Of a stretch of DNA of 64,000 nt, positions 1-64,000 are shown in pieces. The DNA comes from Desulfitobacterium dehalogenans ATCC 51507 (GTDB lineage: Bacteria > Bacillota > Desulfitobacteriia > Desulfitobacteriales > Desulfitobacteriaceae): positions 558,001 to 622,000 of the forward strand of contig NC_018017.1 in NCBI RefSeq assembly GCF_000243155.2, written 5' to 3'. Made by a program: the position numbers and the translations under genes. The notes beneath the pieces were generated by a model. The model did not search any database, was not told the DNA's origin, and worked only from the letters and a program-made list of their open reading frames with translations. Every line of letters begins with the position of its first letter. Position 1 is the stretch's first letter.

Positions 1-1
1 G

Positions 2-1918
2 GGAACGGCGGTTCTAATGCGATATACGTTAAGATTGCTTACTTCTCAGCAATTTGCACGGGCGAGCACCCTAATATGTGCCTGTGACTTAATTAGAAAA
101 GAGTTTTGGAATAATAGTAGGCGGCGTGATAAACGATGGAAAGAGCCGATTTCCATCGGCTTGTGGATTGGAGGAGATCACACGCCGAATAAAAATACGT
201 CTCACGATTATCCTCTAGGAGCCAAAGAACACCTCAGAGATTTACAAAACAAAAGCAAAGGGTCCATAGAGTATAGAAATGACTATTTTAATAAGTTCCA
301 AGTACTTACATGCCCTTGGTGCGGTGCAAGTTTAGTTCCCTCCGAAAAAGCAAGCGATCATGGCAAAGAAAAATGGGGATATGAAATGTACGATAAAAGA
401 CATTTTTATTTGCACTGCATTCGTCCACAATGTCCATTTGAAAACAATTTACCAGTACAGGTGGTGGATCAAGAACTATATCGTAATCCTCCGACATTAT
501 TATTTGCAACGGTCGATAAGTTTGCTATGTTGGCGTGGAATGGAGAGGTAGGTAAATTTTTTAGCATTTATTCAAATAATCGAGCCCCGGAGTTAATAAT
601 TCAGGACGAATTGCATTTAATATCGGGTCCATTGGGATCAATCGTAGGTCTATATGAAGCCGCAATTGACTCATTGTGTTCGTCAAAAGGGATTCGTCCT
701 AAAATCGTCGCTTCGACCGCCACAATACGACGTGCCGGCGATCAATGCAGACAGCTTTATAATCGTCCAGTCCTTCAATTTCCCCCGTCCGGTATCGATG
801 CGGCCGATTCTTTCTTTGCCAAAGAAGCTGACGTTGCCGAGCAGCCGGGACGTATGTATGTGGGGATTTTCCCATCTGGGAAAACAAAAGCAATGTTGCA
901 AACCAAGGTTATGTCGACTTTACTGCAATATGTGTCCATGCTTGATGCCGACGATATGGTTAAGGATCAGTATTGGACCCTTACGGGTTATTTCAACAGT
1001 TTACGAGACTTAGGTAAATGTTCGGGACTTGTCGACGATGACATCAAAGATTTCATGAAAAGACTCTGCCGTAGAATAGCGACGGATCGACTCATTCGCA
1101 AAATATCGATGGCGGAGGAACTAACGAGTCGCGTACCGACGACAGCTCTCGTAAAACGCCTAAAAAAACTGGAAAAGACAACCTATTTAAAAGAAAAGCA
1201 AGCCTCAAATAATTTTGCGATCAACGTATTGTTGGCAACTAATATGATCTCCGTCGGAGTGGATGTGGATCGTTTGAATCTAATGACGGTCGTCGGCCAA
1301 CCGAAGTTGACAAGCGAGTATATTCAGGCAACGAGTCGAGTCGGTCGCAAAAATCCCGGCCTGGTTTGTGTTTTGTATGACGGGACCAAAAGTCGCGATC
1401 GTTCTCACTATGAGCAATTCCACGCCTACCATGAATCCTTTTATAGATATGTGGAGCCTACCAGCGTAACGCCGTTTTCAAAGCCTTCTCTCGATAGAGC
1501 GCTACATGCGGTATTGGTTGGAATCATAAGAAACTGTGATCGTAGATTGCTTGGGGATGGAGATGCCAAAAATTTCACAGGTGATTATCCATTCTTGGAA
1601 ACGGTTAAGCAAGAACTACTTAGACGTATAGAGTCTGTATATGCTCACATAAGTCCCGAGGAACGAGCGGATATAAGCGTGGTTTCCGCTCGGGTAGAAA
1701 GTTTTTTTGAGGAATGGACTCAGTTAGCCAAAGACATTCCGGTTACGGATAAGTTCTATTACGGACTTAGTTTCATGCGAAAATTACCCGGGTCAGACGA
1801 GCATAGATTGTTGCGCCCGTTCGGCATGTGGGAAGAGGAACAGTCGTATGCAACGTTGACTTCCATGAGAAACGTCGATCAAAGTTTATCCGCTCGAATG
1901 CTGATATGGGAGGAATAA
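2..1918 (+). CDS. drmA: DISARM-type helicase DrmA, 3' part (partial)
   Basis: The reading frame is open from the window edge, so the first ATG at 17 is internal and the N-terminal Walker A region lies outside. About 639 residues are visible. A Walker B-like DELH sits near base 610, an ASTATIRR segment (helicase motif III type) near base 705, and QATSRVGRK (motif VI type) near base 1325. This layout fits the large DISARM helicase DrmA, which works with the DUF1998 protein DrmB to block incoming phage DNA. The next gene is a DUF1998 protein two bases downstream, and a C5 methyltransferase follows it. The family assignment rests on this gene order and the motifs; another DUF1998-linked helicase is the alternative. 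Confidence 0.8.
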   Translation, partial: GTAVLMRYTLRLLTSQQFARASTLICACDLIRKEFWNNSRRRDKRWKEPISIGLWIGGDHTPNKNTSHDYPLGAKEHLRDLQNKSKGSIEYRNDYFNKFQVLTCPWCGASLVPSEKASDHGKEKWGYEMYDKRHFYLHCIRPQCPFENNLPVQVVDQELYRNPPTLLFATVDKFAMLAWNGEVGKFFSIYSNNRAPELIIQDELHLISGPLGSIVGLYEAAIDSLCSSKGIRPKIVASTATIRRAGDQCRQLYNRPVLQFPPSGIDAADSFFAKEADVAEQPGRMYVGIFPSGKTKAMLQTKVMSTLLQYVSMLDADDMVKDQYWTLTGYFNSLRDLGKCSGLVDDDIKDFMKRLCRRIATDRLIRKISMAEELTSRVPTTALVKRLKKLEKTTYLKEKQASNNFAINVLLATNMISVGVDVDRLNLMTVVGQPKLTSEYIQATSRVGRKNPGLVCVLYDGTKSRDRSHYEQFHAYHESFYRYVEPTSVTPFSKPSLDRALHAVLVGIIRNCDRRLLGDGDAKNFTGDYPFLETVKQELLRRIESVYAHISPEERADISVVSARVESFFEEWTQLAKDIPVTDKFYYGLSFMRKLPGSDEHRLLRPFGMWEEEQSYATLTSMRNVDQSLSARMLIWEE

Positions 1919-1920
1919 TA

Positions 1921-3897
1921 GTGGTAAACGAACCGAAAAAAGTGAAATTGGGGAAAGGAAAGGTGACTCACAACGTCCGGGCCGCTCAAGCCATACTTCA
2001 ATACGGCGTCGGGGCAATGGTCGATTTCCCAGACCAAACGCTTATGACGGCCGCTCCCGAGTATTGGAGTGAAAATGATAATGAACTTAGACGCATTCGC
2101 GAGGAACTCAGACTTATTCGCGACGAGCGCTTGGAACGTCAACTAGGCGTGGATTATTTCGCGATTCCTCACGATAAAAGTCACCCTAATGAGCAAGGAA
2201 TCGCCTATACGCGGTTCCCCCGCTGGTACTTTTGTCCCAAATGCAGAAGGTTGGAGCCGCTATCATTTTGGTTAAAGGAATATAGACAAAAAGGCGGAAC
2301 TCGCGCGGAAGAAAAGCCGGATATGGAAAAGCCTGTGTGCCTCGGCGAAGCGTGTAGAGGACCCCGCGGCAAAGGGATAAACCTTGTTCCGGCCCGTATT
2401 GTCGTAGCCTGCGACGCCGGTCATATAGACGATTTTCCTTGGATTGAGTGGGTACACGCCGTTGCGAAAAAAGACGTTTGCGGGGATCCGCACCTTAAGT
2501 TCAAGACCGGCGTCAACTCTTCGGCGGGTTTGGAGGGATTGACGGTAAGCTGCGAAAACGAAAATTGTAAGGCTAAAGCGACCCTTGAACATTCGTTTGA
2601 TAAAAACGGTTTGCGTAGAATTCCGGGTTACGATTGCCATGGGCGCATGCCTTGGCGTAACGAGCGGGAAAGCTGTGGGCGGATTCCGCAAGCAAAGCAG
2701 CGCGGCGCTTCCGTCGTTTACTATCCCAAAGTGGACAGTTCGCTAGTGATTCCGCCGTATTCCGATCGTCTTCGTACAAAAATAATCAGCTCTGCGGAAT
2801 ATATAGATTTCTTATCAAAAGTTAAAGATAACGATAAGTATAATCCGGGAACCCGAGAGGTTTTTATCAACACCAGATTAAACGATTGGGTGAGTGAGCT
2901 TTCCTCTTCCGTTCATATTGAAGCCGAAATAATCGGACCGATATTAATAACGTTATTAACGCAGTTCGATACCGAAGGCGAAAACGACGCGTCCTCGGAG
3001 GTTTATCGGCAGGCGGAATATAGCGCTCTTAACGGCTCGATGCTTCAAACGTCCGTCGATGACGATTTTGAAAGAGAAGAGCGAAACGGTGACGAATACA
3101 ACATCCGGGGTGTCTCGCAGGTAGCTTTACTCCATAAAATCAGAGAGGTACGCGCTCTTGTAGGGTTCACGCGCCTTGATCCGGCAAGCACCGGGTCTTT
3201 AGGTATGCCGCCTCAAGACGCGGGACGATTTCAATGCGTAAAGAAGCCGGATACGCGATGGTATCCCGGATACGAAGTGCGCGGCGAAGGGATTTTTATT
3301 CAATTTGATAATGACTTCATAGTAAATTGGCTTGCGACCAATGATCATGTTGAAAGTCAAATAACCAAGTTGCGGAAAAACGCCGCGTTAAACGAACGTT
3401 TATCCGGAATGAAAATCGACCCTAAATTTATCTTTTTACACACTCTGTCTCACCTACTTATACAACGGTTAAGCTTTGAGAGCGGTTACAACAGCGCGTC
3501 GTTACGGGAACGCATATACTGCGACCTTGATCATCCCGAGTTTCCGATGTGCGGCATCTTTATCTATACGGCCTGCGGCGATTCCGAGGGAACGCTCGGA
3601 GGCTTGGTACGGCAGGGCTTGCCCGGCCGGCTGCGAAAGGTATTTGCGTCCGCGTTAGAAAGCGCGCGTTGGTGTTCCAACGATCCGGTTTGCGGAGAAA
3701 GTGGAGGTCAAGGTAGAAACGCTATGAACTTAGCCGCTTGTCATGCTTGTGCGTTGCTTCCGGAGACCAGCTGTGAAGAATTTAACGTCCTTCTTGATCG
3801 AACGCTCTTGATCGGCCGCATTACCGATCGAAACGTTGGGTTTTTCTCTTCATGGTTGGACGGAATAAGCAAGGAGGAGTCCCCTAATGCCTTATAA
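1921..3897 (+). CDS. drmB: DUF1998 protein DrmB of a DISARM-type system
   Basis: About 658 residues from a GTG start. I chose 1921 because GGGAGG at 1908-1913 lies seven bases upstream and drmA stops at 1918; an ATG at 1906 is also in frame. The N-terminal third has paired cysteines (FCPKC near base 2230, then a C-x4-C) and a later C-x4-C, suggesting zinc binding. The C-terminal part has HTLSHLLIQRLS near base 3440, typical of the DUF1998 (MrfB-like) region. In DISARM this protein partners the helicase DrmA. It overlaps the next gene by 11 bases, so the two are translationally coupled. Confidence 0.8.
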   Translation: MVNEPKKVKLGKGKVTHNVRAAQAILQYGVGAMVDFPDQTLMTAAPEYWSENDNELRRIREELRLIRDERLERQLGVDYFAIPHDKSHPNEQGIAYTRFPRWYFCPKCRRLEPLSFWLKEYRQKGGTRAEEKPDMEKPVCLGEACRGPRGKGINLVPARIVVACDAGHIDDFPWIEWVHAVAKKDVCGDPHLKFKTGVNSSAGLEGLTVSCENENCKAKATLEHSFDKNGLRRIPGYDCHGRMPWRNERESCGRIPQAKQRGASVVYYPKVDSSLVIPPYSDRLRTKIISSAEYIDFLSKVKDNDKYNPGTREVFINTRLNDWVSELSSSVHIEAEIIGPILITLLTQFDTEGENDASSEVYRQAEYSALNGSMLQTSVDDDFEREERNGDEYNIRGVSQVALLHKIREVRALVGFTRLDPASTGSLGMPPQDAGRFQCVKKPDTRWYPGYEVRGEGIFIQFDNDFIVNWLATNDHVESQITKLRKNAALNERLSGMKIDPKFIFLHTLSHLLIQRLSFESGYNSASLRERIYCDLDHPEFPMCGIFIYTACGDSEGTLGGLVRQGLPGRLRKVFASALESARWCSNDPVCGESGGQGRNAMNLAACHACALLPETSCEEFNVLLDRTLLIGRITDRNVGFFSSWLDGISKEESPNAL

Positions 3898-4912
3898 TGC
3901 AATCGATCTGTTCTGCGGATGCGGCGGTGTTACCCAAGGTCTTAAGGATGCGGGTTTCAATGTACTGGCCGGTGTGGAGAAGAGCTCGGCCCCGGCTTTC
4001 GTCTATAGGGCAAATCACCCTGAAGTACGGCTTTTCGAGCGCGATATCACGGAATTATCGCTAGACGAGGTGGCGGCAGCCTGCGACGGACAAGTAATCC
4101 ATCTGCTTGCCGGTTGTCCGCCGTGTCAGGGTTTTTCCTCAATACGTCGCCATAATCGTCGTCAACCTATAGACGACCCACGGAACACGCTGGTAAGTGA
4201 ATATTTTAAATATGTGGAGAGGTTTAATCCGCATGTTTTTATATTTGAAAACGTGCCGGCGATTGAAAGTTATCCTTTATTTGTTGAAATACGCAATCGC
4301 TTAGCCGCTTTAAACTATGAATTGGATTATCGAGTGGTAAACGTAGCCAATTACGGCGTTCCCCAGAGACGGAAACGATTTGTAATGATTGGCTCAAAAA
4401 TCGGACGTATTCCGATTCCCGCAGGCGACGATCGTATTACGACCGTCAGAGATGTTATTGGGAATCTTGAGACCCCCGAAGAAAGCGACGATTATGCGCA
4501 GACAATCGTTGCGCATCATATTCCTCGCATATTGGAGATGATTAGACTTGTGCCGCACGACGGCGGCAGTCGGACCGATTTGCCGGACGAGTATATATTG
4601 CAATGCCACAGAAGAGAAGGCATTGGTTTTAGAGACGTATATGGACGATTGCGCTGGGACGACGTTTCGTCGACAATTACCGGCGGATGTTTAAATCCGT
4701 CAAAGGGACGTTTTTTACACCCTGAACAAGATCGTGCGATTTCAGCGCGAGAAGCCTCGATGTTACAGACGTTCCCTCGGGATTATATATTTCCCCCGGG
4801 AGTATCAAAAACGGACATCGCTTTAATGATTGGTAACGCGTTACCCCCGCAATTTGCCTATCGACAAGCGGATTATATATTTACCAAATTGGAACGAGGC
4901 GGAATAACTTGA
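3887..4912 (+). CDS. DNA cytosine-5 methyltransferase (DrmMII-like)
   Basis: This 341-residue protein has the ordered C5-methylase motifs: DLFCGCGGVTQG (motif I, SAM binding) at the N terminus, GCPPCQGFS with the catalytic cysteine (motif IV), ENVPA (motif VI), and YGVPQRRKR (motif VIII), with GNALPPQFA (motif X) at the C terminus. It would mark host DNA so that the DISARM proteins spare it. It overlaps drmB upstream and the vsr-like gene downstream, making one operon. The target sequence cannot be read from the protein. Class 2 DISARM uses a C5 methylase, which supports the assignment. Confidence 0.88.
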   Translation: MPYNAIDLFCGCGGVTQGLKDAGFNVLAGVEKSSAPAFVYRANHPEVRLFERDITELSLDEVAAACDGQVIHLLAGCPPCQGFSSIRRHNRRQPIDDPRNTLVSEYFKYVERFNPHVFIFENVPAIESYPLFVEIRNRLAALNYELDYRVVNVANYGVPQRRKRFVMIGSKIGRIPIPAGDDRITTVRDVIGNLETPEESDDYAQTIVAHHIPRILEMIRLVPHDGGSRTDLPDEYILQCHRREGIGFRDVYGRLRWDDVSSTITGGCLNPSKGRFLHPEQDRAISAREASMLQTFPRDYIFPPGVSKTDIALMIGNALPPQFAYRQADYIFTKLERGGIT

Positions 4913-5334
4913 GCGATATATTTGACCGAGATAAGCGTTCCGAGATTATGAGCCATGTGAAGAGTTCAAATAATGCGTCCACGGAGGAAAAACTTATCGC
5001 TTTGTTTCGTATTTACGGCATCAAAGGTTGGCGACGTAAATACAAGGTATACGGGAAACCCGACTTCGTTTTTCATCATGAAAAGGTTGCCGTTTTCGTA
5101 GACGGTTGTTTTTGGCATGGTCACGATTGTCGGAACACTCGACCTAAGCAAAACGAAGAATTTTGGCGGCGTAAAATATCGCGAAATATGGAGCGCGATG
5201 AAACCGTAACAAAGCATCTTGAAAAACTAGGGTGGACGGTTCTTCGCATTTGGGAGTGCGAGTTAAAGAAGAAAAACATTGTGAAACTCCTTAGCCGACT
5301 CGAATCTGCAGGTTTGCATCGGGTCCAAACTTGA
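4909..5334 (+). CDS. vsr: Very-short-patch-repair (Vsr) type endonuclease
   Basis: This 141-residue protein matches the Vsr family in length and motifs: IMSHVKSSNNASTE at the N terminus, PDFVF with the catalytic-type aspartate, VFVDGCFWHGHDC with the zinc-site residues, and LGWTVLRIWECEL near the C terminus. Vsr nicks beside T:G mismatches made by deamination of 5-methylcytosine and so repairs damage caused by a C5 methylase. The start is a TTG that overlaps the TGA stop of the methyltransferase, so the two are coupled. The nick site should match the recognition sequence of the upstream enzyme. Confidence 0.9.
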   Translation: MSDIFDRDKRSEIMSHVKSSNNASTEEKLIALFRIYGIKGWRRKYKVYGKPDFVFHHEKVAVFVDGCFWHGHDCRNTRPKQNEEFWRRKISRNMERDETVTKHLEKLGWTVLRIWECELKKKNIVKLLSRLESAGLHRVQT

Positions 5335-5528
5335 TAAGATCAATGACGGTAATTGATTTATGGATTCACAAGGTTGAGCGGCAACTCTTTTCTATTTTTT
5401 GAGTATGCCTATCGGCTTTGACACATTTTCCGAGAGAGTGTGGCCTCGTTCTATTGGATTCAAAAAGAGTTTAACGACTCAATTAGCTTTAAACAATCAA
5501 TCAAATTGATTACGGAAAGGCGTAAAAT
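5335..5528. other. Intergenic gap after vsr
   Basis: This AT-rich gap of 194 bases separates the DISARM-type operon from the Mrr-like endonuclease. I see no convincing terminator hairpin. A ribosome binding site (GGAAAGG) lies just before the next gene. Confidence 0.4.
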
Positions 5529-6824
5529 ATGGAGATCGGAAAAATATATCGCTATTCTAGCCAGGCATTAAAAAAGGACCCGTCTCTTCCCGTTGTCGAC
5601 GGACTCCCAAATTATTTCTACTATACTAACGATCCAAAATCAATGACACAACTAATATTTCAGCGAGGTATTCACTCGATACAAGAGGTGGCTGGATCGG
5701 ATGGTCTAGTTCGCCGGCCGGCTATTATTATTTCAAGTAGCCCCCATAAGGTAGGAACCGAACAAACGCCATGGGAGGACTCCTATGATTCCGACTATGG
5801 TTACGTTTGTTATTATGGCGACAATAAATCAAATACTATGAGACCGGAAGAGACGGCGGGGAATAAACTATTACTTGAAGCGTTTAAACTCCATTCTTCA
5901 CCAAAAGAAGAGGATCGCAGATTAGCGACGCCAATCATTTTCTTTAACCGCGTGCCATTTGATGGACGTTCCAAAGGAAATCTATTGTTCCAAGGATTTG
6001 GCATAGTTGAAAGAGCGGAACTTGTAACGCAATATGATTCAAACGGAAATTATTTTACGAACTACGTATTTGATTTGTGTGTCTTTTCTTTACAGAAAGA
6101 AAATGAGGACTTTTCATGGCAATGGATAAATGCGCGAAGAGATAAGGATTTGGGATTTGGCGAGACATTGAAATTGGCGCCTGAATCGTGGAGAAAATGG
6201 ATAAAAAGGGGATCGCGTCATCTCCACGAAGTGAGAAGAAAAGTTTCGGCTCTGTCAATTGTTAAAACTCATGATCAGCAACCGAGTGCAGGTACAAAAG
6301 AAGAAAAGATCCTTACCCAAATTTACAATTATTATCAATCTTCGCGTCATAGTTTCGAGTTATTAGCTTTACGAGTAACGGAATACATTTTTGAAGAGTC
6401 GGGTTCAGAATTGACGCATGGATGGGTTACTCAAAAATCGTCGGACGGAGGAGTTGACTTTGTAACGAGACTCGATATTGGGCAAGGGCTTGCCGGTACA
6501 AAATTGGTTGTTCTTGGACAAGCAAAATGTGAAACGCCTAATAAACCTACAAATGGCCAAAATATCGCAAGAACAGTCGCACGTTTAAAGCGAGGTTGGA
6601 TCGGCGTCTATGTGACAACGTCTTATTTTTCAGCCAGTGTGCAGCAGGAAGTTATCGACGATCAATATCCGATAATCCTTGTGAACGGACTAAAAGTAGC
6701 GGAGACAGTGGGAAAAATACTATATGCGGAGGGTATGATACTCCAAAATTATTTAAAGGAGTTGGACGACCAGTATGATGTGCTTGTTAAAGCTAGACGT
6801 CCGGACGAAATTTTGACCATCTGA
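5529..6824 (+). CDS. Mrr-like restriction endonuclease with unknown N-terminal domain
   Basis: The C-terminal third of this 431-residue protein looks like an Mrr-type PD-(D/E)xK nuclease. After a helix (SFELLALRVTEYIF) comes GGVDFVTR with the metal-binding Asp, then VVLGQAKCE with the Q-x-K pair, then a Rossmann-like end (IILVNGLKVAE). Residues 1 to about 240 are not a family I recognise firmly. They contain GFGIVERAEL and a Trp-rich stretch, and may recognise DNA, possibly modified bases, as in other Mrr-fused enzymes. The gene stands alone with GGAAAGG as its ribosome site. A modification-dependent restriction enzyme is the likely role by inference. Confidence 0.7.
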   Translation: MEIGKIYRYSSQALKKDPSLPVVDGLPNYFYYTNDPKSMTQLIFQRGIHSIQEVAGSDGLVRRPAIIISSSPHKVGTEQTPWEDSYDSDYGYVCYYGDNKSNTMRPEETAGNKLLLEAFKLHSSPKEEDRRLATPIIFFNRVPFDGRSKGNLLFQGFGIVERAELVTQYDSNGNYFTNYVFDLCVFSLQKENEDFSWQWINARRDKDLGFGETLKLAPESWRKWIKRGSRHLHEVRRKVSALSIVKTHDQQPSAGTKEEKILTQIYNYYQSSRHSFELLALRVTEYIFEESGSELTHGWVTQKSSDGGVDFVTRLDIGQGLAGTKLVVLGQAKCETPNKPTNGQNIARTVARLKRGWIGVYVTTSYFSASVQQEVIDDQYPIILVNGLKVAETVGKILYAEGMILQNYLKELDDQYDVLVKARRPDEILTI

Positions 6825-7081
6825 TTATTAATTAATGTGTCTGGACCTAATCCTCCCAGCAAGAAGGGCTGCCGGAAGACTTACAGCAATTGTGGAAGTA
6901 TTTTGTTGATCCTAGAATGAAAGAGAAACCAAAGAATTTCTTGAGGTATTGACTGATAATGAGTGCTAGAATTGATACCGGTATTATAATTTTAGGAATC
7001 AGAAGGAATAGACTGAATGCTATTTTGTTGGCATATTCAATGACAAAATCTTAACTCTCAATATTAGGAGGTGTTTGTGAT
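6825..7081. other. Intergenic gap with a short coding-like relic
   Basis: Bases 6859-6954 on the plus strand read as about 31 coding-like residues (ending PKNFLRY, then TGA), preceded closely by a stop. This may be the end of a lost gene; I cannot name a family. A strong AGGAGG at 7066-7071 belongs to the next gene. Confidence 0.3.
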
Positions 7082-9076
7082 ATGAATCAGCCTCAGATTT
7101 GCAAGATTCATATTAAGAATTACCGGAACTTTTCATCGGTTGGTTTTGATTTAAGCGATAGGCAAGTTATTATCGGTGAAAATAACGTCGGCAAGAGCAA
7201 TTTATTACGCGCTATGCAATTGATTCTTGACCCCAGTCTTTCGGATGAAGATAGGCGGCTTGAGGAGTCTGATTTCTTTGACGGGCTTGAAGCTCCTATG
7301 GAAAACAACCAAGAAATATTAATCGAATTGTACATAGATAATTATTTCCACATAAAAAACGTACTTTGCCAATTAAGTGACGCAACTGTCGATTTAGATG
7401 GTCGTAAAGTATTAAAACTCTCCTATAAATTTTTCCCGCAAGAAGATGCGTCTGGTAAAGTTAATTATACTTATATAATTTACAAAGGAGACGATGAAAC
7501 TAATTTTTTTACGCATGGAGATAGGAAATATTTGAATATGCGAGTAATCAAAGCGATACGCGATGTAGAAGCCGAAATGCGAAACTCCAGAACATCGCCT
7601 TTAACACGCATAATCAAGCAGAAATATGATATCAGAAAAGAAGATCTCATTGAGATTTCTGAAGCATTAAAATCGTCCGGAGCAAACATGCTTAACCTTC
7701 CGGAGATTAACGACCTCCAAACAAAGATCAGTAAGCTCTTTAACTCTATAATTTCATATTCAGAAGATGAATTTGGCATTTCGTTGCGGACAATGGATAT
7801 TGACGCGTCTCGACTGCTTTACGCTCTGCGCCCATTAATCGACAAAAGAGAGTCCGGAAATACAAGTTTAGGTATAAATAATGTTTTGTACATTACCCTT
7901 ACTCTTTTGCTGATCCAGGATGATACGATTAAAACTTACTTATCTCCGACTCTTTACAAAAAGTTGACGGAACAAGACGGGGACGAGATTGTGCAAAGGT
8001 ATTATCGAGGTGACGATCAGACCGGCTACCATTTAACCTACGATTTAAAAGATGTGGACTCGCAACTTTATGATTTTTTATATGAGCATAATTCAAATAC
8101 AAACGGAGTTACAATTCTGGCCATTGAAGAACCCGAGGCTCACCTTCATCCAATTTTTCAACGATTGCTCTATAAATATGTCGTGCTAGAAGCAAATGCC
8201 TCATTGATTATTACAACACATTCAACGCATATCTCGTCCGTGGCTCCCATCAAATCCATCATTCACTTAGTGGGAAATAAGTCTGGCACAGAAGTCTATA
8301 CAGCGGCAAACTTAAACTCTCCGGATAAGGAAATTTCCGATTTAGAAAGATATATTGACGTAAAAAGAGGCGAAATATATTTAGCTAAAGGCATCATCTT
8401 TGTAGAAGGAATTGCTGAAGAATATCTCGTACCTAGTTTTGCAAAACGCCTGGGGTGTGACCTTGACCGCTTAGGCGTGATTGTATGTAACATAAATTCA
8501 ACTAACTTCTGGCCGTACAAACAGTTTGCCGACTTGCTAGGCATACCTAACGTAATTATAACGGACGGAGACTATTATCATACTGTCAATGGAGAGAAGA
8601 TATTTGGAGATTTATCGGACGAAAGCCATGCAAATTTTGGGTATTTCGGAAATGAACGAATGGAAGAGTTATATGAATTATTTATAGATGAAGATGAATT
8701 TGCACGGTTTGCGGAGCTTGATATTACCCAACAAGATGAAAAATTGAATAAACATGGGATTTTTGTCGGCTTCTATACGTTTGAAACAGATATATTAAAT
8801 AAAATTGGTAAAGAGTCAGATAGAGCAATAATTTGTTCTGTTTTTAATGAATTAACAGAGGGTGGGCAACAACAAAAAGATAATTTTAAAGCTAATCTGG
8901 TTTCAAAGAACTACAAAAAATGCCTTGCTCAAATAGAATCTTCACATAGTAATGTGGGCAAAGGGCGATTCTCGCAAAGATTAGCTTCCATTTGTACAAG
9001 AACGATGGTTCCAGACTACGTTAAGGACGCCATTGAATATATTTGTATGGAAGTCCGAGGCGAACTTGATGAATGA
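7082..9076 (+). CDS. gajA: Gabija-type OLD-like ATPase/TOPRIM nuclease GajA
   Basis: This 664-residue protein has an ABC/SMC-like ATPase domain first: Walker A GENNVGKS at residues 32-39, a Walker B segment (VTILAIEEPEAHLH) near residue 345, and an ITTHSTH His-switch near residue 378. A TOPRIM domain follows, with GIIFVEGIAEEY near residue 440 holding the key Glu, and ITDGD near residue 493. OLD-family nuclease plus a downstream UvrD-like helicase is the Gabija anti-phage arrangement, where GajA nicks DNA when nucleotide pools fall. It is somewhat longer than the roughly 580 residues of the studied GajA. The downstream gene overlaps by 8 bases. Confidence 0.83.
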   Translation: MNQPQICKIHIKNYRNFSSVGFDLSDRQVIIGENNVGKSNLLRAMQLILDPSLSDEDRRLEESDFFDGLEAPMENNQEILIELYIDNYFHIKNVLCQLSDATVDLDGRKVLKLSYKFFPQEDASGKVNYTYIIYKGDDETNFFTHGDRKYLNMRVIKAIRDVEAEMRNSRTSPLTRIIKQKYDIRKEDLIEISEALKSSGANMLNLPEINDLQTKISKLFNSIISYSEDEFGISLRTMDIDASRLLYALRPLIDKRESGNTSLGINNVLYITLTLLLIQDDTIKTYLSPTLYKKLTEQDGDEIVQRYYRGDDQTGYHLTYDLKDVDSQLYDFLYEHNSNTNGVTILAIEEPEAHLHPIFQRLLYKYVVLEANASLIITTHSTHISSVAPIKSIIHLVGNKSGTEVYTAANLNSPDKEISDLERYIDVKRGEIYLAKGIIFVEGIAEEYLVPSFAKRLGCDLDRLGVIVCNINSTNFWPYKQFADLLGIPNVIITDGDYYHTVNGEKIFGDLSDESHANFGYFGNERMEELYELFIDEDEFARFAELDITQQDEKLNKHGIFVGFYTFETDILNKIGKESDRAIICSVFNELTEGGQQQKDNFKANLVSKNYKKCLAQIESSHSNVGKGRFSQRLASICTRTMVPDYVKDAIEYICMEVRGELDE

Positions 9077-10883
9077 GTACTTTAAAATCAAACTTTCTCA
9101 AATTAGCGATGATGAAAAACAAATTGAAGCGTATAATTCCACAGGTAACACCGTTGTTATTGCTGGTCCAGGCAGTGGAAAAACCACGGTCTTGACGCTG
9201 AAAGTTATGCGTCTGTTAAGCGAAGTCATTACCCCTCCAAGAGGATTAGCCTGTCTTACCTTTAGCCGTGAAGCCTCCCGTGAATTCCAGGAACGTTTGA
9301 AATTACTGGGACTCCAAAGACGTGGTAATGTATTTTTGGGAACCGTTCATAGCTTTTGTTTATCGGAAGTATTGATGCCTTTTGCAAAACTATATCCTAA
9401 TTATGGAATACCTTATCCGATTAAAATTATTTCCGATTCGAAAAGAAAACGGCTGTTTCAGCGTATAAAAAAACAAATACCTGATGAGTTAACTATTGAA
9501 GAGATGGATAAAGAGCGAACTCGTGACATTAGTGGGTTCAGTAAGGTGTCTATACCTAGTTATGACGTTGCTTTGCGGGTTGCCGTAGCATTTGAGAGAG
9601 AACTGTTCAGCCGTGGTTATATTGATTATATTAGTATGGTAAAAATCGCGACCATGCTTATCCAAAATGAAGCTTATGTGCAACAAGCGCTAGAAGCAAA
9701 ATTTCCATGGCTTGTTATTGACGAATATCAGGATTTGGGAAAGCCATTGCATGAAATGGTTTTATCACTTTTGCAAAGTACAAATATCAAGATTTTTGCT
9801 GTTGGCGATGCAGATCAATCAATATATGATTTTCAAGGGGCTTCGCCAGAATATCTCGTTGAATTATCCGAATGGAAATCTATTAATCAATGTATTCGGT
9901 TAATGAACAATTACCGCAGTGCCAAAGGTATTATCGAAGCATCGGAGACTGTTTTGAATATTAAACGCAATTACAAAGCACGCGGTGCACTTAAAGATTA
10001 CCCGGCGAACATTGAATTTTTTGTATGCGAAGAAGGGATGGACGAACAATATCAGGTTGCAACTAGTATTATTGAAGACTGTATTGCAGAAGGTATACCG
10101 TTTCATGAGATTGCTATTCTAGCCGGCTACAATAATCAATTAAAAGATTTAGGAAAGCTCTGTCAGAGTAAGGGAATTCCTTATTACTTAGCCAAGCAAG
10201 ATTTCATCAGAAGCGATTTTATAAAATGGATGGAAAACTGCGCTGCATGGGTGTCATCTTCTCGTAAAGTCTTATTTGATGATATCTTTGAATATTGGGA
10301 CTTCTTGTTAATGCAGCACAGGCAATCAATTGATTATGATAACGGGATTCTAGCCAAGCGGAACCTCTATACCATTCTGGATAAAAGCCGCCACTATGCG
10401 AATACGCTTGTACAGTGGTTTGATTTTGTTCTTGATTCGCTGCAAATAGAGACTTTATTGCACGATTCGGAAATATATCCGGATGAAATCGAAAATCTAA
10501 AGAAACTTAATGAGCTGCTAAGCGATGAACTTTATACGGATTTTTCGTTAGGCCAGTTCACTAATCTTGGGCTTCCAGAGAACCAAGTTGTTTTATCTAC
10601 AAGACATGGAGCTAAAGGTTTGGAATTTGATATTGTTATTATGCTCGGCATGGAAGAAGGGAGCTTTCCATATTACAAAAACACCTCTCAGCGAGAAATT
10701 GATGAAGCTCATAGACTTTGCTTTGTTTCTGTGAGTCGAGCAAGAAAAAAGTGTATACTAGTACGTTCAAAGACTTTAATTATACCGAAAAAGGATGGCA
10801 CTTGGTGGAATAAACCATGTGAACCATCTAGGTTCTGGAATATGTTATACAGCCGCCATTCCCAAATAAATGGCTACTCATAA
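9069..10883 (+). CDS. gajB: Gabija-type UvrD-like helicase GajB
   Basis: About 604 residues from the ATG at 9069, chosen because it overlaps the GajA stop. An in-frame ATG at 9033 lies inside gajA. Superfamily 1 motifs are in order: AGPGSGKTT (I), LTFSREASREF (Ia), DEYQDL (II), GDADQSIYDFQGA (III), NYRS (IV) and HGAKGLEFD (V). The Gabija partner GajB senses DNA ends and activates the GajA complex. The protein is longer than the roughly 490-residue reference, so this may be a diverged Gabija subtype. The two genes are clearly one operon. Confidence 0.83.
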   Translation: MNEYFKIKLSQISDDEKQIEAYNSTGNTVVIAGPGSGKTTVLTLKVMRLLSEVITPPRGLACLTFSREASREFQERLKLLGLQRRGNVFLGTVHSFCLSEVLMPFAKLYPNYGIPYPIKIISDSKRKRLFQRIKKQIPDELTIEEMDKERTRDISGFSKVSIPSYDVALRVAVAFERELFSRGYIDYISMVKIATMLIQNEAYVQQALEAKFPWLVIDEYQDLGKPLHEMVLSLLQSTNIKIFAVGDADQSIYDFQGASPEYLVELSEWKSINQCIRLMNNYRSAKGIIEASETVLNIKRNYKARGALKDYPANIEFFVCEEGMDEQYQVATSIIEDCIAEGIPFHEIAILAGYNNQLKDLGKLCQSKGIPYYLAKQDFIRSDFIKWMENCAAWVSSSRKVLFDDIFEYWDFLLMQHRQSIDYDNGILAKRNLYTILDKSRHYANTLVQWFDFVLDSLQIETLLHDSEIYPDEIENLKKLNELLSDELYTDFSLGQFTNLGLPENQVVLSTRHGAKGLEFDIVIMLGMEEGSFPYYKNTSQREIDEAHRLCFVSVSRARKKCILVRSKTLIIPKKDGTWWNKPCEPSRFWNMLYSRHSQINGYS

Positions 10884-11421
10884 TTTTGTTCAAATTCAAT
10901 AAATACAATTTACTATAACTGATATCGTATGAAGCATTTAGTAGTCTCATTGAAAAAATAGTTGCGAGCACTCTCGACACTATCCATTTTCCTATCATGG
11001 TTTGCGAAACAAACAGTTATCCCTTCTTGAGGATTCTAATGGAATAGGGCTGATTAACAACAAAGTACCCCGCCCTCTCCGAACCGTACGATAGGGTTTA
11101 TTCTATACCCAATTGGAGAGAAAATGCCAAATAGATGTTCGGTGAATTGAACTCCAATCAGTAATGTCCGCTATCTTACCCATGATATCCTTCGCTGTAG
11201 TAGCTATAATAAATTCTTGATAACAGACTTGAAATACAGTGACAGTCAATGGTTTTTAAAGAAATTGAACAATGCTTCGATATTTGATAAGATAGCACTA
11301 TGAGACATTAGCTTCCTCCTTGGATGGAGTTGTTGTGGCCACTTATAAATCAAATTCACCATAAACATAACTTGGTATTGTAAAAGATAGGTTTGAAAAA
11401 ATATATTAAGGATGATTTTAT
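10884..11421. other. Intergenic DNA with mobile-element relics
   Basis: No intact gene is visible in this 538-base gap. On the minus strand an AAGGAGGAAG ribosome site (11312-11321) precedes an ATG at 11308 that opens only 20 codons before a stop at 11246, and coding-like residues continue past the stop; this resembles a decayed transposase start. Around 11070-11100 the minus strand reads GTACGGTTCGGAGAGGGC, which resembles the conserved sequence after group II intron reverse transcriptase genes. Both readings are tentative. The gap separates Gabija from the restriction-modification unit and may mark a join in the island. Confidence 0.35.
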
Positions 11422-12507
11422 ATGGCTCAAGTTGATTATCAAGAAGCGAAAAGAATACTTCTTTCACTATATCATCGAGTATCTGACAGCATTAGTGATG
11501 ATGTTGAAAAGGCATTAGAGGAAAATAAAGAAAACCTTGATGCATTATTTAATTCAAATACTCAATCATACCGAGAAGCGCTGTTAGGTTGCGCATTAAT
11601 ACACTTAATAGATTCAAGTGTAAATATACGGCTTCCATATATAAAGCACGGAGAGGGTTCGTTTAACGGCCGCTCTCTTGATGAATATAGTGTAAATCCT
11701 TTTCTCCAAGAGCAGCTATTCCCTTGCTCCAAAGGCCCTTACTTAGCAGCGTTTCGCCGAAGCGTAAAACTATTACCCGAGACGGCAGAAGGGCTTCGGG
11801 ATAAAGTGGGCTATGCTGCTATGTTAGATTTGCTAGATGTTGTAGAAAACTGTAACACAGAAGCAGATACGGAAAACTTTATTATGTGTTTGTTGCAAAG
11901 GTTTATTATACTGCGCAATGCTTCATATATACGTTTAGCTCGAACTGGAAGATTTAGCATAGAACAATATAGAAAATTGCTCCTTGACCTGGTAAGTCAT
12001 CAAAGTGGCGGTCTGTTTCCCGTTCTTATTACTATAGCATTTTTTCAAATGCTTTCAGAACAACATTCTTTGGATTGGGAAATAACATGGCAAGGAATAA
12101 ATGTCGCAGATAATGCAACTGGCGCAGAAGGTGACGTGACTATAAAGTCTAACGGAACTACTTTTTTAGCTATAGAGATAACAGAAAGGCCGCTCGACCA
12201 AAGACGAATTGTATCTACTTTTAATACAAAGATTATACTGAATGATGTCAAAGAATATCTGTTTATATATACTAATACAGAACCCGACGATACTGCGCAT
12301 CAAGCTGCAAAAACTCTATTTTCGCAAGGCTACGAAGTAAATTTTGCTAACATTGTTGAACTCATAATAAATAATTTTCTTGCGCTCCCATCAAATGCGA
12401 GGACAATTTTCTCTAGCAAGATGTTGGTTCTTTTAGATTCAAGAGAAGTACCGGCGGCTATTAAAGTAAAGTGGAATGATTCAATCAAAATGGTGTTAGC
12501 AATATAG
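11422..12507 (+). CDS. Probable type II restriction endonuclease
   Basis: This 361-residue protein is mostly alpha-helical at the N terminus. Near residue 235 it carries AEGDVTIKSNGTTFLAIEIT, which resembles the PD-(D/E)xK nuclease core (D-V, about ten residues, then E-x-T/K), although the usual final Lys appears as Thr. It converges on a C5 methyltransferase across a shared terminator, the usual pairing for a restriction-modification system. It may belong to the SacI-type family, a weak recollection that I could not check. A non-nuclease role is possible given the unusual catalytic triad. Confidence 0.6.
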   Translation: MAQVDYQEAKRILLSLYHRVSDSISDDVEKALEENKENLDALFNSNTQSYREALLGCALIHLIDSSVNIRLPYIKHGEGSFNGRSLDEYSVNPFLQEQLFPCSKGPYLAAFRRSVKLLPETAEGLRDKVGYAAMLDLLDVVENCNTEADTENFIMCLLQRFIILRNASYIRLARTGRFSIEQYRKLLLDLVSHQSGGLFPVLITIAFFQMLSEQHSLDWEITWQGINVADNATGAEGDVTIKSNGTTFLAIEITERPLDQRRIVSTFNTKIILNDVKEYLFIYTNTEPDDTAHQAAKTLFSQGYEVNFANIVELIINNFLALPSNARTIFSSKMLVLLDSREVPAAIKVKWNDSIKMVLAI

Positions 12508-12512
12508 AAAAG

Positions 12513-12546
12513 GAGAGCGGTCTACTCATAGTCCGCTCTCTTTTTT
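12513..12546. terminator. Bidirectional terminator between convergent R-M genes
   Basis: GAGAGCGG pairs with CCGCTCTC across a short loop. A run of six T follows on the plus strand, and the minus-strand side also ends in T after AAAAGG. It serves both the putative nuclease and the methyltransferase. Confidence 0.85.
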
Positions 12547-13624
12547 AGGCATATACACGAGCCTTTGTCAAATACGCTTCATTATAGATAGATATTATTG
12601 CTTCTGCAATCGCAAATGCAAGATTGCAGGGAACTGCATTCCCAATCTGGCGATAAATCGAGGATTTTTCTCCTACAAATTGATAGGTGGGAGGAAATGT
12701 TTGTATGGCAGCCGCCTCAACAGTTGTAATTCGACGAATATGGGAGGGCACTATCCTGCTAACCTTCTTGTTAGCTTGGGCAAGTTCGGTATGATACTGT
12801 ACAACCCAATTTTCAGCTTCCGGATCTTCTAGCAACAACTCATCAAGAATCGGTGTTTTATTCCCTCCCATTGAGGCGGGCAAAGTGTTAGCCTGACTGC
12901 TTATATCCAATGGACGTCCCATCCCATTAAATAACATACCGGCATATGGCGATTTTCTCATAACAGGATTAGCCGCTAATGAGATTTTAGCAGTGCATGT
13001 TATCGGGTTGCCTTCTGTGCCGGCCGGAGGAAGCTTCCTTAAACAATCGCGCACTGTAACTCGTGGTTTAATCAACTTTATAATTTCTGTTTCGAATATT
13101 TTTTCTACGTCTGCATCAGTGTCAAGAAAACCAATGAAAAATACACGTTCTCTTTTTTGTGGCACTCCAAAATCAGCAGCATTAAGGACTTTATAAAAAC
13201 AAGTGTATCCCATGTCATGTGCCCTGCTAACTATTTTTTCTCGAACAGATTGCCAACGCTGCAATTTACCAAGTGCTTTTACATTTTCCATGACAAAAAT
13301 TTTGGGTTTTAGTATATTTACAACATCCATGTACTCCCATATAAGCTTGCTGCGCTCATCATCCGGGTCCATTTTTCCAGCAACAGAGAAACCCTGACAG
13401 GGAGGTCCACCAAATACTAAATCAATGCTACCTTCATCAAATTGTTGGAGTTCCTCTTTGAGTCTCTTAATATCTCCCTGCCGCAACATTGTATCAGGAT
13501 TATTTTTTATATAGGTTTGCGCAGCGTCTAAATCCAATTCATTGGCCCAGACAATAGACACTCCGGCATCTGAAAATCCGACATCCATTCCGCCGGCACC
13601 TGCAAATAATGATACTGCTCTCAT
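12545..13624 (-). CDS. DNA cytosine-5 methyltransferase (R-M modification enzyme)
   Basis: This 359-residue C5 methylase shows SLFAGAGGMDVGF (motif I), GGPPCQGFS with the catalytic Cys (motif IV), MENVKAL (motif VI), FGVPQKRER (motif VIII) and IGNAVPCNLA (motif X). It is distinct from the DISARM-linked methylase at 3887. It is the last gene of a minus-strand run behind the XRE/ImmA protein (17 bases apart) and the 244-residue protein, and it converges on the putative nuclease. Placing the methylase behind a repressor-like gene suggests its expression is controlled by that protein. Confidence 0.9.
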   Translation of the reverse strand: MRAVSLFAGAGGMDVGFSDAGVSIVWANELDLDAAQTYIKNNPDTMLRQGDIKRLKEELQQFDEGSIDLVFGGPPCQGFSVAGKMDPDDERSKLIWEYMDVVNILKPKIFVMENVKALGKLQRWQSVREKIVSRAHDMGYTCFYKVLNAADFGVPQKRERVFFIGFLDTDADVEKIFETEIIKLIKPRVTVRDCLRKLPPAGTEGNPITCTAKISLAANPVMRKSPYAGMLFNGMGRPLDISSQANTLPASMGGNKTPILDELLLEDPEAENWVVQYHTELAQANKKVSRIVPSHIRRITTVEAAAIQTFPPTYQFVGEKSSIYRQIGNAVPCNLAFAIAEAIISIYNEAYLTKARVYA

Positions 13625-13641
13625 TAACTCTCACCACCATC

Positions 13642-14802
13642 CTAACTAAGATTCATGCGCGGAACCAAAGTTATTATTTTTCCTTCTAAATTTTCATCGG
13701 GTTCGTCTGGCAAGGTGTCGGGTTCTAAACAAAGAACTTCATCAATAACATCTTTAGGCAGAGACGTTTTATACTTTGCAAATAATTGAAACATTTGCTT
13801 CGGTGTGAGGTAATCGTTTAGAATCAACATATTAATTGCTTGTTTTAATGCCTTGGGACCTTTGACAGCCATGTAATCATCCAAAGGCTCTTGGCTACGC
13901 CAATCATTACGCGACATTTGACGCATTAGATACTGATATTGATTTGAACTAATAACCTCTAAATCAAACGCCCGAATAATCATTGCAGAAATTGACACTT
14001 TCCATTTCCGTTTCAGTTCGATGTAATAGTTTAGTTTATTAGCATATGGCTGAACATCACGTATAAAGGCTTCTTTAGGTAATAAGAAGGCGGAAGCAAA
14101 TTTGTTTGCTTCATCTTCTCGCTTCCGAAACTCTACTCTATCCAGTTCGTCTATATCGTTATTTCTTTCATGTAGCAATATATGAGCCAATTCATGGGCG
14201 GCACTAAACTGACGGCGGGTAAATGTCAACTTATCAGTGCCTAATACGACACAGTAGTATTCTTGTCCGAAAACTTCACCATACTGATAAAAAGCATCAA
14301 TAGTTTTTCCTTCGGTCGAGAACTCTGATACGATAACACCGTTCCGCTCTAAAAGTGCAACCATATCGGAAATAGGCTCTCTACCTAATCCCCAAAAATC
14401 TCTGGCTTGATTTGCGATTTGTTCAATGTTATCAATATCATCAAAGCGCGGCAAATTAAGCGGCGGAAAATCAACATATTCAGATAGACAACTCTGAATA
14501 TAGGCCACATATCTTGCCTTGATGCGTTGTGAGTTTAAATCCTTTTTATTGCTAGAAAAGGGGGCGCGAAAGTATGTGTTTCCCACAAGAATGTTGCTGT
14601 CACTATCCTCAATAAAAAAGCGAATAGGGAAATTTAAAACGCTACTAATAGATCTTAATGTATCGAATTCGGGAGAATTCTTCCCATTTTCAAATTGTGA
14701 AATGGCTTGTTTTTTTACTCCAACATTGTTGGCCAATTCTTCAATTGTCATTTTCCTGTACAACCGCGCTTCATTAAGGCGCGATGGATTGAAGTTATCC
14801 AT
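13642..14802 (-). CDS. XRE-family HTH protein with ImmA/IrrE metallopeptidase domain
   Basis: About 386 residues. An N-terminal helix-turn-helix (TIEELANNVGVKKQAISQFENGK, residues about 15-40) is followed by an ImmA/IrrE domain with the zinc motif HELAHILLHER near residue 210. Such proteins cleave or relieve repressors under stress. I took the ATG at 14802 because GAGGTAGAG lies seven bases upstream; a TTG at 14808 is also in frame. It sits between an unknown protein and the methylase, so it may regulate the restriction-modification unit. The amber stop of the upstream gene lies in the same frame as this one. Confidence 0.85.
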   Translation of the reverse strand: MDNFNPSRLNEARLYRKMTIEELANNVGVKKQAISQFENGKNSPEFDTLRSISSVLNFPIRFFIEDSDSNILVGNTYFRAPFSSNKKDLNSQRIKARYVAYIQSCLSEYVDFPPLNLPRFDDIDNIEQIANQARDFWGLGREPISDMVALLERNGVIVSEFSTEGKTIDAFYQYGEVFGQEYYCVVLGTDKLTFTRRQFSAAHELAHILLHERNNDIDELDRVEFRKREDEANKFASAFLLPKEAFIRDVQPYANKLNYYIELKRKWKVSISAMIIRAFDLEVISSNQYQYLMRQMSRNDWRSQEPLDDYMAVKGPKALKQAINMLILNDYLTPKQMFQLFAKYKTSLPKDVIDEVLCLEPDTLPDEPDENLEGKIITLVPRMNLS

Positions 14803-14820
14803 AATCAACTCTACCTCATA

Positions 14821-15555
14821 CTATATGTTTGCGGTTTCTGGCTTTTCAGAAATTGAGACCAAATCTTCGGAAGGAGTTTCTTTTTGACCTTTCATGCGAA
14901 CCAGAGGTTCATTATCATCATCTCTCATATCTTCAACGATAGAAGTCTTGCCAATTATATATGGGCTATTTAGGAGATGACTCCAATCTTCGGAATATGC
15001 GATACCCAGCTCAGGGGTTAGCAATACTGCTCTTGCGGATATTACAAGGGAATCATCGTAGTCGAACAAAATTAATATATGATTTTTGATAATGCCGGCA
15101 AATTCGCTTAGCAATTCTTCTCGGAGTTTATTGATTGCATCACTGTCACGAGAAGTTTGCTCAAATTCAAGTGAAAGTTGTCCTTCAACAATATCATATC
15201 CCGTATTAGAGGCAATAAGGGATTCCAGATAATGAGTTCCCTCTGGTAAGCGTTTTTGTAATTTGCTGAGATTTTTTTCTGTCATAATAGAAAAAGTAAT
15301 TCCATTATTACGCTCGAAGAGAAGCAGGAATTTCCAAGGGCCGCGCTTAGCATAGCTAAGTTGGAATCTCCCCCCTAGATTTTCGGAAATATTTTTATTG
15401 ATAAAATTCCATCTGAATAAACCCACACCATTTGAAGTCGGAAGATTATAATCCTGAACAAGTTCAGGAATATCGCTTGTGACAGCGGTGAAAATGCCAT
15501 TTGCTATCGCATGGCGAGCATCGTCTTCCATGTTAAGAGAAGTAAAAGTTGCCAT
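14821..15555 (-). CDS. Unknown 244-residue protein at head of R-M operon
   Basis: I do not recognise this protein with confidence; a DUF5986-like family is a weak guess. It has no signal peptide or membrane span and has an acidic, disordered-looking tail. Aromatic and basic patches (RGPWKFLLLFER) lie near residue 85, and an LILFDYDDSLVISARAVLL strand region near residue 170. It is the first gene of a three-gene minus-strand operon with the XRE/ImmA protein and a C5 methylase, with a GGGAGGGAACG ribosome site. It ends in TAG, and the frame stays open into the XRE/ImmA gene. A sensor or antitoxin-like role is possible. Confidence 0.7.
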   Translation of the reverse strand: MATFTSLNMEDDARHAIANGIFTAVTSDIPELVQDYNLPTSNGVGLFRWNFINKNISENLGGRFQLSYAKRGPWKFLLLFERNNGITFSIMTEKNLSKLQKRLPEGTHYLESLIASNTGYDIVEGQLSLEFEQTSRDSDAINKLREELLSEFAGIIKNHILILFDYDDSLVISARAVLLTPELGIAYSEDWSHLLNSPYIIGKTSIVEDMRDDDNEPLVRMKGQKETPSEDLVSISEKPETANI

Positions 15556-16332
15556 AGAACGTTCCCTCCCAATATTTACATGTTCTAATTTTTACATATT
15601 AAACACTAAAAGTCAAGCGTGTTTTTGAAATTGATTAAATATATCAAGTGGAGTATTCCCCAAGGGTTTAGCATACTAGAGTGATATACCTTTTATATGA
15701 GCATTACGGGGAAAGAATATTTATTATTATCTAATGCGAAAACTTGTTTGTAAAGTTGGAAATTAACAGGCCTGAACATCCACCCCAAATTCCCCCTCCC
15801 CCACACCTTGCATTTCCCCCCAAAAAAGCTATAATTAACACTAGGTGGAAATTAAAAAGTCGCCGTGACCTAAGAGTGTTGCAGCACCCTCAGGCACGAG
15901 CAGGTGAACCAGCACCTACACGTAACAGTCCAGCTGTCCACGACGACATCCTTATTATACAATGCCGCCCCTTTCCGCACAAGCAAAGCGCTTGTGCCGC
16001 GGGTGAAGTAACTGTAATAAGGTAAGGTGTCGGCAGGGAACAGAGCAGACTGTGCGGCTTCACGCAGCAGGAGATTCAGCCTATTCCTGACCCAGGCAGC
16101 GGAAAGGAATTGTTCGCATACCGGTTTGCGGACCGCTTTTCTGTTCACAGCCGGTTTGTTTCCGATTGATTGGGGTTAGGTGTTAGGATTCAGCAGATAA
16201 CGAAGCATAGCACATGTGTAGGGTGAAAAAAACCTCGCATGTGCTTTTTAATTTCCCCTATCAAAGCAGACGGCAGGACCGGGTCAAGGCCCGGAGCCTT
16301 GCCGCTGCTTGAAATAGGGGGTAGAGACTGGA
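15556..16332. other. Non-coding gap at island edge
   Basis: This 777-base stretch has no gene I can support. It starts AT-rich (the promoter region of the minus-strand operon), then holds C-rich sequence near 15780-15830, a possible terminator at 16208-16248 (AGCACATG with CATGTGCT then T5), and a long hairpin at 16255-16320 listed separately. It is likely the boundary between the defence island and older chromosome. I found no attachment-site repeat by eye. Confidence 0.4.
16255..16320. repeat. Long imperfect hairpin
   Basis: The arms CCCCTATCAAAGCAG and CTGCTTGAAATAGGGG enclose a second pairing of CGGCAGGACCGGG with CCCGGAGCCTTGCCG. Together they form a 66-base stem-loop just upstream of a 55-codon gene. 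No T-run follows, so it is not a simple terminator. Confidence 0.7.
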
Positions 16333-16500
16333 ATGACGGACTATAAAAAAATGTATTTTCAACTGGCGGCTAAAGTTGCTGATGCCATGGATATCCTGTT
16401 AAAGGCACAGCAGGAGGGAGAAATCGAATTCATGGATGGAGAGCCGTTTCCTGAGAGCAAAGCCGTGGTCATTCAAGATGAAGGCTGTGATTATGACTAA
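16333..16500 (+). CDS. Small hypothetical protein (55 residues)
   Basis: This reads M-T-D-Y-K-K-M-Y-F-Q then a helix (LAAKVADAMDILLKAQQEGE) and an acidic tail ending CDYD. Phage-derived and Desulfitobacterium small proteins look like this, but I cannot assign a function. The ribosome site is weak. A degenerate copy of its 3' end exists at 24960-25022, followed by the same hairpin repeat, so the gene and repeat travelled together. Confidence 0.55.
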   Translation: MTDYKKMYFQLAAKVADAMDILLKAQQEGEIEFMDGEPFPESKAVVIQDEGCDYD

Positions 16501-16542
16501 AAAAGTTTTGGACTTAATTAAGAAAAACTCGGAAATCGGATT

Positions 16543-16580
16543 TGTCCCCAAACGCGACAACGTTGTCGTGTTTGGGGACA
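16543..16580 (+). repeat. 38-nt palindromic repeat, copy 1
   Basis: Outer stem TGTCCCCAAAC pairs with GTTTGGGGACA around the core GCGACAACGTTGTCG. This is the most perfect of six copies, with one G:T pair. All copies share length and orientation. Confidence 0.9.
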
Positions 16581-16617
16581 TGTCATGTTTGAACTGTCTA
16601 TTGCACCGGAATACCTA
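16574..16617 (+). pseudogene. Fragment of the 199-residue gene found at 25208
   Basis: From GGGACAT onward this matches 25600-25640 (encoding MFELSIAPEYLC) almost base for base and then stops. The upstream half instead matches 24960-25103. The locus is thus a copy of the 25-kb region with roughly 500 bases removed between two GGGACAT sequences. Confidence 0.75.
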
Positions 16618-16644
16618 TGCAGCATTGATCGAGCGGTCATCAAC

Positions 16645-16692
16645 ATAAAAGAGATAGGCGTCATCCCTTTTGGGACAACGCCTATCTCTTGC
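16645..16692. terminator. Terminator-like hairpin
   Basis: AAGAGATAGGCGT pairs with ACGCCTATCTCTT around a 16-base loop that itself can pair (CCCTTTTGGG). No long T-run follows on either strand, so efficiency is uncertain. Confidence 0.6.
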
Positions 16693-16844
16693 ATTTCCGT
16701 ACCAGTTTGGGGTATAGTTCAATAAGTTTCCCTATTAAGCCGTGCCTTTGGCCGCTAATGTATTATTTATAGTATTGAGGCTTAACCGTTTAAGTCTGCG
16801 GCCATCTGTAATGAACATTATTATGAAACGAAGCGAGATCCATC
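16693..16844. other. Intergenic, nothing clear
   Basis: A 152-base stretch between the hairpin and the XRE gene in which I see no conserved feature. Confidence 0.3.
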
Positions 16845-17057
16845 TCAACGGTAGGACTTCCTATCATTCGTCAACCCCAGCAAATAATCAACACTGGTTT
16901 TATAAAACCGCGCAAGCTTTATCAGCGAAGTGCTGGGAATATCGAGTGCCCCGCTTTCATACCTAGAGTAAGTCGTCTGACTCACCTTAAGTAAATCTGC
17001 CAAATCCTGCTGAGTCAGATCCCGGTCCTCCCGTAAATCGCGCAACCGTTGATACAT
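16845..17057 (-). CDS. Small XRE-family repressor
   Basis: This 70-residue protein is almost entirely a helix-turn-helix domain: LREDRDLTQQDLADLLKVSQ then TTYSRYESGALDIPSTSLIKLARFY, and ends DYLLGLTNDRK. Such single-domain proteins act as autoregulating repressors of mobile or toxin genes. The start has GAGGTGAT at a good distance. Two TATGC/GCATA palindromes lie immediately upstream at 17086-17130, probably its own operators. No partner gene survives next to it; a flavoprotein remnant begins just beyond the operators. Confidence 0.88.
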   Translation of the reverse strand: MYQRLRDLREDRDLTQQDLADLLKVSQTTYSRYESGALDIPSTSLIKLARFYKTSVDYLLGLTNDRKSYR

Positions 17058-17085
17058 TATGAATCACCTCGAGCTCATTCTATAG

Positions 17086-17130
17086 TATGCAATAATTGCA
17101 TATTGATTTTTTATGCAAAAAAACGCATAA
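17086..17130. promoter_or_regulatory. Tandem operator palindromes for the XRE repressor
   Basis: TATGCAATAATTGCATA at 17086-17102 is a perfect 17-base palindrome, and TTATGC-N8-GCATAA lies at 17111-17130. The shared TATGC half-sites 25 bases apart, right upstream of a HTH gene, suggest autoregulation. Confidence 0.65.
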
Positions 17131-17151
17131 AATGTATTTTTGAGGTGATTA

Positions 17152-17308
17152 CTGAAAGACGGTAACCCCATCGAAGGCCTGTACGTCGCAGGCGACTGCT
17201 TAGGCGGTTATTTTCATGGCAGCTATGTGGAATCTGCTGGCCGGTACCGCCGCCGGGCGCAGCACCACCTTTGACTGGCTGGCAGGCCGCAACGCCGCGC
17301 GTCGGTAG
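17152..17308 (+). pseudogene. C-terminal remnant of an FAD-dependent fumarate-reductase-like flavoprotein
   Basis: The plus strand reads LKDGNPIEGLYVAGDCLGGYF, the C-terminal FAD-contact motif of FAD_binding_2 flavoproteins, then shifts frame at about 17225 to MWNLLAGTAAGRSTTFDWLAG before TAG. Everything upstream is missing. It is a decayed tail of a gene similar in type to the intact flavoprotein at 54524. Confidence 0.85.
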
Positions 17309-17365
17309 GTCCAGCCGTCACTTGCGCAGCCATTAAGAATGCCATGAACTAAAAGTAATAACCAA

Positions 17366-17417
17366 AGAAAGACCAAACCACTTTCAAATAAGACTTGGAA
17401 GCGGTTTGGTCTTTCAA
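17366..17417. terminator. Terminator of the DauR-like gene
   Basis: GAAAGACCAAACCACTTTC pairs with GGAAGCGGTTTGGTCTTTC, a long stem just past the stop of the minus-strand regulator. Confidence 0.8.
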
Positions 17418-17421
17418 AAAT

Positions 17422-18078
17422 CTACTTTTTTGCGGCGCGAATTTCATCCAAATAGTTATAGACAGAATAACGGGACACCCCAATCGCATTGGCCACGTCA
17501 TCGACAGCTCCTTTAATTAAGAAAACACCCTTTTCATCTAAAACCTCAACGATTTTTAGTTTATGCTCTTTTTGCATTAATGAAACAGGTTTGGAATACC
17601 TGGATAATGTATCGCTGATGATTTGCTCCAAGATATGGGAAATGCCACCATACTTTTCTTCGGATAAATTTTCGGTTTTATCCTCGTGAGGTATCCATTC
17701 CTCCGTAAACTTTTTCATTGCCTCTATTAATGATAGATCATAATTGATGCAAAAGCAGCCGATTACTTTACCTTGTTCATCCCGAATAAATATGTTGGAA
17801 CATTTCGTGTTTCGGCCATCTTTTAACCTGCGCGTAAAGTTGCATATATTGGGAACATTATCACCATATAACTGAAGTTGCAATTGTAATGGTTCAGTAA
17901 TGGGAGATCCAATCTGACGGCCAACCACATTGCCCGCCAAATATACGACCGAACTTTCAGGGTGAGAGAATTCATGAATAGCTATTTCGCAACTGGCACC
18001 AAGTGTTTCCGCCAAAGCATCAGCAAAAGGAACATATTGTGCAAGTTTGGGATGGATGGAGTTAAGAGCTTGACTCAT
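17422..18078 (-). CDS. DauR/YheO-like PAS-HTH transcriptional regulator
   Basis: This 218-residue protein has an N-terminal YheO-like PAS domain (SCEIAIHEFSHPESSVVYLAGN near residue 30; GKVIGCFCINYDLS near residue 105) and a C-terminal HTH (VDDVANAIGVSRYSVYNYLDEIRAAKK). Proteins of this type control D-amino-acid catabolism in several bacteria. It lies next to ridA-like, D-cysteine desulfhydrase, racemase and transporter genes, all on the other strand, so it is probably their regulator. Its ribosome site is GAGGTGATC. Confidence 0.85.
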   Translation of the reverse strand: MSQALNSIHPKLAQYVPFADALAETLGASCEIAIHEFSHPESSVVYLAGNVVGRQIGSPITEPLQLQLQLYGDNVPNICNFTRRLKDGRNTKCSNIFIRDEQGKVIGCFCINYDLSLIEAMKKFTEEWIPHEDKTENLSEEKYGGISHILEQIISDTLSRYSKPVSLMQKEHKLKIVEVLDEKGVFLIKGAVDDVANAIGVSRYSVYNYLDEIRAAKK

Positions 18079-18160
18079 TAGATCACCTCAATAAAATTAG
18101 TTCTTCAAATAGTTTAAGATAAGTTGATGATTTTAACAAGCGCTATTTATAGTTTGATCA

Positions 18161-18622
18161 ATGCACTTAATTTTCAAACTAAATTCCACCCCTTCACTTG
18201 GGAAAGTAGAATTTAGTTTGGAGAAATTAAAGGATGGAATTTACGCAGAGATGAACGACTGGATAAGAACCAATCGGCATCTGCCAGTCAGAACGATGAT
18301 CGCAGAAACCAATGCAAAACTGCGTGGCCACTACCAATACTATGGTATTACGGATAACAGCAAGAGCATCAAAACCTACTATTACCGGGCGCTCAAGGCG
18401 CTCTTCAAATGGCTCAATCGCAGAAGCCAGAAACGCAGCTACACATGGGAAGGGTTCAACAACTTGCTCAAAGTATTCCCTTTGATACAACCAAGAATTC
18501 GAGTAAGTATTTATGGTTAGCAAGACGCGAATCTTAAGATGAGGAGCCGTGTGTGTTTATCGCGCAAGCACGGATCTGTAAGGGCTCGGGCGTTGCGAGG
18601 CGCCCTTGCTACTCGACCAGTA
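18161..18622 (+). mobile_element. Group II intron remnant (maturase tail)
   Basis: Bases 18161-18520 encode the end of a group II intron reverse transcriptase: WIRTNRHLPVRTMIAETNAK, LRGHYQYYGITDNSKS and ALKALFKWLNRRSQK, which is maturase domain X. Just past the stop the DNA reads GAGCCGTGTGTGTTTATCGC then ACGGATCTGTAAGGGC and ends CTACTCGACC, as usual downstream of such genes. The catalytic YADD half and intron 5' end are missing, so the element is dead. Confidence 0.88.
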
Positions 18623-18797
18623 ATCATCCCCCCTCAGTGATTGCTAAAATTTTTTAATAATTATGCTAAAATTGTTGTAAAATATTAAAAAATATTGTAA
18701 GATAAGCTTAAAAATAACACAAGGCCATCTTAAGGAATCATTTTTTTGCTTAATCTTGTGAAAGAAATAAGATGATCAAGCGGAGGAGGTGATAACT

Positions 18798-19172
18798 TTG
18801 AAGGAGATTATTCAAACAGATGCTGCGCCGGCAGTCATGGGACCCTATGTCCAAGGCATTAAGGCGGGGAATTATGTGTTTGTTTCGAGTCAATTACCGC
18901 TGGATCCAAGCACGGGGCTGTTTCCCGAGGACATCAAAGCTCAGACTGCTCGATCCATTAAAAATGTCCAAGCTGTTCTTCGGTCAGCGGGGGCAGATTT
19001 AAATAAGGTGGTAAAGGGTACGGTTTTTTTAACGGACATCAATGATTTTGCAGCAGTTAATGAGGTTTATGCTACATTCTTTGATAAGAATCCGCCGAGC
19101 CATTCTGCCGTATAAGTTGCTGCCTTGCCAAAAGGAGCGAATATCGAAATCGAAGTCATTGCGGAGATATAA
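18798..19172 (+). pseudogene. ridA: RidA-family enamine deaminase gene, broken by one nonsense codon
   Basis: The TTG start at 18798 has GGAGGTG seven bases upstream. The product reads as RidA (GPYVQGIKAGNYVFVSSQLP near the start) up to PPSHSAV, then TAA at 19113-19115, then VAALPKGANIEIEVIAEI in the same frame to 19172. One base change (probably CAA or GAA to TAA) therefore removes the last 18 residues, including the conserved C-terminal Glu. The Arg of typical RidA before SAV is His here. RidA removes 2-aminoacrylate, which D-cysteine desulfhydrase chemistry makes, so loss beside dcyD is notable. A truncated but folded product cannot be excluded. Confidence 0.85.
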
Positions 19173-19272
19173 AATCTAAATGTCTCAACGGTACCCATGG
19201 GAACATCGTAAAGGCTAAAGCTTCCAGCAAGCTTGTGTAAAAAATAATTATAACAAGATGGAGGACATTATT

Positions 19273-20280
19273 ATGAATCTAGCACAATTTAAGCGCAGAC
19301 GTTACACAGAAGGTAAAACTCCCTTAGAATTCCTGCCCAACTTCAGCAAAGCACTGGGTGGCCCTAATATTTACATTAAAAGAGATGATCTTTTGGGGCT
19401 TACATCAGGTGGCAACAAAACGAGAAAATTGGAATTTTTGATGCAGGATGCTCTGGATCAAGGTGCCGATACCATTATTACTTGTGGAGCAGTCCAATCC
19501 AACCACTGCCGTCTTACGTTAGCCGCTGCAGTGAAAGAAGGGTTAAAATGCAGACTTGTCCTTGAAGAAAGAGTAAAAGACAGCTACAACCTTGAGGCCA
19601 GCGGTAACAACTTCCTCTTCCATGTACTGGGTGTAGAAAAGGTTTCTGTTGTTGCAGGCGGTTCCAATATGCTGGAAGCTATGCAAAAGGTAGCTAATGA
19701 ACTTGCTGCTGAAGGCAGAAAAGGATATATAGTTCCCGGCGGCGGTTCCAACCCTATTGGCACCCTGGGCTATGTCGCATGTGCTCAAGAAATTTCTGAG
19801 CAAATGTTTGAAAAAGGCATCAATTTTGACCATCTTGTCTGTGCAAGCGGCAGTGGCGGAACACACAGTGGATTACTTGTTGGATTCCAAGGCAACAACA
19901 TGAATATTCCTGTTACAGGCATCAGTGTTAACCGTTCAACTAAAGCTCAGGAAAACCTAATTTTCGATCTTGCCAATAAAACTGCAGAGAAAATAGGACT
20001 TAAAATAGCAATTTCCCGTGAAGCAGTAAAAGTTGTTGATGAATATGTCGGACCGGGATATTCTCTTCCTACCGAAACGATGGTAGAAGCAGTACAACTA
20101 CTTGCAAGAACTGAAGGAATCTTGCTTGACCCAGTTTATACTGGTAAGACAATGGCAGGGCTTATCGGATTGATTCGTCAAGGCCAATTGAAAAAAGGTG
20201 AGAATGTGGTGTTTGTACATACCGGCGGATCTCCGGCATTGTATGCCTATATGCCAACAATTCTTGGTAAGGATAAATAG
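19273..20280 (+). CDS. dcyD: D-cysteine desulfhydrase
   Basis: This 335-residue PLP enzyme of fold type II would split D-cysteine into pyruvate, ammonia and sulfide. It has the N-terminal [21 protein letters not shown] with the PLP-binding Lys, AVQSNHCRLT, and a glycine-rich CASGSGGTHSG near residue 198 that holds the phosphate. The end reads FVHTGGSPALYAY. The ATG at 19273 has GATGGAGG upstream; an earlier in-frame ATG at 19258 sits on that ribosome site. The related ACC deaminase is the alternative, but the sequence fits DcyD. A partial frameshifted copy of its 5' end lies at 22423. Confidence 0.9.
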   Translation: MNLAQFKRRRYTEGKTPLEFLPNFSKALGGPNIYIKRDDLLGLTSGGNKTRKLEFLMQDALDQGADTIITCGAVQSNHCRLTLAAAVKEGLKCRLVLEERVKDSYNLEASGNNFLFHVLGVEKVSVVAGGSNMLEAMQKVANELAAEGRKGYIVPGGGSNPIGTLGYVACAQEISEQMFEKGINFDHLVCASGSGGTHSGLLVGFQGNNMNIPVTGISVNRSTKAQENLIFDLANKTAEKIGLKIAISREAVKVVDEYVGPGYSLPTETMVEAVQLLARTEGILLDPVYTGKTMAGLIGLIRQGQLKKGENVVFVHTGGSPALYAYMPTILGKDK

Positions 20281-20307
20281 TTTAAGAAAAAGAATAAGCA
20301 ACTAATT

Positions 20308-20335
20308 GAGATGACCATCAGGGTATGGTCATCTC
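20308..20335. terminator. Hairpin after dcyD
   Basis: GAGATGACCATC pairs imperfectly with TATGGTCATCTC around a short loop. No strong T-run follows, so it may only pause transcription. Confidence 0.55.
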
Positions 20336-20393
20336 ACTCAAATCAAATTAGGGATCTTGCACAGTTCCTTAACAGGAGTGAAGAGTGTAATTT

Positions 20394-21104
20394 ATGAATA
20401 AGGTTATTGGAATTTTAGGAGGAATGGGCCCTTTAGCTACTGTGGACATGTTTAATAAAATTGTCACGTTAACAGAGGCCACTCGAGATCAAGACCATAT
20501 TCATCTTATTATTGATAATTATCCAGGAATTCCAAATCGTCTTGACTTCCTCTTAGGTGACGGGGAAAGTCCGGAGAAAGCAATGGTTGAATCAGCTCTT
20601 AAACTTCAAAGCATGGGCGCTGATGCAATTATAATGCCCTGCAATACTGCCCATTACTTTTATGATGCTATAAAAAAGCATCTCCGTATTGATTTTATTA
20701 ATATGATTGAAGAAACAGCGAAAGAGATTAAAAAAGAGAGCACTCGCTGTAAGAAAATAGGGCTGCTTGCTACAAGAGGGACTTATAATACGGGAGTCTA
20801 TGATAAGACATTTGCTTCCTATGATATGGAGGTTATTAAACCCGATGAAGAGGGACGGCAAGCTATAGCGGATTTGATTCTAGCCATCAAAGTAGGCCAA
20901 GACACCTTTGACTTGACAAGTATCTATCGCGTAATAGCTCAATTAAAAAAGAAAAATGCCGAAATTCTGGTTTTAGGCTGCACCGAATTACCTATTGCCT
21001 TTGAGAAGTTTAATATCAATGAAAAGTATATCGATCCGACAAAGATACTCGCTTGCTCTGCGATTCGATACGCCGAAAGAAAAGTGCGCGAATCCTCAAA
21101 CTAG
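20394..21104 (+). CDS. Aspartate/glutamate racemase family protein
   Basis: This 236-residue enzyme has the two-cysteine racemase layout: GILGGMGPLATVD at the N terminus, IMPCNTAHYFYD near residue 80 with the first catalytic Cys, and LGCTELPIAF near residue 198 with the second. It interconverts L- and D-forms of aspartate or a related amino acid without a cofactor. It lies between D-cysteine desulfhydrase and a dicarboxylate-type symporter, consistent with a D-amino-acid uptake and use pathway. The substrate is not fixed by sequence. Confidence 0.88.
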   Translation: MNKVIGILGGMGPLATVDMFNKIVTLTEATRDQDHIHLIIDNYPGIPNRLDFLLGDGESPEKAMVESALKLQSMGADAIIMPCNTAHYFYDAIKKHLRIDFINMIEETAKEIKKESTRCKKIGLLATRGTYNTGVYDKTFASYDMEVIKPDEEGRQAIADLILAIKVGQDTFDLTSIYRVIAQLKKKNAEILVLGCTELPIAFEKFNINEKYIDPTKILACSAIRYAERKVRESSN

Positions 21105-21154
21105 TTTTGCGTTTGTTCTTATTGACAACTAAAAATGATGATGGAGGGAAACTA

Positions 21155-22372
21155 ATGAAAAGAATAAATTTGGCCACAAAAATTTTCATCGGTTTAATCC
21201 TAGGAGTCCTCGTCGGTCTTGTTGTTCCTGCTGACTTCGCGAAGAGTTATATTCAGCCCCTTGGTGAGTTGTTTATGCGCTTAATTAAAATGGTTATTGT
21301 TCCTTTGATCTTTTCTACCCTTGTTGTAGGAGCTTCAAGTGTTGGTGATGTAAAAAAGCTTGGCCGAATGGGCGGAAAAACTGTAGCCTATTATATTAGT
21401 ACGACGGCTATCGCCATTGCTATCGGTATGACACTAGCTAATATGATTCAGCCTGGTGCTGGCATTCAAATACCAGTTGATGCAAACTATCAAGCAACTG
21501 AATCTCCAGGGATCATAGCTATGATTTTGCAAATTATTCCTGCTAATCCTTTAGAGGATTTAGTAAAAGGAAACATGTTACAGATCGTTGTCTTTGCTCT
21601 TTTTGTAGGTGTCGCGATCACCTTTGTTGGCAAAAAGGCGGAACCGGTACGCAATTTCTTTGAAGGATTCTCCGAAATAGTGTTTGTAATTACCAATTTT
21701 GTCATGGCATTAGCTCCTATTGGTGTCTTTGGTTTAATGGTCCCAGTTGTTGCTGTTCATGGTCTTGCTGTTTTGGCTCCCATGGCTAAGATCATCCTCG
21801 TTGTATTTTTGGCCTGCTTCATCCACGCAGCATTTATTTATTCGGCAGCTATTAAATTTATAGGAAAAGCTAGTCCTATCAAGTTTTATAAAGCTATGTT
21901 GCCAGCGCTCTTAGTAGCCTTTTCTACCTGTTCAAGTGCAGCCGCTTTACCTTCTACTTTTAGATCTGTGGAAGACGGCCTAGGTGTTTCTAAAGATGTA
22001 TCCAGTTTCGTGCTTTCCCTAGGATCAACCATTAACAGCGATGGCGCAGCAATTTATCAAGGTGTGGCAGCCCTATTTGTAGCACAAGTATATGGGTTGG
22101 ATTTGACAATAGCCCAACAATTCACCATCGTATTAACAGGCACACTGGCCTCCCTTGGAGCTGCCGGCGTTCCTGGTGCAGCGTTAATTATGCTGACAAT
22201 GGTTCTCTCCTCAGTTGGTCTACCTTTAGAAGGTATAGCTCTGGTAGCAGGTGTTGACCGTATTTTAGATATGGCGCGTACCACTTTAAATGTTGCCGGC
22301 GATGCTTCCGCTGCCATGATTGTTGGCAATTCTGAAAATGACCCTGTGCCTTCTGCTAATTTTTCAGTCTGA
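21155..22372 (+). CDS. Sodium/proton-dicarboxylate or amino-acid symporter (DAACS family)
   Basis: A 405-residue membrane protein from the ATG at 21155 with GGAGGG upstream. The DAACS signatures are clear: MRLIKMVIVPLIFSTLVVGA near residue 40, a serine-rich re-entrant loop FSTCSSAAALPSTF near residue 253, and the substrate/sodium segment GSTINSDGAAIYQGVAALF near residue 290, with AGVDRILDMARTTLNV near residue 365. It would import aspartate, glutamate or a C4-dicarboxylate with Na+ or H+. Its place after the racemase suggests aspartate-type substrates. Confidence 0.9.
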   Translation: MKRINLATKIFIGLILGVLVGLVVPADFAKSYIQPLGELFMRLIKMVIVPLIFSTLVVGASSVGDVKKLGRMGGKTVAYYISTTAIAIAIGMTLANMIQPGAGIQIPVDANYQATESPGIIAMILQIIPANPLEDLVKGNMLQIVVFALFVGVAITFVGKKAEPVRNFFEGFSEIVFVITNFVMALAPIGVFGLMVPVVAVHGLAVLAPMAKIILVVFLACFIHAAFIYSAAIKFIGKASPIKFYKAMLPALLVAFSTCSSAAALPSTFRSVEDGLGVSKDVSSFVLSLGSTINSDGAAIYQGVAALFVAQVYGLDLTIAQQFTIVLTGTLASLGAAGVPGAALIMLTMVLSSVGLPLEGIALVAGVDRILDMARTTLNVAGDASAAMIVGNSENDPVPSANFSV

Positions 22373-22422
22373 GTATTTTAACACAGCCAATTAGGGCGAA
22401 GACTTAGTAAGGTTTGTGCAAG

Positions 22423-22601
22423 AAATAATTATTACAAAGTGGGGGCTATTATTATGAATCTAGCACAATTTAAGCGCAGACGTTACACGGAAGGGTAAAA
22501 CCCCCTTGGAATTCCTGCCCAACTTCAGCAAAGCACTGGGCGGTCCCAATATTTACATTAAAAGAGATGATCTTTTGGGACTTACGTCAGGTGGAAACAA
22601 A
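22423..22601 (+). pseudogene. Partial duplicate of the dcyD 5' region
   Basis: This matches 19233-19419, including the ribosome site and first 49 codons of dcyD, with scattered differences. An extra G in GAAGGGTAA shifts the frame and brings a stop after eight or nine codons more. The copy ends abruptly at GGAAACAAA. It sits between the symporter and the NhaC-type gene. Confidence 0.88.
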
Positions 22602-22657
22602 GCATCGTTGCTTAATATGAATTTAAAATTTAATAATTTTTATTAGGAGGTAGCAAG

Positions 22658-24100
22658 ATGGCTAATCAAGAAGTAGAGAACAGCTATGAATTCGATGCGA
22701 GTAAAAAACTTGATATGTATGGCGGAATACTAGGTGGACTAATTCCACTGTTTGTACTAATTGGGATATTAGTCTGGCTTTCGGTTGCTGAGCGTGGAGG
22801 AACACAGGCTTTTTGGGCGGGCGGTTGGCTTGCTATCGTGGCAGGATTGTTATTTGCTAAAAATAAATTTGAATATTGTCAAGCGGTTCTCCGAGGACTA
22901 GGTGATAAGAATGGTATAGTAATTGTTACGGCTTGGTTGTTTGCTGGTGTTTTTGGCCAGTTGATGGTTGCGGGAGGTCTAGTTGAAGGTTTGCTATGGT
23001 TTGGAATGGAAGCCGGAGCAACAGGTGCAATTTTTGTCTTGGTTTCCTTCTTAGCGGCAATGATGTTTTCACTGGGAACGGGTACGAGCACGGGAACAGT
23101 ACTTGCCCTTATGCCAGTATTATACCCAGCTGGTATATTTCTTGGCGCTAATCCAGCTATGTTAGGCGCCACGATTTTAGCAGGTGCCGCCTTTGGCGAT
23201 AATTTAGCACCAGTATCTGATACTACGATTGTATCGGCGTTCACCCAAGAAGCGACAATGAAGGATGTTGTTCGTAGTCGTGCCCCTCTCTCATTGACAG
23301 CTGCCGCATTGGCCGTAATACCAATAATGATATTTGGCGGTGGCGGCACAGTATCGAATTTACCTGAAATAGCAGCAACGGTTGACCCACGTGGACTCCT
23401 TATGTTGGCTAGCTTTGCAGTCGTTGTCGTCTTGGCTCTAAAAGGAAGGCATATTGTAGAGTCTTTGATTTGGGGAAACATTTGCGCAGCAATTATAGCG
23501 ATGTTAACGGGCAAAATGGTACCTTCAGTATTATTTCACATTCCCGCTCAAAGAGGGGAATCAACAGGATTAATTGAAAAAGGGATTTCTGGTGTAACCG
23601 GAGCGATAATATTTGCCCTTCTCGTGTTAGCCGTAACTCAGATATTAGTAGAAAGTGGAGTTATGAATAGCATATTAAAATGGGCTGAAAAGACAATCGC
23701 TAAAACCGTTAGGCAAGCGGAATTATCAATTATTTTTGTAACAATCATAGCATCGATTCCAATTGCAGCAAATGCACCAGCAGAATTACTCGTTGGTCCA
23801 AGTTTCGTAAAACCAATTGGTAAGAAATTTAACCTAGCTCCTGCAAGGCGGGCTAATCTCATGGACTGTGCAGTATGTTCGATGTTCTTTACCTTGCCCT
23901 GGCATATTTGTGTTATTGTTTGGTATGGGGCTATGTCTTCCGCTGCTCAGGCATTTAATCTTCCATTGCCATCGATTTGGACGGCTTTAATGAATCCATA
24001 TAACTGGACTTTATTAGCGGTTCTGTTTTTCTCAGTATTTACTGGATGGAATCGTAAATACGAAACCCCAGCCGCTTCGAAGAATTCTGTTCAAGCTTAA
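22658..24100 (+). CDS. NhaC-family Na+/H+ antiporter
   Basis: This 480-residue membrane protein has about eleven hydrophobic segments. NhaC-family signatures include SLGTGTSTGTVLALMPVLYP near residue 130, GAAFGDNLAPVSDTTIVSAF near residue 182, and a late IASIPIAANAPAELLVGPSF stretch. It exchanges sodium for protons or, in some relatives, moves organic acids. The ribosome site is AGGAGG nine bases upstream. It ends the D-amino-acid cluster, so coupling Na+ export to the Na+-driven symporter is plausible. Confidence 0.88.
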   Translation: MANQEVENSYEFDASKKLDMYGGILGGLIPLFVLIGILVWLSVAERGGTQAFWAGGWLAIVAGLLFAKNKFEYCQAVLRGLGDKNGIVIVTAWLFAGVFGQLMVAGGLVEGLLWFGMEAGATGAIFVLVSFLAAMMFSLGTGTSTGTVLALMPVLYPAGIFLGANPAMLGATILAGAAFGDNLAPVSDTTIVSAFTQEATMKDVVRSRAPLSLTAAALAVIPIMIFGGGGTVSNLPEIAATVDPRGLLMLASFAVVVVLALKGRHIVESLIWGNICAAIIAMLTGKMVPSVLFHIPAQRGESTGLIEKGISGVTGAIIFALLVLAVTQILVESGVMNSILKWAEKTIAKTVRQAELSIIFVTIIASIPIAANAPAELLVGPSFVKPIGKKFNLAPARRANLMDCAVCSMFFTLPWHICVIVWYGAMSSAAQAFNLPLPSIWTALMNPYNWTLLAVLFFSVFTGWNRKYETPAASKNSVQA

Positions 24101-24132
24101 TCCCGTTTCAGCACAGAAGGAACAGTCTAATC

Positions 24133-24168
24133 GACAAACGAGTTTTGATTATCGAAACTCGTTTGTCA
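24133..24168. terminator. Terminator after the antiporter gene
   Basis: GACAAACGAGTTT pairs with AAACTCGTTTGTC, a strong 13-bp stem shortly after the stop codon. Confidence 0.8.
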
Positions 24169-24407
24169 TTATGGTCAATTTCAAAGTTCTGAGTTGCAAA
24201 GTAGTTCATAAAAGACTGTTCACTGGCCAATATTATATATGGTCAATCATTAGCATTGCATTAAAAACTAATCAGTTTGTCAAGAAAAGTTTGTGACATT
24301 TCCATATTTTTACCATGCCGTTTGTTTACAGAATTTTGCTACTGGAGTGATATGATTTTTGTACAGTCAGAAAACTCGTAATTCTGGTAAATAATAACCA
24401 CTAAGAA

Positions 24408-24890
24408 ACTGGACAGTGAAGAGTTCTCCTTAAAAATTACCAGGAATCCGAGAATTCGTCCAAAGGCGAGTAATCTTCGGCCATTTGTTCGGTGCGATCG
24501 GCATTCTGGCCGATTCCCCACTCAAAGTGGTTCTGTCTGCCTCTGTTCATGAACCTGCAAGACGGCGTCAAAACGATTTTGGGTTGGGAGGACTCCGCAA
24601 GCCCAACGGCAGGATTCCCATGTCGTGCAAATGATCGCTCAAGCCTTCACCGCCGCCCGTTCGTTTGGCGGGGCCTTGCTTCTGCTGGACCGCTACTTTC
24701 TGAGTGTTCCGGCACTCCGGCGTTTGCATGAAGGCCATCGTACCGGCCCATTTGCGGCAGTCGATTTTTCGACGGTTTGCCCAAAGCAGACACCTTTCGG
24801 TAACCCAAATTATTCGTTCCAAGCAAGATTTGCCCTCTGCTGACGCAGATTCATGGGCTTCTTAAGGCTGAAAACTTTTCACTGTCCAGT
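24408..24890. mobile_element. Internally deleted insertion sequence
   Basis: Inverted ends ACTGGACAGTGAA (24408-24420) and TTCACTGTCCAGT (24878-24890) bound the element, with further similarity just inside. Between them, fragments in different frames read WFCLPLFMNLQDGVKTILGW and HVVQMIAQAFTAARSFGGAL then LLLDRYFLSVPALRRLHEGH, a DDE-type transposase core. At 483 bases it is far shorter than an intact element and frameshifted, so it could move only with help from a related transposase. The IS family is not certain. Confidence 0.8.
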
Positions 24891-24959
24891 GATAATCTAA
24901 TGCTCTTTATTCATTTTCTGTAGTGCCAACTCTACCTATGCTGAGAATCAAAAAATACG

Positions 24960-25022
24960 AGAACGCCGTTTCCTGAGAGCAAAGTCGTGGTCATTCAGGA
25001 TGATGGCTGTGAGTGTGAATAA
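24960..25022 (+). pseudogene. Degenerate copy of the 55-residue gene's 3' end
   Basis: This matches 16438-16500 (PFPESKAVVIQDEGCDYD) at most positions, but the 5' half is absent and the frame is altered at its start. A repeat copy follows 43 bases later, as at the first locus. Confidence 0.7.
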
Positions 25023-25065
25023 GGAAGTTTGGGCTCTGATTGGAAAAACTAACGAAAATCGGCTT

Positions 25066-25103
25066 TGTTCCCAAACGCGACAACGTTGTCGTGTTTGGGG
25101 ACA
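25066..25103 (+). repeat. 38-nt palindromic repeat, copy 2
   Basis: Same core and the same GTTTGGGGACA outer arm as copy 1. The left arm begins TGTTCCC, giving one wobble pair. Confidence 0.88.
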
Positions 25104-25207
25104 TCCTATGCCCACTGTAAGCCCCCCTTGCCAAGGCAGGAAAAAGCAGATCATGGTGGAAGTAACAGAAGAAGGATTCATAAATAACTGGAAAGAAGGT
25201 TGAGTTC

Positions 25208-25807
25208 ATGAACGCTGTGCCTTTTCACCCGCCTACGGATTATTACTGCAAAGAGTTGGCTCCTCTGGACGAAGAGATCTGTTCCCTCCTTGCCAAGCGC
25301 AAAGAGCTGTCCAATCAAAATCCCGGTTTTCCTGATCCGGACCTGATTTCCCACTGGAGCCAAGCCTTCGTCCTTAAGGAAGATTGGTTGCGCATAGTTT
25401 TTGCTCATTTGCACAGTGAGAAGCATATCCATGTACCGGTAGAGCCGATCGATTTTTTGAAATTTATTCCCGTTTTAAGATCAGTGACCGTTGATAAATT
25501 GTCTCATACTGTAACCTATATAAAGCAATACAGCAATGCCAGTATTGTGCATATTGAAACTGAAATGATCACCTCTGAACCTTTTGTCCATCTGGGACAT
25601 GCGATGTTTGAACTGTCTATTGCACCGGAATATCTATGCACCCTAAACAGAGGAAGCGGTTCAGATAAAACAATTCAGCATTCCTTCGTGGTGACACCGT
25701 CCTTGCCGGACGATATCAGTGAGGTGGAATTTCATTTAAGTGTTAAACCTTTGCCGGAGCCGGAATTTCAGAGGGTTCTGCTTAAAGAAATTACTGTGAC
25801 CATTTAA
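25208..25807 (+). CDS. Conserved hypothetical protein (199 residues)
   Basis: I do not recognise a named family. The N terminus (CKELAPLDEEICSLLAKRKELS) resembles the first helix of chorismate-mutase-like folds. The rest is beta-rich (VTYIKQYSNASIVHIETEMI; EVEFHLSVKPLPEPEF). There is no signal peptide or membrane span. AAGGTTGAG before the ATG is the ribosome site. Part of this gene is fused to another repeat copy at 16574, showing the locus was once duplicated. Confidence 0.65.
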   Translation: MNAVPFHPPTDYYCKELAPLDEEICSLLAKRKELSNQNPGFPDPDLISHWSQAFVLKEDWLRIVFAHLHSEKHIHVPVEPIDFLKFIPVLRSVTVDKLSHTVTYIKQYSNASIVHIETEMITSEPFVHLGHAMFELSIAPEYLCTLNRGSGSDKTIQHSFVVTPSLPDDISEVEFHLSVKPLPEPEFQRVLLKEITVTI

Positions 25808-25856
25808 ATCAAGTCATCGTCAGGCGGCAACTCGCTGTAGAGTGAAACAAGAGGCT

Positions 25857-25894
25857 TATCCAGGAATGCGACAACGTTGTCGTGTTCTTGGACA
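25857..25894 (+). repeat. 38-nt palindromic repeat, copy 3
   Basis: The core GCGACAACGTTGTCG is kept, while the outer arm is CCAGGAAT paired with GTTCTTGG, a different sequence that still pairs. The flank GGACAGGTTTTGTGCAGG is shared with copy 4. Confidence 0.88.
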
Positions 25895-26001
25895 GGTTTT
25901 GTGCAGGTATCTGCACCACTCAGGCACAAATTTAAGTGGGATTATCTGAGTTATATGTGGTATAATTATAATTGTTAATATATGTAAGAGAGGTGCGCGC
26001 T

Positions 26002-26175
26002 ATGACTTTAGCGGAAAAGCTTCTAAAAGACTTTGAGCAGTTGACTGAAGAAAAAAAGAAAGAAGTCATTGAATTTGTTGAATTCATAAAGTCCAAAGAG
26101 CAAAGAGAAATTGAAACTCTAATGGAAACAGTTATTAATGAAAATCGAGAAGCGCTTGAGGAGTTAGCAAAGTGA
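26002..26175 (+). CDS. Small antitoxin-like protein (57 residues)
   Basis: An almost all-helical, Lys/Glu-rich protein (LLKDFEQLTEEKKKEVIEFV then EFIKSKEQREIETLMETVIN) resembling DUF2281-type antitoxins. Its TGA overlaps the GTG of a Doc-like toxin pseudogene, the usual antitoxin-first arrangement. The toxin is broken, so this is probably an orphan antitoxin. The ribosome site is GAGAGG. Confidence 0.7.
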   Translation: MTLAEKLLKDFEQLTEEKKKEVIEFVEFIKSKEQREIETLMETVINENREALEELAK

Positions 26176-26555
26176 TCAGGGTTCTAAGTATTGAAAATAT
26201 TATTCTTTTCCACGAGAAAAATTATTAAAGAAACGGGTGGCTCTAACGGAGTAAGAGATATTTGACTTATAGAGAGTGCTCTGAATAGGCCTTTTATGAC
26301 TTATGATGGTAGAGATTTGTATTCAAGTAATATTGAAAAGATTGCAGTTACAATGCACAGCTTAATCAACAATCACGGATTTGTTGATGGAAATAAAAGA
26401 ATTGGTATTGCGGTAATGCTTATACTACTTAAGATGAATAAGTAATGATAACTTATACTCAGGATGAGCTGATTGATTTAGGTTTAGAGACAGCAGAAGG
26501 GACAATTGATGAAGAGGATATAATTAACTGGATAAAGGAACACATTAGAGACTAA
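26172..26555 (+). pseudogene. Doc/Fic-type toxin, decayed
   Basis: Pieced together across frames it reads MIRVLSIENIILFHEK, a frameshift near 26220, IKETGGSNGVRDI with a stop, then LIESALNRPFMTYDGRDLYS, and the Fic motif HGFVDGNKR near 26380, then stops before ITYTQDELIDLGLETAEGTI. The Doc motif is intact but at least one frameshift and two stop regions break it. It overlaps the antitoxin-like gene by four bases. Confidence 0.88.
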
Positions 26556-26865
26556 GACTTGGTATGCCAGGTGGATTATGCCATGAATGCTTTATGTGCC
26601 GCCGAACTCCATCGTCCCGTTGTTTTGAGACGGGTAACAAAGCTTCGCATGCGCTTTGCAGGATAAAAACCGTGATTCCGAATTGGGAAGGAGTGGAGGG
26701 CCCCCGGCTGCCTAATATTATCCAGGGGCGCGACAATGTTGTCTTGTTCTTGGACAGGTTTTGTGCAGGCCGTTGCTCTAGGAAAAGAGGATGGACCGCC
26801 GGCCAAGTGACCTTAGCCGGCAATCCCAAGGTATTCTTTACGGCACAAATGGCACGCTGCTGCCT
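26556..26865. other. Intergenic gap holding repeat copy 4
   Basis: Apart from the hairpin repeat at 26719 I see no gene. A small GTCCCG/CGGGAC-type stem (ATCGTCCCGTTGTTTTGAGACGGG) lies near 26610-26634. Confidence 0.35.
26719..26756 (+). repeat. 38-nt palindromic repeat, copy 4
   Basis: Most diverged copy: the core is GCGACAATGTTGTCT and the arm is CCAGGGGC against GTTCTTGG. Length and orientation are unchanged. Confidence 0.82.
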
Positions 26866-27105
26866 TTAAGGCTGGACAGGATCGAATAAATCATTGATGA
26901 CGGTATTGACGACCCTAATGTCCTTGACTCCCGTGATAGCGCCGCTGGTCGTCATTAAAATATCTTCCGATATCATTTTATCCATGACGGCCAGAATTTC
27001 AGCCTGGCTCAGATCCTCCCGGGGATTGGGAATTGTTAGAGTGAACGTCTTTCCTCCGGCAGTACTGAAACTGAGCCGGAGGATTTTATTAGTGGCTATT
27101 GCCAT
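26866..27105 (-). CDS. DUF2922 family protein
   Basis: This 79-residue protein (LRLSFSTAGGKTFTLTIPNP, then VMDKMISEDILM and GVKDIRVVNTVI) fits the DUF2922 family of small Firmicute proteins, whose role is unknown. It lies directly downstream of a DUF1659 protein on the same strand, the standard pairing for these two families. Confidence 0.82.
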   Translation of the reverse strand: MAIATNKILRLSFSTAGGKTFTLTIPNPREDLSQAEILAVMDKMISEDILMTTSGAITGVKDIRVVNTVINDLFDPVQP

Positions 27106-27144
27106 GAAGCCCCATCCTTTCTTTTTTGATTTTTCTGCTCATTA

Positions 27145-27369
27145 TTATTCTTCCTTCAGCCGGAAATTCTTTTTCAGCAGCACATCCAGAACCGGATGAA
27201 GGGAGAGACTGAACAGCGCCTGTGCGATTTCATAAAGTGCTTCTTCTGAAGCATCGGGACGCACATAGCTTATACTCTTCTGGCGGCTCACCGGAGCTCC
27301 GGCAGGAGTAGAGCCATCCTGATAGACCACCACCAATGCAGAATTGAGTGGTTCAGAAACAATGGCCAT
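27145..27369 (-). CDS. DUF1659 family protein
   Basis: This 74-residue protein (SALVVVYQDGSTPAGAPVSR, then KSISYVRPDASEEALYEIAQ) fits DUF1659. The function is unknown. It has a GAGGAGTTG ribosome site and leads the two-gene unit with the DUF2922 protein 39 bases away. Confidence 0.82.
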   Translation of the reverse strand: MAIVSEPLNSALVVVYQDGSTPAGAPVSRQKSISYVRPDASEEALYEIAQALFSLSLHPVLDVLLKKNFRLKEE

Positions 27370-27484
27370 TCAATTCAACTCCTCTGTTTAATCAGCAGAC
27401 CGGATACCTGGCCTGTCTCTATACCCTATGATTCGATTTATCCGGAGGTTACAGCCGGAGCTAAAAAGATATGGAGATAGGGCT

Positions 27485-27522
27485 TGTCCAGGGCCGCGAC
27501 AACGTTGTCGTGTTCCTGGACA
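27485..27522 (+). repeat. 38-nt palindromic repeat, copy 5
   Basis: The core is intact, and the outer arm CCAGGGCC pairs with GTTCCTGG with one mismatch. About 35 bases upstream also resemble the flank of copy 6. Confidence 0.88.
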
Positions 27523-27616
27523 TTGTTTTGGGGCGACGGTCACTCTGAGCAGGCGGATCATATGCTATGGATAGAACATACAGAAGATTTGCCAGGTGCA
27601 GGAGAGGATGGATTGC

Positions 27617-28525
27617 ATGATGGATGAATTAGCAGCCAACCGGACCCCCGTTGTGATTGCCTCCGAGATCAATACCATGAAGCGGCAGATGGAGAAAATT
27701 TTCCTTATCCATACTATCGAGATCGGGCGCAGGCTCAAAGAGGTCAGAACCATGCTTCCCAATGGGGAGTGGGGGCAATGGCTGGAGGTATCGGTCAATT
27801 ACTCCCAAAGAACCGCCCAGCGTTTTATTACGCTTTTTGATGCTTATGGAGAATACTTTCCCTTGTCCCCAGCCGGAGGATCTTCTCAGAATCGGGCGAT
27901 GCTCCAAGGCGGGGAGGGGATTCAGACTGAGGAAGGCCGGATTCTGCCGAACCTGACCTCTGTTCAAGCCTTGATTCTTTTAGGGCTTCCCAAGGAAGAG
28001 CGGGTTGAGTTCCTGATGGAGATGGATGTAGAAGGCATGAGCACCCGGGAGCTGAAACAGGCCGTTGAGCAGCGGCAAGAGGCGCTGCAGGAAGCAGGGC
28101 AGGCCGTGACCGAGCGGGATCAGGCCAGGCAGGAGAGCGCAGATCTTCGTGATGATCTGGACAAGGAAAAGGATAAGAATGCCCGGTTGGCCGAAGAACG
28201 GGACAGCCTGAAAGCCGAAATCCATGATTTGGAGAGGGTGAAGGGAAAGCTGGAGCAGGAGATCGAGAATAAAAAGGCCTCCTATGACAAGCTGAAAGAG
28301 CGGACAGGTTATAAAGCCATCAAACAAATGGAGGCGGCTTTGAATGAAGCCTATGGCAAGGCCGAGGCCAATAAAATCGCTTTTTTATATGACAGCCTTT
28401 TCAAGAACTTTAAGGAACTGGCCTATGAAATGACCCGGTTTGCCGGGAAAAACCCGGAGCTGCACATTATATATAAGGAGAAGATCCAAGATTTCCTCCA
28501 CAATGCCTTGCGGGAGAAGCTATGA
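27617..28525 (+). CDS. DUF3102 coiled-coil protein
   Basis: About 302 residues. The N-terminal part (EINTMKRQMEKIFLIHTIEI, then GRRLKEVRTMLPNGEWGQWL and YSQRTAQRFITLFDAYGE) matches DUF3102, found in phage-derived and plasmid-linked Firmicute proteins and possibly DNA binding. Residues about 150-250 form a long coiled coil rich in Glu, Lys and Arg. Several starts are in frame (27596 GTG, 27608, 27617, 27620 ATG). I prefer 27617 because GGAGAGG at 27601-27607 is then nine bases away. A terminator follows at once. Confidence 0.75.
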   Translation: MMDELAANRTPVVIASEINTMKRQMEKIFLIHTIEIGRRLKEVRTMLPNGEWGQWLEVSVNYSQRTAQRFITLFDAYGEYFPLSPAGGSSQNRAMLQGGEGIQTEEGRILPNLTSVQALILLGLPKEERVEFLMEMDVEGMSTRELKQAVEQRQEALQEAGQAVTERDQARQESADLRDDLDKEKDKNARLAEERDSLKAEIHDLERVKGKLEQEIENKKASYDKLKERTGYKAIKQMEAALNEAYGKAEANKIAFLYDSLFKNFKELAYEMTRFAGKNPELHIIYKEKIQDFLHNALREKL

Positions 28526-28550
28526 AAAGTACTGCCCATAACGAAAAAAA

Positions 28551-28589
28551 GGCTTCCCGGGAGTATGCACTCTTCAGGAAGCCTTTTTT
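28551..28589. terminator. Terminator-like repeat, copy A
   Basis: GGCTTCC pairs with GGAAGCC, with GGGAGT/ACTCTT inside, flanked by seven A on the left and six T on the right. It can therefore serve both strands. Two relatives lie at 31190 and 44160. Confidence 0.88.
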
Positions 28590-28654
28590 GCTCAGTTGTA
28601 TTTGTCTGCGCAGGGGTGCTTATAAGTTTTGCCTCAGACATTGCCGTTATGAAT

Positions 28655-29377
28655 CTAATCCTCCAGAATCCGGCCGTTGGTTGTGATCGTGACGACCTGC
28701 CAGGGTATGACTTGGCCGCTGTTTTTGAGAGCGGTTTTCACCGCACTTTCCAAACCACCGCAGCAGGGAACTTCCATCCGGACAAGGGTCAGGGATTTAA
28801 GCGAGTTTTGCTGCAGAATGGCCGTCAGTTTTTCGCTGTAGTCCACAGAATCAAGTTTTGGACAGCCGATCAGGGTGATTTTATTACGCATAAACTCGTT
28901 GTGGAAATTCCCGTAGGCGTAGGCACTACAGTCGGCAGCGATCAAGAGATGGGCATTATCGAAATAGGGGGCGTTTGGGGGAGCCAGTTTTATTTGCACC
29001 GGCCATTGCTTCAACTGGGATTTAGCTTCCGGCTGGGTTTCGGGTTTATAGGTGGATTCGGGACGGCTCAGCAGCTCGGCATGATTGCCTGGACAGCCGC
29101 AAGCCAAGGTGTGTTCATGGTGGTCATGATGGTGATGGTGGCCTTCCAGATGTTTTTTGACGGCTTCTTCATCAAATTCCACCGCTTCTCTTTCTTCAAA
29201 AGAGATCGCATCCTTCGGGCAGGCAGGAAGACAGTTGCCAAGCCCGTCGCAATAATCATCGCGGAGCAGGCTGGCTTTGCCATTTACCAGCACCAGCGCC
29301 CCTTCGTGACAGGCAGTAATGCATAATCCGCAGCCGTCGCAGGCCTGTTCATCGATTTTGATCATCTTTCTGATCAT
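28655..29377 (-). CDS. 4Fe-4S ferredoxin-domain protein with His-rich linker
   Basis: This 240-residue protein starts with two [4Fe-4S] motifs, CDGCGLCITACHEGA and CDGLGNCLPACPKDA. Next comes a histidine-rich segment (GHHHHHDHHEHTLACGCPGN) near residue 80 that may bind metal, and then a domain with PCCGGLESAVKTAL near residue 208. Such proteins occur as cytoplasmic electron carriers or sensors in anaerobes. Its ribosome site is GGAGGGG. No redox partner lies beside it. Confidence 0.8.
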   Translation of the reverse strand: MIRKMIKIDEQACDGCGLCITACHEGALVLVNGKASLLRDDYCDGLGNCLPACPKDAISFEEREAVEFDEEAVKKHLEGHHHHHDHHEHTLACGCPGNHAELLSRPESTYKPETQPEAKSQLKQWPVQIKLAPPNAPYFDNAHLLIAADCSAYAYGNFHNEFMRNKITLIGCPKLDSVDYSEKLTAILQQNSLKSLTLVRMEVPCCGGLESAVKTALKNSGQVIPWQVVTITTNGRILED

Positions 29378-29643
29378 TATTGACCCCTCCTTCGAAATTC
29401 TTCGTTCATTTTAACATGATGCAGAAAGAGAAGATGTGTGTAAAATCACGTTATCACAACCCTTTGTCCATTACTTGTCTTATAATCAGTGTGAAGGGGT
29501 AGCTACTTCTGCGGTAGAATTATTCACAAATTGAAAGTATAATTGAACCGTAAATCGGAGTTTTAAGAGAAACGGCATAAATACTAAATACCTAGCCCAA
29601 GCCAAAAGGTTTCATTTCGCAGGGCATACAAAAGGAGTTTCAT
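29378..29643. other. Divergent intergenic region
   Basis: This 266-base region between divergent genes must hold both promoters. I see A/T-rich promoter-like sequence (TTGAAAGTATAAT near 29533) but no clear operator. Confidence 0.35.
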
Positions 29644-30366
29644 ATGGACTTAAAAAATATACTCAAAACCAGGAAAGAGAAGTTCGTACGGGATAATTTG
29701 ATGTCAGACGAATTTTTAGAATTCATTCGTCAAAATAAAGAACCGTACGATATGCTGATGTCTTATTATCGATGTGCCATCATGGAAGTTGAGACGAAAT
29801 TCAAAGTGTTAAATGAACAGTTCTCTCTTCAATATGACAGGAATCCTATAGAAGGCATCAAGTCGCGGATCAAATCCAGGAAGAGCCTGATCAAAAAGAT
29901 TCGTAACCGGGGCATACCCATTACCTTGGAAGCAATAGAGGAAAACATCACTGATATTGCCGGGCTACGAATTATCTGCTCTTTCCCGGAAGACATCTAC
30001 ATGTTGGAGGAATGCCTGTTGGAACAGGACGATGTCACCCTGATTGAGCGTAAGAACTATATCAAAGAGCCAAAGCCGAGTGGATATCGCAGTCTTCACT
30101 TAATTGTGGAAGTGCCTATTTTTCTTCACAAAGAAAAGCGTAACGTGAAAGTGGAGGTTCAGCTCAGGACCATTGCTATGGATTTTTGGGCCAGTCTTGA
30201 ACACAAGTTGCGCTACAAAAAGAGTATCCCGGAAAACCAAAGCCAAGAACTAGCACGGGAGCTTGCAGAATGTGCGGAAATCAGCGCCATGCTTGATGAG
30301 CGCATGCAGATTATAAGAAATAAAATTTCTTCCGCGCAAGAAAACGGGGATAATAAACGGGCATGA
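29644..30366 (+). CDS. Small alarmone synthetase (GTP pyrophosphokinase, RelA/SpoT domain)
   Basis: This 240-residue protein holds only a RelA_SpoT synthetase domain: SRIKSRKSLIKKIRNRG near residue 77, ITDIAGLRIICSFPEDIY near residue 102 and KPSGYRSLHLIVEVPI near residue 143, ending with a coiled stretch. It lacks hydrolase and regulatory domains, like YjbM/YwaC. It makes ppGpp or pppGpp from ATP and GDP/GTP and so slows growth under stress. AAAGGAG precedes the ATG. Confidence 0.9.
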   Translation: MDLKNILKTRKEKFVRDNLMSDEFLEFIRQNKEPYDMLMSYYRCAIMEVETKFKVLNEQFSLQYDRNPIEGIKSRIKSRKSLIKKIRNRGIPITLEAIEENITDIAGLRIICSFPEDIYMLEECLLEQDDVTLIERKNYIKEPKPSGYRSLHLIVEVPIFLHKEKRNVKVEVQLRTIAMDFWASLEHKLRYKKSIPENQSQELARELAECAEISAMLDERMQIIRNKISSAQENGDNKRA

Positions 30367-30385
30367 TGATCAAGAACGGTTCTGG

Positions 30386-31120
30386 GTGTTTCTGACATTG
30401 CAATGCCTTGCGGGAGAAGCTGTGAAGGCGATTGAAAACAATTCTCTGTCCCTGGAACAAATGACGGATGTGATAAATGGCAAACGTGTTCTTGGCGCAC
30501 CAAAGGAAATTCGTGAAGTAAAAAATGCTTACGAGGCATATAATCTCCTGCTATCGTTTGATCCGTATAATATGGACGATCTTTTAAAAGCACATAAAAT
30601 CCTAATGCTGGACTTGACCCATGAATCCGGTCGATTCCGTTCCGGGGGGTTGGTGTTTTTGCCGGGAGTGAACTGGTACATATGGCTCCGCCGGCTGAAC
30701 TTGTGCCAAAACTGATCAGCGATTTACTTCATTGGGTAAAAAATGCCGATACACATCCTCATCAAAAGTTGTCTATTTCATTATGAATTTGAGTTCATAC
30801 ATCCCTTTGCCGATGGCAACGGGCGTATGGGTCGAATGTGGCAAACTTTGCTGTTAAGCTGCTGGAAGCCGGTGTTTCATTGGCTTCCGGTAGAAACCCT
30901 GATTCGCGAACAAGTAACCGAACAAGTCGAACGCCTGATGATGGTCTTGGAGAATGAAACGTTCTCGGCAAAAGAGCTTTTGGAACGGCTAGGAATCAGA
31001 CACCGTCCTACGTTCAGTAATAATTATTTGCGTCCGGCCCTGGAACTTGGGTTGATCGAAATGACTGTGCCGGATAAGCCAAATAGCAACAGGCAGAAAT
31101 ACCGGCAATTAAGAAAATAA
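30386..31120 (+). pseudogene. Fic-family AMP-transferase gene, decayed
   Basis: The start of a normal Fic protein is missing. MTDVINGKRVLGAPKEIREV is followed by a Fic N-terminal helix region. At a run of six G near 30646 the frame slips (HMAPPAELVPKLISDLLHWV lies in the +1 frame) and slips back near 30768. The motif HPFADGNGRMGR is intact near 30800. After LIREQ about 60 residues are missing before a winged-helix tail (SAKELLERLGIRHRPTF). Two compensating frameshifts plus a deletion mark it as dead. Confidence 0.85.
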
Positions 31121-31154
31121 AATAGCCTAAAGCTGTTCTTTTGGCCTGTTTCAT

Positions 31155-31222
31155 CTGAACCACACGGCAGATCCCTGCATACAAGCAAAGGCTTCCCGGG
31201 AGTATCCACTCTTCGGGAAGCC
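31155..31222. repeat. Terminator-like repeat, copy B with 5' extension
   Basis: The hairpin itself is 31190-31222 (GGCTTCC/GGAAGCC). The 35 bases before it (starting CTGAACCACACGGCAG) also recur at 44009, so the repeated unit is about 68 bases. No long T-run follows, so terminator strength is doubtful. Confidence 0.8.
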
Positions 31223-31251
31223 TTGTTGCTTCAGTTGATAAATGAAACAGG

Positions 31252-31647
31252 TTGCTAAATATATTTAAAGGACTGGGGGGAGGGACTAGGGGAAGCAGTT
31301 TGGAAAGTGTCGTCGTTGCTATTGGTATCATCCTTCTATTCTATTTTGGAAAACGATTCGTCCCTCAGCTTAAGGAGCCTCAACACTTGAAAAAGGTCAA
31401 AAGAACAAAAGAAGAACCGAAGCCTTTGGAAATAATCCTCACGAAAAAAGAGAATAAATCAACCCGGACAAGGCCTCCCCATTCCTCGAATTCTGCTGCT
31501 AGCCTTGTGGTGATGAACCCCCACAGTTTCGAACAGGCGAAGAAGGAATATATGCTATATGTTCAACGTTTTAGCGGCATATATGAGATGCTCTATTTAG
31601 CCTGCTCTGGAAAAGGTGTAGAGAACGGGTCGGGACCAATTACTTAA
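31252..31647 (+). CDS. Doubtful small membrane-anchored protein
   Basis: An open frame of about 131 codons from a TTG without a good ribosome site. It has one hydrophobic segment (VVVAIGIILLFYFGKRFV) near residue 20, then a basic, serine-rich region and a helical end. I recognise no family. Position between a dead Fic gene and the pyl locus gives no hint, and it could be a remnant rather than a gene. Confidence 0.3.
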   Translation: MLNIFKGLGGGTRGSSLESVVVAIGIILLFYFGKRFVPQLKEPQHLKKVKRTKEEPKPLEIILTKKENKSTRTRPPHSSNSAASLVVMNPHSFEQAKKEYMLYVQRFSGIYEMLYLACSGKGVENGSGPIT

Positions 31648-31833
31648 TGGAAAAGTCCTGGAAGAAGGACAGTTAAAGTCTCAATCCTTAGGTCAATAAG
31701 GAATGAGATTTGCACTAATAAGGTATTGAAGTAGCTTGTGGGTTAGCTCTTCCGAAAAATGCGGAAATTAACTTGGAGTAAAATCAAAAAGCATTGCATA
31801 TATCTTACATTAATGTGAGAATGGAGTTAATAT
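31648..31833. other. Upstream region of tRNA-Pyl
   Basis: A TTGCAT at 31795-31800 with GAGAAT 17 bases later, 10-15 bases before the tRNA, could be a weak sigma-A promoter. Nothing else stands out. Confidence 0.35.
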
Positions 31834-31905
31834 GGGGGGTGGATCGTATGGATCACACGGACTCTAAATTCGTGCAGGCGGGTGAAACTCCCGTACTCCC
31901 CGCCA
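31834..31905 (+). tRNA. pylT: Pyrrolysine tRNA (anticodon CUA)
   Basis: This 72-base gene folds as tRNA-Pyl. Acceptor GGGGGGT pairs with ACTCCCC. A four-pair D stem GATC/GATC has a tiny loop, and only one base separates acceptor and D stem. The six-pair anticodon stem CACGGA/TTCGTG holds loop CTCTAAA with CTA at 31864-31866. The variable loop is very short and the T arm is GCGGG/CTCCC-type. The discriminator is G and CCA is encoded. It differs from the D. hafniense tRNA I remember mainly in the D loop. It decodes the amber codon of mttB. Confidence 0.97.
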
Positions 31906-31944
31906 ATACTCTATCAAAGTGTTCTTGACTGGAGGGTGCCTTTG

Positions 31945-32784
31945 GTGACTATTTCTTGGTCTAAGGTTCAATTACAACGGTTAATAGAACTGAACGCTAC
32001 AGCTGAACAGCTTGATATGAGCTTTACAGATACTGCTAGCCGTAATCGCGCCTTTCAAGATGCGGAATATGAATTGGTAAAGAGGGGAAAACAAAAGCTT
32101 GAAGAACTTCGTAAGGTAAAGCATAGGCCAGGGTTGCTTGATCTTGAGGACCAGTTGGCAAGAGTATTACGTCAGCATGGATTTGTTCAGGTGGTCACAC
32201 CGACGATTATTTCCAAATCCGCGTTAGCAAAAATGACCATATCAGACGAGCATCCGCTCTTTTCTCAAGTTTTTTGGTTAGATAATAAGCGATGTTTGCG
32301 CCCCATGTTAGCCCCAAATCTATATACTCTTTGGAAAGATCTAATCCGCCTTTGGGAAAAACCCATCAGAATATTTGAAATTGGAACCTGTTATCGAAAA
32401 GAATCACAAGGTGCCCAACATCTTAATGAATTTACTATGCTCAACGTCACAGAACTGGGTACCCCCGTTGAGGAACGGCATTCACGGCTTGAAGAAATGG
32501 CTCAATGGATTATGGAAGCGGCAGAAATTAAGGACTATGGGCTTCTCAGCGAGTCATCTGTGGTCTATGGAGATACCATAGATGTAATGAAAGGCGAGGT
32601 GGAGCTTGGGTCCGGCGCAATGGGACCTCATTTTATGGACGAAAAATGGGGCATCTTTGATTCATGGGTTGGGATAGGTTTCGGATTGGAAAGGCTTCTT
32701 ATGATTAGAGAAGGAACACAGAATGTCCAAAGTATCGCCAGGAGCTTAACTTATCTCGACGGGGTTCGGTTAAATATAAAATAA
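31945..32784 (+). CDS. pylSc: Pyrrolysyl-tRNA synthetase catalytic subunit PylSc
   Basis: This 279-residue class II synthetase core charges tRNA-Pyl with pyrrolysine. It has LRPMLAPNLYTLWKDL (motif 2 region), FEIGTCYRKESQGAQHLNEF with the ATP-binding Arg, MLNVTELGTP, and the motif 3 region GIGFGLERLLMIREGTQNVQ. In bacteria the tRNA-binding N domain is a separate protein; here that is pylSn at 41520. The GTG at 31945 is chosen because GGAGGGTG lies six bases upstream; the open frame runs back into the tRNA gene. It directly follows pylT. Confidence 0.96.
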   Translation: MTISWSKVQLQRLIELNATAEQLDMSFTDTASRNRAFQDAEYELVKRGKQKLEELRKVKHRPGLLDLEDQLARVLRQHGFVQVVTPTIISKSALAKMTISDEHPLFSQVFWLDNKRCLRPMLAPNLYTLWKDLIRLWEKPIRIFEIGTCYRKESQGAQHLNEFTMLNVTELGTPVEERHSRLEEMAQWIMEAAEIKDYGLLSESSVVYGDTIDVMKGEVELGSGAMGPHFMDEKWGIFDSWVGIGFGLERLLMIREGTQNVQSIARSLTYLDGVRLNIK

Positions 32785-32843
32785 TCAATCTTAAATAAAG
32801 TAATTCATTCTTTCATTGAAAAAAATAATTACACTTGATTTTA

Positions 32844-32899
32844 ACAAAGCCATCATTAGAACTGTAAACCAATAATTACAGTTCTGATGATGGCTTTGT
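32844..32899. promoter_or_regulatory. Long palindrome containing ACTGTAA-N8-TTACAGT
   Basis: ACAAAGCCATCAT and ATGATGGCTTTGT flank an inner ACTGTAA (32861-32867), eight bases, then TTACAGT (32876-32882). The whole may serve as the pylSc terminator, but the inner repeat recurs with the same spacer at 36973. Its centre lies 87 bases upstream of the sigma-54 promoter of mttC, so I read it as an activator site as well. Confidence 0.65.
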
Positions 32900-32956
32900 G
32901 TATAGAGAAATACCCTAACCCTTTCCCCATCTAGGTTTTCTGCATTTTATTAGAAT

Positions 32957-32972
32957 TGGTATCAAATTTGCT
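32957..32972 (+). promoter_or_regulatory. Sigma-54 promoter of the mttC-mttB operon
   Basis: TTGG, ten bases, then GC (TGGTATCAAATTTGC) matches the -24/-12 rule of sigma-54. It lies 76 bases before the mttC start, and a sigma-54 activator gene is nearby. Confidence 0.75.
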
Positions 32973-33047
32973 TATTATAAATTGTACAGAATTTGAAAGG
33001 AGGATAATCTTACTGTTTAAAATCAATAAAGATAGGGAGGTAGCGAA

Positions 33048-33680
33048 ATGCCAAGTTTTGATGATTTGTCTAAAGCTGTGTTAAGTGGAGACGACGAACA
33101 GGTAAAAACATTAACGAAATCCCTCATTGATAGTGGGATAGATCCTTTAGAAATTATTAATCAAGGTTTAATAGCAGGAATGAGTATTGTTGGAGTGCGC
33201 TTTAAAAAAGGTGATATGTTTGTACCTGAAGTGCTCATGGCTGCTAGGGCTATGTCGGAAGGAATTTATTTGGTCAAACCCTTAATTTCTGAAGGTGACA
33301 TGCCCTCAGAGGGTAAGGTCTTGATTGGTACTGTAAAAGGTGACCTTCATGATATTGGGAAGAATTTGGTGGCAATGATGATGGAGAGTGAGGGTTTCAC
33401 GGTCATCAATTTGGGCGTTGATATTTCTCCGGAACAGTTTGTCACAGCTGCGAAGGAACATAATGCCGATATTATAGCCATGTCAGCACTATTAACTACT
33501 ACCATGGTAGCTATGAAAGATACGATTGATCTGTTTGTAAAAGAAGGGCTAAGGGAGAAGGTTCGCATTATAATTGGCGGAGCTCCGATTTCTGAAGAGT
33601 TTGCTAATGAAATTGGCGCCGATGGTTTTGCTCCGGATGCAGCTTCGGCTTGTGAACTTGGTAAAAAACTATTGGCTTAA
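33048..33680 (+). CDS. mttC: Methylamine corrinoid protein (MttC-like)
   Basis: This 210-residue protein carries the methyl group between methyltransferases on a bound corrinoid. The N-terminal helical cap (residues about 1-85) is followed by the B12-binding domain with GDLHDIGKNLV, where His is the lower cobalt ligand, then SALLTTTM and GGAPISEEFANEIGADGF. It precedes the Pyl-containing MttB by 58 bases, so it is the acceptor for trimethylamine methyl. GGGAGGTAG precedes the ATG. Confidence 0.92.
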   Translation: MPSFDDLSKAVLSGDDEQVKTLTKSLIDSGIDPLEIINQGLIAGMSIVGVRFKKGDMFVPEVLMAARAMSEGIYLVKPLISEGDMPSEGKVLIGTVKGDLHDIGKNLVAMMMESEGFTVINLGVDISPEQFVTAAKEHNADIIAMSALLTTTMVAMKDTIDLFVKEGLREKVRIIIGGAPISEEFANEIGADGFAPDAASACELGKKLLA

Positions 33681-33738
33681 GTATTCTGCCATTGGATGCA
33701 TGAAGAATAACAAAATTATTAGGAGGGTGGGCTGAAAA

Positions 33739-35211
33739 GTGACCATACGAAATCCTCGGTCAAATAATCCTCAAAAACATGGGTTCAGTATGAACATGTA
33801 TACAGAGGAAGAATTAAGACAAATCCATTATGCAACTCTAGAGGTCCTTTGGCAGGAAGGGGTGCATATCACTTCTAAGGAAGCACTCGATCTTTTCCAA
33901 GATGCGGGGGCTGTGGTGGATCGTAGTCAATCCGTAGTATATATTCCTCCCCACCTTGTGGAGGATGCAATTCGTTATGCACCTAGCACTATTACACTTG
34001 CCGGCCGTAATCCAAAGAACGATACAGTTTTGGAAGGCAGCCGGGTAAATTTTACTACTTTTGGTGCCGGTGTAAAAATTGTTGACCCTTATACAGGGGA
34101 CTTAAGAAATACGGTTAAAGCAGATGTTGCCGGAACCGCTTTGGTGGCAGACTATTTGGATGAAGTTGATGTATATTCTCACGCAGTTTCAGCCAGAGAT
34201 TGTCCAAAAGTCTCTGTAGATTTACATGAAGCAGAAGCTTTTCTAAATAATACGAGTAAACACGTGATGCATATTGACCTTACCTCGGGGGATCATGCTC
34301 AAAAGTACCTGGAAATGGGTGCTGCCATTGTCGGTGGCATGGACAATTTAAGAAAGCGTCCGATTCTTTCTGCCCTGACCTGTCCGCAAAGCCCGCTTCA
34401 ACTGCACAAAGAATGCTGTGATATCATTATGACCTTTGCCCGAGCAGGTGTTCCTGTCAATATATTATCTATGGCTATGTCCGGGGCGACAACGCCGGTG
34501 ACCATTGCGGGTACTCTTGTAGTGCACAATGCTGAGGTTCTTGCAGGAATTACTTTAGCACAGCTCGCAGACAGGGGGGCACCTGTGATGTACGGCAGCT
34601 CCACCACGACCTTTGACTTGCAATATGCTACTGCCCCGGTGGGTTCGCCGGAGCTTGGCATGTGCAGCGCGGGTGTGGCAGCTTTGGCACAGTTCTACTT
34701 ATTGCCTAGCTATACTGCAGGAACATAGGCAGATAGCAAATGCTCCGACGCTCAGGCAGGACATGAAAAAACGATTACAGCGTTATTACCGGCCTTAGCA
34801 GGAGTAAATATGATTTATGGGATGGGAATGCTGGAGTTAGGGGTAACCTTCAGCTATACCCAATTACTTATCGATGCTGAAATAGCTAAGATGGTAAAAA
34901 GAGTGGTTCGTGGCGTAGAAATCAATGATGAGACACTGGCTGTCGATCTCATTAGGAAGGTTGGCGGCGGTAGTGGTAAACACTATCTGACGGAAAAGCA
35001 CACCATGGCTCATGTGAGAACTGAACAATCCAGAGCGACTCTCTTTGATCGTAGAATGCGCCAAATCTGGGAAGCTGAAACCGGAGGAAAAGACGTTGCG
35101 GAACGAGCTGCCGAGAAGGCACGCGAGATCCTTAACGAATACAAACCCGAGCCATTAGATAAGGAAGTGCAACAAAAACTTAGAAAGATCGTCGAAGACG
35201 CAGAAAAGTAA
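33739..35211 (+). CDS. mttB: Trimethylamine:corrinoid methyltransferase with in-frame amber (pyrrolysine)
   Basis: The frame reads from a GTG (RBS GGAGGGTG) to TAG at 34726-34728, then stays open 160 more codons to TAA at 35211, giving 490 residues with pyrrolysine at residue 330. The context SYTAGT-O-ADSK matches the active-site region of MttB, and the part after the amber (MIYGMGMLELGVTFSYTQLL) is well conserved. It moves a methyl from trimethylamine to the corrinoid protein. A conventional reading would split it in two. Confidence 0.96.
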
Positions 35212-35308
35212 TCCCTTTAAAACCCCAATCAAAATACACAAGTATTACAGTGTTAGGGTTAGCGGATTCGTGGTAGGTGCCAAGTATCCATAACCAGGAC
35301 ACTGTTAG

Positions 35309-35355
35309 AAACAACACACGGAGGAGATGTAGGTGCATTTCCTCCGTGTGTTGTT
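35309..35355. terminator. Bidirectional terminator between mttB and the activator gene
   Basis: AACAACACACGGAGGA pairs perfectly with TCCTCCGTGTGTTGTT. It lies 98 bases past mttB and right at the end of the convergent regulator gene. Confidence 0.85.
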
Positions 35356-35356
35356 A

Positions 35357-36826
35357 TTAGTAATCTTTTTTAATGGTATTTGTTTCAATCGATAAAGATT
35401 TAAGTTTATGATGGAGATTTTGTCTAGAAATACCAAGTTCGTAAGATGCTCTAGTAATATTACCATTATTTTTTGTTAAGATACTTTCTATGAAAGCCTT
35501 TTCGGTTTCCTGTAAAACACTTTGAAGTGTTCCTTTAAAATTCAATGACTTTTGGAAGTTTTTAACCTGAAAAATTCTTTCTCGAAAATATTCTGGCAAA
35601 TGGTGCAACTTTAAAATTCTATCTTCAGAATGGACAAAATTCATGGCGCCTTCGATGAAATTTTCTAACTCTCGTGCATTTCCTGGCCAATGATAGTGCT
35701 CAAAATGTTCTATTAATTCTTCGGAAACATTTTTTACGAATAACCCAAATTCATTATTGTATTTTTTTATGAAATGCAGCGCTAATAATCGGATATCCTC
35801 TTTTCTTTCTCGCAAGGGAGGAATATACAGGGTAACGGTTGCTAAACGGAAAAATAAGTCGGACCGCATAATCTTCTTTTCTACGGTTTCAATTGGATCC
35901 ATGTTGGTAGCGCTGATAATTCTGCAATTTAAAGGAATTTCAACGTTGCTTCCCAGCCTTCTAACGGTTCTGCCCTGTAGTATTCTGAGCAGTTTAGCCT
36001 GTAGGGGTAAGGACATAGAATTTATTTCGTCCAAAAAAATGGTTCCGTCTCCGGCTTGCTCGAATAGACCCGGTGATTCTGTGGCACCTGTAAAGGCACC
36101 TTTGACCGTCCCGAAAAGTAAGCTTTCCAATAGTGTCTCTGGAATAGCCGCACAATTGATAGGAATAAAGGGGCCTTTGGAGTGCAAACTTGCATTATGA
36201 ATCCCTTGTGCAAAAAGTTCTTTACCTGTACCTGTTTCACCCACGATTAAGACCGGAGAGTTACGGCGGGCAATTTTTCGTGCTTCCCCCGTTATTCTTT
36301 TTATTGTGTCATTTCCTTTAATATCTTCGAGAAGAAAAGTTGCCCCCGTAGGTTGGCTGTTTTCTTGCTGACTAAATTTCTTCTGCATTTCCAATGTAAT
36401 AGCGATAAAATCACTCATCTGACTCATATTGCGAAAGATAACGTAAACGGCAGCCACTTGCCCTTTGTAGTAAAAAGGGAATGCACTATATATCATATTG
36501 GTTTTTCGTCCGTCGTTTAAGTAATACCAATAGGGTTGTTCAATCAGCGGTTTTCCTGTCCTTAAAATTTTTTTTATGATTTCATCAGAAAAGTAATAAG
36601 GAGGAGCAAATACCTCATCTTCTTTTTTTCCTAACAAGTCTTGCCGGTTTAGACCTTCCATTTTTTCGGATTCGCTATTATAGAGAATAACTTCATCTTT
36701 CTCATTGACTGCATATACAGATTCATGAATGCTGTCAATGATTGCTTTTAGCATTTCGTTTTCTTTTTGGAGTTCTTCATTTTTTTGTTTGAGTTCATCA
36801 ATAATGCGAATTGTTTCTTTTTTCAT
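35357..36826 (-). CDS. Sigma-54-dependent activator with PAS sensor domain
   Basis: About 489 residues. A short coiled coil (IDELKQKNEELQKENEMLKA) precedes a PAS domain, then a AAA+ domain with Walker A GETGTGKE, the sigma-54 contact loop GAFTGA, Walker B TIFLDEINSM, and a Fis-type HTH at the C terminus (ITRASYELGISRQNLHHKLK). The ATG at 36826 has GAGGGG upstream; a start 18 codons earlier is less likely. It lies between the two sigma-54 promoters at 32957 and 37068 and probably activates both, with the PAS domain sensing a small molecule or redox state. Confidence 0.92.
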   Translation of the reverse strand: MKKETIRIIDELKQKNEELQKENEMLKAIIDSIHESVYAVNEKDEVILYNSESEKMEGLNRQDLLGKKEDEVFAPPYYFSDEIIKKILRTGKPLIEQPYWYYLNDGRKTNMIYSAFPFYYKGQVAAVYVIFRNMSQMSDFIAITLEMQKKFSQQENSQPTGATFLLEDIKGNDTIKRITGEARKIARRNSPVLIVGETGTGKELFAQGIHNASLHSKGPFIPINCAAIPETLLESLLFGTVKGAFTGATESPGLFEQAGDGTIFLDEINSMSLPLQAKLLRILQGRTVRRLGSNVEIPLNCRIISATNMDPIETVEKKIMRSDLFFRLATVTLYIPPLRERKEDIRLLALHFIKKYNNEFGLFVKNVSEELIEHFEHYHWPGNARELENFIEGAMNFVHSEDRILKLHHLPEYFRERIFQVKNFQKSLNFKGTLQSVLQETEKAFIESILTKNNGNITRASYELGISRQNLHHKLKSLSIETNTIKKDY

Positions 36827-37067
36827 ATGAATCCCCTCACAACCAGGTGTTTTTCCTTTAATTACTAGGGTTTTTTGCAATTCAAATGATTAAAAAAACT
36901 TTATCTATTACTGTAAATATTTATTTCAATGAAAAATTATGTGACATCTATCCTTAGTAGCAGATTATTATGACTGTAAAGGACAAATTACAGTGGAGAA
37001 GACGGGCGTAATGACAATGAACTCCTTAAAACCTTGATATAGCAAAGTTAGTGAAAATAAAATTGGT
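36827..37067. other. Regulatory region between activator and methyltransferase genes
   Basis: This holds the activator's own promoter, a lone ACTGTAA half-site near 36896, and the paired site at 36973. Confidence 0.5.
36973..36994. promoter_or_regulatory. Candidate activator site ACTGTAA-N8-TTACAGT
   Basis: Perfect seven-base inverted repeat with an eight-base spacer, identical in arms and spacing to 32861-32882. Its centre is about 86 bases upstream of the sigma-54 promoter at 37068. Confidence 0.7.
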
Positions 37068-37083
37068 TGGCATAGATTTTGCT
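37067..37083 (+). promoter_or_regulatory. Sigma-54 promoter of the methyltransferase-pylBCD operon
   Basis: TTGG, CATAGATTTT, then GC gives the exact GG-N10-GC spacing. The leader to the first gene is about 290 bases and holds no convincing gene; a 60-codon frame at 37126 has no ribosome site. Confidence 0.75.
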
Positions 37084-37382
37084 ATTTATGTACGTTAAAG
37101 ATAAAAAGATCTAGTCCTTAAAACTATGATAGTACGAATGTCTTTATATTTACAAGACGAAATATTCCATCAAATTAGATTAAAAAGACTCAATTTTCCC
37201 TATTTAAACTCAATTCCCCCTATTTATATAGATAAATTTCATAAAAGGATATTCAATTATCTACCGTTATCCAATCGTATAGAAATAGTGTTCAGAAGGA
37301 GGCGATAAAAAAGTTCTTTCATCAATAGGGAAATGAAAGAAGACCGGTAAAATGGGTAGAGATTTATTTTGGAGGAGATAAG

Positions 37383-38180
37383 ATGTTAATTGTCGGAGAA
37401 CTTATTAATGCTAGTAGAAAGGCCATTGGAGAAGCCATCCGTGTACAAGACGTGGAAGCTGTAAAAAAAGTTGCCATTGCTCAACGCAATGCAGGAGCAG
37501 ATTTCATTGACGTGAATGCGGGAATCTTCGTGGGGAAAGAAGCAGAGTACCTAAAATGGCTTGTGAAGACTGTTCAAGAGGCTACAGATGCTCCCTGTTG
37601 TCTTGATAGTCCGGATCCTCAGGCCATTCAAGCGGCATTATCGGTACATAAAGGTACTGCAATGATTAATTCCATTTCTTTGGAAAAGAGTCGCTACGAT
37701 GCCCTAGTACCTGTGGTCGCTGGAACCGATCTTAAAGTCATCGCTTTATGTATGAGCGATGAAGGGATGCCCGAGACAACCGAACAACGGCTCAGAATCG
37801 CAGACCAACTCATTAATGGTTTAGTGCAGCACAATGTTCCGATCGAAAATATCTACGTGGATCCCCTGGTTCAACCCGTTGCAACAAACAAGAGCTTTGG
37901 GTTCGAATTTCTCAATGCAGTAGAGGCTATTTCCAAAGAGTTCAAAGGGGTCCACACTATGTGCGGTTTATCGAACATTTCCTACGGATTGCCGAACCGT
38001 AAATTTATTAATCGAGCCTTTGCCGTCATGGCAGTTGCTAAGGGTCTTGATGGACTAATCGTCGATCCCTTAGATAAACAAATGATGGCAAACCTAGTCG
38101 TTGCAGAAACGCTGACCGGACGTGATGATTATTGTATGCGCTATCTTACGGCACACCGCTCTGGAATGTTTGATTTTTAA
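37383..38180 (+). CDS. Methylcorrinoid:tetrahydrofolate methyltransferase (MtrH/AcsE/MtgA-like)
   Basis: A 265-residue TIM-barrel protein of the pterin-binding family: VGELINASRKAIGEAI at the start, AGADFIDVNAG near residue 40, CLDSPDPQAIQAAL near residue 75, VDPLVQPVATN near residue 160, and GLSNISYGLP near residue 198. Relatives move methyl groups between methyl-corrinoid and tetrahydrofolate. Its co-regulation with mttBC implies it passes the trimethylamine methyl into the folate pool. TGGAGGAG precedes the ATG. Confidence 0.88.
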   Translation: MLIVGELINASRKAIGEAIRVQDVEAVKKVAIAQRNAGADFIDVNAGIFVGKEAEYLKWLVKTVQEATDAPCCLDSPDPQAIQAALSVHKGTAMINSISLEKSRYDALVPVVAGTDLKVIALCMSDEGMPETTEQRLRIADQLINGLVQHNVPIENIYVDPLVQPVATNKSFGFEFLNAVEAISKEFKGVHTMCGLSNISYGLPNRKFINRAFAVMAVAKGLDGLIVDPLDKQMMANLVVAETLTGRDDYCMRYLTAHRSGMFDF

Positions 38181-38187
38181 CCTCCTC

Positions 38188-38222
38188 GACCACCAAAGGA
38201 TTTCCACTATCCTTTTGGTGGT
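38188..38222. terminator. Hairpin between methyltransferase gene and pylB
   Basis: GACCACCAAAGGA pairs with TCCTTTTGGTGGTC around a short loop. It lies in the gap before pylB, so it may attenuate read-through to the pyl genes or protect the upstream mRNA. Confidence 0.7.
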
Positions 38223-38281
38223 CACCTTATTCTAGTAACCTGATGAGTCATTGCTTGAATTGCTTTTAAGGAGGGGGCCCA

Positions 38282-39382
38282 ATGGGAAAGTCGCAACTGG
38301 ACAAGATACTTGAAAAAGCAAGCCGAGAATTAACCCTTGAGCGTCATGAGATTGTCGCCTTATTGGATCTGGCGAGCGAAGAAGAATTCAATAAAGTCAT
38401 GGGGGTCGCTCAGAAACTTCGAGGGAAGTATTTTCGCAACAGAATCTTTCTCTATGGTTTTATATATTTTTCAACCTATTGCAGAAACGATTGTACATTT
38501 TGCCTTTATCGGAAATCGAACTCAGGTTATCCTCGCTACCGAAAAAGTCAAGGTGAGATTATGGCTACAGCACATTGCTTAGGTCAATCAGGAGTGCATT
38601 TATTGGATTTAACAATGGGTGAAGATCCCCTTTATTATTGTGACAGACAGGGATTTAATGATCTCATTCAAATAGTCAAAGATATCAAACGCGAAATAGA
38701 GATTCCCGTTATGATCTCACCAGGGGTGGTTTCTGAGGAAATTTTGTGGAAATTGAAAGAAGCGGGTGCAGATTGGTACGCTTGTTATCAAGAAACGCAT
38801 AATAAAGCCCTTTATAGTCAATTGCGAATAAAACAGAGTTATGAAGAACGTATGAATCGGAAGATGAGTGCCCAAAAAATGGGGTACCTGATTGAAGAAG
38901 GGATGTTAACTGGTGTCGGTGATACGAATGAAGATGTTGCGGAGTCCATCCTTACTATGAGAAGAATGGGGGTTGATCAAGTTAGGGTCATGAGTTTTGT
39001 TCCGCAGAAAAACACCCCTTTGGAAAATTGGAAAATAACCTCGCATTTTCGGGAACTGTTAATCATAGCTATAATGCGCTTGGTTATGCCCGATCGCTTA
39101 ATTCCTGCTTCTCTCGATGTGGATGGCTTAAAGGGATTGGTAAAACGTCTCGATGCTGGGGCAAATGTCATTACATCAATCATTCCCCCTTCCGTGGGCA
39201 TGGCCGGGGTGTCTCAAAGTACTTTAGATATTGATGATGGAAATCGCTCGCTAGAAAAAATCATCCCCGTTCTGGATGCCAATCATTTAGAACCGGCAAC
39301 TCTCAGTGAATATCAAGCTTGGGTTCAATCACGTCAAGCAATGATTAGTAGCTTTAAGAAAGAGGGGATTCAATGCAGGTAG
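38282..39382 (+). CDS. pylB: Radical SAM methylornithine synthase PylB
   Basis: This 366-residue radical SAM mutase turns lysine into 3-methylornithine, the first step of pyrrolysine synthesis. The cluster motif is CRNDCTFCLYRKSN (C-x3-C-x2-C) near residue 71. GEIMATAHCLGQSGVHLLDL and TGVGDTNEDVAESI follow. The start has GGAGGGGG just upstream. It overlaps pylC by ten bases. Confidence 0.95.
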   Translation: MGKSQLDKILEKASRELTLERHEIVALLDLASEEEFNKVMGVAQKLRGKYFRNRIFLYGFIYFSTYCRNDCTFCLYRKSNSGYPRYRKSQGEIMATAHCLGQSGVHLLDLTMGEDPLYYCDRQGFNDLIQIVKDIKREIEIPVMISPGVVSEEILWKLKEAGADWYACYQETHNKALYSQLRIKQSYEERMNRKMSAQKMGYLIEEGMLTGVGDTNEDVAESILTMRRMGVDQVRVMSFVPQKNTPLENWKITSHFRELLIIAIMRLVMPDRLIPASLDVDGLKGLVKRLDAGANVITSIIPPSVGMAGVSQSTLDIDDGNRSLEKIIPVLDANHLEPATLSEYQAWVQSRQAMISSFKKEGIQCR

Positions 39383-40578
39383 CAGTTATTGGAGGGAAAT
39401 TGCAAGGAGTAGAGGCAACTTATCTGGCAAAGAAGGCAGGATGGCGAGTCACGTTGTTTGACCGAAGAGAGAATGCTCAAGCTTCCACCTTGGCAGACAG
39501 CTTTCATTGCTTGGACATTTTAGCTTCTCAGGAGGATTTTAGAGCGTTACTAAAAAATGACATTGATTTAATCCTTCCTGCCATTGAAGATCTGGATGTA
39601 CTGATATTTCTCACGAAGGTTGCAGAAAACCTCCAGATCCCATTGGCCCTTGATATGAATGCTTATAGGATTTCTTCTTCAAAGCTAAAATCCAATCAGC
39701 TATTTCAAGAACTGCATATACCCATGCCTCTGCCTTGGCCCCAGTGTTCTTTTCCTTTGCTGATCAAGCCTTCGGGAGCAAGCGGAAGCGTGGAAGTTCA
39801 AACAGTAACCCATAGGGAAGAGATGGAGGGTATTCTCGCTAAAGATCCTGAAAAGGAATGGATTGTGGAAGAGTTTCTTGAAGGGCCATCCTATTCCATT
39901 GAAGTAATAGGATTTGCTGGCGAGTATAGAGTGTTTCCCATCACCGAATTAGAGATGGATGCCCAATATGATTGTAAACGCGTTTTATCCCCTGCCGAGC
40001 TTAAATACAAGTTTATTGATGAATTTGAAGAACTTGCCCTAAAAATAGCAAGTCAAATAGGCTTAAATGGTATTATGGATGTGGAGACTATTCTCCATTT
40101 AGGAAAGTTAAAGGCTCTAGAAATTGATGCCCGGCTGCCAAGTCAGACTCCTACGGCCATTTATCATTCCTCGGGTATAAATATGGTTGAATGTTTAGGA
40201 TATTCCTTTACCCAGGAAAGCCTCTACGTTCCTATCCCGAAGCGTCCCTCTCCCCAAGATAGCTTTTGTATATATGAGCATCTGAAAGTAAATGCGGATC
40301 GGATTGAAGTTTCTGGTGAGCATATTATCGCCGAAGCGGGTCCTCTTCGTCTGCTCACTGATTTCTTCGGGGCGGATGAGGCCTTGACGGATTATACTCC
40401 GGAAAAGAAGGAGTGGGTCGTTACTTTAATTACCCGGGGACCCACACAGTACGAAGTATGGGCCAAACGGTATGAAATTATCCGGAGAATTCAAGAGCAA
40501 CTCCATATTCCTCGTTTCTTAGATCCTTATCCCTTTAGTTTATCCATGCCAACCACCACTAAAACTTCAGCTTCTTAA
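39373..40578 (+). CDS. pylC: Methylornithine-lysine ligase PylC (ATP-grasp)
   Basis: A 401-residue ATP-grasp enzyme that joins 3-methylornithine to lysine. An N-terminal Rossmann fold (VAVIGGKLQGVEATYLAKKA) precedes the ATP-grasp region FPLLIKPSGASGSVEV near residue 133, EWIVEEFLEGPSYSIEV near residue 160 and LKALEIDARLPSQTP near residue 250 with the metal ligands. It is coupled to pylB by overlap and followed by pylD. Confidence 0.95.
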   Translation: MQVAVIGGKLQGVEATYLAKKAGWRVTLFDRRENAQASTLADSFHCLDILASQEDFRALLKNDIDLILPAIEDLDVLIFLTKVAENLQIPLALDMNAYRISSSKLKSNQLFQELHIPMPLPWPQCSFPLLIKPSGASGSVEVQTVTHREEMEGILAKDPEKEWIVEEFLEGPSYSIEVIGFAGEYRVFPITELEMDAQYDCKRVLSPAELKYKFIDEFEELALKIASQIGLNGIMDVETILHLGKLKALEIDARLPSQTPTAIYHSSGINMVECLGYSFTQESLYVPIPKRPSPQDSFCIYEHLKVNADRIEVSGEHIIAEAGPLRLLTDFFGADEALTDYTPEKKEWVVTLITRGPTQYEVWAKRYEIIRRIQEQLHIPRFLDPYPFSLSMPTTTKTSAS

Positions 40579-40639
40579 GCCTTTTAAATTCTACCTGAAC
40601 TTTTCTATTATTATGCGGATTAGAAGGAGATGGAAAGGT

Positions 40640-41488
40640 ATGACCCGTCTAAGCGAGAGCGATATACGTTGCATTGGCAACAGGATGGAAAATTACAACC
40701 GAGAATTAGTCATTAAGACCGGACATACCCTTTCTGAAATAGCAGCCCATGCTGTCGGCATTTCCCAGGTGAACGAAGGACAAATTGATAATTTGGGCAA
40801 TATTGCAGTTGTACCAATAACAAGTGGATTAGGGGTTATTCGTGGATTTGCAGAAACCGTTTCAGGAATTTTAACTTTTTTAGGAGCGAAGGCCCAAGTT
40901 ATGAATCACTCAGATGTTCAGGGCGTCGCTGAAGCATTAGAGCGGAAATCTGAAATGATTTTTATGGCGGATGATGATCGCTTTATCGCTATGCATTTAA
41001 AAAGCGGATATTTCTCGGAAAATAGTGAGGCAACTGGAAAAGGGTATGCCGCTGCATTAGATTATATGGTCAATAGCCTTGAGAATCGCAGCGTTTTAAT
41101 CATGGGTGCGGGGAGGGTAGGACGTGCGGCAGCCTTTTCTGTTCTCAATTTTAAGGGTAAGGTTCATGTATTTGACTTAGAGCGGAAAGCAAGTGAAACT
41201 TTGGCTCAAGAGATTTATAAAAAGAGTGGAAGCCGAATCAGCATTGAAGAAAATCTAATAATAGCCTTAAGAGGTCATCAGTTTATTATTGATGCATGTT
41301 CTGAAGGCGAATTCATAAACAAGGAGCATATAACACCAGAAAGTTATATTGCTGCACCAGGAGTGCCATTAGGTATTCATCCGGAAGCTATTCCAGGGAT
41401 TAAGCCGCGGTTAATTCATGATCCCCTTCAATTAGGCGTTGCGACGATGCTTTTTGATATGATAAAAGTGAGTGGGATTTACTCCTAA
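40640..41488 (+). CDS. pylD: Pyrrolysine synthase PylD
   Basis: About 282 residues. PylD oxidises the lysine-methylornithine amide and closes the pyrroline ring using NAD+. It has VVPITSGLGVIRGFAETVSG near residue 58, and a dinucleotide-binding segment SVLIMGAGRVGRAAAFSVLN near residue 152. The ATG at 40640 is preferred because GAAGGAGATGGAAAGG precedes it; an in-frame ATG at 40613 lacks a ribosome site. Confidence 0.95.
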   Translation: MTRLSESDIRCIGNRMENYNRELVIKTGHTLSEIAAHAVGISQVNEGQIDNLGNIAVVPITSGLGVIRGFAETVSGILTFLGAKAQVMNHSDVQGVAEALERKSEMIFMADDDRFIAMHLKSGYFSENSEATGKGYAAALDYMVNSLENRSVLIMGAGRVGRAAAFSVLNFKGKVHVFDLERKASETLAQEIYKKSGSRISIEENLIIALRGHQFIIDACSEGEFINKEHITPESYIAAPGVPLGIHPEAIPGIKPRLIHDPLQLGVATMLFDMIKVSGIYS

Positions 41489-41519
41489 GACTAAATGATC
41501 AAGAAAGGAGAATATCGTA

Positions 41520-41849
41520 ATGAATCTCTTAGCAAAATCCAATGACAAGATAAGATATTACCGAAAAAACAACGATTTCTTTAATTTGCTTGATAAAATT
41601 AAACTTTGGCCTTCACGAAAGGGGACTTTGCATGGGATAAAATCCATAACCCGAAGGGGAGATTTTGCCGAGATTATTACCCATTGCAATTGTCATTATG
41701 TTATTTCTAATTCACGGCACAGCCGAGCTGCTCGTTGGATAAGAAATAAGTGGTTATTTTCTTTGTGTCCCGCTTGCAAGATACCTGAATGGAAGATTAA
41801 AAAATACTCTTCTACTGTGATGAGTCAACATTATGGAGCTCGACTCTAA
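41520..41849 (+). CDS. pylSn: Pyrrolysyl-tRNA synthetase N-terminal tRNA-binding protein PylSn
   Basis: This 109-residue basic protein is the detached tRNA-binding half of the synthetase. The sequence LDKIKLWPSRKGTLHGIKSI then RRGDFAEIITHCNCHYVISN and SRHSRAARW is characteristic, with His and Cys residues placed to bind zinc. It grips the tRNA-Pyl body and raises charging by PylSc, encoded 9 kb upstream. AAAGGAG precedes the ATG. Confidence 0.93.
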   Translation: MNLLAKSNDKIRYYRKNNDFFNLLDKIKLWPSRKGTLHGIKSITRRGDFAEIITHCNCHYVISNSRHSRAARWIRNKWLFSLCPACKIPEWKIKKYSSTVMSQHYGARL

Positions 41850-42324
41850 AATCTTTAATTGCTGGTAAAAATGGTTCTAACGGGATATCTACGAACTTTC
41901 AATTACTTTTCTCCCTTGGCTGCAAGTAATAACGTGCTTTCTTGTCACAAAAAATGGGATAATTGAAGAGTGAAAAACTCACCTGTGTCCGACAAACTGG
42001 GTATAGGCCAAAGGTATAAAGCGAGAAAAGTGGTCGATCTTTATTAAGGGGAAACCTTGGATGAAATGCCGCAGGCCTCTCCTTAAAAACAAGAAACTCC
42101 CAAGGCATGATACGGCTTGGGAGTTTCTTGTTCTCAATTTGCGCACACTTCTTACATCCCGCGGTGTCCCTTAAATACCGTTTATGGGTGTCAGACTGTT
42201 GCTTTTCATTCAATCATTTTAATCTAGTGGGCAATTTCGATGCCACTGTTGCTTGTTAAATTGGTCCCCCGGCAATGATCGGGGGCCCTTTATCGATAAA
42301 GTAAAATTACTCGGGCTTAACCTG
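41850..42324. other. Intergenic region after the pyl operon
   Basis: No gene is visible. The region includes the terminator at 42088. A small hairpin (CCCCCGG/TCGGGGGCC type) lies near 42269-42291. Confidence 0.4.
42088..42132. terminator. Strong hairpin downstream of pylSn
   Basis: AACAAGAAACTCCCAAG pairs perfectly with CTTGGGAGTTTCTTGTT, 17 base pairs. It could end transcripts from either side. Confidence 0.85.
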
Positions 42325-42326
42325 AT

Positions 42327-42479
42327 GCCGAAGCAAAAATACCTTATCTGTTTGATTTCGGAGAGGAGTGGAGATTTACCGTCACTTTTGAGAAGAGCGC
42401 AGAAGAAGTGGCGGCGGCCAAAGTGATTGCCGGTAAGGGAGAACTCTTGGAACAATATCCCGAGTGGGAGGTAGAATAA
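42327..42479 (+). pseudogene. Tail of a pRiA4b ORF-3-like / IS1096 TnpR-type protein
   Basis: The plus strand reads AKIPYLFDFGEEWRFTVTFE then KSAEEVAAAKVIAGKGELLE and QYPEWEVE with a stop. The YLFDFGDEW-type motif is typical of this family. No start or N-terminal half is present. Confidence 0.7.
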
Positions 42480-42572
42480 AGCGCAAGATCAAGTGCAGTG
42501 CGAACACGGTTAAAGATAGTAATGATTACCGGAAGGCAACCGAAGCGCAAAAAAGACTTTCTTCAAGACCAA

Positions 42573-42797
42573 TTAAAGTCCTTTCCAAAAGTCTTTCTCA
42601 CTTATATGTAGTTGTTTGCGCAGAATTCTATCCCATAGATTCTTGGGAATCTCTTTACTGACGGCATGGCTTATTTTTGTTCGAAGAAGGGTTCCGTCAT
42701 TTAAGACTTTTTCGTAATACCAATGACCCGTGTTTCGAGCCAAAACCCAACCGTTCTTATCGCAATAACGTTTCAAATCTCCAAACTTTGGTGTCAT
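42573..42797 (-). CDS. HicA-like toxin candidate
   Basis: This 74-residue basic protein (DLKRYCDKNGWVLARNTGHW, then YYEKVLNDGTLLRTKISHAV and IPKNLWDRILRKQLHI) resembles HicA-type mRNA interferases, which use a His in a small double-stranded-RNA-binding-like fold. The GHWYYEK segment sits where HicA has GSHxxF. It follows an antitoxin-like gene by three bases on the same strand. The family match is moderate. Confidence 0.7.
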   Translation of the reverse strand: MTPKFGDLKRYCDKNGWVLARNTGHWYYEKVLNDGTLLRTKISHAVSKEIPKNLWDRILRKQLHISEKDFWKGL

Positions 42798-42800
42798 AGC

Positions 42801-43220
42801 TTACAGACCTATCAAAGTACGGATTTCTTCGTCGTTTTCACATAGCATAATTCTCAATACATATGGGAAATGGTGTGTTCGGTTTGGGGCATGAAGAAAT
42901 AGTTGGGAACGGTTTGAATAATCTTGAGCATAGAGTTTAATGTCTTCGACTAAGTTCTTAGCGGCTGACTCTAAGGTCGAGTTATTAACATAAATCTCAA
43001 GAAGATCAAGAGCAAGTGTTATTGATCCATCCTCTTCTTGAATAATTTCCGGAATCAATGTGTAGTTTTCTAGTATCATCTTGAGTAAATCAACCCGAAG
43101 CATTGCGACTTGTTCGGTTTGTTTTCTGTTAACAATTGCAGGGTTAAAAGAGTTGAAGACAGAATCGTACAGAGTTGAAAATTGACTCCTAGCCTCAGTA
43201 AACTGTAATTCAGTTAACAT
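42801..43220 (-). CDS. Phd/YefM-like antitoxin candidate
   Basis: About 139 residues. The N terminus (LTELQFTEARSQFSTLYDSV) resembles the prevent-host-death fold, which binds DNA; the rest is longer than usual and helical. The start at 43220 has GGGAGGA seven bases upstream; an ATG two codons earlier is also in frame. It is coupled to the HicA-like gene. Pairing a Phd-type antitoxin with a HicA-like toxin is an unusual combination. Confidence 0.7.
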   Translation of the reverse strand: MLTELQFTEARSQFSTLYDSVFNSFNPAIVNRKQTEQVAMLRVDLLKMILENYTLIPEIIQEEDGSITLALDLLEIYVNNSTLESAAKNLVEDIKLYAQDYSNRSQLFLHAPNRTHHFPYVLRIMLCENDEEIRTLIGL

Positions 43221-43388
43221 AGTCATTCCTCCCTCACCTCCAATACTATCATATGCAGTACCTTATGCACAGTATGACCAGAATGTACAGATAGTATAAA
43301 CCGAGGGAGGGAGACCTCGCTTCTATACTCTAGGGCTTGACTTGTCCAGTGGTTACAGCCTGAATCAAAAAGATACAGAAAACGGGCA

Positions 43389-43426
43389 TGTCCAGGAACG
43401 CGACAACGTTGTCGTATTCTTGGACA
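43389..43426 (+). repeat. 38-nt palindromic repeat, copy 6
   Basis: The core GCGACAACGTTGTCG is intact and the arm CCAGGAAC pairs with ATTCTTGG. About 40 upstream bases (TTACAGCC, AAAAAGATA) resemble those before copy 5, so the repeated unit is longer than the hairpin. Confidence 0.88.
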
Positions 43427-43709
43427 TGCTTTATAAGCACCATGTCCCCGGATGGGGTTAATCTGGCGGTGTTTTTGTATTTAGATTATTTTGCGACAGA
43501 AATCCCAATTTGACCCGTTACATTGTCGGCGCATTGAGTGCTCAAGCCAGCAGTTATGGGCAATGAGCTCTCCTTAAGGCTTTGGCACGCTATTTGCAAA
43601 TAGGATTAGGGTAAAGGTCTGCGCGTTATCTTCGCATAGCTGCAGAAACCACTGAACTCTGAGTGGAGACCGTTTTATGCAAAAAAATAAGGATGACGGG
43701 AGGAAGAAG
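43427..43709. other. Intergenic region before the zinc-ribbon gene
   Basis: I see no gene here. GGGAGGA at 43698-43704 is the ribosome site of the next gene. Confidence 0.35.
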
Positions 43710-43991
43710 ATGAAAGAATGTAATGGATGCAATGGCTGCAACGAGGTCAATGTTCTGAGAGAAATGGCAGAGACGGATGAAGTGCCTTCCAATCGCTTCC
43801 CGGAATATACCATGCTCTGTGATAGCTGCCACCATGAATTTAAGCTTGAAGCCTCGGAAGAGGACATAGAAAAGGCTGTTTGCCCCGCTTGCCAAAGTGC
43901 CAAGGTAAGGAATCTCTATATCTCTTTCCCGGAGGATGGCCCGGGATTCAAGAAAAAAGTGAGTGGGTTCTCTTTTGGCGGCTGCAACTAG
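43710..43991 (+). CDS. FmdB-like zinc-ribbon protein
   Basis: This 93-residue protein has CNGCNGCNE near the start and a zinc ribbon C-x2-C (MLCDSCHHEF) paired with VCPACQSAK. It is likely a small metal-binding protein, perhaps with a regulatory or chaperone role. The ATG at 43710 is chosen for its GGGAGGA ribosome site; an ATG at 43677 lacks one. No operon partner is visible. Confidence 0.7.
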   Translation: MKECNGCNGCNEVNVLREMAETDEVPSNRFPEYTMLCDSCHHEFKLEASEEDIEKAVCPACQSAKVRNLYISFPEDGPGFKKKVSGFSFGGCN

Positions 43992-44008
43992 AACCTGGAC
44001 TTATGCCA

Positions 44009-44199
44009 CCTGAACCACACGACAATTCCCTGCCTATAAAGAAAACCCGGCTTCGTCGAGCTTTACATTTTTACGCATCACAAAAGGTGAAGTCGTTGGT
44101 TGCCCTTATGCTTAGAAAGTATAGTGCACAAGTTTATACTTTCTGATAGTGCAAGCAAAGGCTTCCCAGAAGTATCCACTCTTCGGGAAGCCCTGTTTT
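44009..44199. repeat. Terminator-like repeat, copy C, split by an insertion
   Basis: CTGAACCACACGACAATTCC at 44009 and the hairpin at 44160-44192 are the two parts of the unit seen intact at 31155. Between them lie about 110 extra bases that contain their own inverted repeat (AGAAAGTATA with TATACTTTCT, 44113-44143). Seven T follow the hairpin, so it probably terminates plus-strand transcripts. Confidence 0.75.
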
Positions 44200-44211
44200 T
44201 TTGGTTGATAT

Positions 44212-44394
44212 TTATCCTGTAACCTCAGGTATCATTTTAACCGTTAAATCTCTCGGTAAAGAAAGCTTGGCGCCTTTGGGAAAATTAACATTCTTGATTT
44301 CATGGGTATCGCTATCATTGATACCGAATGCTTCACTAATTGCGCCGACCATTGATATGTCTATAAGTTTATATATACGACAAATTTCCCCTTA
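44212..44394 (-). pseudogene. Possible 3' gene remnant
   Basis: The minus strand reads a coding-like stretch (GAISEAFGINDSDTHEIKNV, then NFPKGAKLSLPRDLTVKMIP) ending in TAA, with a stop just upstream. It is at most about 60 codons, and I recognise no family. It looks like the end of a lost gene. Confidence 0.35.
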
Positions 44395-44629
44395 TTTTTT
44401 AAGAAAGATATGAGAAGATTACTATGAATAAATATAACATGGAACTTATTTGATTGAGCCCGGAAGCATGAAGGGAGATTGAGCAATGCTTGTATAAGAA
44501 AGACAATACTTCTTTTAAGCATTTGTGTATCATACGTTTTAGAGATATAAGGGATATTTTCTTTTTACAGTAAAAAGCCTTTGAATCACCATTTAATGGG
44601 CAGATAAAAATATTGGAGAGTGACTTATT
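44395..44629. other. Upstream region of the SPFH gene
   Basis: This 235-base AT-rich region must hold the promoter. I see no clear operator. The ribosome site before 44630 is weak (TGGAGAGTG). Confidence 0.35.
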
Positions 44630-45928
44630 ATGGCAATTGTTGAGGTCGTAAAATATAATGGACAGCCGGATGTATTGGCCTGGAAATATCCGAACGAGGA
44701 ACTGGGTACATGGACACAAGTAATCGTCAACGAGTCGCAAGAAGCAATCTTATTTAAAGAGGGGAAAGCATTAGACCTGTTTACCAGCGGCAGACATACA
44801 CTTGAAACGGCTAATATTCCTATTTTAAATAATATTGTCAATTTACCGTTTGGAGGAAGATCTCCCTTTACTGCTGAAGTCTGGTTCATCAATAAACTAT
44901 ATTTGCTTGATATTAAATGGGGAACCCCTTCGCCTATTCAACTACAAGACCCCAAATATAAAATTTTTGCTCCTTTAAGAGCTTTTGGACAATTTGGCAT
45001 TCAGATTTGTGATTCTCGGAAGTTTTTAGTAAAGTTGGTTGGTACGTTACCAAGGCTGGATAAGGAGAATATTGTTAAGTTTTTTAGAGGTTTATATTTG
45101 ACCAAAGCCAAAGATGCAATTTCAAGTTATCTGGTAAAGAAACAAATCAGTGTATTGGAAATCAATGCCTACCTTGAGGAGCTTTCTGATTTTTTAAAAG
45201 AACGAACAGGGCCTGTTTTAGAGGAATATGGTATTAAGCTTATCAATTTTTATGTTAATGATATAAATGTCTCAGAAGAGGATGCAGGTGTAAAAAAATT
45301 AAAAGATGCACTTGCTAAAAGAGCTGAGATGGATATTGTTGGATATAATTATGTTCAAGAACGTTCATTTGATACATTGGAAGGTGCAGCGACAAATCCC
45401 AGCTCTGGGCAGGCAGGACTGATGGGAGCAGGAATTGGCTTGGGGATGGGAGTTGGAGTCGGAGGCACTTTGGGTCAGCAGGTGGGCAGTATGGCAAATA
45501 ACACTATAAATATAAGGGATATGAAGAAATGCCCCAAATGCAATAACGAAGTGGCAAGCAATCAAAGATTTTGTGGGTATTGCGGGCATGATACTCAACA
45601 ATTAGCTGAACCTTCCATAGAATCAGATAAAGTGACCTGCAGCAGTTGCGGTAAAGAGTATTCCAAGAACGTTAAATTTTGTCCGGAATGCGGCGATATT
45701 TATACACCATGTAAATATTGTGGGGCTGATTTAAAGGATAGGGCAGATAAATGTCATGTCTGTGGTAGAGAAACACCTAGCCTATGTCCCAAGTGTGGAA
45801 CTTCAATAGAAAAGAATGCAAAGTTTTGTCCTGAGTGTGGTGAATCTCTTATTAAAAAATGTCCGAAATGTAATTGTGAGATTCAAGGCAGTACCAAGTT
45901 TTGCCCTGAGTGCGGAAACAAAGTGTGA
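44630..45928 (+). CDS. SPFH-domain protein with C-terminal zinc ribbons (YdjI-like)
   Basis: A 432-residue protein. Residues 1 to about 225 form the SPFH (band 7-like) domain seen in virion core protein/YdjI-type proteins (LAWKYPNEELGTWTQVIVNE near the start, then FGGRSPFTAEVWF). A glycine-rich linker (LMGAGIGLGMGVGVGGTLGQ) follows near residue 263. The C-terminal 130 residues hold several C-x2-C zinc ribbons (MKKCPKCNNEV; CSSCGKEY; CKYCGADL; CPKCGTSI). Relatives help organise membranes or respond to envelope stress. Membrane proteins follow in the same direction. Confidence 0.88.
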   Translation: MAIVEVVKYNGQPDVLAWKYPNEELGTWTQVIVNESQEAILFKEGKALDLFTSGRHTLETANIPILNNIVNLPFGGRSPFTAEVWFINKLYLLDIKWGTPSPIQLQDPKYKIFAPLRAFGQFGIQICDSRKFLVKLVGTLPRLDKENIVKFFRGLYLTKAKDAISSYLVKKQISVLEINAYLEELSDFLKERTGPVLEEYGIKLINFYVNDINVSEEDAGVKKLKDALAKRAEMDIVGYNYVQERSFDTLEGAATNPSSGQAGLMGAGIGLGMGVGVGGTLGQQVGSMANNTINIRDMKKCPKCNNEVASNQRFCGYCGHDTQQLAEPSIESDKVTCSSCGKEYSKNVKFCPECGDIYTPCKYCGADLKDRADKCHVCGRETPSLCPKCGTSIEKNAKFCPECGESLIKKCPKCNCEIQGSTKFCPECGNKV

Positions 45929-45943
45929 GAAAGGAACTGAGTT

Positions 45944-46333
45944 ATGAATAAAAACATTAATTTCTTTTACAGTTTGTTAATAGGATTAATCGTTTTGGCA
46001 GTCACATTCATAATCTTCTTTTTGGGAGTGGATAATAAAAGTTCTTTGGACTGGGTTTCCTTGGCTTTTGTTTTAATTGCAGAAATTGCTTTATTTGGCG
46101 GGATTACACTGTTAGCTATCCAACCATCATCTTCACGTCAGATAATATTGCGTACAGGAATAATTTCAGTTTTCTCTATGTATTGGCTATTTACGCTCTT
46201 AATAGGACTTTTTAGAAATATTTTCAAAGATTATACTAACATTTTTTATATGATAAACATTGGCATCATAGGAATGGTTGCAGTAGTTTCAATTTTGATC
46301 TATAGAGTATCATTAGGTTCAAAAGAAGAATAG
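45944..46333 (+). CDS. Small four-helix membrane protein
   Basis: This 129-residue protein has four hydrophobic segments, starting with FYSLLIGLIVLAVTFIIFFL and ending with NIGIIGMVAVVSILIYRV. I recognise no family. It lies 15 bases after the SPFH gene with a GAAAGGAACTG ribosome site, so the two are one operon and it may anchor the SPFH protein. It ends in TAG. Confidence 0.7.
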   Translation: MNKNINFFYSLLIGLIVLAVTFIIFFLGVDNKSSLDWVSLAFVLIAEIALFGGITLLAIQPSSSRQIILRTGIISVFSMYWLFTLLIGLFRNIFKDYTNIFYMINIGIIGMVAVVSILIYRVSLGSKEE

Positions 46334-46369
46334 CTATAATAAAATATCACACGGCAAAGGGGTGGAAGA

Positions 46370-47179
46370 ATGAGTATTCAAAAGGGAAAATATCAATTCA
46401 GTGATATACAAATTTATAATTTTTTATCTAAGAATCGAGAGTTAAAATTTTATCTCACATGGCCAGTCATAATATTAGTGTTTATTCTTTTTTTCCCACT
46501 AGGAATTTACCTTATTTACCGAAGAACTACCGAGGATAAAGAAGCCGCTCTCAAAATTTATAAAGTAGTCAATTTTATCGGGTGGTTTTTTCTTATAATT
46601 GCTGCAATGTTTGTAATAGATATGAGTTCAAGGGAAGATTATTATAGTGGCTCTTTATCATTTTATCTGGTTTTGGGGTTGTTTTTCAGTGTGTGGGGTA
46701 GAAGGTTAAAAGCCCAATCCCTCAGATATAAGAAATATTTATCATTAGTTTTAATTAACCAAAAGTGGCAAGTCAATGATATTGCAAATATTTTGGGATT
46801 TAGTCACCAAAAGGTGAAAGCTGACTTGGTGACAATGATCCGTAAGAATTACTTTCCTGGTGGCTATTTTGATGAATCAAAAGGTGGTATGGTTTTTTCC
46901 CATATGGATGATTCTTACAATGAAGATACCGACCCGATAGTCGAAGCAAAAACAAGGGTTATTACATGTAAAGGCTGTGGTGCCAGTAATTCGGTGGTTG
47001 AAGGAACGATAGCAGAATGCGAATATTGTGGCTCTAAAATTGAAATCGATCCGAAATTGATACTGGAAGGAGAATTCAATCCAGAATTGATGCTGGAAGG
47101 AGAATTCAGTTATGATATTAAAATCGATTATAAGGCAGGATCTAATCTATCTGTATCCAAGAGCTTCAAGAAGGGTTGA
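46370..47179 (+). CDS. Membrane protein with winged-helix-like and zinc-ribbon domains
   Basis: This 269-residue protein has three hydrophobic segments (WPVIILVFILFFPLGIYLIY at residue 25; IGWFFLIIAAMFVI; FYLVLGLFFSVW). A cytoplasmic helical domain follows (LVLINQKWQVNDIANILGFS, then HQKVKADLVTMI), typical of winged-helix-like regions in these Firmicute proteins. A zinc ribbon CKGCGASN...CEYCGSK precedes a Glu-rich tail with a tandem repeat (LMLEGEF). It follows the SPFH operon. A diverged paralog lies at 47367. Confidence 0.75.
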   Translation: MSIQKGKYQFSDIQIYNFLSKNRELKFYLTWPVIILVFILFFPLGIYLIYRRTTEDKEAALKIYKVVNFIGWFFLIIAAMFVIDMSSREDYYSGSLSFYLVLGLFFSVWGRRLKAQSLRYKKYLSLVLINQKWQVNDIANILGFSHQKVKADLVTMIRKNYFPGGYFDESKGGMVFSHMDDSYNEDTDPIVEAKTRVITCKGCGASNSVVEGTIAECEYCGSKIEIDPKLILEGEFNPELMLEGEFSYDIKIDYKAGSNLSVSKSFKKG

Positions 47180-47201
47180 GGTTGAATAGGCACGAAAGAA
47201 T

Positions 47202-47251
47202 AAGAAAAGGGGAGTGTCGCCTACTACTCTTAGTAATATGCGACACTCCTT
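47202..47251 (-). terminator. Terminator carried with an ABC-transporter gene fragment
   Basis: GGAGTGTCGC pairs with GCGACACTCC around a loop. On the minus strand it follows the ABC fragment's stop and is trailed by CCTTTTCTT. Confidence 0.7.
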
Positions 47252-47349
47252 AAAGAATTTTACTTAAAAATGATTGGGTTCTTTCTTCCTGAGGATGGTT
47301 AAAGATCTGCTCCGGTGTACCCTGCTTGACGATGCGGCCCTCAGCACAC
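47250..47349 (-). pseudogene. 3' fragment of a polar-amino-acid ABC transporter ATPase
   Basis: The minus strand reads AEGRIVKQGTPEQIFNHPQE then ERTQSFLSKIL and a stop, the standard C terminus of GlnQ-type ATPases. Upstream it switches abruptly to the start of the paralogous membrane gene on the other strand. Only the last 33 or so codons and the terminator survive. Confidence 0.85.
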
Positions 47350-47366
47350 AGCAAAGAGGTGGAAGC

Positions 47367-48068
47367 ATGATTTTGCAAAATGAAAAGCATCAATTCAGCG
47401 ATATAGAACTTTATAATAAGATAAAGAGACAAGAAAAATTGGAATTTTACTTGACATGGCCAGTACTAATATTAACTTTTATTTTTTGTCTTCCATTAGG
47501 AATTTATCTTATTCACCAAAGAACTACCGTGGATAAAGAAGCTGCTCTCAAAATATATAAATTTATCAATGTGATCGGGTGGGTTATAGTAATATTTCTT
47601 CTAATAAATATGGCAATAGATATAGCAATGGATATTGAATTAGATCAGTTTGAGGGGGGAGCTTATGGAGATTATATACCTTTTCTGATTCTTGGAGTAG
47701 CTTTTATCGTGTGGGCAAGAAATTCGAAAGCCCGATCCATCAGATATAAGAAATATTTGAAGTTGGTTTTAATAGAACGAAAGCGGAAAGTCGAGGATAT
47801 TGCCAATACTCTTGGAATTAGCAAAGAAACTGTGAAATATGATTTGATGAAAATGAGCGCTAAAAATTACTTTCCCGGAGGCTTTTTTGATATATTAGCA
47901 GGCGGTATGGTTTTCCCCTATATGGATTCTCGGAAAGAATATACCCATACCAAACCGATCGTCAAAGTAGAAATAAAGGTTATTACATGTAAAGGCTGCG
48001 GTGCCAGTAATTCGGTGGTCGAAGGAACGATAGCAGAATGCGAATATTGTGGCTCTAAATTAAGTTGA
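47367..48068 (+). CDS. Paralog of the 46370 membrane/zinc-ribbon protein
   Basis: This 233-residue protein has the same plan as its neighbour: membrane segments (WPVLILTFIFCLPLGIYLIH; VIGWVIVIFLLINMAI; YIPFLILGVAFIVWARN), a helical domain (RKVEDIANTLGISKETVKYD) and a zinc ribbon. About 80 bases encoding the ribbon are nearly identical to the first gene, suggesting recent exchange. The end is cut short by a frameshift just after CGSKL, losing the Glu-rich tail. The ATG at 47367 follows GAGGTGG. Confidence 0.75.
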   Translation: MILQNEKHQFSDIELYNKIKRQEKLEFYLTWPVLILTFIFCLPLGIYLIHQRTTVDKEAALKIYKFINVIGWVIVIFLLINMAIDIAMDIELDQFEGGAYGDYIPFLILGVAFIVWARNSKARSIRYKKYLKLVLIERKRKVEDIANTLGISKETVKYDLMKMSAKNYFPGGFFDILAGGMVFPYMDSRKEYTHTKPIVKVEIKVITCKGCGASNSVVEGTIAECEYCGSKLS

Positions 48069-48171
48069 AATCAAACCGAATTGATACTTGAAGCAGGTAG
48101 GAAGCACAGGTTTTACATAATCTTTGCGGAAACCCGGAATACTATGGGAAAATTCTGGGGAGGAACTTTGC

Positions 48172-49269
48172 ATGCCGAACCTATCGGTTACTGCGCCTAA
48201 TGAAGGCAAAGCGGGCTTAATCCCGGCCAAAACGGAGCCGGAAAATCTGGAGTGTCCTTTGGGGCTGGTGACAACCTGGCTGGTTCCCAATGAGCTTTTT
48301 TATATCCGCAATCATTTTCCCTATCCGCAGATCGACATGGCAACCTGGTCCCTGAGCATTGGCGGGCAATGCCAGCGTCCGGTTGCTTTTCATTATGATG
48401 AATTATTGAAGATGCCGCGGGTCACTAAGAATGTGACCTTTGAATGCGCAGGCAATAAGCGTTCTTTCCTCACACCGCCTGCTGCCGGTGAACAATATGG
48501 TATTGGTGCGGTCGGTAATGCGAAATGGACTGGTGTGCCCTTAAGCTATCTCTTGGATCTGACTCAGATCGATGCCGGGGTACAGGAGATTATCTTTACC
48601 GGCAGTGATTCCGGTCAGCGTCCAGACATGCCGGGGGAGTTCAACTATCAGCGGAGCCTCCCTTTTCAAAAGGAACTGCTTGCTGAATGCCTGCTGGCCT
48701 ATGAAATGAATGATGAACCGCTGCCCTTTAAACATGGTGCCCCTGTACGGCTGATTGTCCCCGGGTGGTATGGCATGGCAAATGTAAAATGGCTGACCGG
48801 GATTACGGCTTCCGCCACCCCTTTTGAAGGACCCTTTCAAGCGGTGGACTATCTGTATCTGCAGCGGGAGGATGACTATCAGCAGGCAGTTCCGGTTACC
48901 GAGATGAAGGTGAATTCGGTTATAACCTGGCCGTCGAGAGGGGAAGTGCTGAAGCCCGGCACTTATGTCCTGCGCGGCCTGGCCTGGACGGGTAAGGGTA
49001 TGATCACCAAGGTCAGCGTGAGTACCGATGATGGAATGAACTGGACGGATGCTATCCTGGCAAGTCCGGAGCACCAGCAATTCACCTGGACCTTCTGGGA
49101 ATATACCTGGACGATTTCCTCACCGGGGCACTATTCCCTTATGGTCAAAGCAGAAGATTCCCTGGGTAATCAGCAGCCGCGGGTTTCTGCGTGGAATGTT
49201 AAAGGATACGGCAATAATATGATGCATCAGGTGCCGGCTTTCGTTCCCGGTACCCCAATGGTTCATTAA
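48172..49269 (+). CDS. Sulfite-oxidase-family molybdopterin oxidoreductase
   Basis: A 365-residue enzyme. The molybdopterin domain has LVPNELFYIRNHFPYP near residue 40, the Mo-ligand Cys in VTFECAGNKRSF near residue 90, WTGVPLSYLLD near residue 120, and GAPVRLIVPGWYGMANVKWL near residue 192. An Ig-like Mo-cofactor dimerisation domain follows (SRGEVLKPGTYVLRGLAWTG). No signal peptide is seen, so it would act in the cytoplasm. The ATG at 48172 has GGGGAGG upstream; an in-frame ATG 16 codons earlier lacks one. The substrate is unknown. Confidence 0.87.
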   Translation: MPNLSVTAPNEGKAGLIPAKTEPENLECPLGLVTTWLVPNELFYIRNHFPYPQIDMATWSLSIGGQCQRPVAFHYDELLKMPRVTKNVTFECAGNKRSFLTPPAAGEQYGIGAVGNAKWTGVPLSYLLDLTQIDAGVQEIIFTGSDSGQRPDMPGEFNYQRSLPFQKELLAECLLAYEMNDEPLPFKHGAPVRLIVPGWYGMANVKWLTGITASATPFEGPFQAVDYLYLQREDDYQQAVPVTEMKVNSVITWPSRGEVLKPGTYVLRGLAWTGKGMITKVSVSTDDGMNWTDAILASPEHQQFTWTFWEYTWTISSPGHYSLMVKAEDSLGNQQPRVSAWNVKGYGNNMMHQVPAFVPGTPMVH

Positions 49270-49319
49270 GAGTAAAGGACTATGAGTTATACCAAGGGGA
49301 AAACTAAATTTGCAAAAGA

Positions 49320-49364
49320 AAACAAGACCCCGAAGAGATTTTTGGTCTCTCCGAGGCCTTGTTT
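49320..49364. terminator. Bidirectional terminator
   Basis: AAACAAGACCCCG pairs with CGAGGCCTTGTTT, with GAGA/TCTC in the inner stem. It lies between the convergent oxidoreductase and Big2 genes. Confidence 0.78.
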
Positions 49365-49379
49365 CCAGCATTGCTGAAA

Positions 49380-50693
49380 CTACCGAATCGTCACACTGCT
49401 GCGATCTGATGTTTTTTCAACCGTTGGTGAGTAAATCCCGGCAGCGTTTTTGATATTGATTTGAAAGGTTGCGGGGTCTCCGGTTATTTGATCTCCAGAA
49501 TCAACTAAATGTTTGGCAATATAAGTGTACGTTCCGTCGTTATTATTGACTTCCACAAAACTATCAGGATTGCTGCCGTTAATCTTGAAGTTACTGAGTT
49601 TGGTCACGGCTTCATCCGTAGTAAATTTCAGAGTAATGACATCGCCGATGGTAGCTTTTGTGGGGTCCGTATTATCTGAAGAAATCGCTACTTTAGAGAT
49701 TCTGGCATATTTAGGAATGATCGTGACTGTACTTCCGTCAGATGTTGCTTCAATAGTTTGAGAGTAGATCCCTGCGGCGTTCTTTACATTGATTTGGAAG
49801 GTTGCCGGGGCACCTGTAATCAGATCTCCAGAATCGACTAAATGGGTTGCGGTATAGACATTTCCAACATGTGTGAAGTGATCCGGATTACTCCCATTAA
49901 TCTTGAAATTACTTAATTTGGTCACAGGCACATTGGATGTAAAGGTTAGAGAAATGGTATCGCCATTCATAGCTTTTGTCGTATCTGCGTTATTTGAGGA
50001 AATTTTTACATTACTGATGATGGGTTGTGCTACTACATTTACGGTACAACGAGCTGTCTTTAAGCCATCCACTGTTGTGACCGTAATGGTTGCCACACCT
50101 GGGGTCAAGGGAGTCACCACGCCCTGACTATTAACCGTTGCCACGTTTAAGTTGCTGGATGTCCAGGTTACATTCTTGTTCGTCGCGTCGCTAGGGGATA
50201 CATTGGCTGTTAAAGTCCCTATGGATCCTCCTGCGGACAGATTCATTGTGGATTGATTCAAGGTGACACCCGTTACACTAATCTTCTCGGTTCCTTGGGA
50301 ATTAGCTACAGTCACCCTACAAGTTGCTGATTTGCTTCCATCCTCCGCTGTTGCAGTGACATATGCTGTTCCTGCCTTGACACCGACGACTTTTCCGTTT
50401 GCGTCAACTGTTGCGACGGCTGTGTTGCTGGATTTCCAAGTGACCTTTTGATTCGCTTTATAAGGAGCGATTTTCACGGCCAGGGTAGCACTATCTCCGA
50501 CATTAAGGAACATTCTCTTTTTCAAAATTATTGCAGATACTTTATGTGTTTTGCTATCCTTTGAAATGCTTTGGGTAGATTTTACATGGGACTGAGCCCA
50601 AGATGGGGGTGCTGCCAGCACAGGCAATGAGGAAGATAGGAATAAACTCACTATACAGACCGTTGAGAATAGAGCTTTAAACTTTCGTTTCAC
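49380..50693 (-). CDS. Secreted protein with Big2 Ig-like domains
   Basis: This 437-residue protein has a signal peptide (KALFSTVCIVSLFLSSSLPV, cleavage near LAA-PP). Two bacterial Ig-like Big2 domains follow (VTWKSSNTAVATVDANGKVV and VTWTSSNLNVATVNSQGVVT, then the AxITVTT ends), and then two copies of a domain reading ISSDNTDPTKATIGDVITLK with KLSNFKINGSNPD. There is no sortase motif or SLH domain. It is probably a surface or cell-wall protein; adhesion is possible but unproven. The ribosome site is GGGAGG. Confidence 0.83.
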   Translation of the reverse strand: MKRKFKALFSTVCIVSLFLSSSLPVLAAPPSWAQSHVKSTQSISKDSKTHKVSAIILKKRMFLNVGDSATLAVKIAPYKANQKVTWKSSNTAVATVDANGKVVGVKAGTAYVTATAEDGSKSATCRVTVANSQGTEKISVTGVTLNQSTMNLSAGGSIGTLTANVSPSDATNKNVTWTSSNLNVATVNSQGVVTPLTPGVATITVTTVDGLKTARCTVNVVAQPIISNVKISSNNADTTKAMNGDTISLTFTSNVPVTKLSNFKINGSNPDHFTHVGNVYTATHLVDSGDLITGAPATFQINVKNAAGIYSQTIEATSDGSTVTIIPKYARISKVAISSDNTDPTKATIGDVITLKFTTDEAVTKLSNFKINGSNPDSFVEVNNNDGTYTYIAKHLVDSGDQITGDPATFQINIKNAAGIYSPTVEKTSDRSSVTIR

Positions 50694-50935
50694 TAGGTAT
50701 TCCTCCCTTAATCGTATTTACTATTTAATACGGAAATGCGGCGGTATTTTGTGGGGGGATTTCCATATTTTTTTTGTTAAAGCAAAAAGCAGTCCTAATC
50801 CCAGTACTTTTGGAAAGAGCAATATGAATCGATTCTTGACCGTTTACAGATTTATCCTGTTAATATATGAAAAATCCTCAGAAAATGCTATACTATAACT
50901 ATATAAGTACTATAATCATTTAAGGAGAGTGTACT
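50694..50935. other. Divergent intergenic region
   Basis: This region between divergent genes has AT-rich promoter-like sequence (ATGCTATACTATAACTATAT near 50886) before the plus-strand gene. I see no other feature. Confidence 0.4.
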
Positions 50936-51142
50936 ATGGGAGCCAAAAAGAAAAAACAAACCATCGGCGTTATTAATCCATTAGACCTGATCAAGCGATC
51001 TCCCGACAAAATGAATTCTTCAATGGAAGTTGTAAGACAGGGTGTAGGAGTTCATCGGGACAAAACCAAGTATAATAGGAAAAAAGCGAAGCAGGAGAAC
51101 TTTTATGATGGATATCATTGTGTATCGGATTTGGCGATATAG
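50936..51142 (+). CDS. Small basic hypothetical protein (68 residues)
   Basis: The sequence begins MGAKKKKQTIGVINPLDLIK and is Lys-rich throughout, suggesting nucleic-acid binding or a ribosome link. It has an AAGGAGAGTG ribosome site and a plausible promoter. The end of the frame runs into a perfect 15-bp hairpin, so its C-terminal residues may not be conserved. No family is recognised. Confidence 0.6.
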   Translation: MGAKKKKQTIGVINPLDLIKRSPDKMNSSMEVVRQGVGVHRDKTKYNRKKAKQENFYDGYHCVSDLAI

Positions 51143-51157
51143 AATGATATCCATCAT
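51110..51157. terminator. Hairpin at the end of the small gene
   Basis: GATGGATATCATT pairs with AATGATATCCATC, extended by an AT pair on each side. It overlaps the last codons of the preceding frame. Confidence 0.65.
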
Positions 51158-51249
51158 GTTTTCAGTCTCGCTTTTCGAATGACTTACATTATTTCATTTG
51201 ATCTTCTTGACATTTACTTACACGTTTTATAAAATACCATTATGAGTCT

Positions 51250-51350
51250 TTATGCTGTTGTTTATGCCTGAGCCCCATAATGCTGCATAACTGCCGAGTG
51301 CCTGAGCCCCACGAAGCAGATCGGACTGAAATACGGATAATTGATGGAGG
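51250..51350 (+). promoter_or_regulatory. Possible ribosomal protein leader upstream of rplM
   Basis: The segment GCCTGAGCCCCA occurs twice (51267 and 51300) around a CTGCATAACTGCCGAG stretch, just before rplM. This position is where L13 leader RNAs sit in Firmicutes. I cannot confirm the consensus fold by eye. Confidence 0.4.
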
Positions 51351-51357
51351 GAAACTT

Positions 51358-51789
51358 ATGTCCACGTTCTTTGCGAAAGCGAATGCGGTGGAGCGTAAAT
51401 GGTATGTCATTGACGCTGCAGGCCTTCCTTTGGGTCGTTTAGCTACTGAAGCTGCTCGCATCCTTAGAGGTAAACATAAACCAACTTTTACTCCTAATGT
51501 TGACACAGGAGATCATGTGATCATCATTAATGCAGAAAAAGTTGTTTTAACCGGTAATAAATTAGATCAAAAAATGTATCGCCGTCACTCCGGCTATCCT
51601 GGTGGTTTGAAAGAAACCCCTTACAGAAAGCTGATGCAAAACATGCCTGAAAGAGCTGTTGAGCATGCCGTCAAAGGAATGCTTCCTCATAACAAGCTGG
51701 GTGCTCAGATGTATACGAAGCTGAAAGTATATCGTGACGAAAATCATCCGCATCAAGCGCAACAACCCGAAATTTGGACCATTCAATAA
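51358..51789 (+). CDS. rplM: 50S ribosomal protein L13
   Basis: This 143-residue protein matches L13 throughout ([20 protein letters not shown], then [20 protein letters not shown] and [19 protein letters not shown]). It binds 23S rRNA early in 50S assembly. The ATG at 51358 follows GGAGGG. It is paired with rpsI 21 bases downstream, the near-universal bacterial order. Confidence 0.98.
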
Positions 51790-51810
51790 ACGGGAAGGAG
51801 GAAGTAAAAC

Positions 51811-52206
51811 ATGGCTGCACAATTACAATATCAAGGTACCGGACGCCGCAAAAACGCGGTAGCTCGTGTACGTTTAATTCCTGGAGAAGGAAAAGTTACA
51901 GTAAATAAAAGAGAGCTTGCTGAGTACTTCGGCAAGAAAACTCTGGAAATGATCGTTCAACAACCGTTCGGGGTAACCGACACAGTTGGCAAATATGATG
52001 TAGTTGCTCTCGCCCATGGCGGCGGTACTACAGGACAAGCCGGAGCTCTCCGTCTCGGAATTGCCCGCGCTCTTCTGAAAGCAGATCCCAGCTTGCGTCC
52101 AGCTCTCAAGCGTGCAGGGTTCCTCACCCGTGACCCACGTATGAAAGAGCGTCGTAAATACGGCTTGAAGAAAGCCCGTAAAGCTCCACAATTCTCCAAA
52201 CGTTAA
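51811..52206 (+). CDS. rpsI: 30S ribosomal protein S9
   Basis: A 131-residue protein with the S9 signature [20 protein letters not shown], the [20 protein letters not shown] core, and the C-terminal basic tail [11 protein letters not shown] that reaches tRNA in the P site. GGAAGGAGG precedes the ATG. It forms the L13-S9 operon with rplM. Confidence 0.98.
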
Positions 52207-52223
52207 TATCTCGAAAATCTTGG

Positions 52224-52255
52224 AACCCTCAAACCCGCGTGGTTTGGGGGTTTTT
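52224..52255. terminator. Terminator of the rplM-rpsI operon
   Basis: AACCCTCAAACC pairs with GGTTTGGGGGTT, followed by a T-run. Confidence 0.88.
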
Positions 52256-52362
52256 GATTATTCTAGTGCTTCGGATTTTTAATTTAAGATAGTACTTGCA
52301 CAAAGAAATATTGTCCGGCCATATAGTGGAGTATCTTGGTGATAAAGGGAGGATAAAACAAT

Positions 52363-52509
52363 ATGGGCCATTCAGTGAGAAAAGGGGAATCACTTTATAA
52401 AATAGCTAAACGTCATGGGACTTCTGTTCATCATTTGCTTAAATTAAACCCTCATGTTCGCAGTAGACCAGCTACTATTTATCCTGGCGAGAAAATTAGG
52501 GTCAGATAA
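52363..52509 (+). CDS. 48-residue single-LysM-domain protein
   Basis: The frame ATG to TAA reads MGHSVRKGESLYKIAKRHGT, then SVHHLLKLNPHVRSRPATIY, then PGEKIRVR. This is one complete LysM domain, the fold that binds peptidoglycan sugars, with nothing else attached and no signal peptide. GGGAGG at 52347-52352 is the ribosome site. Stand-alone LysM proteins this short are often spore- or envelope-linked. It lies between two terminators, so it is its own transcription unit. Confidence 0.8.
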   Translation: MGHSVRKGESLYKIAKRHGTSVHHLLKLNPHVRSRPATIYPGEKIRVR

Positions 52510-52591
52510 GATGTAATCGCCTGCAGCAATAAAGTGATGCCTTCCAAGCGTCTCTCTATGGATTCGTTGGCGTTAATCACAAAGAAATAGC

Positions 52592-52625
52592 AAATCCCTC
52601 AACCATGCATGGTTGGGGGATTTTT
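52592..52625. terminator. Terminator after the LysM gene
   Basis: AATCCCTCAACCATG pairs with CATGGTTGGGGGATT, followed by T5 on the plus strand and A-rich sequence on the other side. Confidence 0.85.
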
Positions 52626-52641
52626 ATTTTTAAAGTCCTAA

Positions 52642-52868
52642 TTATTCATTCTTTGCTTGTTTCTCGAAGTATTCATTTTGCAGAAGACCCATATGAATGA
52701 TGTCATGCCATTCACCATCTCTAAATAGACTTTGTGATAAACATCTAAAGATGGGCTGGTGGAATGCATAACTTCCACATCATTTCTCCACTTATGATAA
52801 AGTTCTGTGTCTTCCTTTGTCATCTTTCTTAGTTTCACCCTTGATGATTCAAACAGCATAACGATCAC
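52642..52868 (-). pseudogene. GNAT acetyltransferase with its middle deleted
   Basis: The first part reads a GNAT start (SSRVKLRKMTKEDTELYHKW). After about 45 residues a deletion and frame change join it to the family's C-terminal end (LFRDGEWHDIIHMGLLQNEY, in another frame). Both ends are present but about 110 central residues, including the acetyl-CoA site, are missing. It follows a TetR gene on the same strand. Confidence 0.75.
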
Positions 52869-52871
52869 TCA

Positions 52872-53495
52872 TTAGTTTGCGGATTTAGGATTGATTAATT
52901 TTTCTAAAGAGAAAAGCAAGACAGATAATTGATCCTTTACTTTTGTTTGTTCAGGCCCTAACTGAAACGTGTCCAACATTAAACCGTTTATAAAGGATAG
53001 GAGATACCTCGCAATAGAACGAGTGGATTGTTGTGGTCTAAATTCTCCTCTATGCATTCCTTCATTTAAAACTTCTTCTATAGCTTCGATGGTTCGATTG
53101 TAGCGTTCAGAAATGTAAGGGGAATTATCTTTATTATTTGCGTTTTTAGATGATAAAAAGAATTCCGCTTTTGCATAGAGCAATGTTTGGTCAATTGCCT
53201 CAATATAAATTTGCTGTTCTTTAACCCAGTTTTTTAATTGTGGCCATAGTGGACTTTCATCAGATGTCACAAAATAGTAAATGTCTTTTTGGTCATCATA
53301 TTTTAATACTTCGATAAAAACGTGATTAATATTATTGAAATAACTATACAATGCACCTCTGGATATTCCGGCTTTGTCCATAATATCCTGCATAGATGTG
53401 CGAACAAATCCTTTCTCGATAAACACCTTCTTGGCTGCTTCTATCAACTCTCTTTCTCTCTCTTTTTTATAGTCTTCACTAACTTTTGGTGACAT
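52872..53495 (-). CDS. TetR-family regulator
   Basis: A 207-residue protein with an N-terminal TetR HTH (IEAAKKVFIEKGFVRTSMQD, then IMDKAGISRGALYSYFNNIN) and a helical ligand domain. The ATG at 53495 follows GGAGGTGGG; earlier in-frame starts overlap that site. A paired palindrome at 53535-53591 immediately upstream is a likely operator. The adjacent acetyltransferase is dead, so the natural target may be elsewhere. Confidence 0.88.
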   Translation of the reverse strand: MSPKVSEDYKKERERELIEAAKKVFIEKGFVRTSMQDIMDKAGISRGALYSYFNNINHVFIEVLKYDDQKDIYYFVTSDESPLWPQLKNWVKEQQIYIEAIDQTLLYAKAEFFLSSKNANNKDNSPYISERYNRTIEAIEEVLNEGMHRGEFRPQQSTRSIARYLLSFINGLMLDTFQLGPEQTKVKDQLSVLLFSLEKLINPKSAN

Positions 53496-53534
53496 AAAGC
53501 CCACCTCCATAATGAATGACAAAATGCATAGAAT

Positions 53535-53591
53535 AAACTATACACTACTGTCGTTTATATTATAGATTATACCGACACTAGTGTATAGTTT
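53535..53591. promoter_or_regulatory. Double TetR operator
   Basis: AAACTATACACTACTGTCG and its inverted partner (CGACACTAGTGTATAGTTT) are separated by 19 AT-rich bases, with one difference between arms. Each arm holds its own ACACTA-N-TGT palindrome, so this looks like two operator sites flanking a promoter. Confidence 0.75.
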
Positions 53592-53633
53592 CAAACCTTT
53601 TATATTAATAACATGGGGCAGCCAGTCATAAAA

Positions 53634-53665
53634 AAACCACATTCTTATGAAAAAGAATGTGGTTT
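53634..53665. terminator. Terminator of the second TetR gene
   Basis: AAACCACATTCTT pairs with AAGAATGTGGTTT around a short loop, with A7 on the left that reads as T7 on the minus strand. Confidence 0.88.
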
Positions 53666-53668
53666 AAG

Positions 53669-54268
53669 TTATACAAAGCAGCAATCGTCAGAGCATAGCG
53701 AATACCGATCCCCATTTTCCTGCTCATCCGGTATAAAATATCTCCTGAATTCCGAGGGCAATACAGCATTCATGACTTCCATAAGATCCTTGATAGGCTC
53801 CTCAGCCCCTTCTAAAATCCAGATAACCGTAATCTCCAAGTTTCCATAAACACAGGCCTCTATCTTTTTCCTGACCTTCCAGTCGTGAATATCTACCTTA
53901 TTTTTCTTCAAAACACCAAGAAAAAAATCCATACTTATAGTAAAGATATAATTCTTCAGGGAGTTCACATCCGATGACCGGATGGCATTTTGGAATAACT
54001 TTAGGTTGTCTTTCAACTCTTGATACAGCTGATACTGAGTATCCCGCCAAGGAATGCCCTCATCAAAGCGAAACAAGGTATTCTCCAGAATCTTTTTATA
54101 GTTTGAATTCAGCAAATCATACTTATCGGTATAGTATCGGTAAAAAGTAGCCCGGCTTACGCCCGATGCCTTAATGATGTCGGTAACCGAAAGCTTATCA
54201 ATGGTTTTCTTGTGAAGCAATTCGCTTAATCCCTTAAAGAGCAGCGCCTCCGATATATTTTGTTCCAT
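53669..54268 (-). CDS. TetR-family regulator (second)
   Basis: About 199 residues. The HTH (IDKLSVTDIIKASGVSRATF, then YRYYTDKYDLL) is at the N terminus, followed by a helical domain resembling TetR_C types. The third of three adjacent ATGs has the best spacing from GAGGAGG. It is divergent from the Tat flavoprotein operon, with a perfect 20-base palindrome between them. It therefore probably represses that operon and itself, releasing when a flavoprotein substrate or related compound binds. Confidence 0.88.
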   Translation of the reverse strand: MEQNISEALLFKGLSELLHKKTIDKLSVTDIIKASGVSRATFYRYYTDKYDLLNSNYKKILENTLFRFDEGIPWRDTQYQLYQELKDNLKLFQNAIRSSDVNSLKNYIFTISMDFFLGVLKKNKVDIHDWKVRKKIEACVYGNLEITVIWILEGAEEPIKDLMEVMNAVLPSEFRRYFIPDEQENGDRYSLCSDDCCFV

Positions 54269-54413
54269 CATCATTCCTCCTCAGAGCGACCTGATCCTCT
54301 TATGACAGCTCAATCCAACTTGGCTAATTCAATTATAGGAAGATTGAGACCGATAATCAAGCTATTCCCAGGCAAGTAGTCCCCAAGGACGCTGATAAAG
54401 GTGAGACATACTC

Positions 54414-54443
54414 GGCAATTTGTCTCATATGAGACAAACTGCC
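54414..54443. promoter_or_regulatory. Operator palindrome between TetR and flavoprotein genes
   Basis: TTTGTCTCATATGAGACAAA (54419-54438) is a perfect 20-base palindrome, extended by GGCA on the left and TGCC on the right. A further half-site GTGAGACA lies at 54401-54408. Confidence 0.78.
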
Positions 54444-54523
54444 CGGCTTGTTTCTATGCGCACAAGGAAAGGTGGATTAGAATAGAAGGGAAAAGGGAAA
54501 TAAAGTACAAGGAGACCAAAGTT

Positions 54524-56053
54524 ATGATTTCAAGAAGAGATTTTGTTAAGCGTGCCGCAGCCGGTGCCGTAGGCGTAGCAACGGTAGGTATTCTCGGCGG
54601 CTGTACTCAGGGGGCAGCATCGACCTCCAATGAAGTAAAATGGGATAAAGAGGCAGATGTAGTGATCGTCGGCGGAGGAGGTACCGGACTGGCGGCGGCT
54701 CTCCAGGCTGCCCTGGATGGTGCCAAGGTCTTAACGCTGGAAAAAGGAGGAGTAGCGGGGGGGACCACCAACTTTTCCGGTGGAGTTATGCAGGCAGCGG
54801 GTACGGATGCCCAAAAGCAATATACTTCCTATCAGGATGACACTCCGGAGAAGCACTATAAGCTGTGGCTTAAAGCCGGCGAAGGGGCGGTTGACGAAGA
54901 ACTTGTGAAGGATCTGGCTTATCAAGCGCCGGAGCATATACAATGGCTGACAGATACGGTAGGCCTTAAATGGACAAGTGTCTACGGGCATTCTCATATT
55001 CCCTATGTAGAGGACTCTTTCTTTGCTGACCGCATTCATGTCTATGAGAACGGGGGCGGAATCGGCAGCGGTACCATCCTTACCAAGGCTCTTTTAAAGG
55101 CAGCCGAGGAAAAAGGCGCACTGATCGAATATGAAACTGAAGTAACCGGACTTCTGACCAATGAAAAGGGCGAAGTGATTGGTGTTACTGCCAGACAGAA
55201 GGATGCTGAAATAAAAGTAAAAGCGAACAAAGGAGTCATCTTAGCGGCGGCAAGTATCGATCAGAATAAAGAAATGGCGAAAGCATTAAGCCCCCAGCAG
55301 TATTGGGATCTGACAACTCAACAATGTCTGTGCACTCCTACCAATACAGGTGATGGAATCCGTATGGCTATGGAAATCGGCGCAGCAGTATGCGGGTTTG
55401 GCGGAACCATCGATTTTTGTGCCAAAACGGGGGCTGCTACAGATAACCGGGTACCCTTATTTCCATCCTTTATCGTCAACCAAAAAGGAAGGCGGTTCGT
55501 TTGCGAAGACGCAACCTATGCCTACCATTATCGGGCCATTTTCCAGCAAGAGAAGCAATTGGACGGCCCAACCTTCATGATCTTTGGAGAGAGCAGCCTC
55601 TCGGCAGAGAAGGCGCCCTGGACCAAAGAAAGTGTTGCTAAAGATGTGACCGACGGTGTGGTGTTTAAAGCAGATAGCATAGAAGAACTGGCTGGATTGA
55701 TTGCCGTGGACCCGGCAAATCTCGCTTCCGCATTGGCAACCTGGAATTCCGATATGCAAAAAAACAAGGATAACCAGTTTGACAGAAAGACAGGACTGAA
55801 GCCCATCACAGGGCCCTTCTATGCCTATAAAAATGTTGCCGCCAACCTGGGTTCGCTGGGCGGTGTAAAGATTAATGTGGATGGTCAGGTACTCCGGCCC
55901 AACGGTGAAGTCATTCCCCGCCTGTATGCAGGCGGACTGAATGCGGGAGGATGGATAGGACCCTACTATCCGGGCTCCGGGACGGCAATTATGGGTACCG
56001 TTCACTGGGGACGCAAAGCGGGCGGTCATGCTGCGAAATTAACTTCTATTTAG
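54524..56053 (+). CDS. Tat-exported FAD flavoprotein (fumarate-reductase/flavocytochrome c type)
   Basis: This 509-residue protein starts with a twin-arginine signal and lipobox (MISRRDFVKRAAAGAVGVAT, then GILGGC), so it is folded in the cytoplasm and anchored outside. FAD-binding motifs are DVVIVGGGGTGLAAALQAAL near residue 45 and PRLYAGGLNAGGWIGPYYPG near the end. The central capping region fits FAD_binding_2 reductases acting on fumarate-like or other unsaturated acids. It has no heme motifs, and the next gene encodes a FMN lipoprotein that could deliver electrons. The ATG at 54524 follows AAGGAGA. It ends in TAG. Confidence 0.88.
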   Translation: MISRRDFVKRAAAGAVGVATVGILGGCTQGAASTSNEVKWDKEADVVIVGGGGTGLAAALQAALDGAKVLTLEKGGVAGGTTNFSGGVMQAAGTDAQKQYTSYQDDTPEKHYKLWLKAGEGAVDEELVKDLAYQAPEHIQWLTDTVGLKWTSVYGHSHIPYVEDSFFADRIHVYENGGGIGSGTILTKALLKAAEEKGALIEYETEVTGLLTNEKGEVIGVTARQKDAEIKVKANKGVILAAASIDQNKEMAKALSPQQYWDLTTQQCLCTPTNTGDGIRMAMEIGAAVCGFGGTIDFCAKTGAATDNRVPLFPSFIVNQKGRRFVCEDATYAYHYRAIFQQEKQLDGPTFMIFGESSLSAEKAPWTKESVAKDVTDGVVFKADSIEELAGLIAVDPANLASALATWNSDMQKNKDNQFDRKTGLKPITGPFYAYKNVAANLGSLGGVKINVDGQVLRPNGEVIPRLYAGGLNAGGWIGPYYPGSGTAIMGTVHWGRKAGGHAAKLTSI

Positions 56054-56086
56054 ACCATAATTTATCATCATGTAAGGAGTTTAGAA

Positions 56087-56518
56087 ATGAGAAAGAACAA
56101 ATATGTCTTGATATTATCCCTGTCCCTTGTCCTGGTTATTGCTGCAGGATGCAGTTCAAGCCCCGCGGCTGCAGACAAACCGGCTGAGAATGGTTCAGCC
56201 GCCGTATCGAAGGAATCACCCGCTGCCAACGAAGGCCCGGCAGCCGTCAGTTATAAAGACGGCACCTATGAAGGAACCAGTGACGCAGGAATACATCCGG
56301 GTTTAAAGGTCTCTGTGGTGGTGAAAGATGGGAAGATTGCAGAGGTTAATGTGGTTGAACACCAGGAGACTGATGGAATCGGTAGCATTGCCATCGAAAA
56401 GCTTCCTTCACTGATTGTAGAGGCCCAGTCCACGGAAGTGGATTCGGTCACCGGAGCCAGCCTGAGCTCAGGTGCGATCAAGGAAGCTGTCAATAAGGCA
56501 TTGGAACAAGCTAAATAA
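56087..56518 (+). CDS. FMN-binding lipoprotein
   Basis: This 143-residue protein has a lipoprotein signal (ILSLSLVLVIAAGCSSS), an Ala/Pro-rich linker, and one FMN_bind domain (YKDGTYEGTSDAGIHPGLKV) with DSVTGASLSSGAIKEAV near residue 118. That motif carries FMN linked to Thr by ApbE-type transferase. It would pass electrons to the upstream flavoprotein outside the membrane. The gene lies 33 bases downstream, in the same frame, behind its own GTAAGGAG site. Confidence 0.9.
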   Translation: MRKNKYVLILSLSLVLVIAAGCSSSPAAADKPAENGSAAVSKESPAANEGPAAVSYKDGTYEGTSDAGIHPGLKVSVVVKDGKIAEVNVVEHQETDGIGSIAIEKLPSLIVEAQSTEVDSVTGASLSSGAIKEAVNKALEQAK

Positions 56519-56570
56519 TGAGTGCTTGCAATTAGAATAGTAGATTTTTAACAATAGTGTCTAGAACTTG

Positions 56571-56599
56571 ATGCCCAGGGAATACAAAACCCTGGGCAT
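56571..56599. terminator. Terminator of the flavoprotein operon
   Basis: ATGCCCAGGG pairs with CCCTGGGCAT and TTTTT follows after a few bases. Confidence 0.88.
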
Positions 56600-56702
56600 T
56601 TGCCTTTTTGATAGGGAAAAAGCATTGACCTGAAGGTCTAATCGTGTTAGACTTCACTTAGTCTAATGGCATTCAACCAAAATTCAAGGGAGGACTTATC
56701 TT

Positions 56703-57065
56703 ATGGAACAGTATAAGCTTGGGGAAATGGAGCAAAAATTTGCTGATTTGATTTGGCTCCATGCCCCTATTCCTTCCGGGGAGCTTGTCAAGCTGTGCGA
56801 GAGGGAACTGAGCTGGAAGAAGTCCACCACTTATACCATGCTCAAGCGGCTTTGCGACCGGGGGATATTTGAAAATCAAAAAGGCAGGGTTACAGCCCTG
56901 ATGAGCAGGGAAGATTTCACAGCGGCACAGGGGGAGCAGTTTTTGAGCGAAACCTTTGGAGGTTCTCTGCCCCGGTTTTTTGCGGCGTTCACCCGCAGAA
57001 ACAAATTAAGTGCGAAAGAAATCCGTGAGCTGCAGCGGCTCATTGACGAGCATAAGGAGGGGTAA
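56703..57065 (+). CDS. BlaI/MecI-family repressor
   Basis: This 120-residue winged-helix protein (LGEMEQKFADLIWLHAPIPS, then KKSTTYTMLKRLCDRGIF) fits Penicillinase_R repressors. A BlaR1-type sensor with a metallopeptidase domain follows two bases downstream, and in known systems that sensor triggers repressor cleavage. GTCTAATGGC and TTAGACTTCACTTAGTCTAA-type repeats just upstream near 56638-56666 may be its operators. No beta-lactamase gene is next to it. Confidence 0.9.
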   Translation: MEQYKLGEMEQKFADLIWLHAPIPSGELVKLCERELSWKKSTTYTMLKRLCDRGIFENQKGRVTALMSREDFTAAQGEQFLSETFGGSLPRFFAAFTRRNKLSAKEIRELQRLIDEHKEG

Positions 57066-57067
57066 TT

Positions 57068-58525
57068 ATGCAGGAGGAACTATTCTTACAGGTACTCAAC
57101 ATGAGTTTTACCGGGAGTGTGGTCATCCTGTGTGTAGTGCTCATGCGGCTTTTGCTCAGAAAGGCGCCGAAGGTTTTTTCCTACGCCCTTTGGAGTGTTG
57201 TGCTTTTTCGTTTGGTTTGCCCCTTTTCCTTTGAGAGTGCCTTAAGTTTATTGCCGGTGAATTCCGAACCCATTCCATCCGATATTGTTTATGCGGCCAT
57301 GCCCCAGGTCCATACCGGGATTGGGGCGGCGGACCGGGTTATCAGCTCGTCCCTGCCCGGGGCGGTTCCCTATGCAAGCATTAATCCTCTGCAGATCTGG
57401 GTCTTTTTGGGGTCCCTACTGTGGCTTTGGGGCATTGCTGCTCTTCTTCTGTACAGCATTTTCTCCCTTATAGGTTTAAAAAGGCGGCTGGGAACCGCGG
57501 TCCATGATAAGGAGAACATATACCTCTGTGCAGACATCGATACCCCCTTTGTGATGGGGGTGATCCGTCCCAAGATTTATTTGCCGGATTCACTTTCCGG
57601 CACGGAGAAGGAGTATATTCTGCTCCATGAGCAGACCCATATCCGGCGGATTGATCATGTGGTCAAGATCCTGAGCTTTTTTGTGCTCTGCATCCATTGG
57701 TTTAATCCCCTGGTGTGGGCGGCTTTTTTCCTTTCCGGCAGGGACATGGAGATGTCCTGCGACGAGGCAGTCATTAAGAAGCTGGGCAATGAGGTGAAAA
57801 AAGAGTATTCTTCCTCCCTGCTTGCTCTTGCCACGGGCAGGCGTATCGTGGGCGGCACTCCCCTGGCCTTTGGAGAGGGTGATACCAAGGGGCGGATTAT
57901 GAATGTGCTCAACTATAAAAAGCCCGCCTTCAGGGTCTTGTTGGTTGCTTTTATGGCCGTGATCATCCTGGGCCTGGGGCTGATGGCTAATCCCAAGGTA
58001 GGGGAGAACTTCACCGGTGCCGTCTATAGTGTAGATGAGATTCTCTACGATGCACCCCAGTATTCCTTTACTTACACCACGGACAGCGCCCCTCAGTACA
58101 ACATTTCTGCCGACTATGTGCTGTTTCGCAAGGAGATTTCCGATCAGGACTGGGTCATGCTCGGCAGTCTTTATAAATATCCCCTTACCCGTCAGGAGCA
58201 GTATAGGCTCTTTAATCCTCTGAACAACAAAGCTCATGAAAATCTGGATAAGGTGAAAACCATTTACCGGGCGGATCTTAAGGATAAAAACCAGACCTTT
58301 ATTCTTGTCATGGAACAAAAAAACGGCGATGTACTCTTGGCCCATGGCTATGATCATTCTGGAAGTCCTCACGTCCGCTGGCTGTTTCGCTTGAATAAGG
58401 CTGCCGAGCCTGAGGCAAATGAGCAGGCTAACCAACCAAAGCCCCAGGGTGATACTGCTTTCGGTACCACAAACGCGGAGCCTGTGGAGAAGGTTCAGGG
58501 CCACAGTACCCTGAAAAAGACCTGA
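57068..58525 (+). CDS. BlaR1/MecR1-family M56 sensor metallopeptidase
   Basis: A 485-residue membrane protein. Hydrophobic segments at the N terminus precede the M56 domain with its zinc motif LLHEQTHIRRIDH near residue 183 and a second Glu in SCDEAVIKKLG. After a further membrane segment (LLVAFMAVIILGLGLM) an extracellular domain of about 190 residues does not look like the usual penicillin-binding sensor of BlaR1. It is coupled to the BlaI gene. The signal it senses is probably not a beta-lactam. Confidence 0.87.
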   Translation: MQEELFLQVLNMSFTGSVVILCVVLMRLLLRKAPKVFSYALWSVVLFRLVCPFSFESALSLLPVNSEPIPSDIVYAAMPQVHTGIGAADRVISSSLPGAVPYASINPLQIWVFLGSLLWLWGIAALLLYSIFSLIGLKRRLGTAVHDKENIYLCADIDTPFVMGVIRPKIYLPDSLSGTEKEYILLHEQTHIRRIDHVVKILSFFVLCIHWFNPLVWAAFFLSGRDMEMSCDEAVIKKLGNEVKKEYSSSLLALATGRRIVGGTPLAFGEGDTKGRIMNVLNYKKPAFRVLLVAFMAVIILGLGLMANPKVGENFTGAVYSVDEILYDAPQYSFTYTTDSAPQYNISADYVLFRKEISDQDWVMLGSLYKYPLTRQEQYRLFNPLNNKAHENLDKVKTIYRADLKDKNQTFILVMEQKNGDVLLAHGYDHSGSPHVRWLFRLNKAAEPEANEQANQPKPQGDTAFGTTNAEPVEKVQGHSTLKKT

Positions 58526-58529
58526 AAGC

Positions 58530-58708
58530 GTAGCTTTACGCACAAGAGCGAAGGATTTTAGCGGAGGGGCGTCTGGGTTAACGAGGCTTTCTTAACACAG
58601 CGGAGCCACTGGTTCACATCAGGTATTACCTGGAGGTTTGGCGGAGCTGCTAAGAAAGCGAGTTGACCAGCCCTGGAGCTAATAAGTGAGCGGTGTGCGT
58701 AAAGCTAC
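58530..58708. repeat. 179-nt self-complementary element
   Basis: The ends GTAGCTTTACGCACA and TGTGCGTAAAGCTAC pair perfectly. Inner segments continue the pairing: GCTTTCTTA with TAAGAAAGC, CAGCGGAG with GGCGGAGCTG partly, and CAGGTA-TTACCTG at the tip. The whole folds into one long interrupted hairpin. There is no coding frame. It may be a MITE-like element or a structured RNA. It starts five bases after blaR. Confidence 0.75.
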
Positions 58709-58828
58709 ACGACCCTAGGAATCTTTTTCATCCTATGCTTGTTCCCTATGTCAGAAACCACCAGCGTTAGATTCCTGTCCCTATAGGCGTCTATAGCTTT
58801 GATTATCGAAATAGTAGGAGGACCATTC

Positions 58829-59560
58829 ATGAAAAAGATTCTAGCAATAGCTCTGACTACCCTTATGCTTACGGGCATAGTGGGGTGTACTCAAAACACA
58901 GATTCCCCGGAAACCAACATATCTCAGGAAAACACCGACCCTGCGAAGGAAACGGAAGATCCCCAGGATCCTGAAACGGATCCGGTGACAGACCCGAATA
59001 CCCCCGTAACCAATGATAATAACACTTCCGGTGACAATACCGCCCCTCAGGAAAGCAAGCCGTCTACGAACACCCCTCCCCCCAAGAATACGGCTCCCAG
59101 CAAACCACAAGAGACAGTGACACCTCCGAAAACCCCTCCTGCGCCGACTTCTCCCCCGGAGTCAAGCAAGCCCTCCGAGGGGAATACAGCGGCAACTCTT
59201 GAGGATAAGATGACTAAGCTGCTCACAGGGGTCAAGATAGATGTACTAACCGGTGACACGGAAGTTACGGCGGATCGGTTTGCCTGGTATTTCGGCATCG
59301 ACCCCATCGAGGGAGCGGAAGGATTGGCATCTGAAGCTATGATTAGTTCCGTCGCCCATTCCATCGCTTTGTTGCAGCTGCCTGAGGGTGTGGACCCGGC
59401 CAAAACTGCGGCTGCCATAGAACAAAAGATCGATCCCCGCAAATGGATTTGCGTACAGGCTGAAAAGACCGTTGTCAAGCATAAGGGGAATCTGATCCTG
59501 GTGATTATGTCCCATAAGGATATTGCCGATGCAGTTGCCGCCAATTTTGATGCCCTTTAA
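58829..59560 (+). CDS. DUF4358 lipoprotein
   Basis: About 243 residues from the ATG at 58829 (AGGAGG upstream). A lipoprotein signal (ILAIALTTLMLTGIVGC) and a long Pro/Thr/Asp-rich linker lead to a folded domain of about 110 residues (DVLTGDTEVTADRFAWYFGI; IALLQLPEGVDPAKTAAAI) matching DUF4358. It precedes MBOAT and DHHW genes in a tight operon, a common Clostridial arrangement, so it probably helps export-linked acylation of a cell-surface polymer. Confidence 0.83.
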   Translation: MKKILAIALTTLMLTGIVGCTQNTDSPETNISQENTDPAKETEDPQDPETDPVTDPNTPVTNDNNTSGDNTAPQESKPSTNTPPPKNTAPSKPQETVTPPKTPPAPTSPPESSKPSEGNTAATLEDKMTKLLTGVKIDVLTGDTEVTADRFAWYFGIDPIEGAEGLASEAMISSVAHSIALLQLPEGVDPAKTAAAIEQKIDPRKWICVQAEKTVVKHKGNLILVIMSHKDIADAVAANFDAL

Positions 59561-59572
59561 GGAGACCTCTTT

Positions 59573-60985
59573 ATGCTTTTTTCCAGCATCAGCTTTTTGT
59601 ATGTCTTTCTGCCCATAGTACTCCTCAGTTACTTCCTTGTGCCCTATGGAGTGAAAAATGTCGTCTTATTAGGGGCCAGCTTAATCTTCTATTTTGCGGG
59701 AGAGCCCATCTATACGGTACTGCTCATCATTTCCACCCTCTCCGCTTATCTTCACGGCCTGTATATCGAAGCTCATCGGGGGTTAAGGAGAGCAAAAGCC
59801 GCCCTGGCCTCCTCGATACTAATCAATCTCGGCATACTGGGTTTTTTCAAGTATGCCGATTTCTTTATTGCCAATTGGAATGGACTGACCGGAGGGGAGA
59901 TCTCCCTGCTGCAGATAGCTCTCCCCCTGGGCATCAGTTTCTATACCTTCCAGACCATGAGTTATGCCATCGACGTTTATAGGGGGGAAGTCAAAGCAGA
60001 ACGGAGTCTGGTGAATCTCGCGACTTATGTCTCCCTTTTTCCCCAGTTGGTGGCGGGGCCCATCGTAAGGTACAGCACCGTAGAAGAGGATCTCCGCCGC
60101 CGAACTCACGGCATGACGGACATAGCCTTGGGTATCCGCCGTTTTGTGATTGGGCTGGCCAAGAAGGTGATCATTGCCAACAGCATGGGGGAGCTCTGCG
60201 CTGTCTTTCAGCTCTCTGATGAGAAGAGTGTGCTTTTTTACTGGATCTATGCCCTTGCCTTTACTCTGCAGATCTACTTTGATTTTTCCGGCTATAGTGA
60301 TATGGCTATCGGCTTGGGCCGCATCTTCGGCTTTCGGTTTCCTGAAAACTTCAATTATCCTTATATTTCCCGTTCCATCACCGAGTTTTGGCGGCGCTGG
60401 CATATCAGTCTCAGCTCCTGGTTTCGGGATTATGTCTATATCCCCCTGGGGGGGAATCGGGTTTCCTTGGGGAAAGGGGTCCGCAACATCCTGATCGTCT
60501 GGTTCTTGACAGGGTTTTGGCATGGAGCGGAATGGAACTTTATCCTCTGGGGACTGCTGTTTGGGCTGTTGCTGCTCATGGAAAAGCTCTTCCTGAACCG
60601 ATTCCTGGAGAAGCTCCCTGACGGATTCCGCAGAGTATATACGATGTTTTTCATCGTCTGCAGCTTCGTCCTTTTCAATGCTACGGGACTATCAGGGGCT
60701 TTGCAGGATTTTCAAGGGATGTTCGGGGTACTTCCCTTACCCCTTTGGAATGAGGTCACCCTGTATTATTTAAAGGACTATGCCTTTTTGCTGGGGATTT
60801 CTCTCGTTGGCGCCACACCGTGGCTGAAAAATCTGTTGGTCAAAGTACAGTCCCGCTCCAAGGGTGCGACTGCTGCTGCTACTCTTTTATGGGCGGAGCC
60901 CATCGTCTTGACCGGCCTTCTTTTGCTTGTCAGCGCTTATTTGGTGGACGGGTCCTTTAACCCATTTTTATATTTTCGTTTTTAA
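59573..60985 (+). CDS. MBOAT-family O-acyltransferase (AlgI-like)
   Basis: This 470-residue integral membrane protein belongs to the AlgI branch of MBOAT. It has SFYTFQTMSYAIDVYRGE near residue 123, FPQLVAGPIVRY near residue 158, FDFSGYSDMAIGLGRIFGF near residue 236, and the catalytic His in TGFWHGAEWNFILWG near residue 312. AlgI proteins move acyl groups across the membrane onto surface polysaccharides. The operon partner DHHW protein probably completes the transfer outside. GGAGACCTC precedes the ATG. Confidence 0.92.
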   Translation: MLFSSISFLYVFLPIVLLSYFLVPYGVKNVVLLGASLIFYFAGEPIYTVLLIISTLSAYLHGLYIEAHRGLRRAKAALASSILINLGILGFFKYADFFIANWNGLTGGEISLLQIALPLGISFYTFQTMSYAIDVYRGEVKAERSLVNLATYVSLFPQLVAGPIVRYSTVEEDLRRRTHGMTDIALGIRRFVIGLAKKVIIANSMGELCAVFQLSDEKSVLFYWIYALAFTLQIYFDFSGYSDMAIGLGRIFGFRFPENFNYPYISRSITEFWRRWHISLSSWFRDYVYIPLGGNRVSLGKGVRNILIVWFLTGFWHGAEWNFILWGLLFGLLLLMEKLFLNRFLEKLPDGFRRVYTMFFIVCSFVLFNATGLSGALQDFQGMFGVLPLPLWNEVTLYYLKDYAFLLGISLVGATPWLKNLLVKVQSRSKGATAAATLLWAEPIVLTGLLLLVSAYLVDGSFNPFLYFRF

Positions 60986-60996
60986 GGAGGAGAGCC

Positions 60997-62097
60997 ATGA
61001 CTGAACGAGGAAAAAACAGGGTTGTGGTTCTGAGCTTTTTTCTGGTGCTCTGGGGATTTTTTGCGGCCTCCCTAATACTCAAGGATGAAGCCCTTTCGGT
61101 AAGCGAACGCCGGAAGCTGGCCGGCTTTCCCGAGCTTAGCGTCCAAAGTGTATTCTCAGGTGAGTTAGCGAAGGAACTGGAGGAGTACCTGCTGGATCAG
61201 TTCCCGGCCCGGGATGATTTTCGCAGGCTTAAGGCCCATTTTTCTTTGGATATTCTAAGGAAAAAAGAGAACAACGGTATTTATCTTGTCGGGGATGGGG
61301 TGTACAAACTGGAATATCCCCTCAATGAAGGACAAGTATCCCTTGGGGCTCAGAAAATCAATGATCTGTACGACAAGTATCTTACCGGGATGAAGGTTTA
61401 TTATGGGGTTATTCCGGACAAGAGCTATTACGTGGCTGAAGAGAACAAAATCCTGGCCATGGACTATGCCAAAATGCGGGAAAAACTAAGCCTTGAGATT
61501 GATCACACTATCAAAGAGATCGAGCTTTTTGACTGCTTGAAGGCGGAGGATTATTACCGGACAGACCCCCATTGGCGTCAGGAGAACCTTGGCCAGGTAG
61601 TGGCCCGGCTTGCCGGAAGTATGGGGGTGGATCTCCCTCCCTTGGCCGGCTATGACCGTTCATCTTTTGCTCCTTTCTATGGAGCTTATTACGGGCAGTC
61701 GGCCCTTAGCCCAAAGCCCGATGAGATCATCTATCTTCAGAGTGAGACCATCGCCAACTCCACTCTATATAACCTGGAAAAGAATAGAGTGACTCCCCTT
61801 TACACTTTAGAGGCAGCCGGCGGGATGGATGCCTATGATCTGTTCCTGTCGGGAGCATCGGCATTTTTAGTGCTGGAAAACAAGAAGGAACCCAGTGGCC
61901 GAGAGCTGATTATTTTTCGGGATTCCTTTGCCAGCAGTCTTGCTCCTCTTTTATTGGAAGGGTACTCGAAGATTACCTTGATTGATTTGCGGTATATGGA
62001 CAGCAAGCTTTTGCCCCAGTTCATCACCTTTACCGATCAGGATGTTCTGTTTTTATACAGTACATTGGTCTTTAACCATAGCGCCATGCTGCGCTGA
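60997..62097 (+). CDS. DHHW-family (AlgX/AlgJ-like) protein
   Basis: This 366-residue protein has one N-terminal membrane anchor (VVVLSFFLVLWGFFAASLIL) and an outer domain of the DHHW type, with YYRTDPHWRQENLGQVVARL near residue 188 and IIFRDSFASSLAPLLLEGYS near residue 305, the catalytic Ser block. Such proteins finish acyl transfer to polysaccharide. AAGGAGGAG precedes the ATG, 11 bases after the MBOAT stop. Confidence 0.9.
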   Translation: MTERGKNRVVVLSFFLVLWGFFAASLILKDEALSVSERRKLAGFPELSVQSVFSGELAKELEEYLLDQFPARDDFRRLKAHFSLDILRKKENNGIYLVGDGVYKLEYPLNEGQVSLGAQKINDLYDKYLTGMKVYYGVIPDKSYYVAEENKILAMDYAKMREKLSLEIDHTIKEIELFDCLKAEDYYRTDPHWRQENLGQVVARLAGSMGVDLPPLAGYDRSSFAPFYGAYYGQSALSPKPDEIIYLQSETIANSTLYNLEKNRVTPLYTLEAAGGMDAYDLFLSGASAFLVLENKKEPSGRELIIFRDSFASSLAPLLLEGYSKITLIDLRYMDSKLLPQFITFTDQDVLFLYSTLVFNHSAMLR

Positions 62098-62107
62098 GAT
62101 CAAAAAA

Positions 62108-62136
62108 GCTTTGGAGCTAATCATTAGCTCCAAAGC
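62108..62136. terminator. Terminator of the MBOAT operon
   Basis: GCTTTGGAGCTAAT pairs with ATTAGCTCCAAAGC, flanked by A6 and AAAAAA, ending 40 bases past the DHHW stop. Confidence 0.88.
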
Positions 62137-62324
62137 AAAAAATGCATTTGTTAGTACGGATTAAGAATTAGGGAACTTGTTTAGTGTATACTAAATGAGC
62201 CGGGAGTATTTCCATTTTTTAATAAGGGGTATACCAGAGACAAACTGCTTTATCCATGATATAAAATAAGTAGCTTCCGGAGCCGGATACTGAAGTTAAA
62301 CTATCGCTCTATTTGTTGCGGAAT
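62137..62324. other. Gap between convergent genes
   Basis: This contains a short palindrome TTTAGT-GTAT-ACTAAA at 62180-62195 that resembles a dehalobox (see findings). I see no gene. Confidence 0.4.
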
Positions 62325-63260
62325 TCACTTATTATTCCATTCCAAAAGCAGTTTTGCAACTTTTTCCTCGACGAGATTATTGCCAATGGATTCTTCGTCA
62401 GGGAATTGTTTATAAAAAGCAGTTTGATCCGCCGCTAAATTTAATAAACGTTTTTTCTCTTCCTGAATCTCATCATCAGTGACGCCGATAGTTTCCAAGT
62501 GTGCTATTTCATCTAAAATCAATTTGCGTAAAATGGTTTTTTCGGTAAGAATCTTACAATCTTCATAAAAATACTCATCATCTTCAGACAGAAGGGAGGG
62601 CATCATGGATAGGTTTTCTGAGGATATTATACTTTGGCGGGTTTTAACCAAGATATCTTCATACACTTTTTTAAATTCTTCTTCATCAAATTCGTATTCG
62701 GAGTAGGCTAGGATTTCTTCGAAAATCATCTCGAGCTTACTTTCGGCAATGACCTGGCTCCAGTTATCGGCGATGATGCCGCGCAGATTGTTCTTAAGCT
62801 CTTCCATACTGGAGACCGCAGGATCAATCAGTCTGGCAATTTCGTCAGAAGATTCCAGTTGTTGGCTATGGTTGATTACCTCCAAAACATCGGCGTCGAA
62901 GGTCACAGTTTTACCGCTTATCCGCTCCAAAGGGGCGCTTTCAGGAAAGAGGATGTCCATCTTAAAACTATCTCCAGCTTTGCAGTGGATGACATTTTTA
63001 AATTGTTCCAGCATAGAGGGATCTCCTACTGTATATTTAAAGTTTGATTTGGCCAGTTCGGGTACAAATATGCCGTCACAAACGGGATTAAGGTTTATGA
63101 TGACTTCATCCCCGATCTCGGCGAGCTTATTTTTTTTAGACCATTCATTCAGTAGTTTTAAGGTGGACTCAATAACAGCCCGATTCAAATCATCCTCAGT
63201 AAATTCAGGGAGTGGCTTTAATTTTAGTTCCTTATATGGACCAATGAGAAATTTGTGCAT
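62325..63260 (-). CDS. cprT: Trigger-factor-like chaperone CprT
   Basis: About 311 residues, shorter than standard trigger factor because the N-terminal ribosome-binding domain is absent. It starts close to the PPIase-like region (EIGDEVIINLNPVCDGIFVP; GKTVTFDADVLEVINHS) and continues with the helical substrate-cradling domain. Known CprT binds the Tat signal region of the reductive dehalogenase precursor and delays its export until cofactors are in. I prefer the ATG at 63260, about 12 bases after AAAGG; an ATG at 63272 overlaps that site. It is divergent from cprK. Confidence 0.9.
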   Translation of the reverse strand: MHKFLIGPYKELKLKPLPEFTEDDLNRAVIESTLKLLNEWSKKNKLAEIGDEVIINLNPVCDGIFVPELAKSNFKYTVGDPSMLEQFKNVIHCKAGDSFKMDILFPESAPLERISGKTVTFDADVLEVINHSQQLESSDEIARLIDPAVSSMEELKNNLRGIIADNWSQVIAESKLEMIFEEILAYSEYEFDEEEFKKVYEDILVKTRQSIISSENLSMMPSLLSEDDEYFYEDCKILTEKTILRKLILDEIAHLETIGVTDDEIQEEKKRLLNLAADQTAFYKQFPDEESIGNNLVEEKVAKLLLEWNNK

Positions 63261-63340
63261 GGTAAAGTTCATCCTTTCACAAAATAACTGTTTGTCAAGC
63301 GTTCCAAATGAGATTATAGCATTCTTTATGATCCAAAATG

Positions 63341-63354
63341 TTAATGTGCAATAA
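63341..63354. promoter_or_regulatory. Dehalobox-like site between cprT and cprK
   Basis: TTAAT-GTGC-AATAA fits the CprK target (TTAAT-N4-ATTAA) with one mismatch. It lies in the divergent promoter region of cprT and cprK. Confidence 0.72.
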
Positions 63355-63408
63355 GTTTAACTGTATAGTCAATATTCAACTATAGAGATAAAAAAGGGGA
63401 TGGCTAAA

Positions 63409-64000
63409 ATGTCTGCTGAAGGTTTGGACAAGGATTTCTGTGGAGCAATTATTCCGGATAGTTTTTTCCCAATCGAAAAACTACGCAATTATACAGATAT
63501 GGGGATTATTAGGGAGTTTGCAAAAGGTAGTGCCATAATAATGCCTGGGGAAGATACCACCAGTATGATTTTTTTAATGGATGGAAAAATAAAATTAGAT
63601 ATAATTTTTGAAGATGGAAGTGAAAAACTTCTTTATTATGCCGGCAGCAATTCTCTTATCGGGAGATTATACCCCACGGGAAATAATATTTATGCCACAG
63701 CTATGGAACAGACAAGGACATGCTGGTTTTCCGAAGAATGTTTGAGAGTTATTTTTCGCACCGATGAAGATATGATATTTGAAATATTTAAAAACTACCT
63801 TACCAAAGTGGCTTACTATGCGAGACAGGTAGCCGAGATCAATACTTATAACCCAACGATCAGAATTTTAAGATTGTTTTATGAGCTTTGCTCTTCCCAG
63901 GGAAAACGGGTGGGGGATACCTATGAAATTACGATGCCCTTATCCCAGAAGAGTATTGGGGAAATTACCGGAGCCCATCATGTGACCGTATCCAAAGTCC
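63409..64000 (+). CDS. cprK: CRP/FNR-family regulator CprK, 5' part
   Basis: The frame opens at ATG 63409 (GGGGATG-type site upstream) and runs off the window. The visible 197 residues closely match CprK: MSAEGLDKDFCGAIIPDSFF, then the cyclic-nucleotide-like beta barrel (FAKGSAIIMPGEDTTSMIFL; GSEKLLYYAGSNSLIGRLYP) with the chlorophenol pocket, the long helix, and the HTH start (SQKSIGEITGAHHVTVSKV). With 3-chloro-4-hydroxyphenylacetate-type ligands it binds dehaloboxes and turns on the cpr genes. The reductive dehalogenase genes should follow beyond the window. Confidence 0.95.
   Translation, partial: MSAEGLDKDFCGAIIPDSFFPIEKLRNYTDMGIIREFAKGSAIIMPGEDTTSMIFLMDGKIKLDIIFEDGSEKLLYYAGSNSLIGRLYPTGNNIYATAMEQTRTCWFSEECLRVIFRTDEDMIFEIFKNYLTKVAYYARQVAEINTYNPTIRILRLFYELCSSQGKRVGDTYEITMPLSQKSIGEITGAHHVTVSKV

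What the first reader, a model, noticed from the sequence alone, without database searches (positions are those of the whole stretch)
11422..15555. Restriction-modification unit headed by an unknown protein and an XRE/ImmA protein
The methylase is the third gene of an operon starting with a 244-residue protein of unknown family and an XRE/ImmA-type protein, facing a putative nuclease whose active site has Thr where Lys is usual. The layout suggests regulated or stress-released restriction rather than a plain type II system.
Basis: partly seen in the sequence, partly recalled or inferred. Interest (0 to 1): 0.6.

Follow-up and report, generated by a model that had tools for sequence, protein, structure and literature searches.

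The report
Toxin-antitoxin pair joined to restriction system
The four genes are two known bacterial anti-virus modules lying side by side, a SacI-like restriction-modification pair and a RosmerTA toxin-antitoxin pair, and the toxin carries a conserved peptide that suggests it jams the DNA-replication clamp.

Summary
The four genes exist at the stated coordinates and order. The "unknown" 244-residue protein is not unknown: it is DUF5986/RmrT, the toxin of a RosmerTA toxin-antitoxin system, and the XRE/ImmA protein is its antitoxin RmrA. The 361-residue protein is a SacI/EcoT38I-family restriction endonuclease and the methylase is its convergent m5C partner. The modules are independent. RmrT-RmrA pairs stand without this R-M in 21 other loci, including a C. 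difficile phage. Relatives of the R-M stand without RmrTA, several with a small controller (C) gene instead. Only in this window does the methylase follow rmrA, 17 nt behind it, so co-expression with the TA operon is likely but not conserved. The Thr in the nuclease active site is real and shared by close relatives, so it is a lineage feature, not decay. New here: RmrT homologues share a near-invariant Gln in a sliding-clamp-binding-like motif (window QLSLEF, an exact consensus match). Since a Rosmer toxin of S. pneumoniae (RipA/Spr1630) binds DnaN, I propose that DUF5986 toxins poison the sliding clamp (about 50% likely). The locus sits in a large defence island (DISARM, a modification-dependent nuclease, Gabija). 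"Stress-released restriction" is not supported as a conserved system.

The parts
11422..12507 (+). R: SacI/EcoT38I-family type II restriction endonuclease (361 aa); candidate catalytic residues D238 (12133-12135), E252 (12175-12177) and T254 (12181-12183, Lys in EcoT38I)
   Evidence: family profile against EcoT38I 7e8r E 1.7e-6 over residues 23-317; single sequence E 0.0013; 43% identical to an Agrobacterium plasmid protein annotated SacI family that passes PF09566; alignment
12545..13624 (-). M: C5-cytosine DNA methyltransferase, convergent partner of R
   Evidence: PF00145 3.4e-76; 74% (L002), 55% (L028), 50-52% (L031-L033) relatives that lie beside nuclease genes
13642..14808 (-). RmrA: RosmerTA antitoxin, XRE HTH plus ImmA/IrrE (M78) metallopeptidase domain with HELAH zinc motif (H205-H209, 14182-14196)
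   Evidence: PADLOC RmrA 4.7e-162; HTH_3 and M78; HExxH invariant in 9 homologues
14821..15555 (-). RmrT: RosmerTA toxin, DUF5986
   Evidence: PF19448 3.4e-39; PADLOC RmrT 6.6e-59; found directly upstream of RmrA in all 22 loci examined
15163..15180 (-). QLSLEF (RmrT residues 126-131): clamp-binding-motif-like peptide with near-invariant Gln126
   Evidence: published consensus Q-phi-x-[L/M]-x-[F/L] (PMC13254535)
15588..15616 (-). sigma-70-like promoter upstream of rmrT (TTGACT-17-AAAAAT); similar TTGACA-type boxes precede rmrT in the other loci
   Evidence: consensus match only, number of such sites in the region is at chance level
15571..15600 (-). direct repeat AAYATGTAAAWATT, two copies 16 nt apart over the -10 region: candidate RmrA operator
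   Evidence: the only two exact copies in the window are here; role is inference
13625..13641 (-). 17-nt gap between rmrA stop and M start holding only a ribosome-binding site (ggtggtgag); no room for a promoter of M's own

Best explanation
Two independently mobile anti-phage modules lie side by side in a defence island. Module 1 is a type II R-M pair: a SacI/EcoT38I-family endonuclease (R) and a convergent m5C methyltransferase (M); R cuts unmethylated foreign DNA at a site M protects. Module 2 is a RosmerTA toxin-antitoxin system: toxin RmrT (DUF5986), then antitoxin RmrA (XRE + ImmA metallopeptidase), which represses and neutralises the toxin until phage infection or a replication disturbance disables it. 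M has come to lie directly behind rmrA, so in this genome it is probably transcribed from the RmrA-controlled TA promoter, standing where relatives have their own promoter facing a small C gene. Inferred: RmrT acts by docking its QLSLEF motif into the hydrophobic pocket of the DnaN sliding clamp and stalling replication, as reported for the Rosmer toxin RipA/Spr1630. Shown here: gene identities, order, pair conservation, independence of the modules, conservation of the motif. Inferred: co-transcription, RmrA regulation, clamp binding (about 0.5 on its own), cleavage specificity.
For: RmrT/RmrA identities. Toxin-first pair in all 22 loci, none of the 21 others with SacI-like R or with M behind rmrA. 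R is EcoT38I/SacI-like. R-M relatives without RmrTA, several with a C-type HTH gene. dN between window and L002 equal for R (0.185) and M (0.186) with saturated synonymous sites, so both genes are under purifying selection. Motif: near-invariant Q126 in a gap-rich stretch; published consensus met at the aligned column in 7/21 and with one-step relaxation in 14/21, against 2/185 and 6/185 for other Gln in the same proteins (p 1e-6 and 2e-12). RipA, a Rosmer toxin, binds DnaN and is suppressed by mutations in its hydrophobic pocket (PMC12795458).
Against: No wet-lab evidence for this locus. Rosmer toxins are diverse: the Gordonia phage Kita toxin depolarises membranes (PMC10440598). Homology between DUF5986 and Spr1630 could not be tested (sequence not held). 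The antitoxin matches the spr1629 NCBIfam model at 234 bits, below its equivalog cut-off of 335. One of 22 homologues lacks the Gln and a few have poor motifs. No usable structure model.
Confidence: 0.72

Rival explanations
1. One integrated four-gene system: RmrA, an ImmA-type sensor, controls M (and, through M, restriction), so phage stress that removes RmrA or M releases restriction and the toxin together.
For: rmrT-rmrA-M are co-directional with 12- and 17-nt gaps and no promoter space before M; the C gene seen in several R-M relatives is absent here.
Against: Not conserved: 0 of 21 other RmrTA loci carry M behind rmrA or an R, and R-M relatives lack RmrTA. Only one genome has the arrangement; the closest R-M relative (L002, 74%) ends inside M, and its incomplete MAG shows no RmrA, a weak negative.
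Confidence: 0.15
2. R is a catalytically dead or repurposed endonuclease because the active-site Lys is Thr, leaving M as an orphan regulator or decoy methylase.
For: T254 aligns with the Lys of EcoT38I; L004 of Nostoc also has Lys there.
Against: ExT is shared by window, L002, L003, L028 and L031, which come from phyla as far apart as Bacillota and Pseudomonadota and pair with two unrelated methyltransferase types; R evolves under purifying selection as strong as M.
Confidence: 0.12
3. RmrT (DUF5986) acts on a target other than the sliding clamp, for example the membrane or nucleic acids, and the Gln motif has a structural role or binds RmrA.
For: Other RmrT families depolarise membranes (PMC10440598); other residues (R71, W74, Y109, N117) are as conserved as Q126.
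Against: RmrT has no transmembrane-like stretch (best 19-residue hydropathy 1.35); the motif matches the clamp-binding consensus and lies in a stretch of variable length, as a docking peptide would.
Confidence: 0.4

Closest known systems
RosmerTA (RmrT/RmrA), anti-phage toxin-antitoxin systems (Millman et al. 2022; Kita phage RmrTA, PMC10440598)
   Same: XRE+ImmA/M78 antitoxin, toxin-first operon, PADLOC RmrT and RmrA models match
   Different: toxin is DUF5986, not the membrane-depolarising Kita D5 toxin; an m5C methylase follows in the same run
RipAB (Spr1630/Spr1629) of Streptococcus pneumoniae, PMC12795458
   Same: Rosmer-type pair with XRE-ImmA antitoxin; proposed same target (DnaN pocket)
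   Different: homology of the toxins not tested; antitoxin below the equivalog cut-off
EcoT38I restriction endonuclease (PDB 7e8r, 7edb) and its SacI-family relatives
   Same: nearly full-length profile match E 1.7e-6 with the D and E of the active site aligned
   Different: Thr replaces the ExK Lys; M is m5C and convergent, whereas the Agrobacterium and Nostoc relatives have Dam-like adenine methylases
C-protein-regulated type II R-M of Psychrobacter pA15BP2, Acinetobacter pAS6-4 and genome G250
   Same: same M family (about 50-55%) beside a SacI-like R in all three
   Different: small C-type regulator co-directional with R; window has no C gene and RmrTA upstream of M

Membership tests
RosmerTA | antitoxin with XRE HTH fused to ImmA/IrrE (M78) domain, HExxH | tested here: met
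RosmerTA | adjacent toxin of an RmrT family | tested here: met
   PADLOC RmrT 6.6e-59; pair conserved in 22 loci
RosmerTA | toxicity of RmrT neutralised by RmrA; anti-phage activity | not testable with these tools
   needs expression and phage assays
Spr1629/Spr1630 (RipAB) equivalog | antitoxin above NF052239 cut-off (335 bits) | tested here: not met
   234 bits, E 2.5e-69
Spr1629/Spr1630 (RipAB) equivalog | toxin homologous to Spr1630 | not tested
   Spr1630 sequence not available in the collections used
SacI family (PF09566 RE_SacI) | match to the Pfam model above cut-off | tested here: inconclusive
   window protein has no Pfam match; its 43% relative L003 passes (24.7 bits, cut-off 19.3)
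EcoT38I-like PD-(D/E)XK endonuclease | homology to EcoT38I | tested here: met
   profile E 1.7e-6, residues 23-317
EcoT38I-like PD-(D/E)XK endonuclease | Lys of the ExK motif | tested here: not met
   Thr254; shared by L002, L003, L028, L031
Type II R-M system | endonuclease gene with adjacent cognate methyltransferase | tested here: met
   R-M convergence conserved in L002 and L028
Type II R-M system | R cuts and M protects the same site | not testable with these tools
   needs methylome or cleavage assay
C-protein-controlled R-M | small C regulator gene beside R | tested here: not met
   no such ORF in 10884-11421; present in L028, L031, L032, L033
single conserved four-gene system | the four genes co-occur across genomes | tested here: not met

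The most novel reading that the evidence does not exclude
DUF5986 RmrT proteins form a family of phage-defence toxins that inhibit the bacterial sliding clamp through a conserved QL[S/T]LF-type docking motif; in this genome the methyltransferase of an R-M system has been captured into their operon, tying self-protection from restriction to the same antitoxin switch.
Probability: 0.4. Interest if true: 0.6.

Novelty: new member of a known kind. Interest (0 to 1): 0.4.

Why it matters
It gives a testable mechanism to a toxin family of unknown function: a conserved clamp-binding-like peptide links DUF5986 RosmerTA toxins to the replication clamp, the reported target of one Rosmer toxin. It also shows how defence islands can place a methylase under a toxin-antitoxin promoter without the genes being a dedicated system, a caution against reading function from one layout.

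Tried and rejected
AlphaFold2 models of R (two sequences; pLDDT 37) and RmrT (one sequence; pLDDT 33) are unusable. The structural re-ranking of the R model listed EcoT38I only at Z 2.9 and 2.5 among unrelated folds, so I give it no weight. Viral-contig scans with R, M and several RmrTs found nothing, and alignment queries were too diverse to scan with. No RmrA relative was found in the incomplete MAG that holds L002. The right-flank gene has only 30-35% relatives in the genus, so no empty site could be defined. PDB searches for the RmrT profile and for RmrA gave nothing. The promoter and terminator scans are at chance level and are used only as a guide.

Full report
Observation. In transcription order on the minus strand: 15555-14821 (244 aa), 14808-13642 (388 aa; an ATG at 14802 has a better-placed ribosome-binding site than the TTG) and 13624-12545 (359 aa). 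The 361-aa gene 11422-12507 faces them on the plus strand. Gaps of 12 and 17 nt leave no room for a separate promoter before the methylase.

Identity of the first two genes. The 244-aa protein is DUF5986 (PF19448, 3.4e-39) and matches PADLOC's RmrT (6.6e-59); the 388-aa protein is HTH_3 + Peptidase_M78 and matches PADLOC's RmrA at 4.7e-162. Together they are a RosmerTA toxin-antitoxin system. In RosmerTA, diverse RmrT toxins are paired with an ImmA-domain antitoxin and give phage defence (PMC10440598). The zinc motif HELAH and a following Glu (E231) are conserved in all nine RmrA homologues aligned, so the peptidase is probably intact. I found 21 other DUF5986-RmrA pairs, in Bacillota-type genomes of the window's phylum and in Clostridioides phage phiCD27. 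Every one is toxin first and antitoxin directly behind. Two further RmrA loci, L023 and L024, carry a different protein in the toxin position.

Identity of the R-M pair. A profile of the 361-aa family finds EcoT38I in the PDB at 1.7e-6 over nearly the whole length (single sequence 0.0013). The Agrobacterium relative (43%) is annotated as a SacI-family enzyme and passes PF09566. The alignment pairs D238 and E252 with acidic residues of EcoT38I, and T254 with its Lys. Thr stands there also in L002, L003, L028 and L031, which span Bacillota and Pseudomonadota and two methylase types; the Nostoc relative L004 has Lys. The Thr is therefore a lineage trait. R and M diverged equally from L002 (dN 0.185 and 0.186, synonymous sites saturated), which speaks against a decaying nuclease. 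M is a C5-cytosine methylase. Its 50-55% relatives on Psychrobacter and Acinetobacter plasmids and in genome G250 stand beside SacI-like R genes; a further ~50% relative on a Paracoccus plasmid stands beside a different, longer nuclease candidate.

Do the four genes travel together? No. In none of the 21 other RmrTA loci (4.8-20 kb examined each) is a SacI-like R found, and none has a methylase behind rmrA. Cytosine methylases lie 5' of rmrT within a few kb in three loci, L062, L063 and L072, and other restriction-type genes near two more, L013 and L021. This is what a defence-island neighbourhood gives. Conversely, R-M relatives lack RmrTA: L028 (G250) and the Psychrobacter, Acinetobacter and Paracoccus plasmids have a small HTH (C-type) gene instead, and the Agrobacterium, Nostoc and G374 relatives have Dam-like adenine methylases. 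L002, the closest relative (74%), has a vsr gene before R and ends inside M, so its upstream side is unknown.

Mechanism of the toxin. The RmrT alignment contains few near-invariant residues: N42, R71, W74, Y109, N117 and Q126. Q126 begins a short hydrophobic motif in a stretch of variable length: QLSLEF in the window; QLALF, QLSMF, QSSLF, QISLF, QLTLF, QMTLF and QLLLF in others. Published bacterial clamp-binding motifs are QL[S/D]LF, revised to Q-phi-x-[L/M]-[F/L] and Q-phi-x-[L/M]-x-[F/L] (PMC13254535). The window motif meets the latter exactly. Applied unchanged, this consensus is met at the aligned column in 7 of 21 proteins, against 2 of 185 other glutamines in the same proteins (p 1.3e-6) and 1.2% of glutamines in ORFs generally. 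Allowing Met at position 2, Phe at 4 and Met at 5 it is met in 14 of 21 against 6 of 185. The Rosmer toxin RipA (Spr1630) of S. pneumoniae binds DnaN, and all its suppressor mutations fall in the hydrophobic pocket where such motifs dock (PMC12795458). That paper's text holds no mention of a clamp-binding motif, and no paper in the held library mentions DUF5986. Clamp binding by DUF5986 is therefore a prediction: the sequences within the family are related, so the p-values overstate independence, and homology to RipA is untested.

Regulation. Each of the seven rmrT upstream regions inspected has a TTGAC-type -35 box close to the start codon. In the window a 14-nt direct repeat overlaps the -10 region and is a candidate RmrA operator. 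Since M follows rmrA directly, M is probably read from this promoter. If RmrA autorepresses, M level would rise when RmrA is lost, which would protect host DNA rather than release restriction. R has its own upstream region of 538 nt with no C gene.

Setting. The window's left end holds DISARM genes (DrmA, DrmB and a cytosine methylase), Vsr, an AspBHI-like modification-dependent endonuclease (PADLOC 1.7e-227) and Gabija GajA/GajB. The finding is one corner of a compact defence island.

Verdict. Confirmed anatomy, known kinds of modules, unconserved juxtaposition; the clamp-motif reading of DUF5986 is the part worth following.

Noticed in passing
window 2-5334: DISARM-type genes: DrmA (begins left of the window), DrmB, a second C5-cytosine methylase (3887-4912) and Vsr (4909-5334).
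   Followed up: partly
window 5529-6824: AspBHI/MspJI-like modification-dependent restriction enzyme (PADLOC mREase_II 1.7e-227) coexisting with two m5C methylases in one island; the host's own m5C marks must escape it, which limits the possible target sites of M.
   Followed up: no
window 7082-10883: Gabija system, GajA (3.4e-208) and GajB (1.7e-210).
   Followed up: no
window 31834-31905 and 33048-35211: tRNA-Pyl. The ORFs 33739-34728 and 34810-35211 look like two parts of a trimethylamine methyltransferase interrupted by an in-frame stop, next to a corrinoid-protein-like ORF; read by eye only.
   Followed up: no
window 18161-18617: Group II intron remnant: maturase-domain fragment (PF08388) and a sub-threshold RF00029 hit (29.6 bits).
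   Followed up: no
L003, L004, L029: SacI-family endonucleases paired with Dam-like adenine methylases instead of m5C enzymes: partner swap within one endonuclease family.
   Followed up: partly
L002 516-1019: A vsr mismatch-repair nuclease gene directly before the closest R homologue (PF03852 4.2e-29), consistent with an m5C-type system.
   Followed up: no
L041 3492-5429: Clostridioides phage phiCD27 orf71-orf72, deposited as hypothetical protein and putative DNA-binding protein, are a RosmerTA pair.
   Followed up: partly
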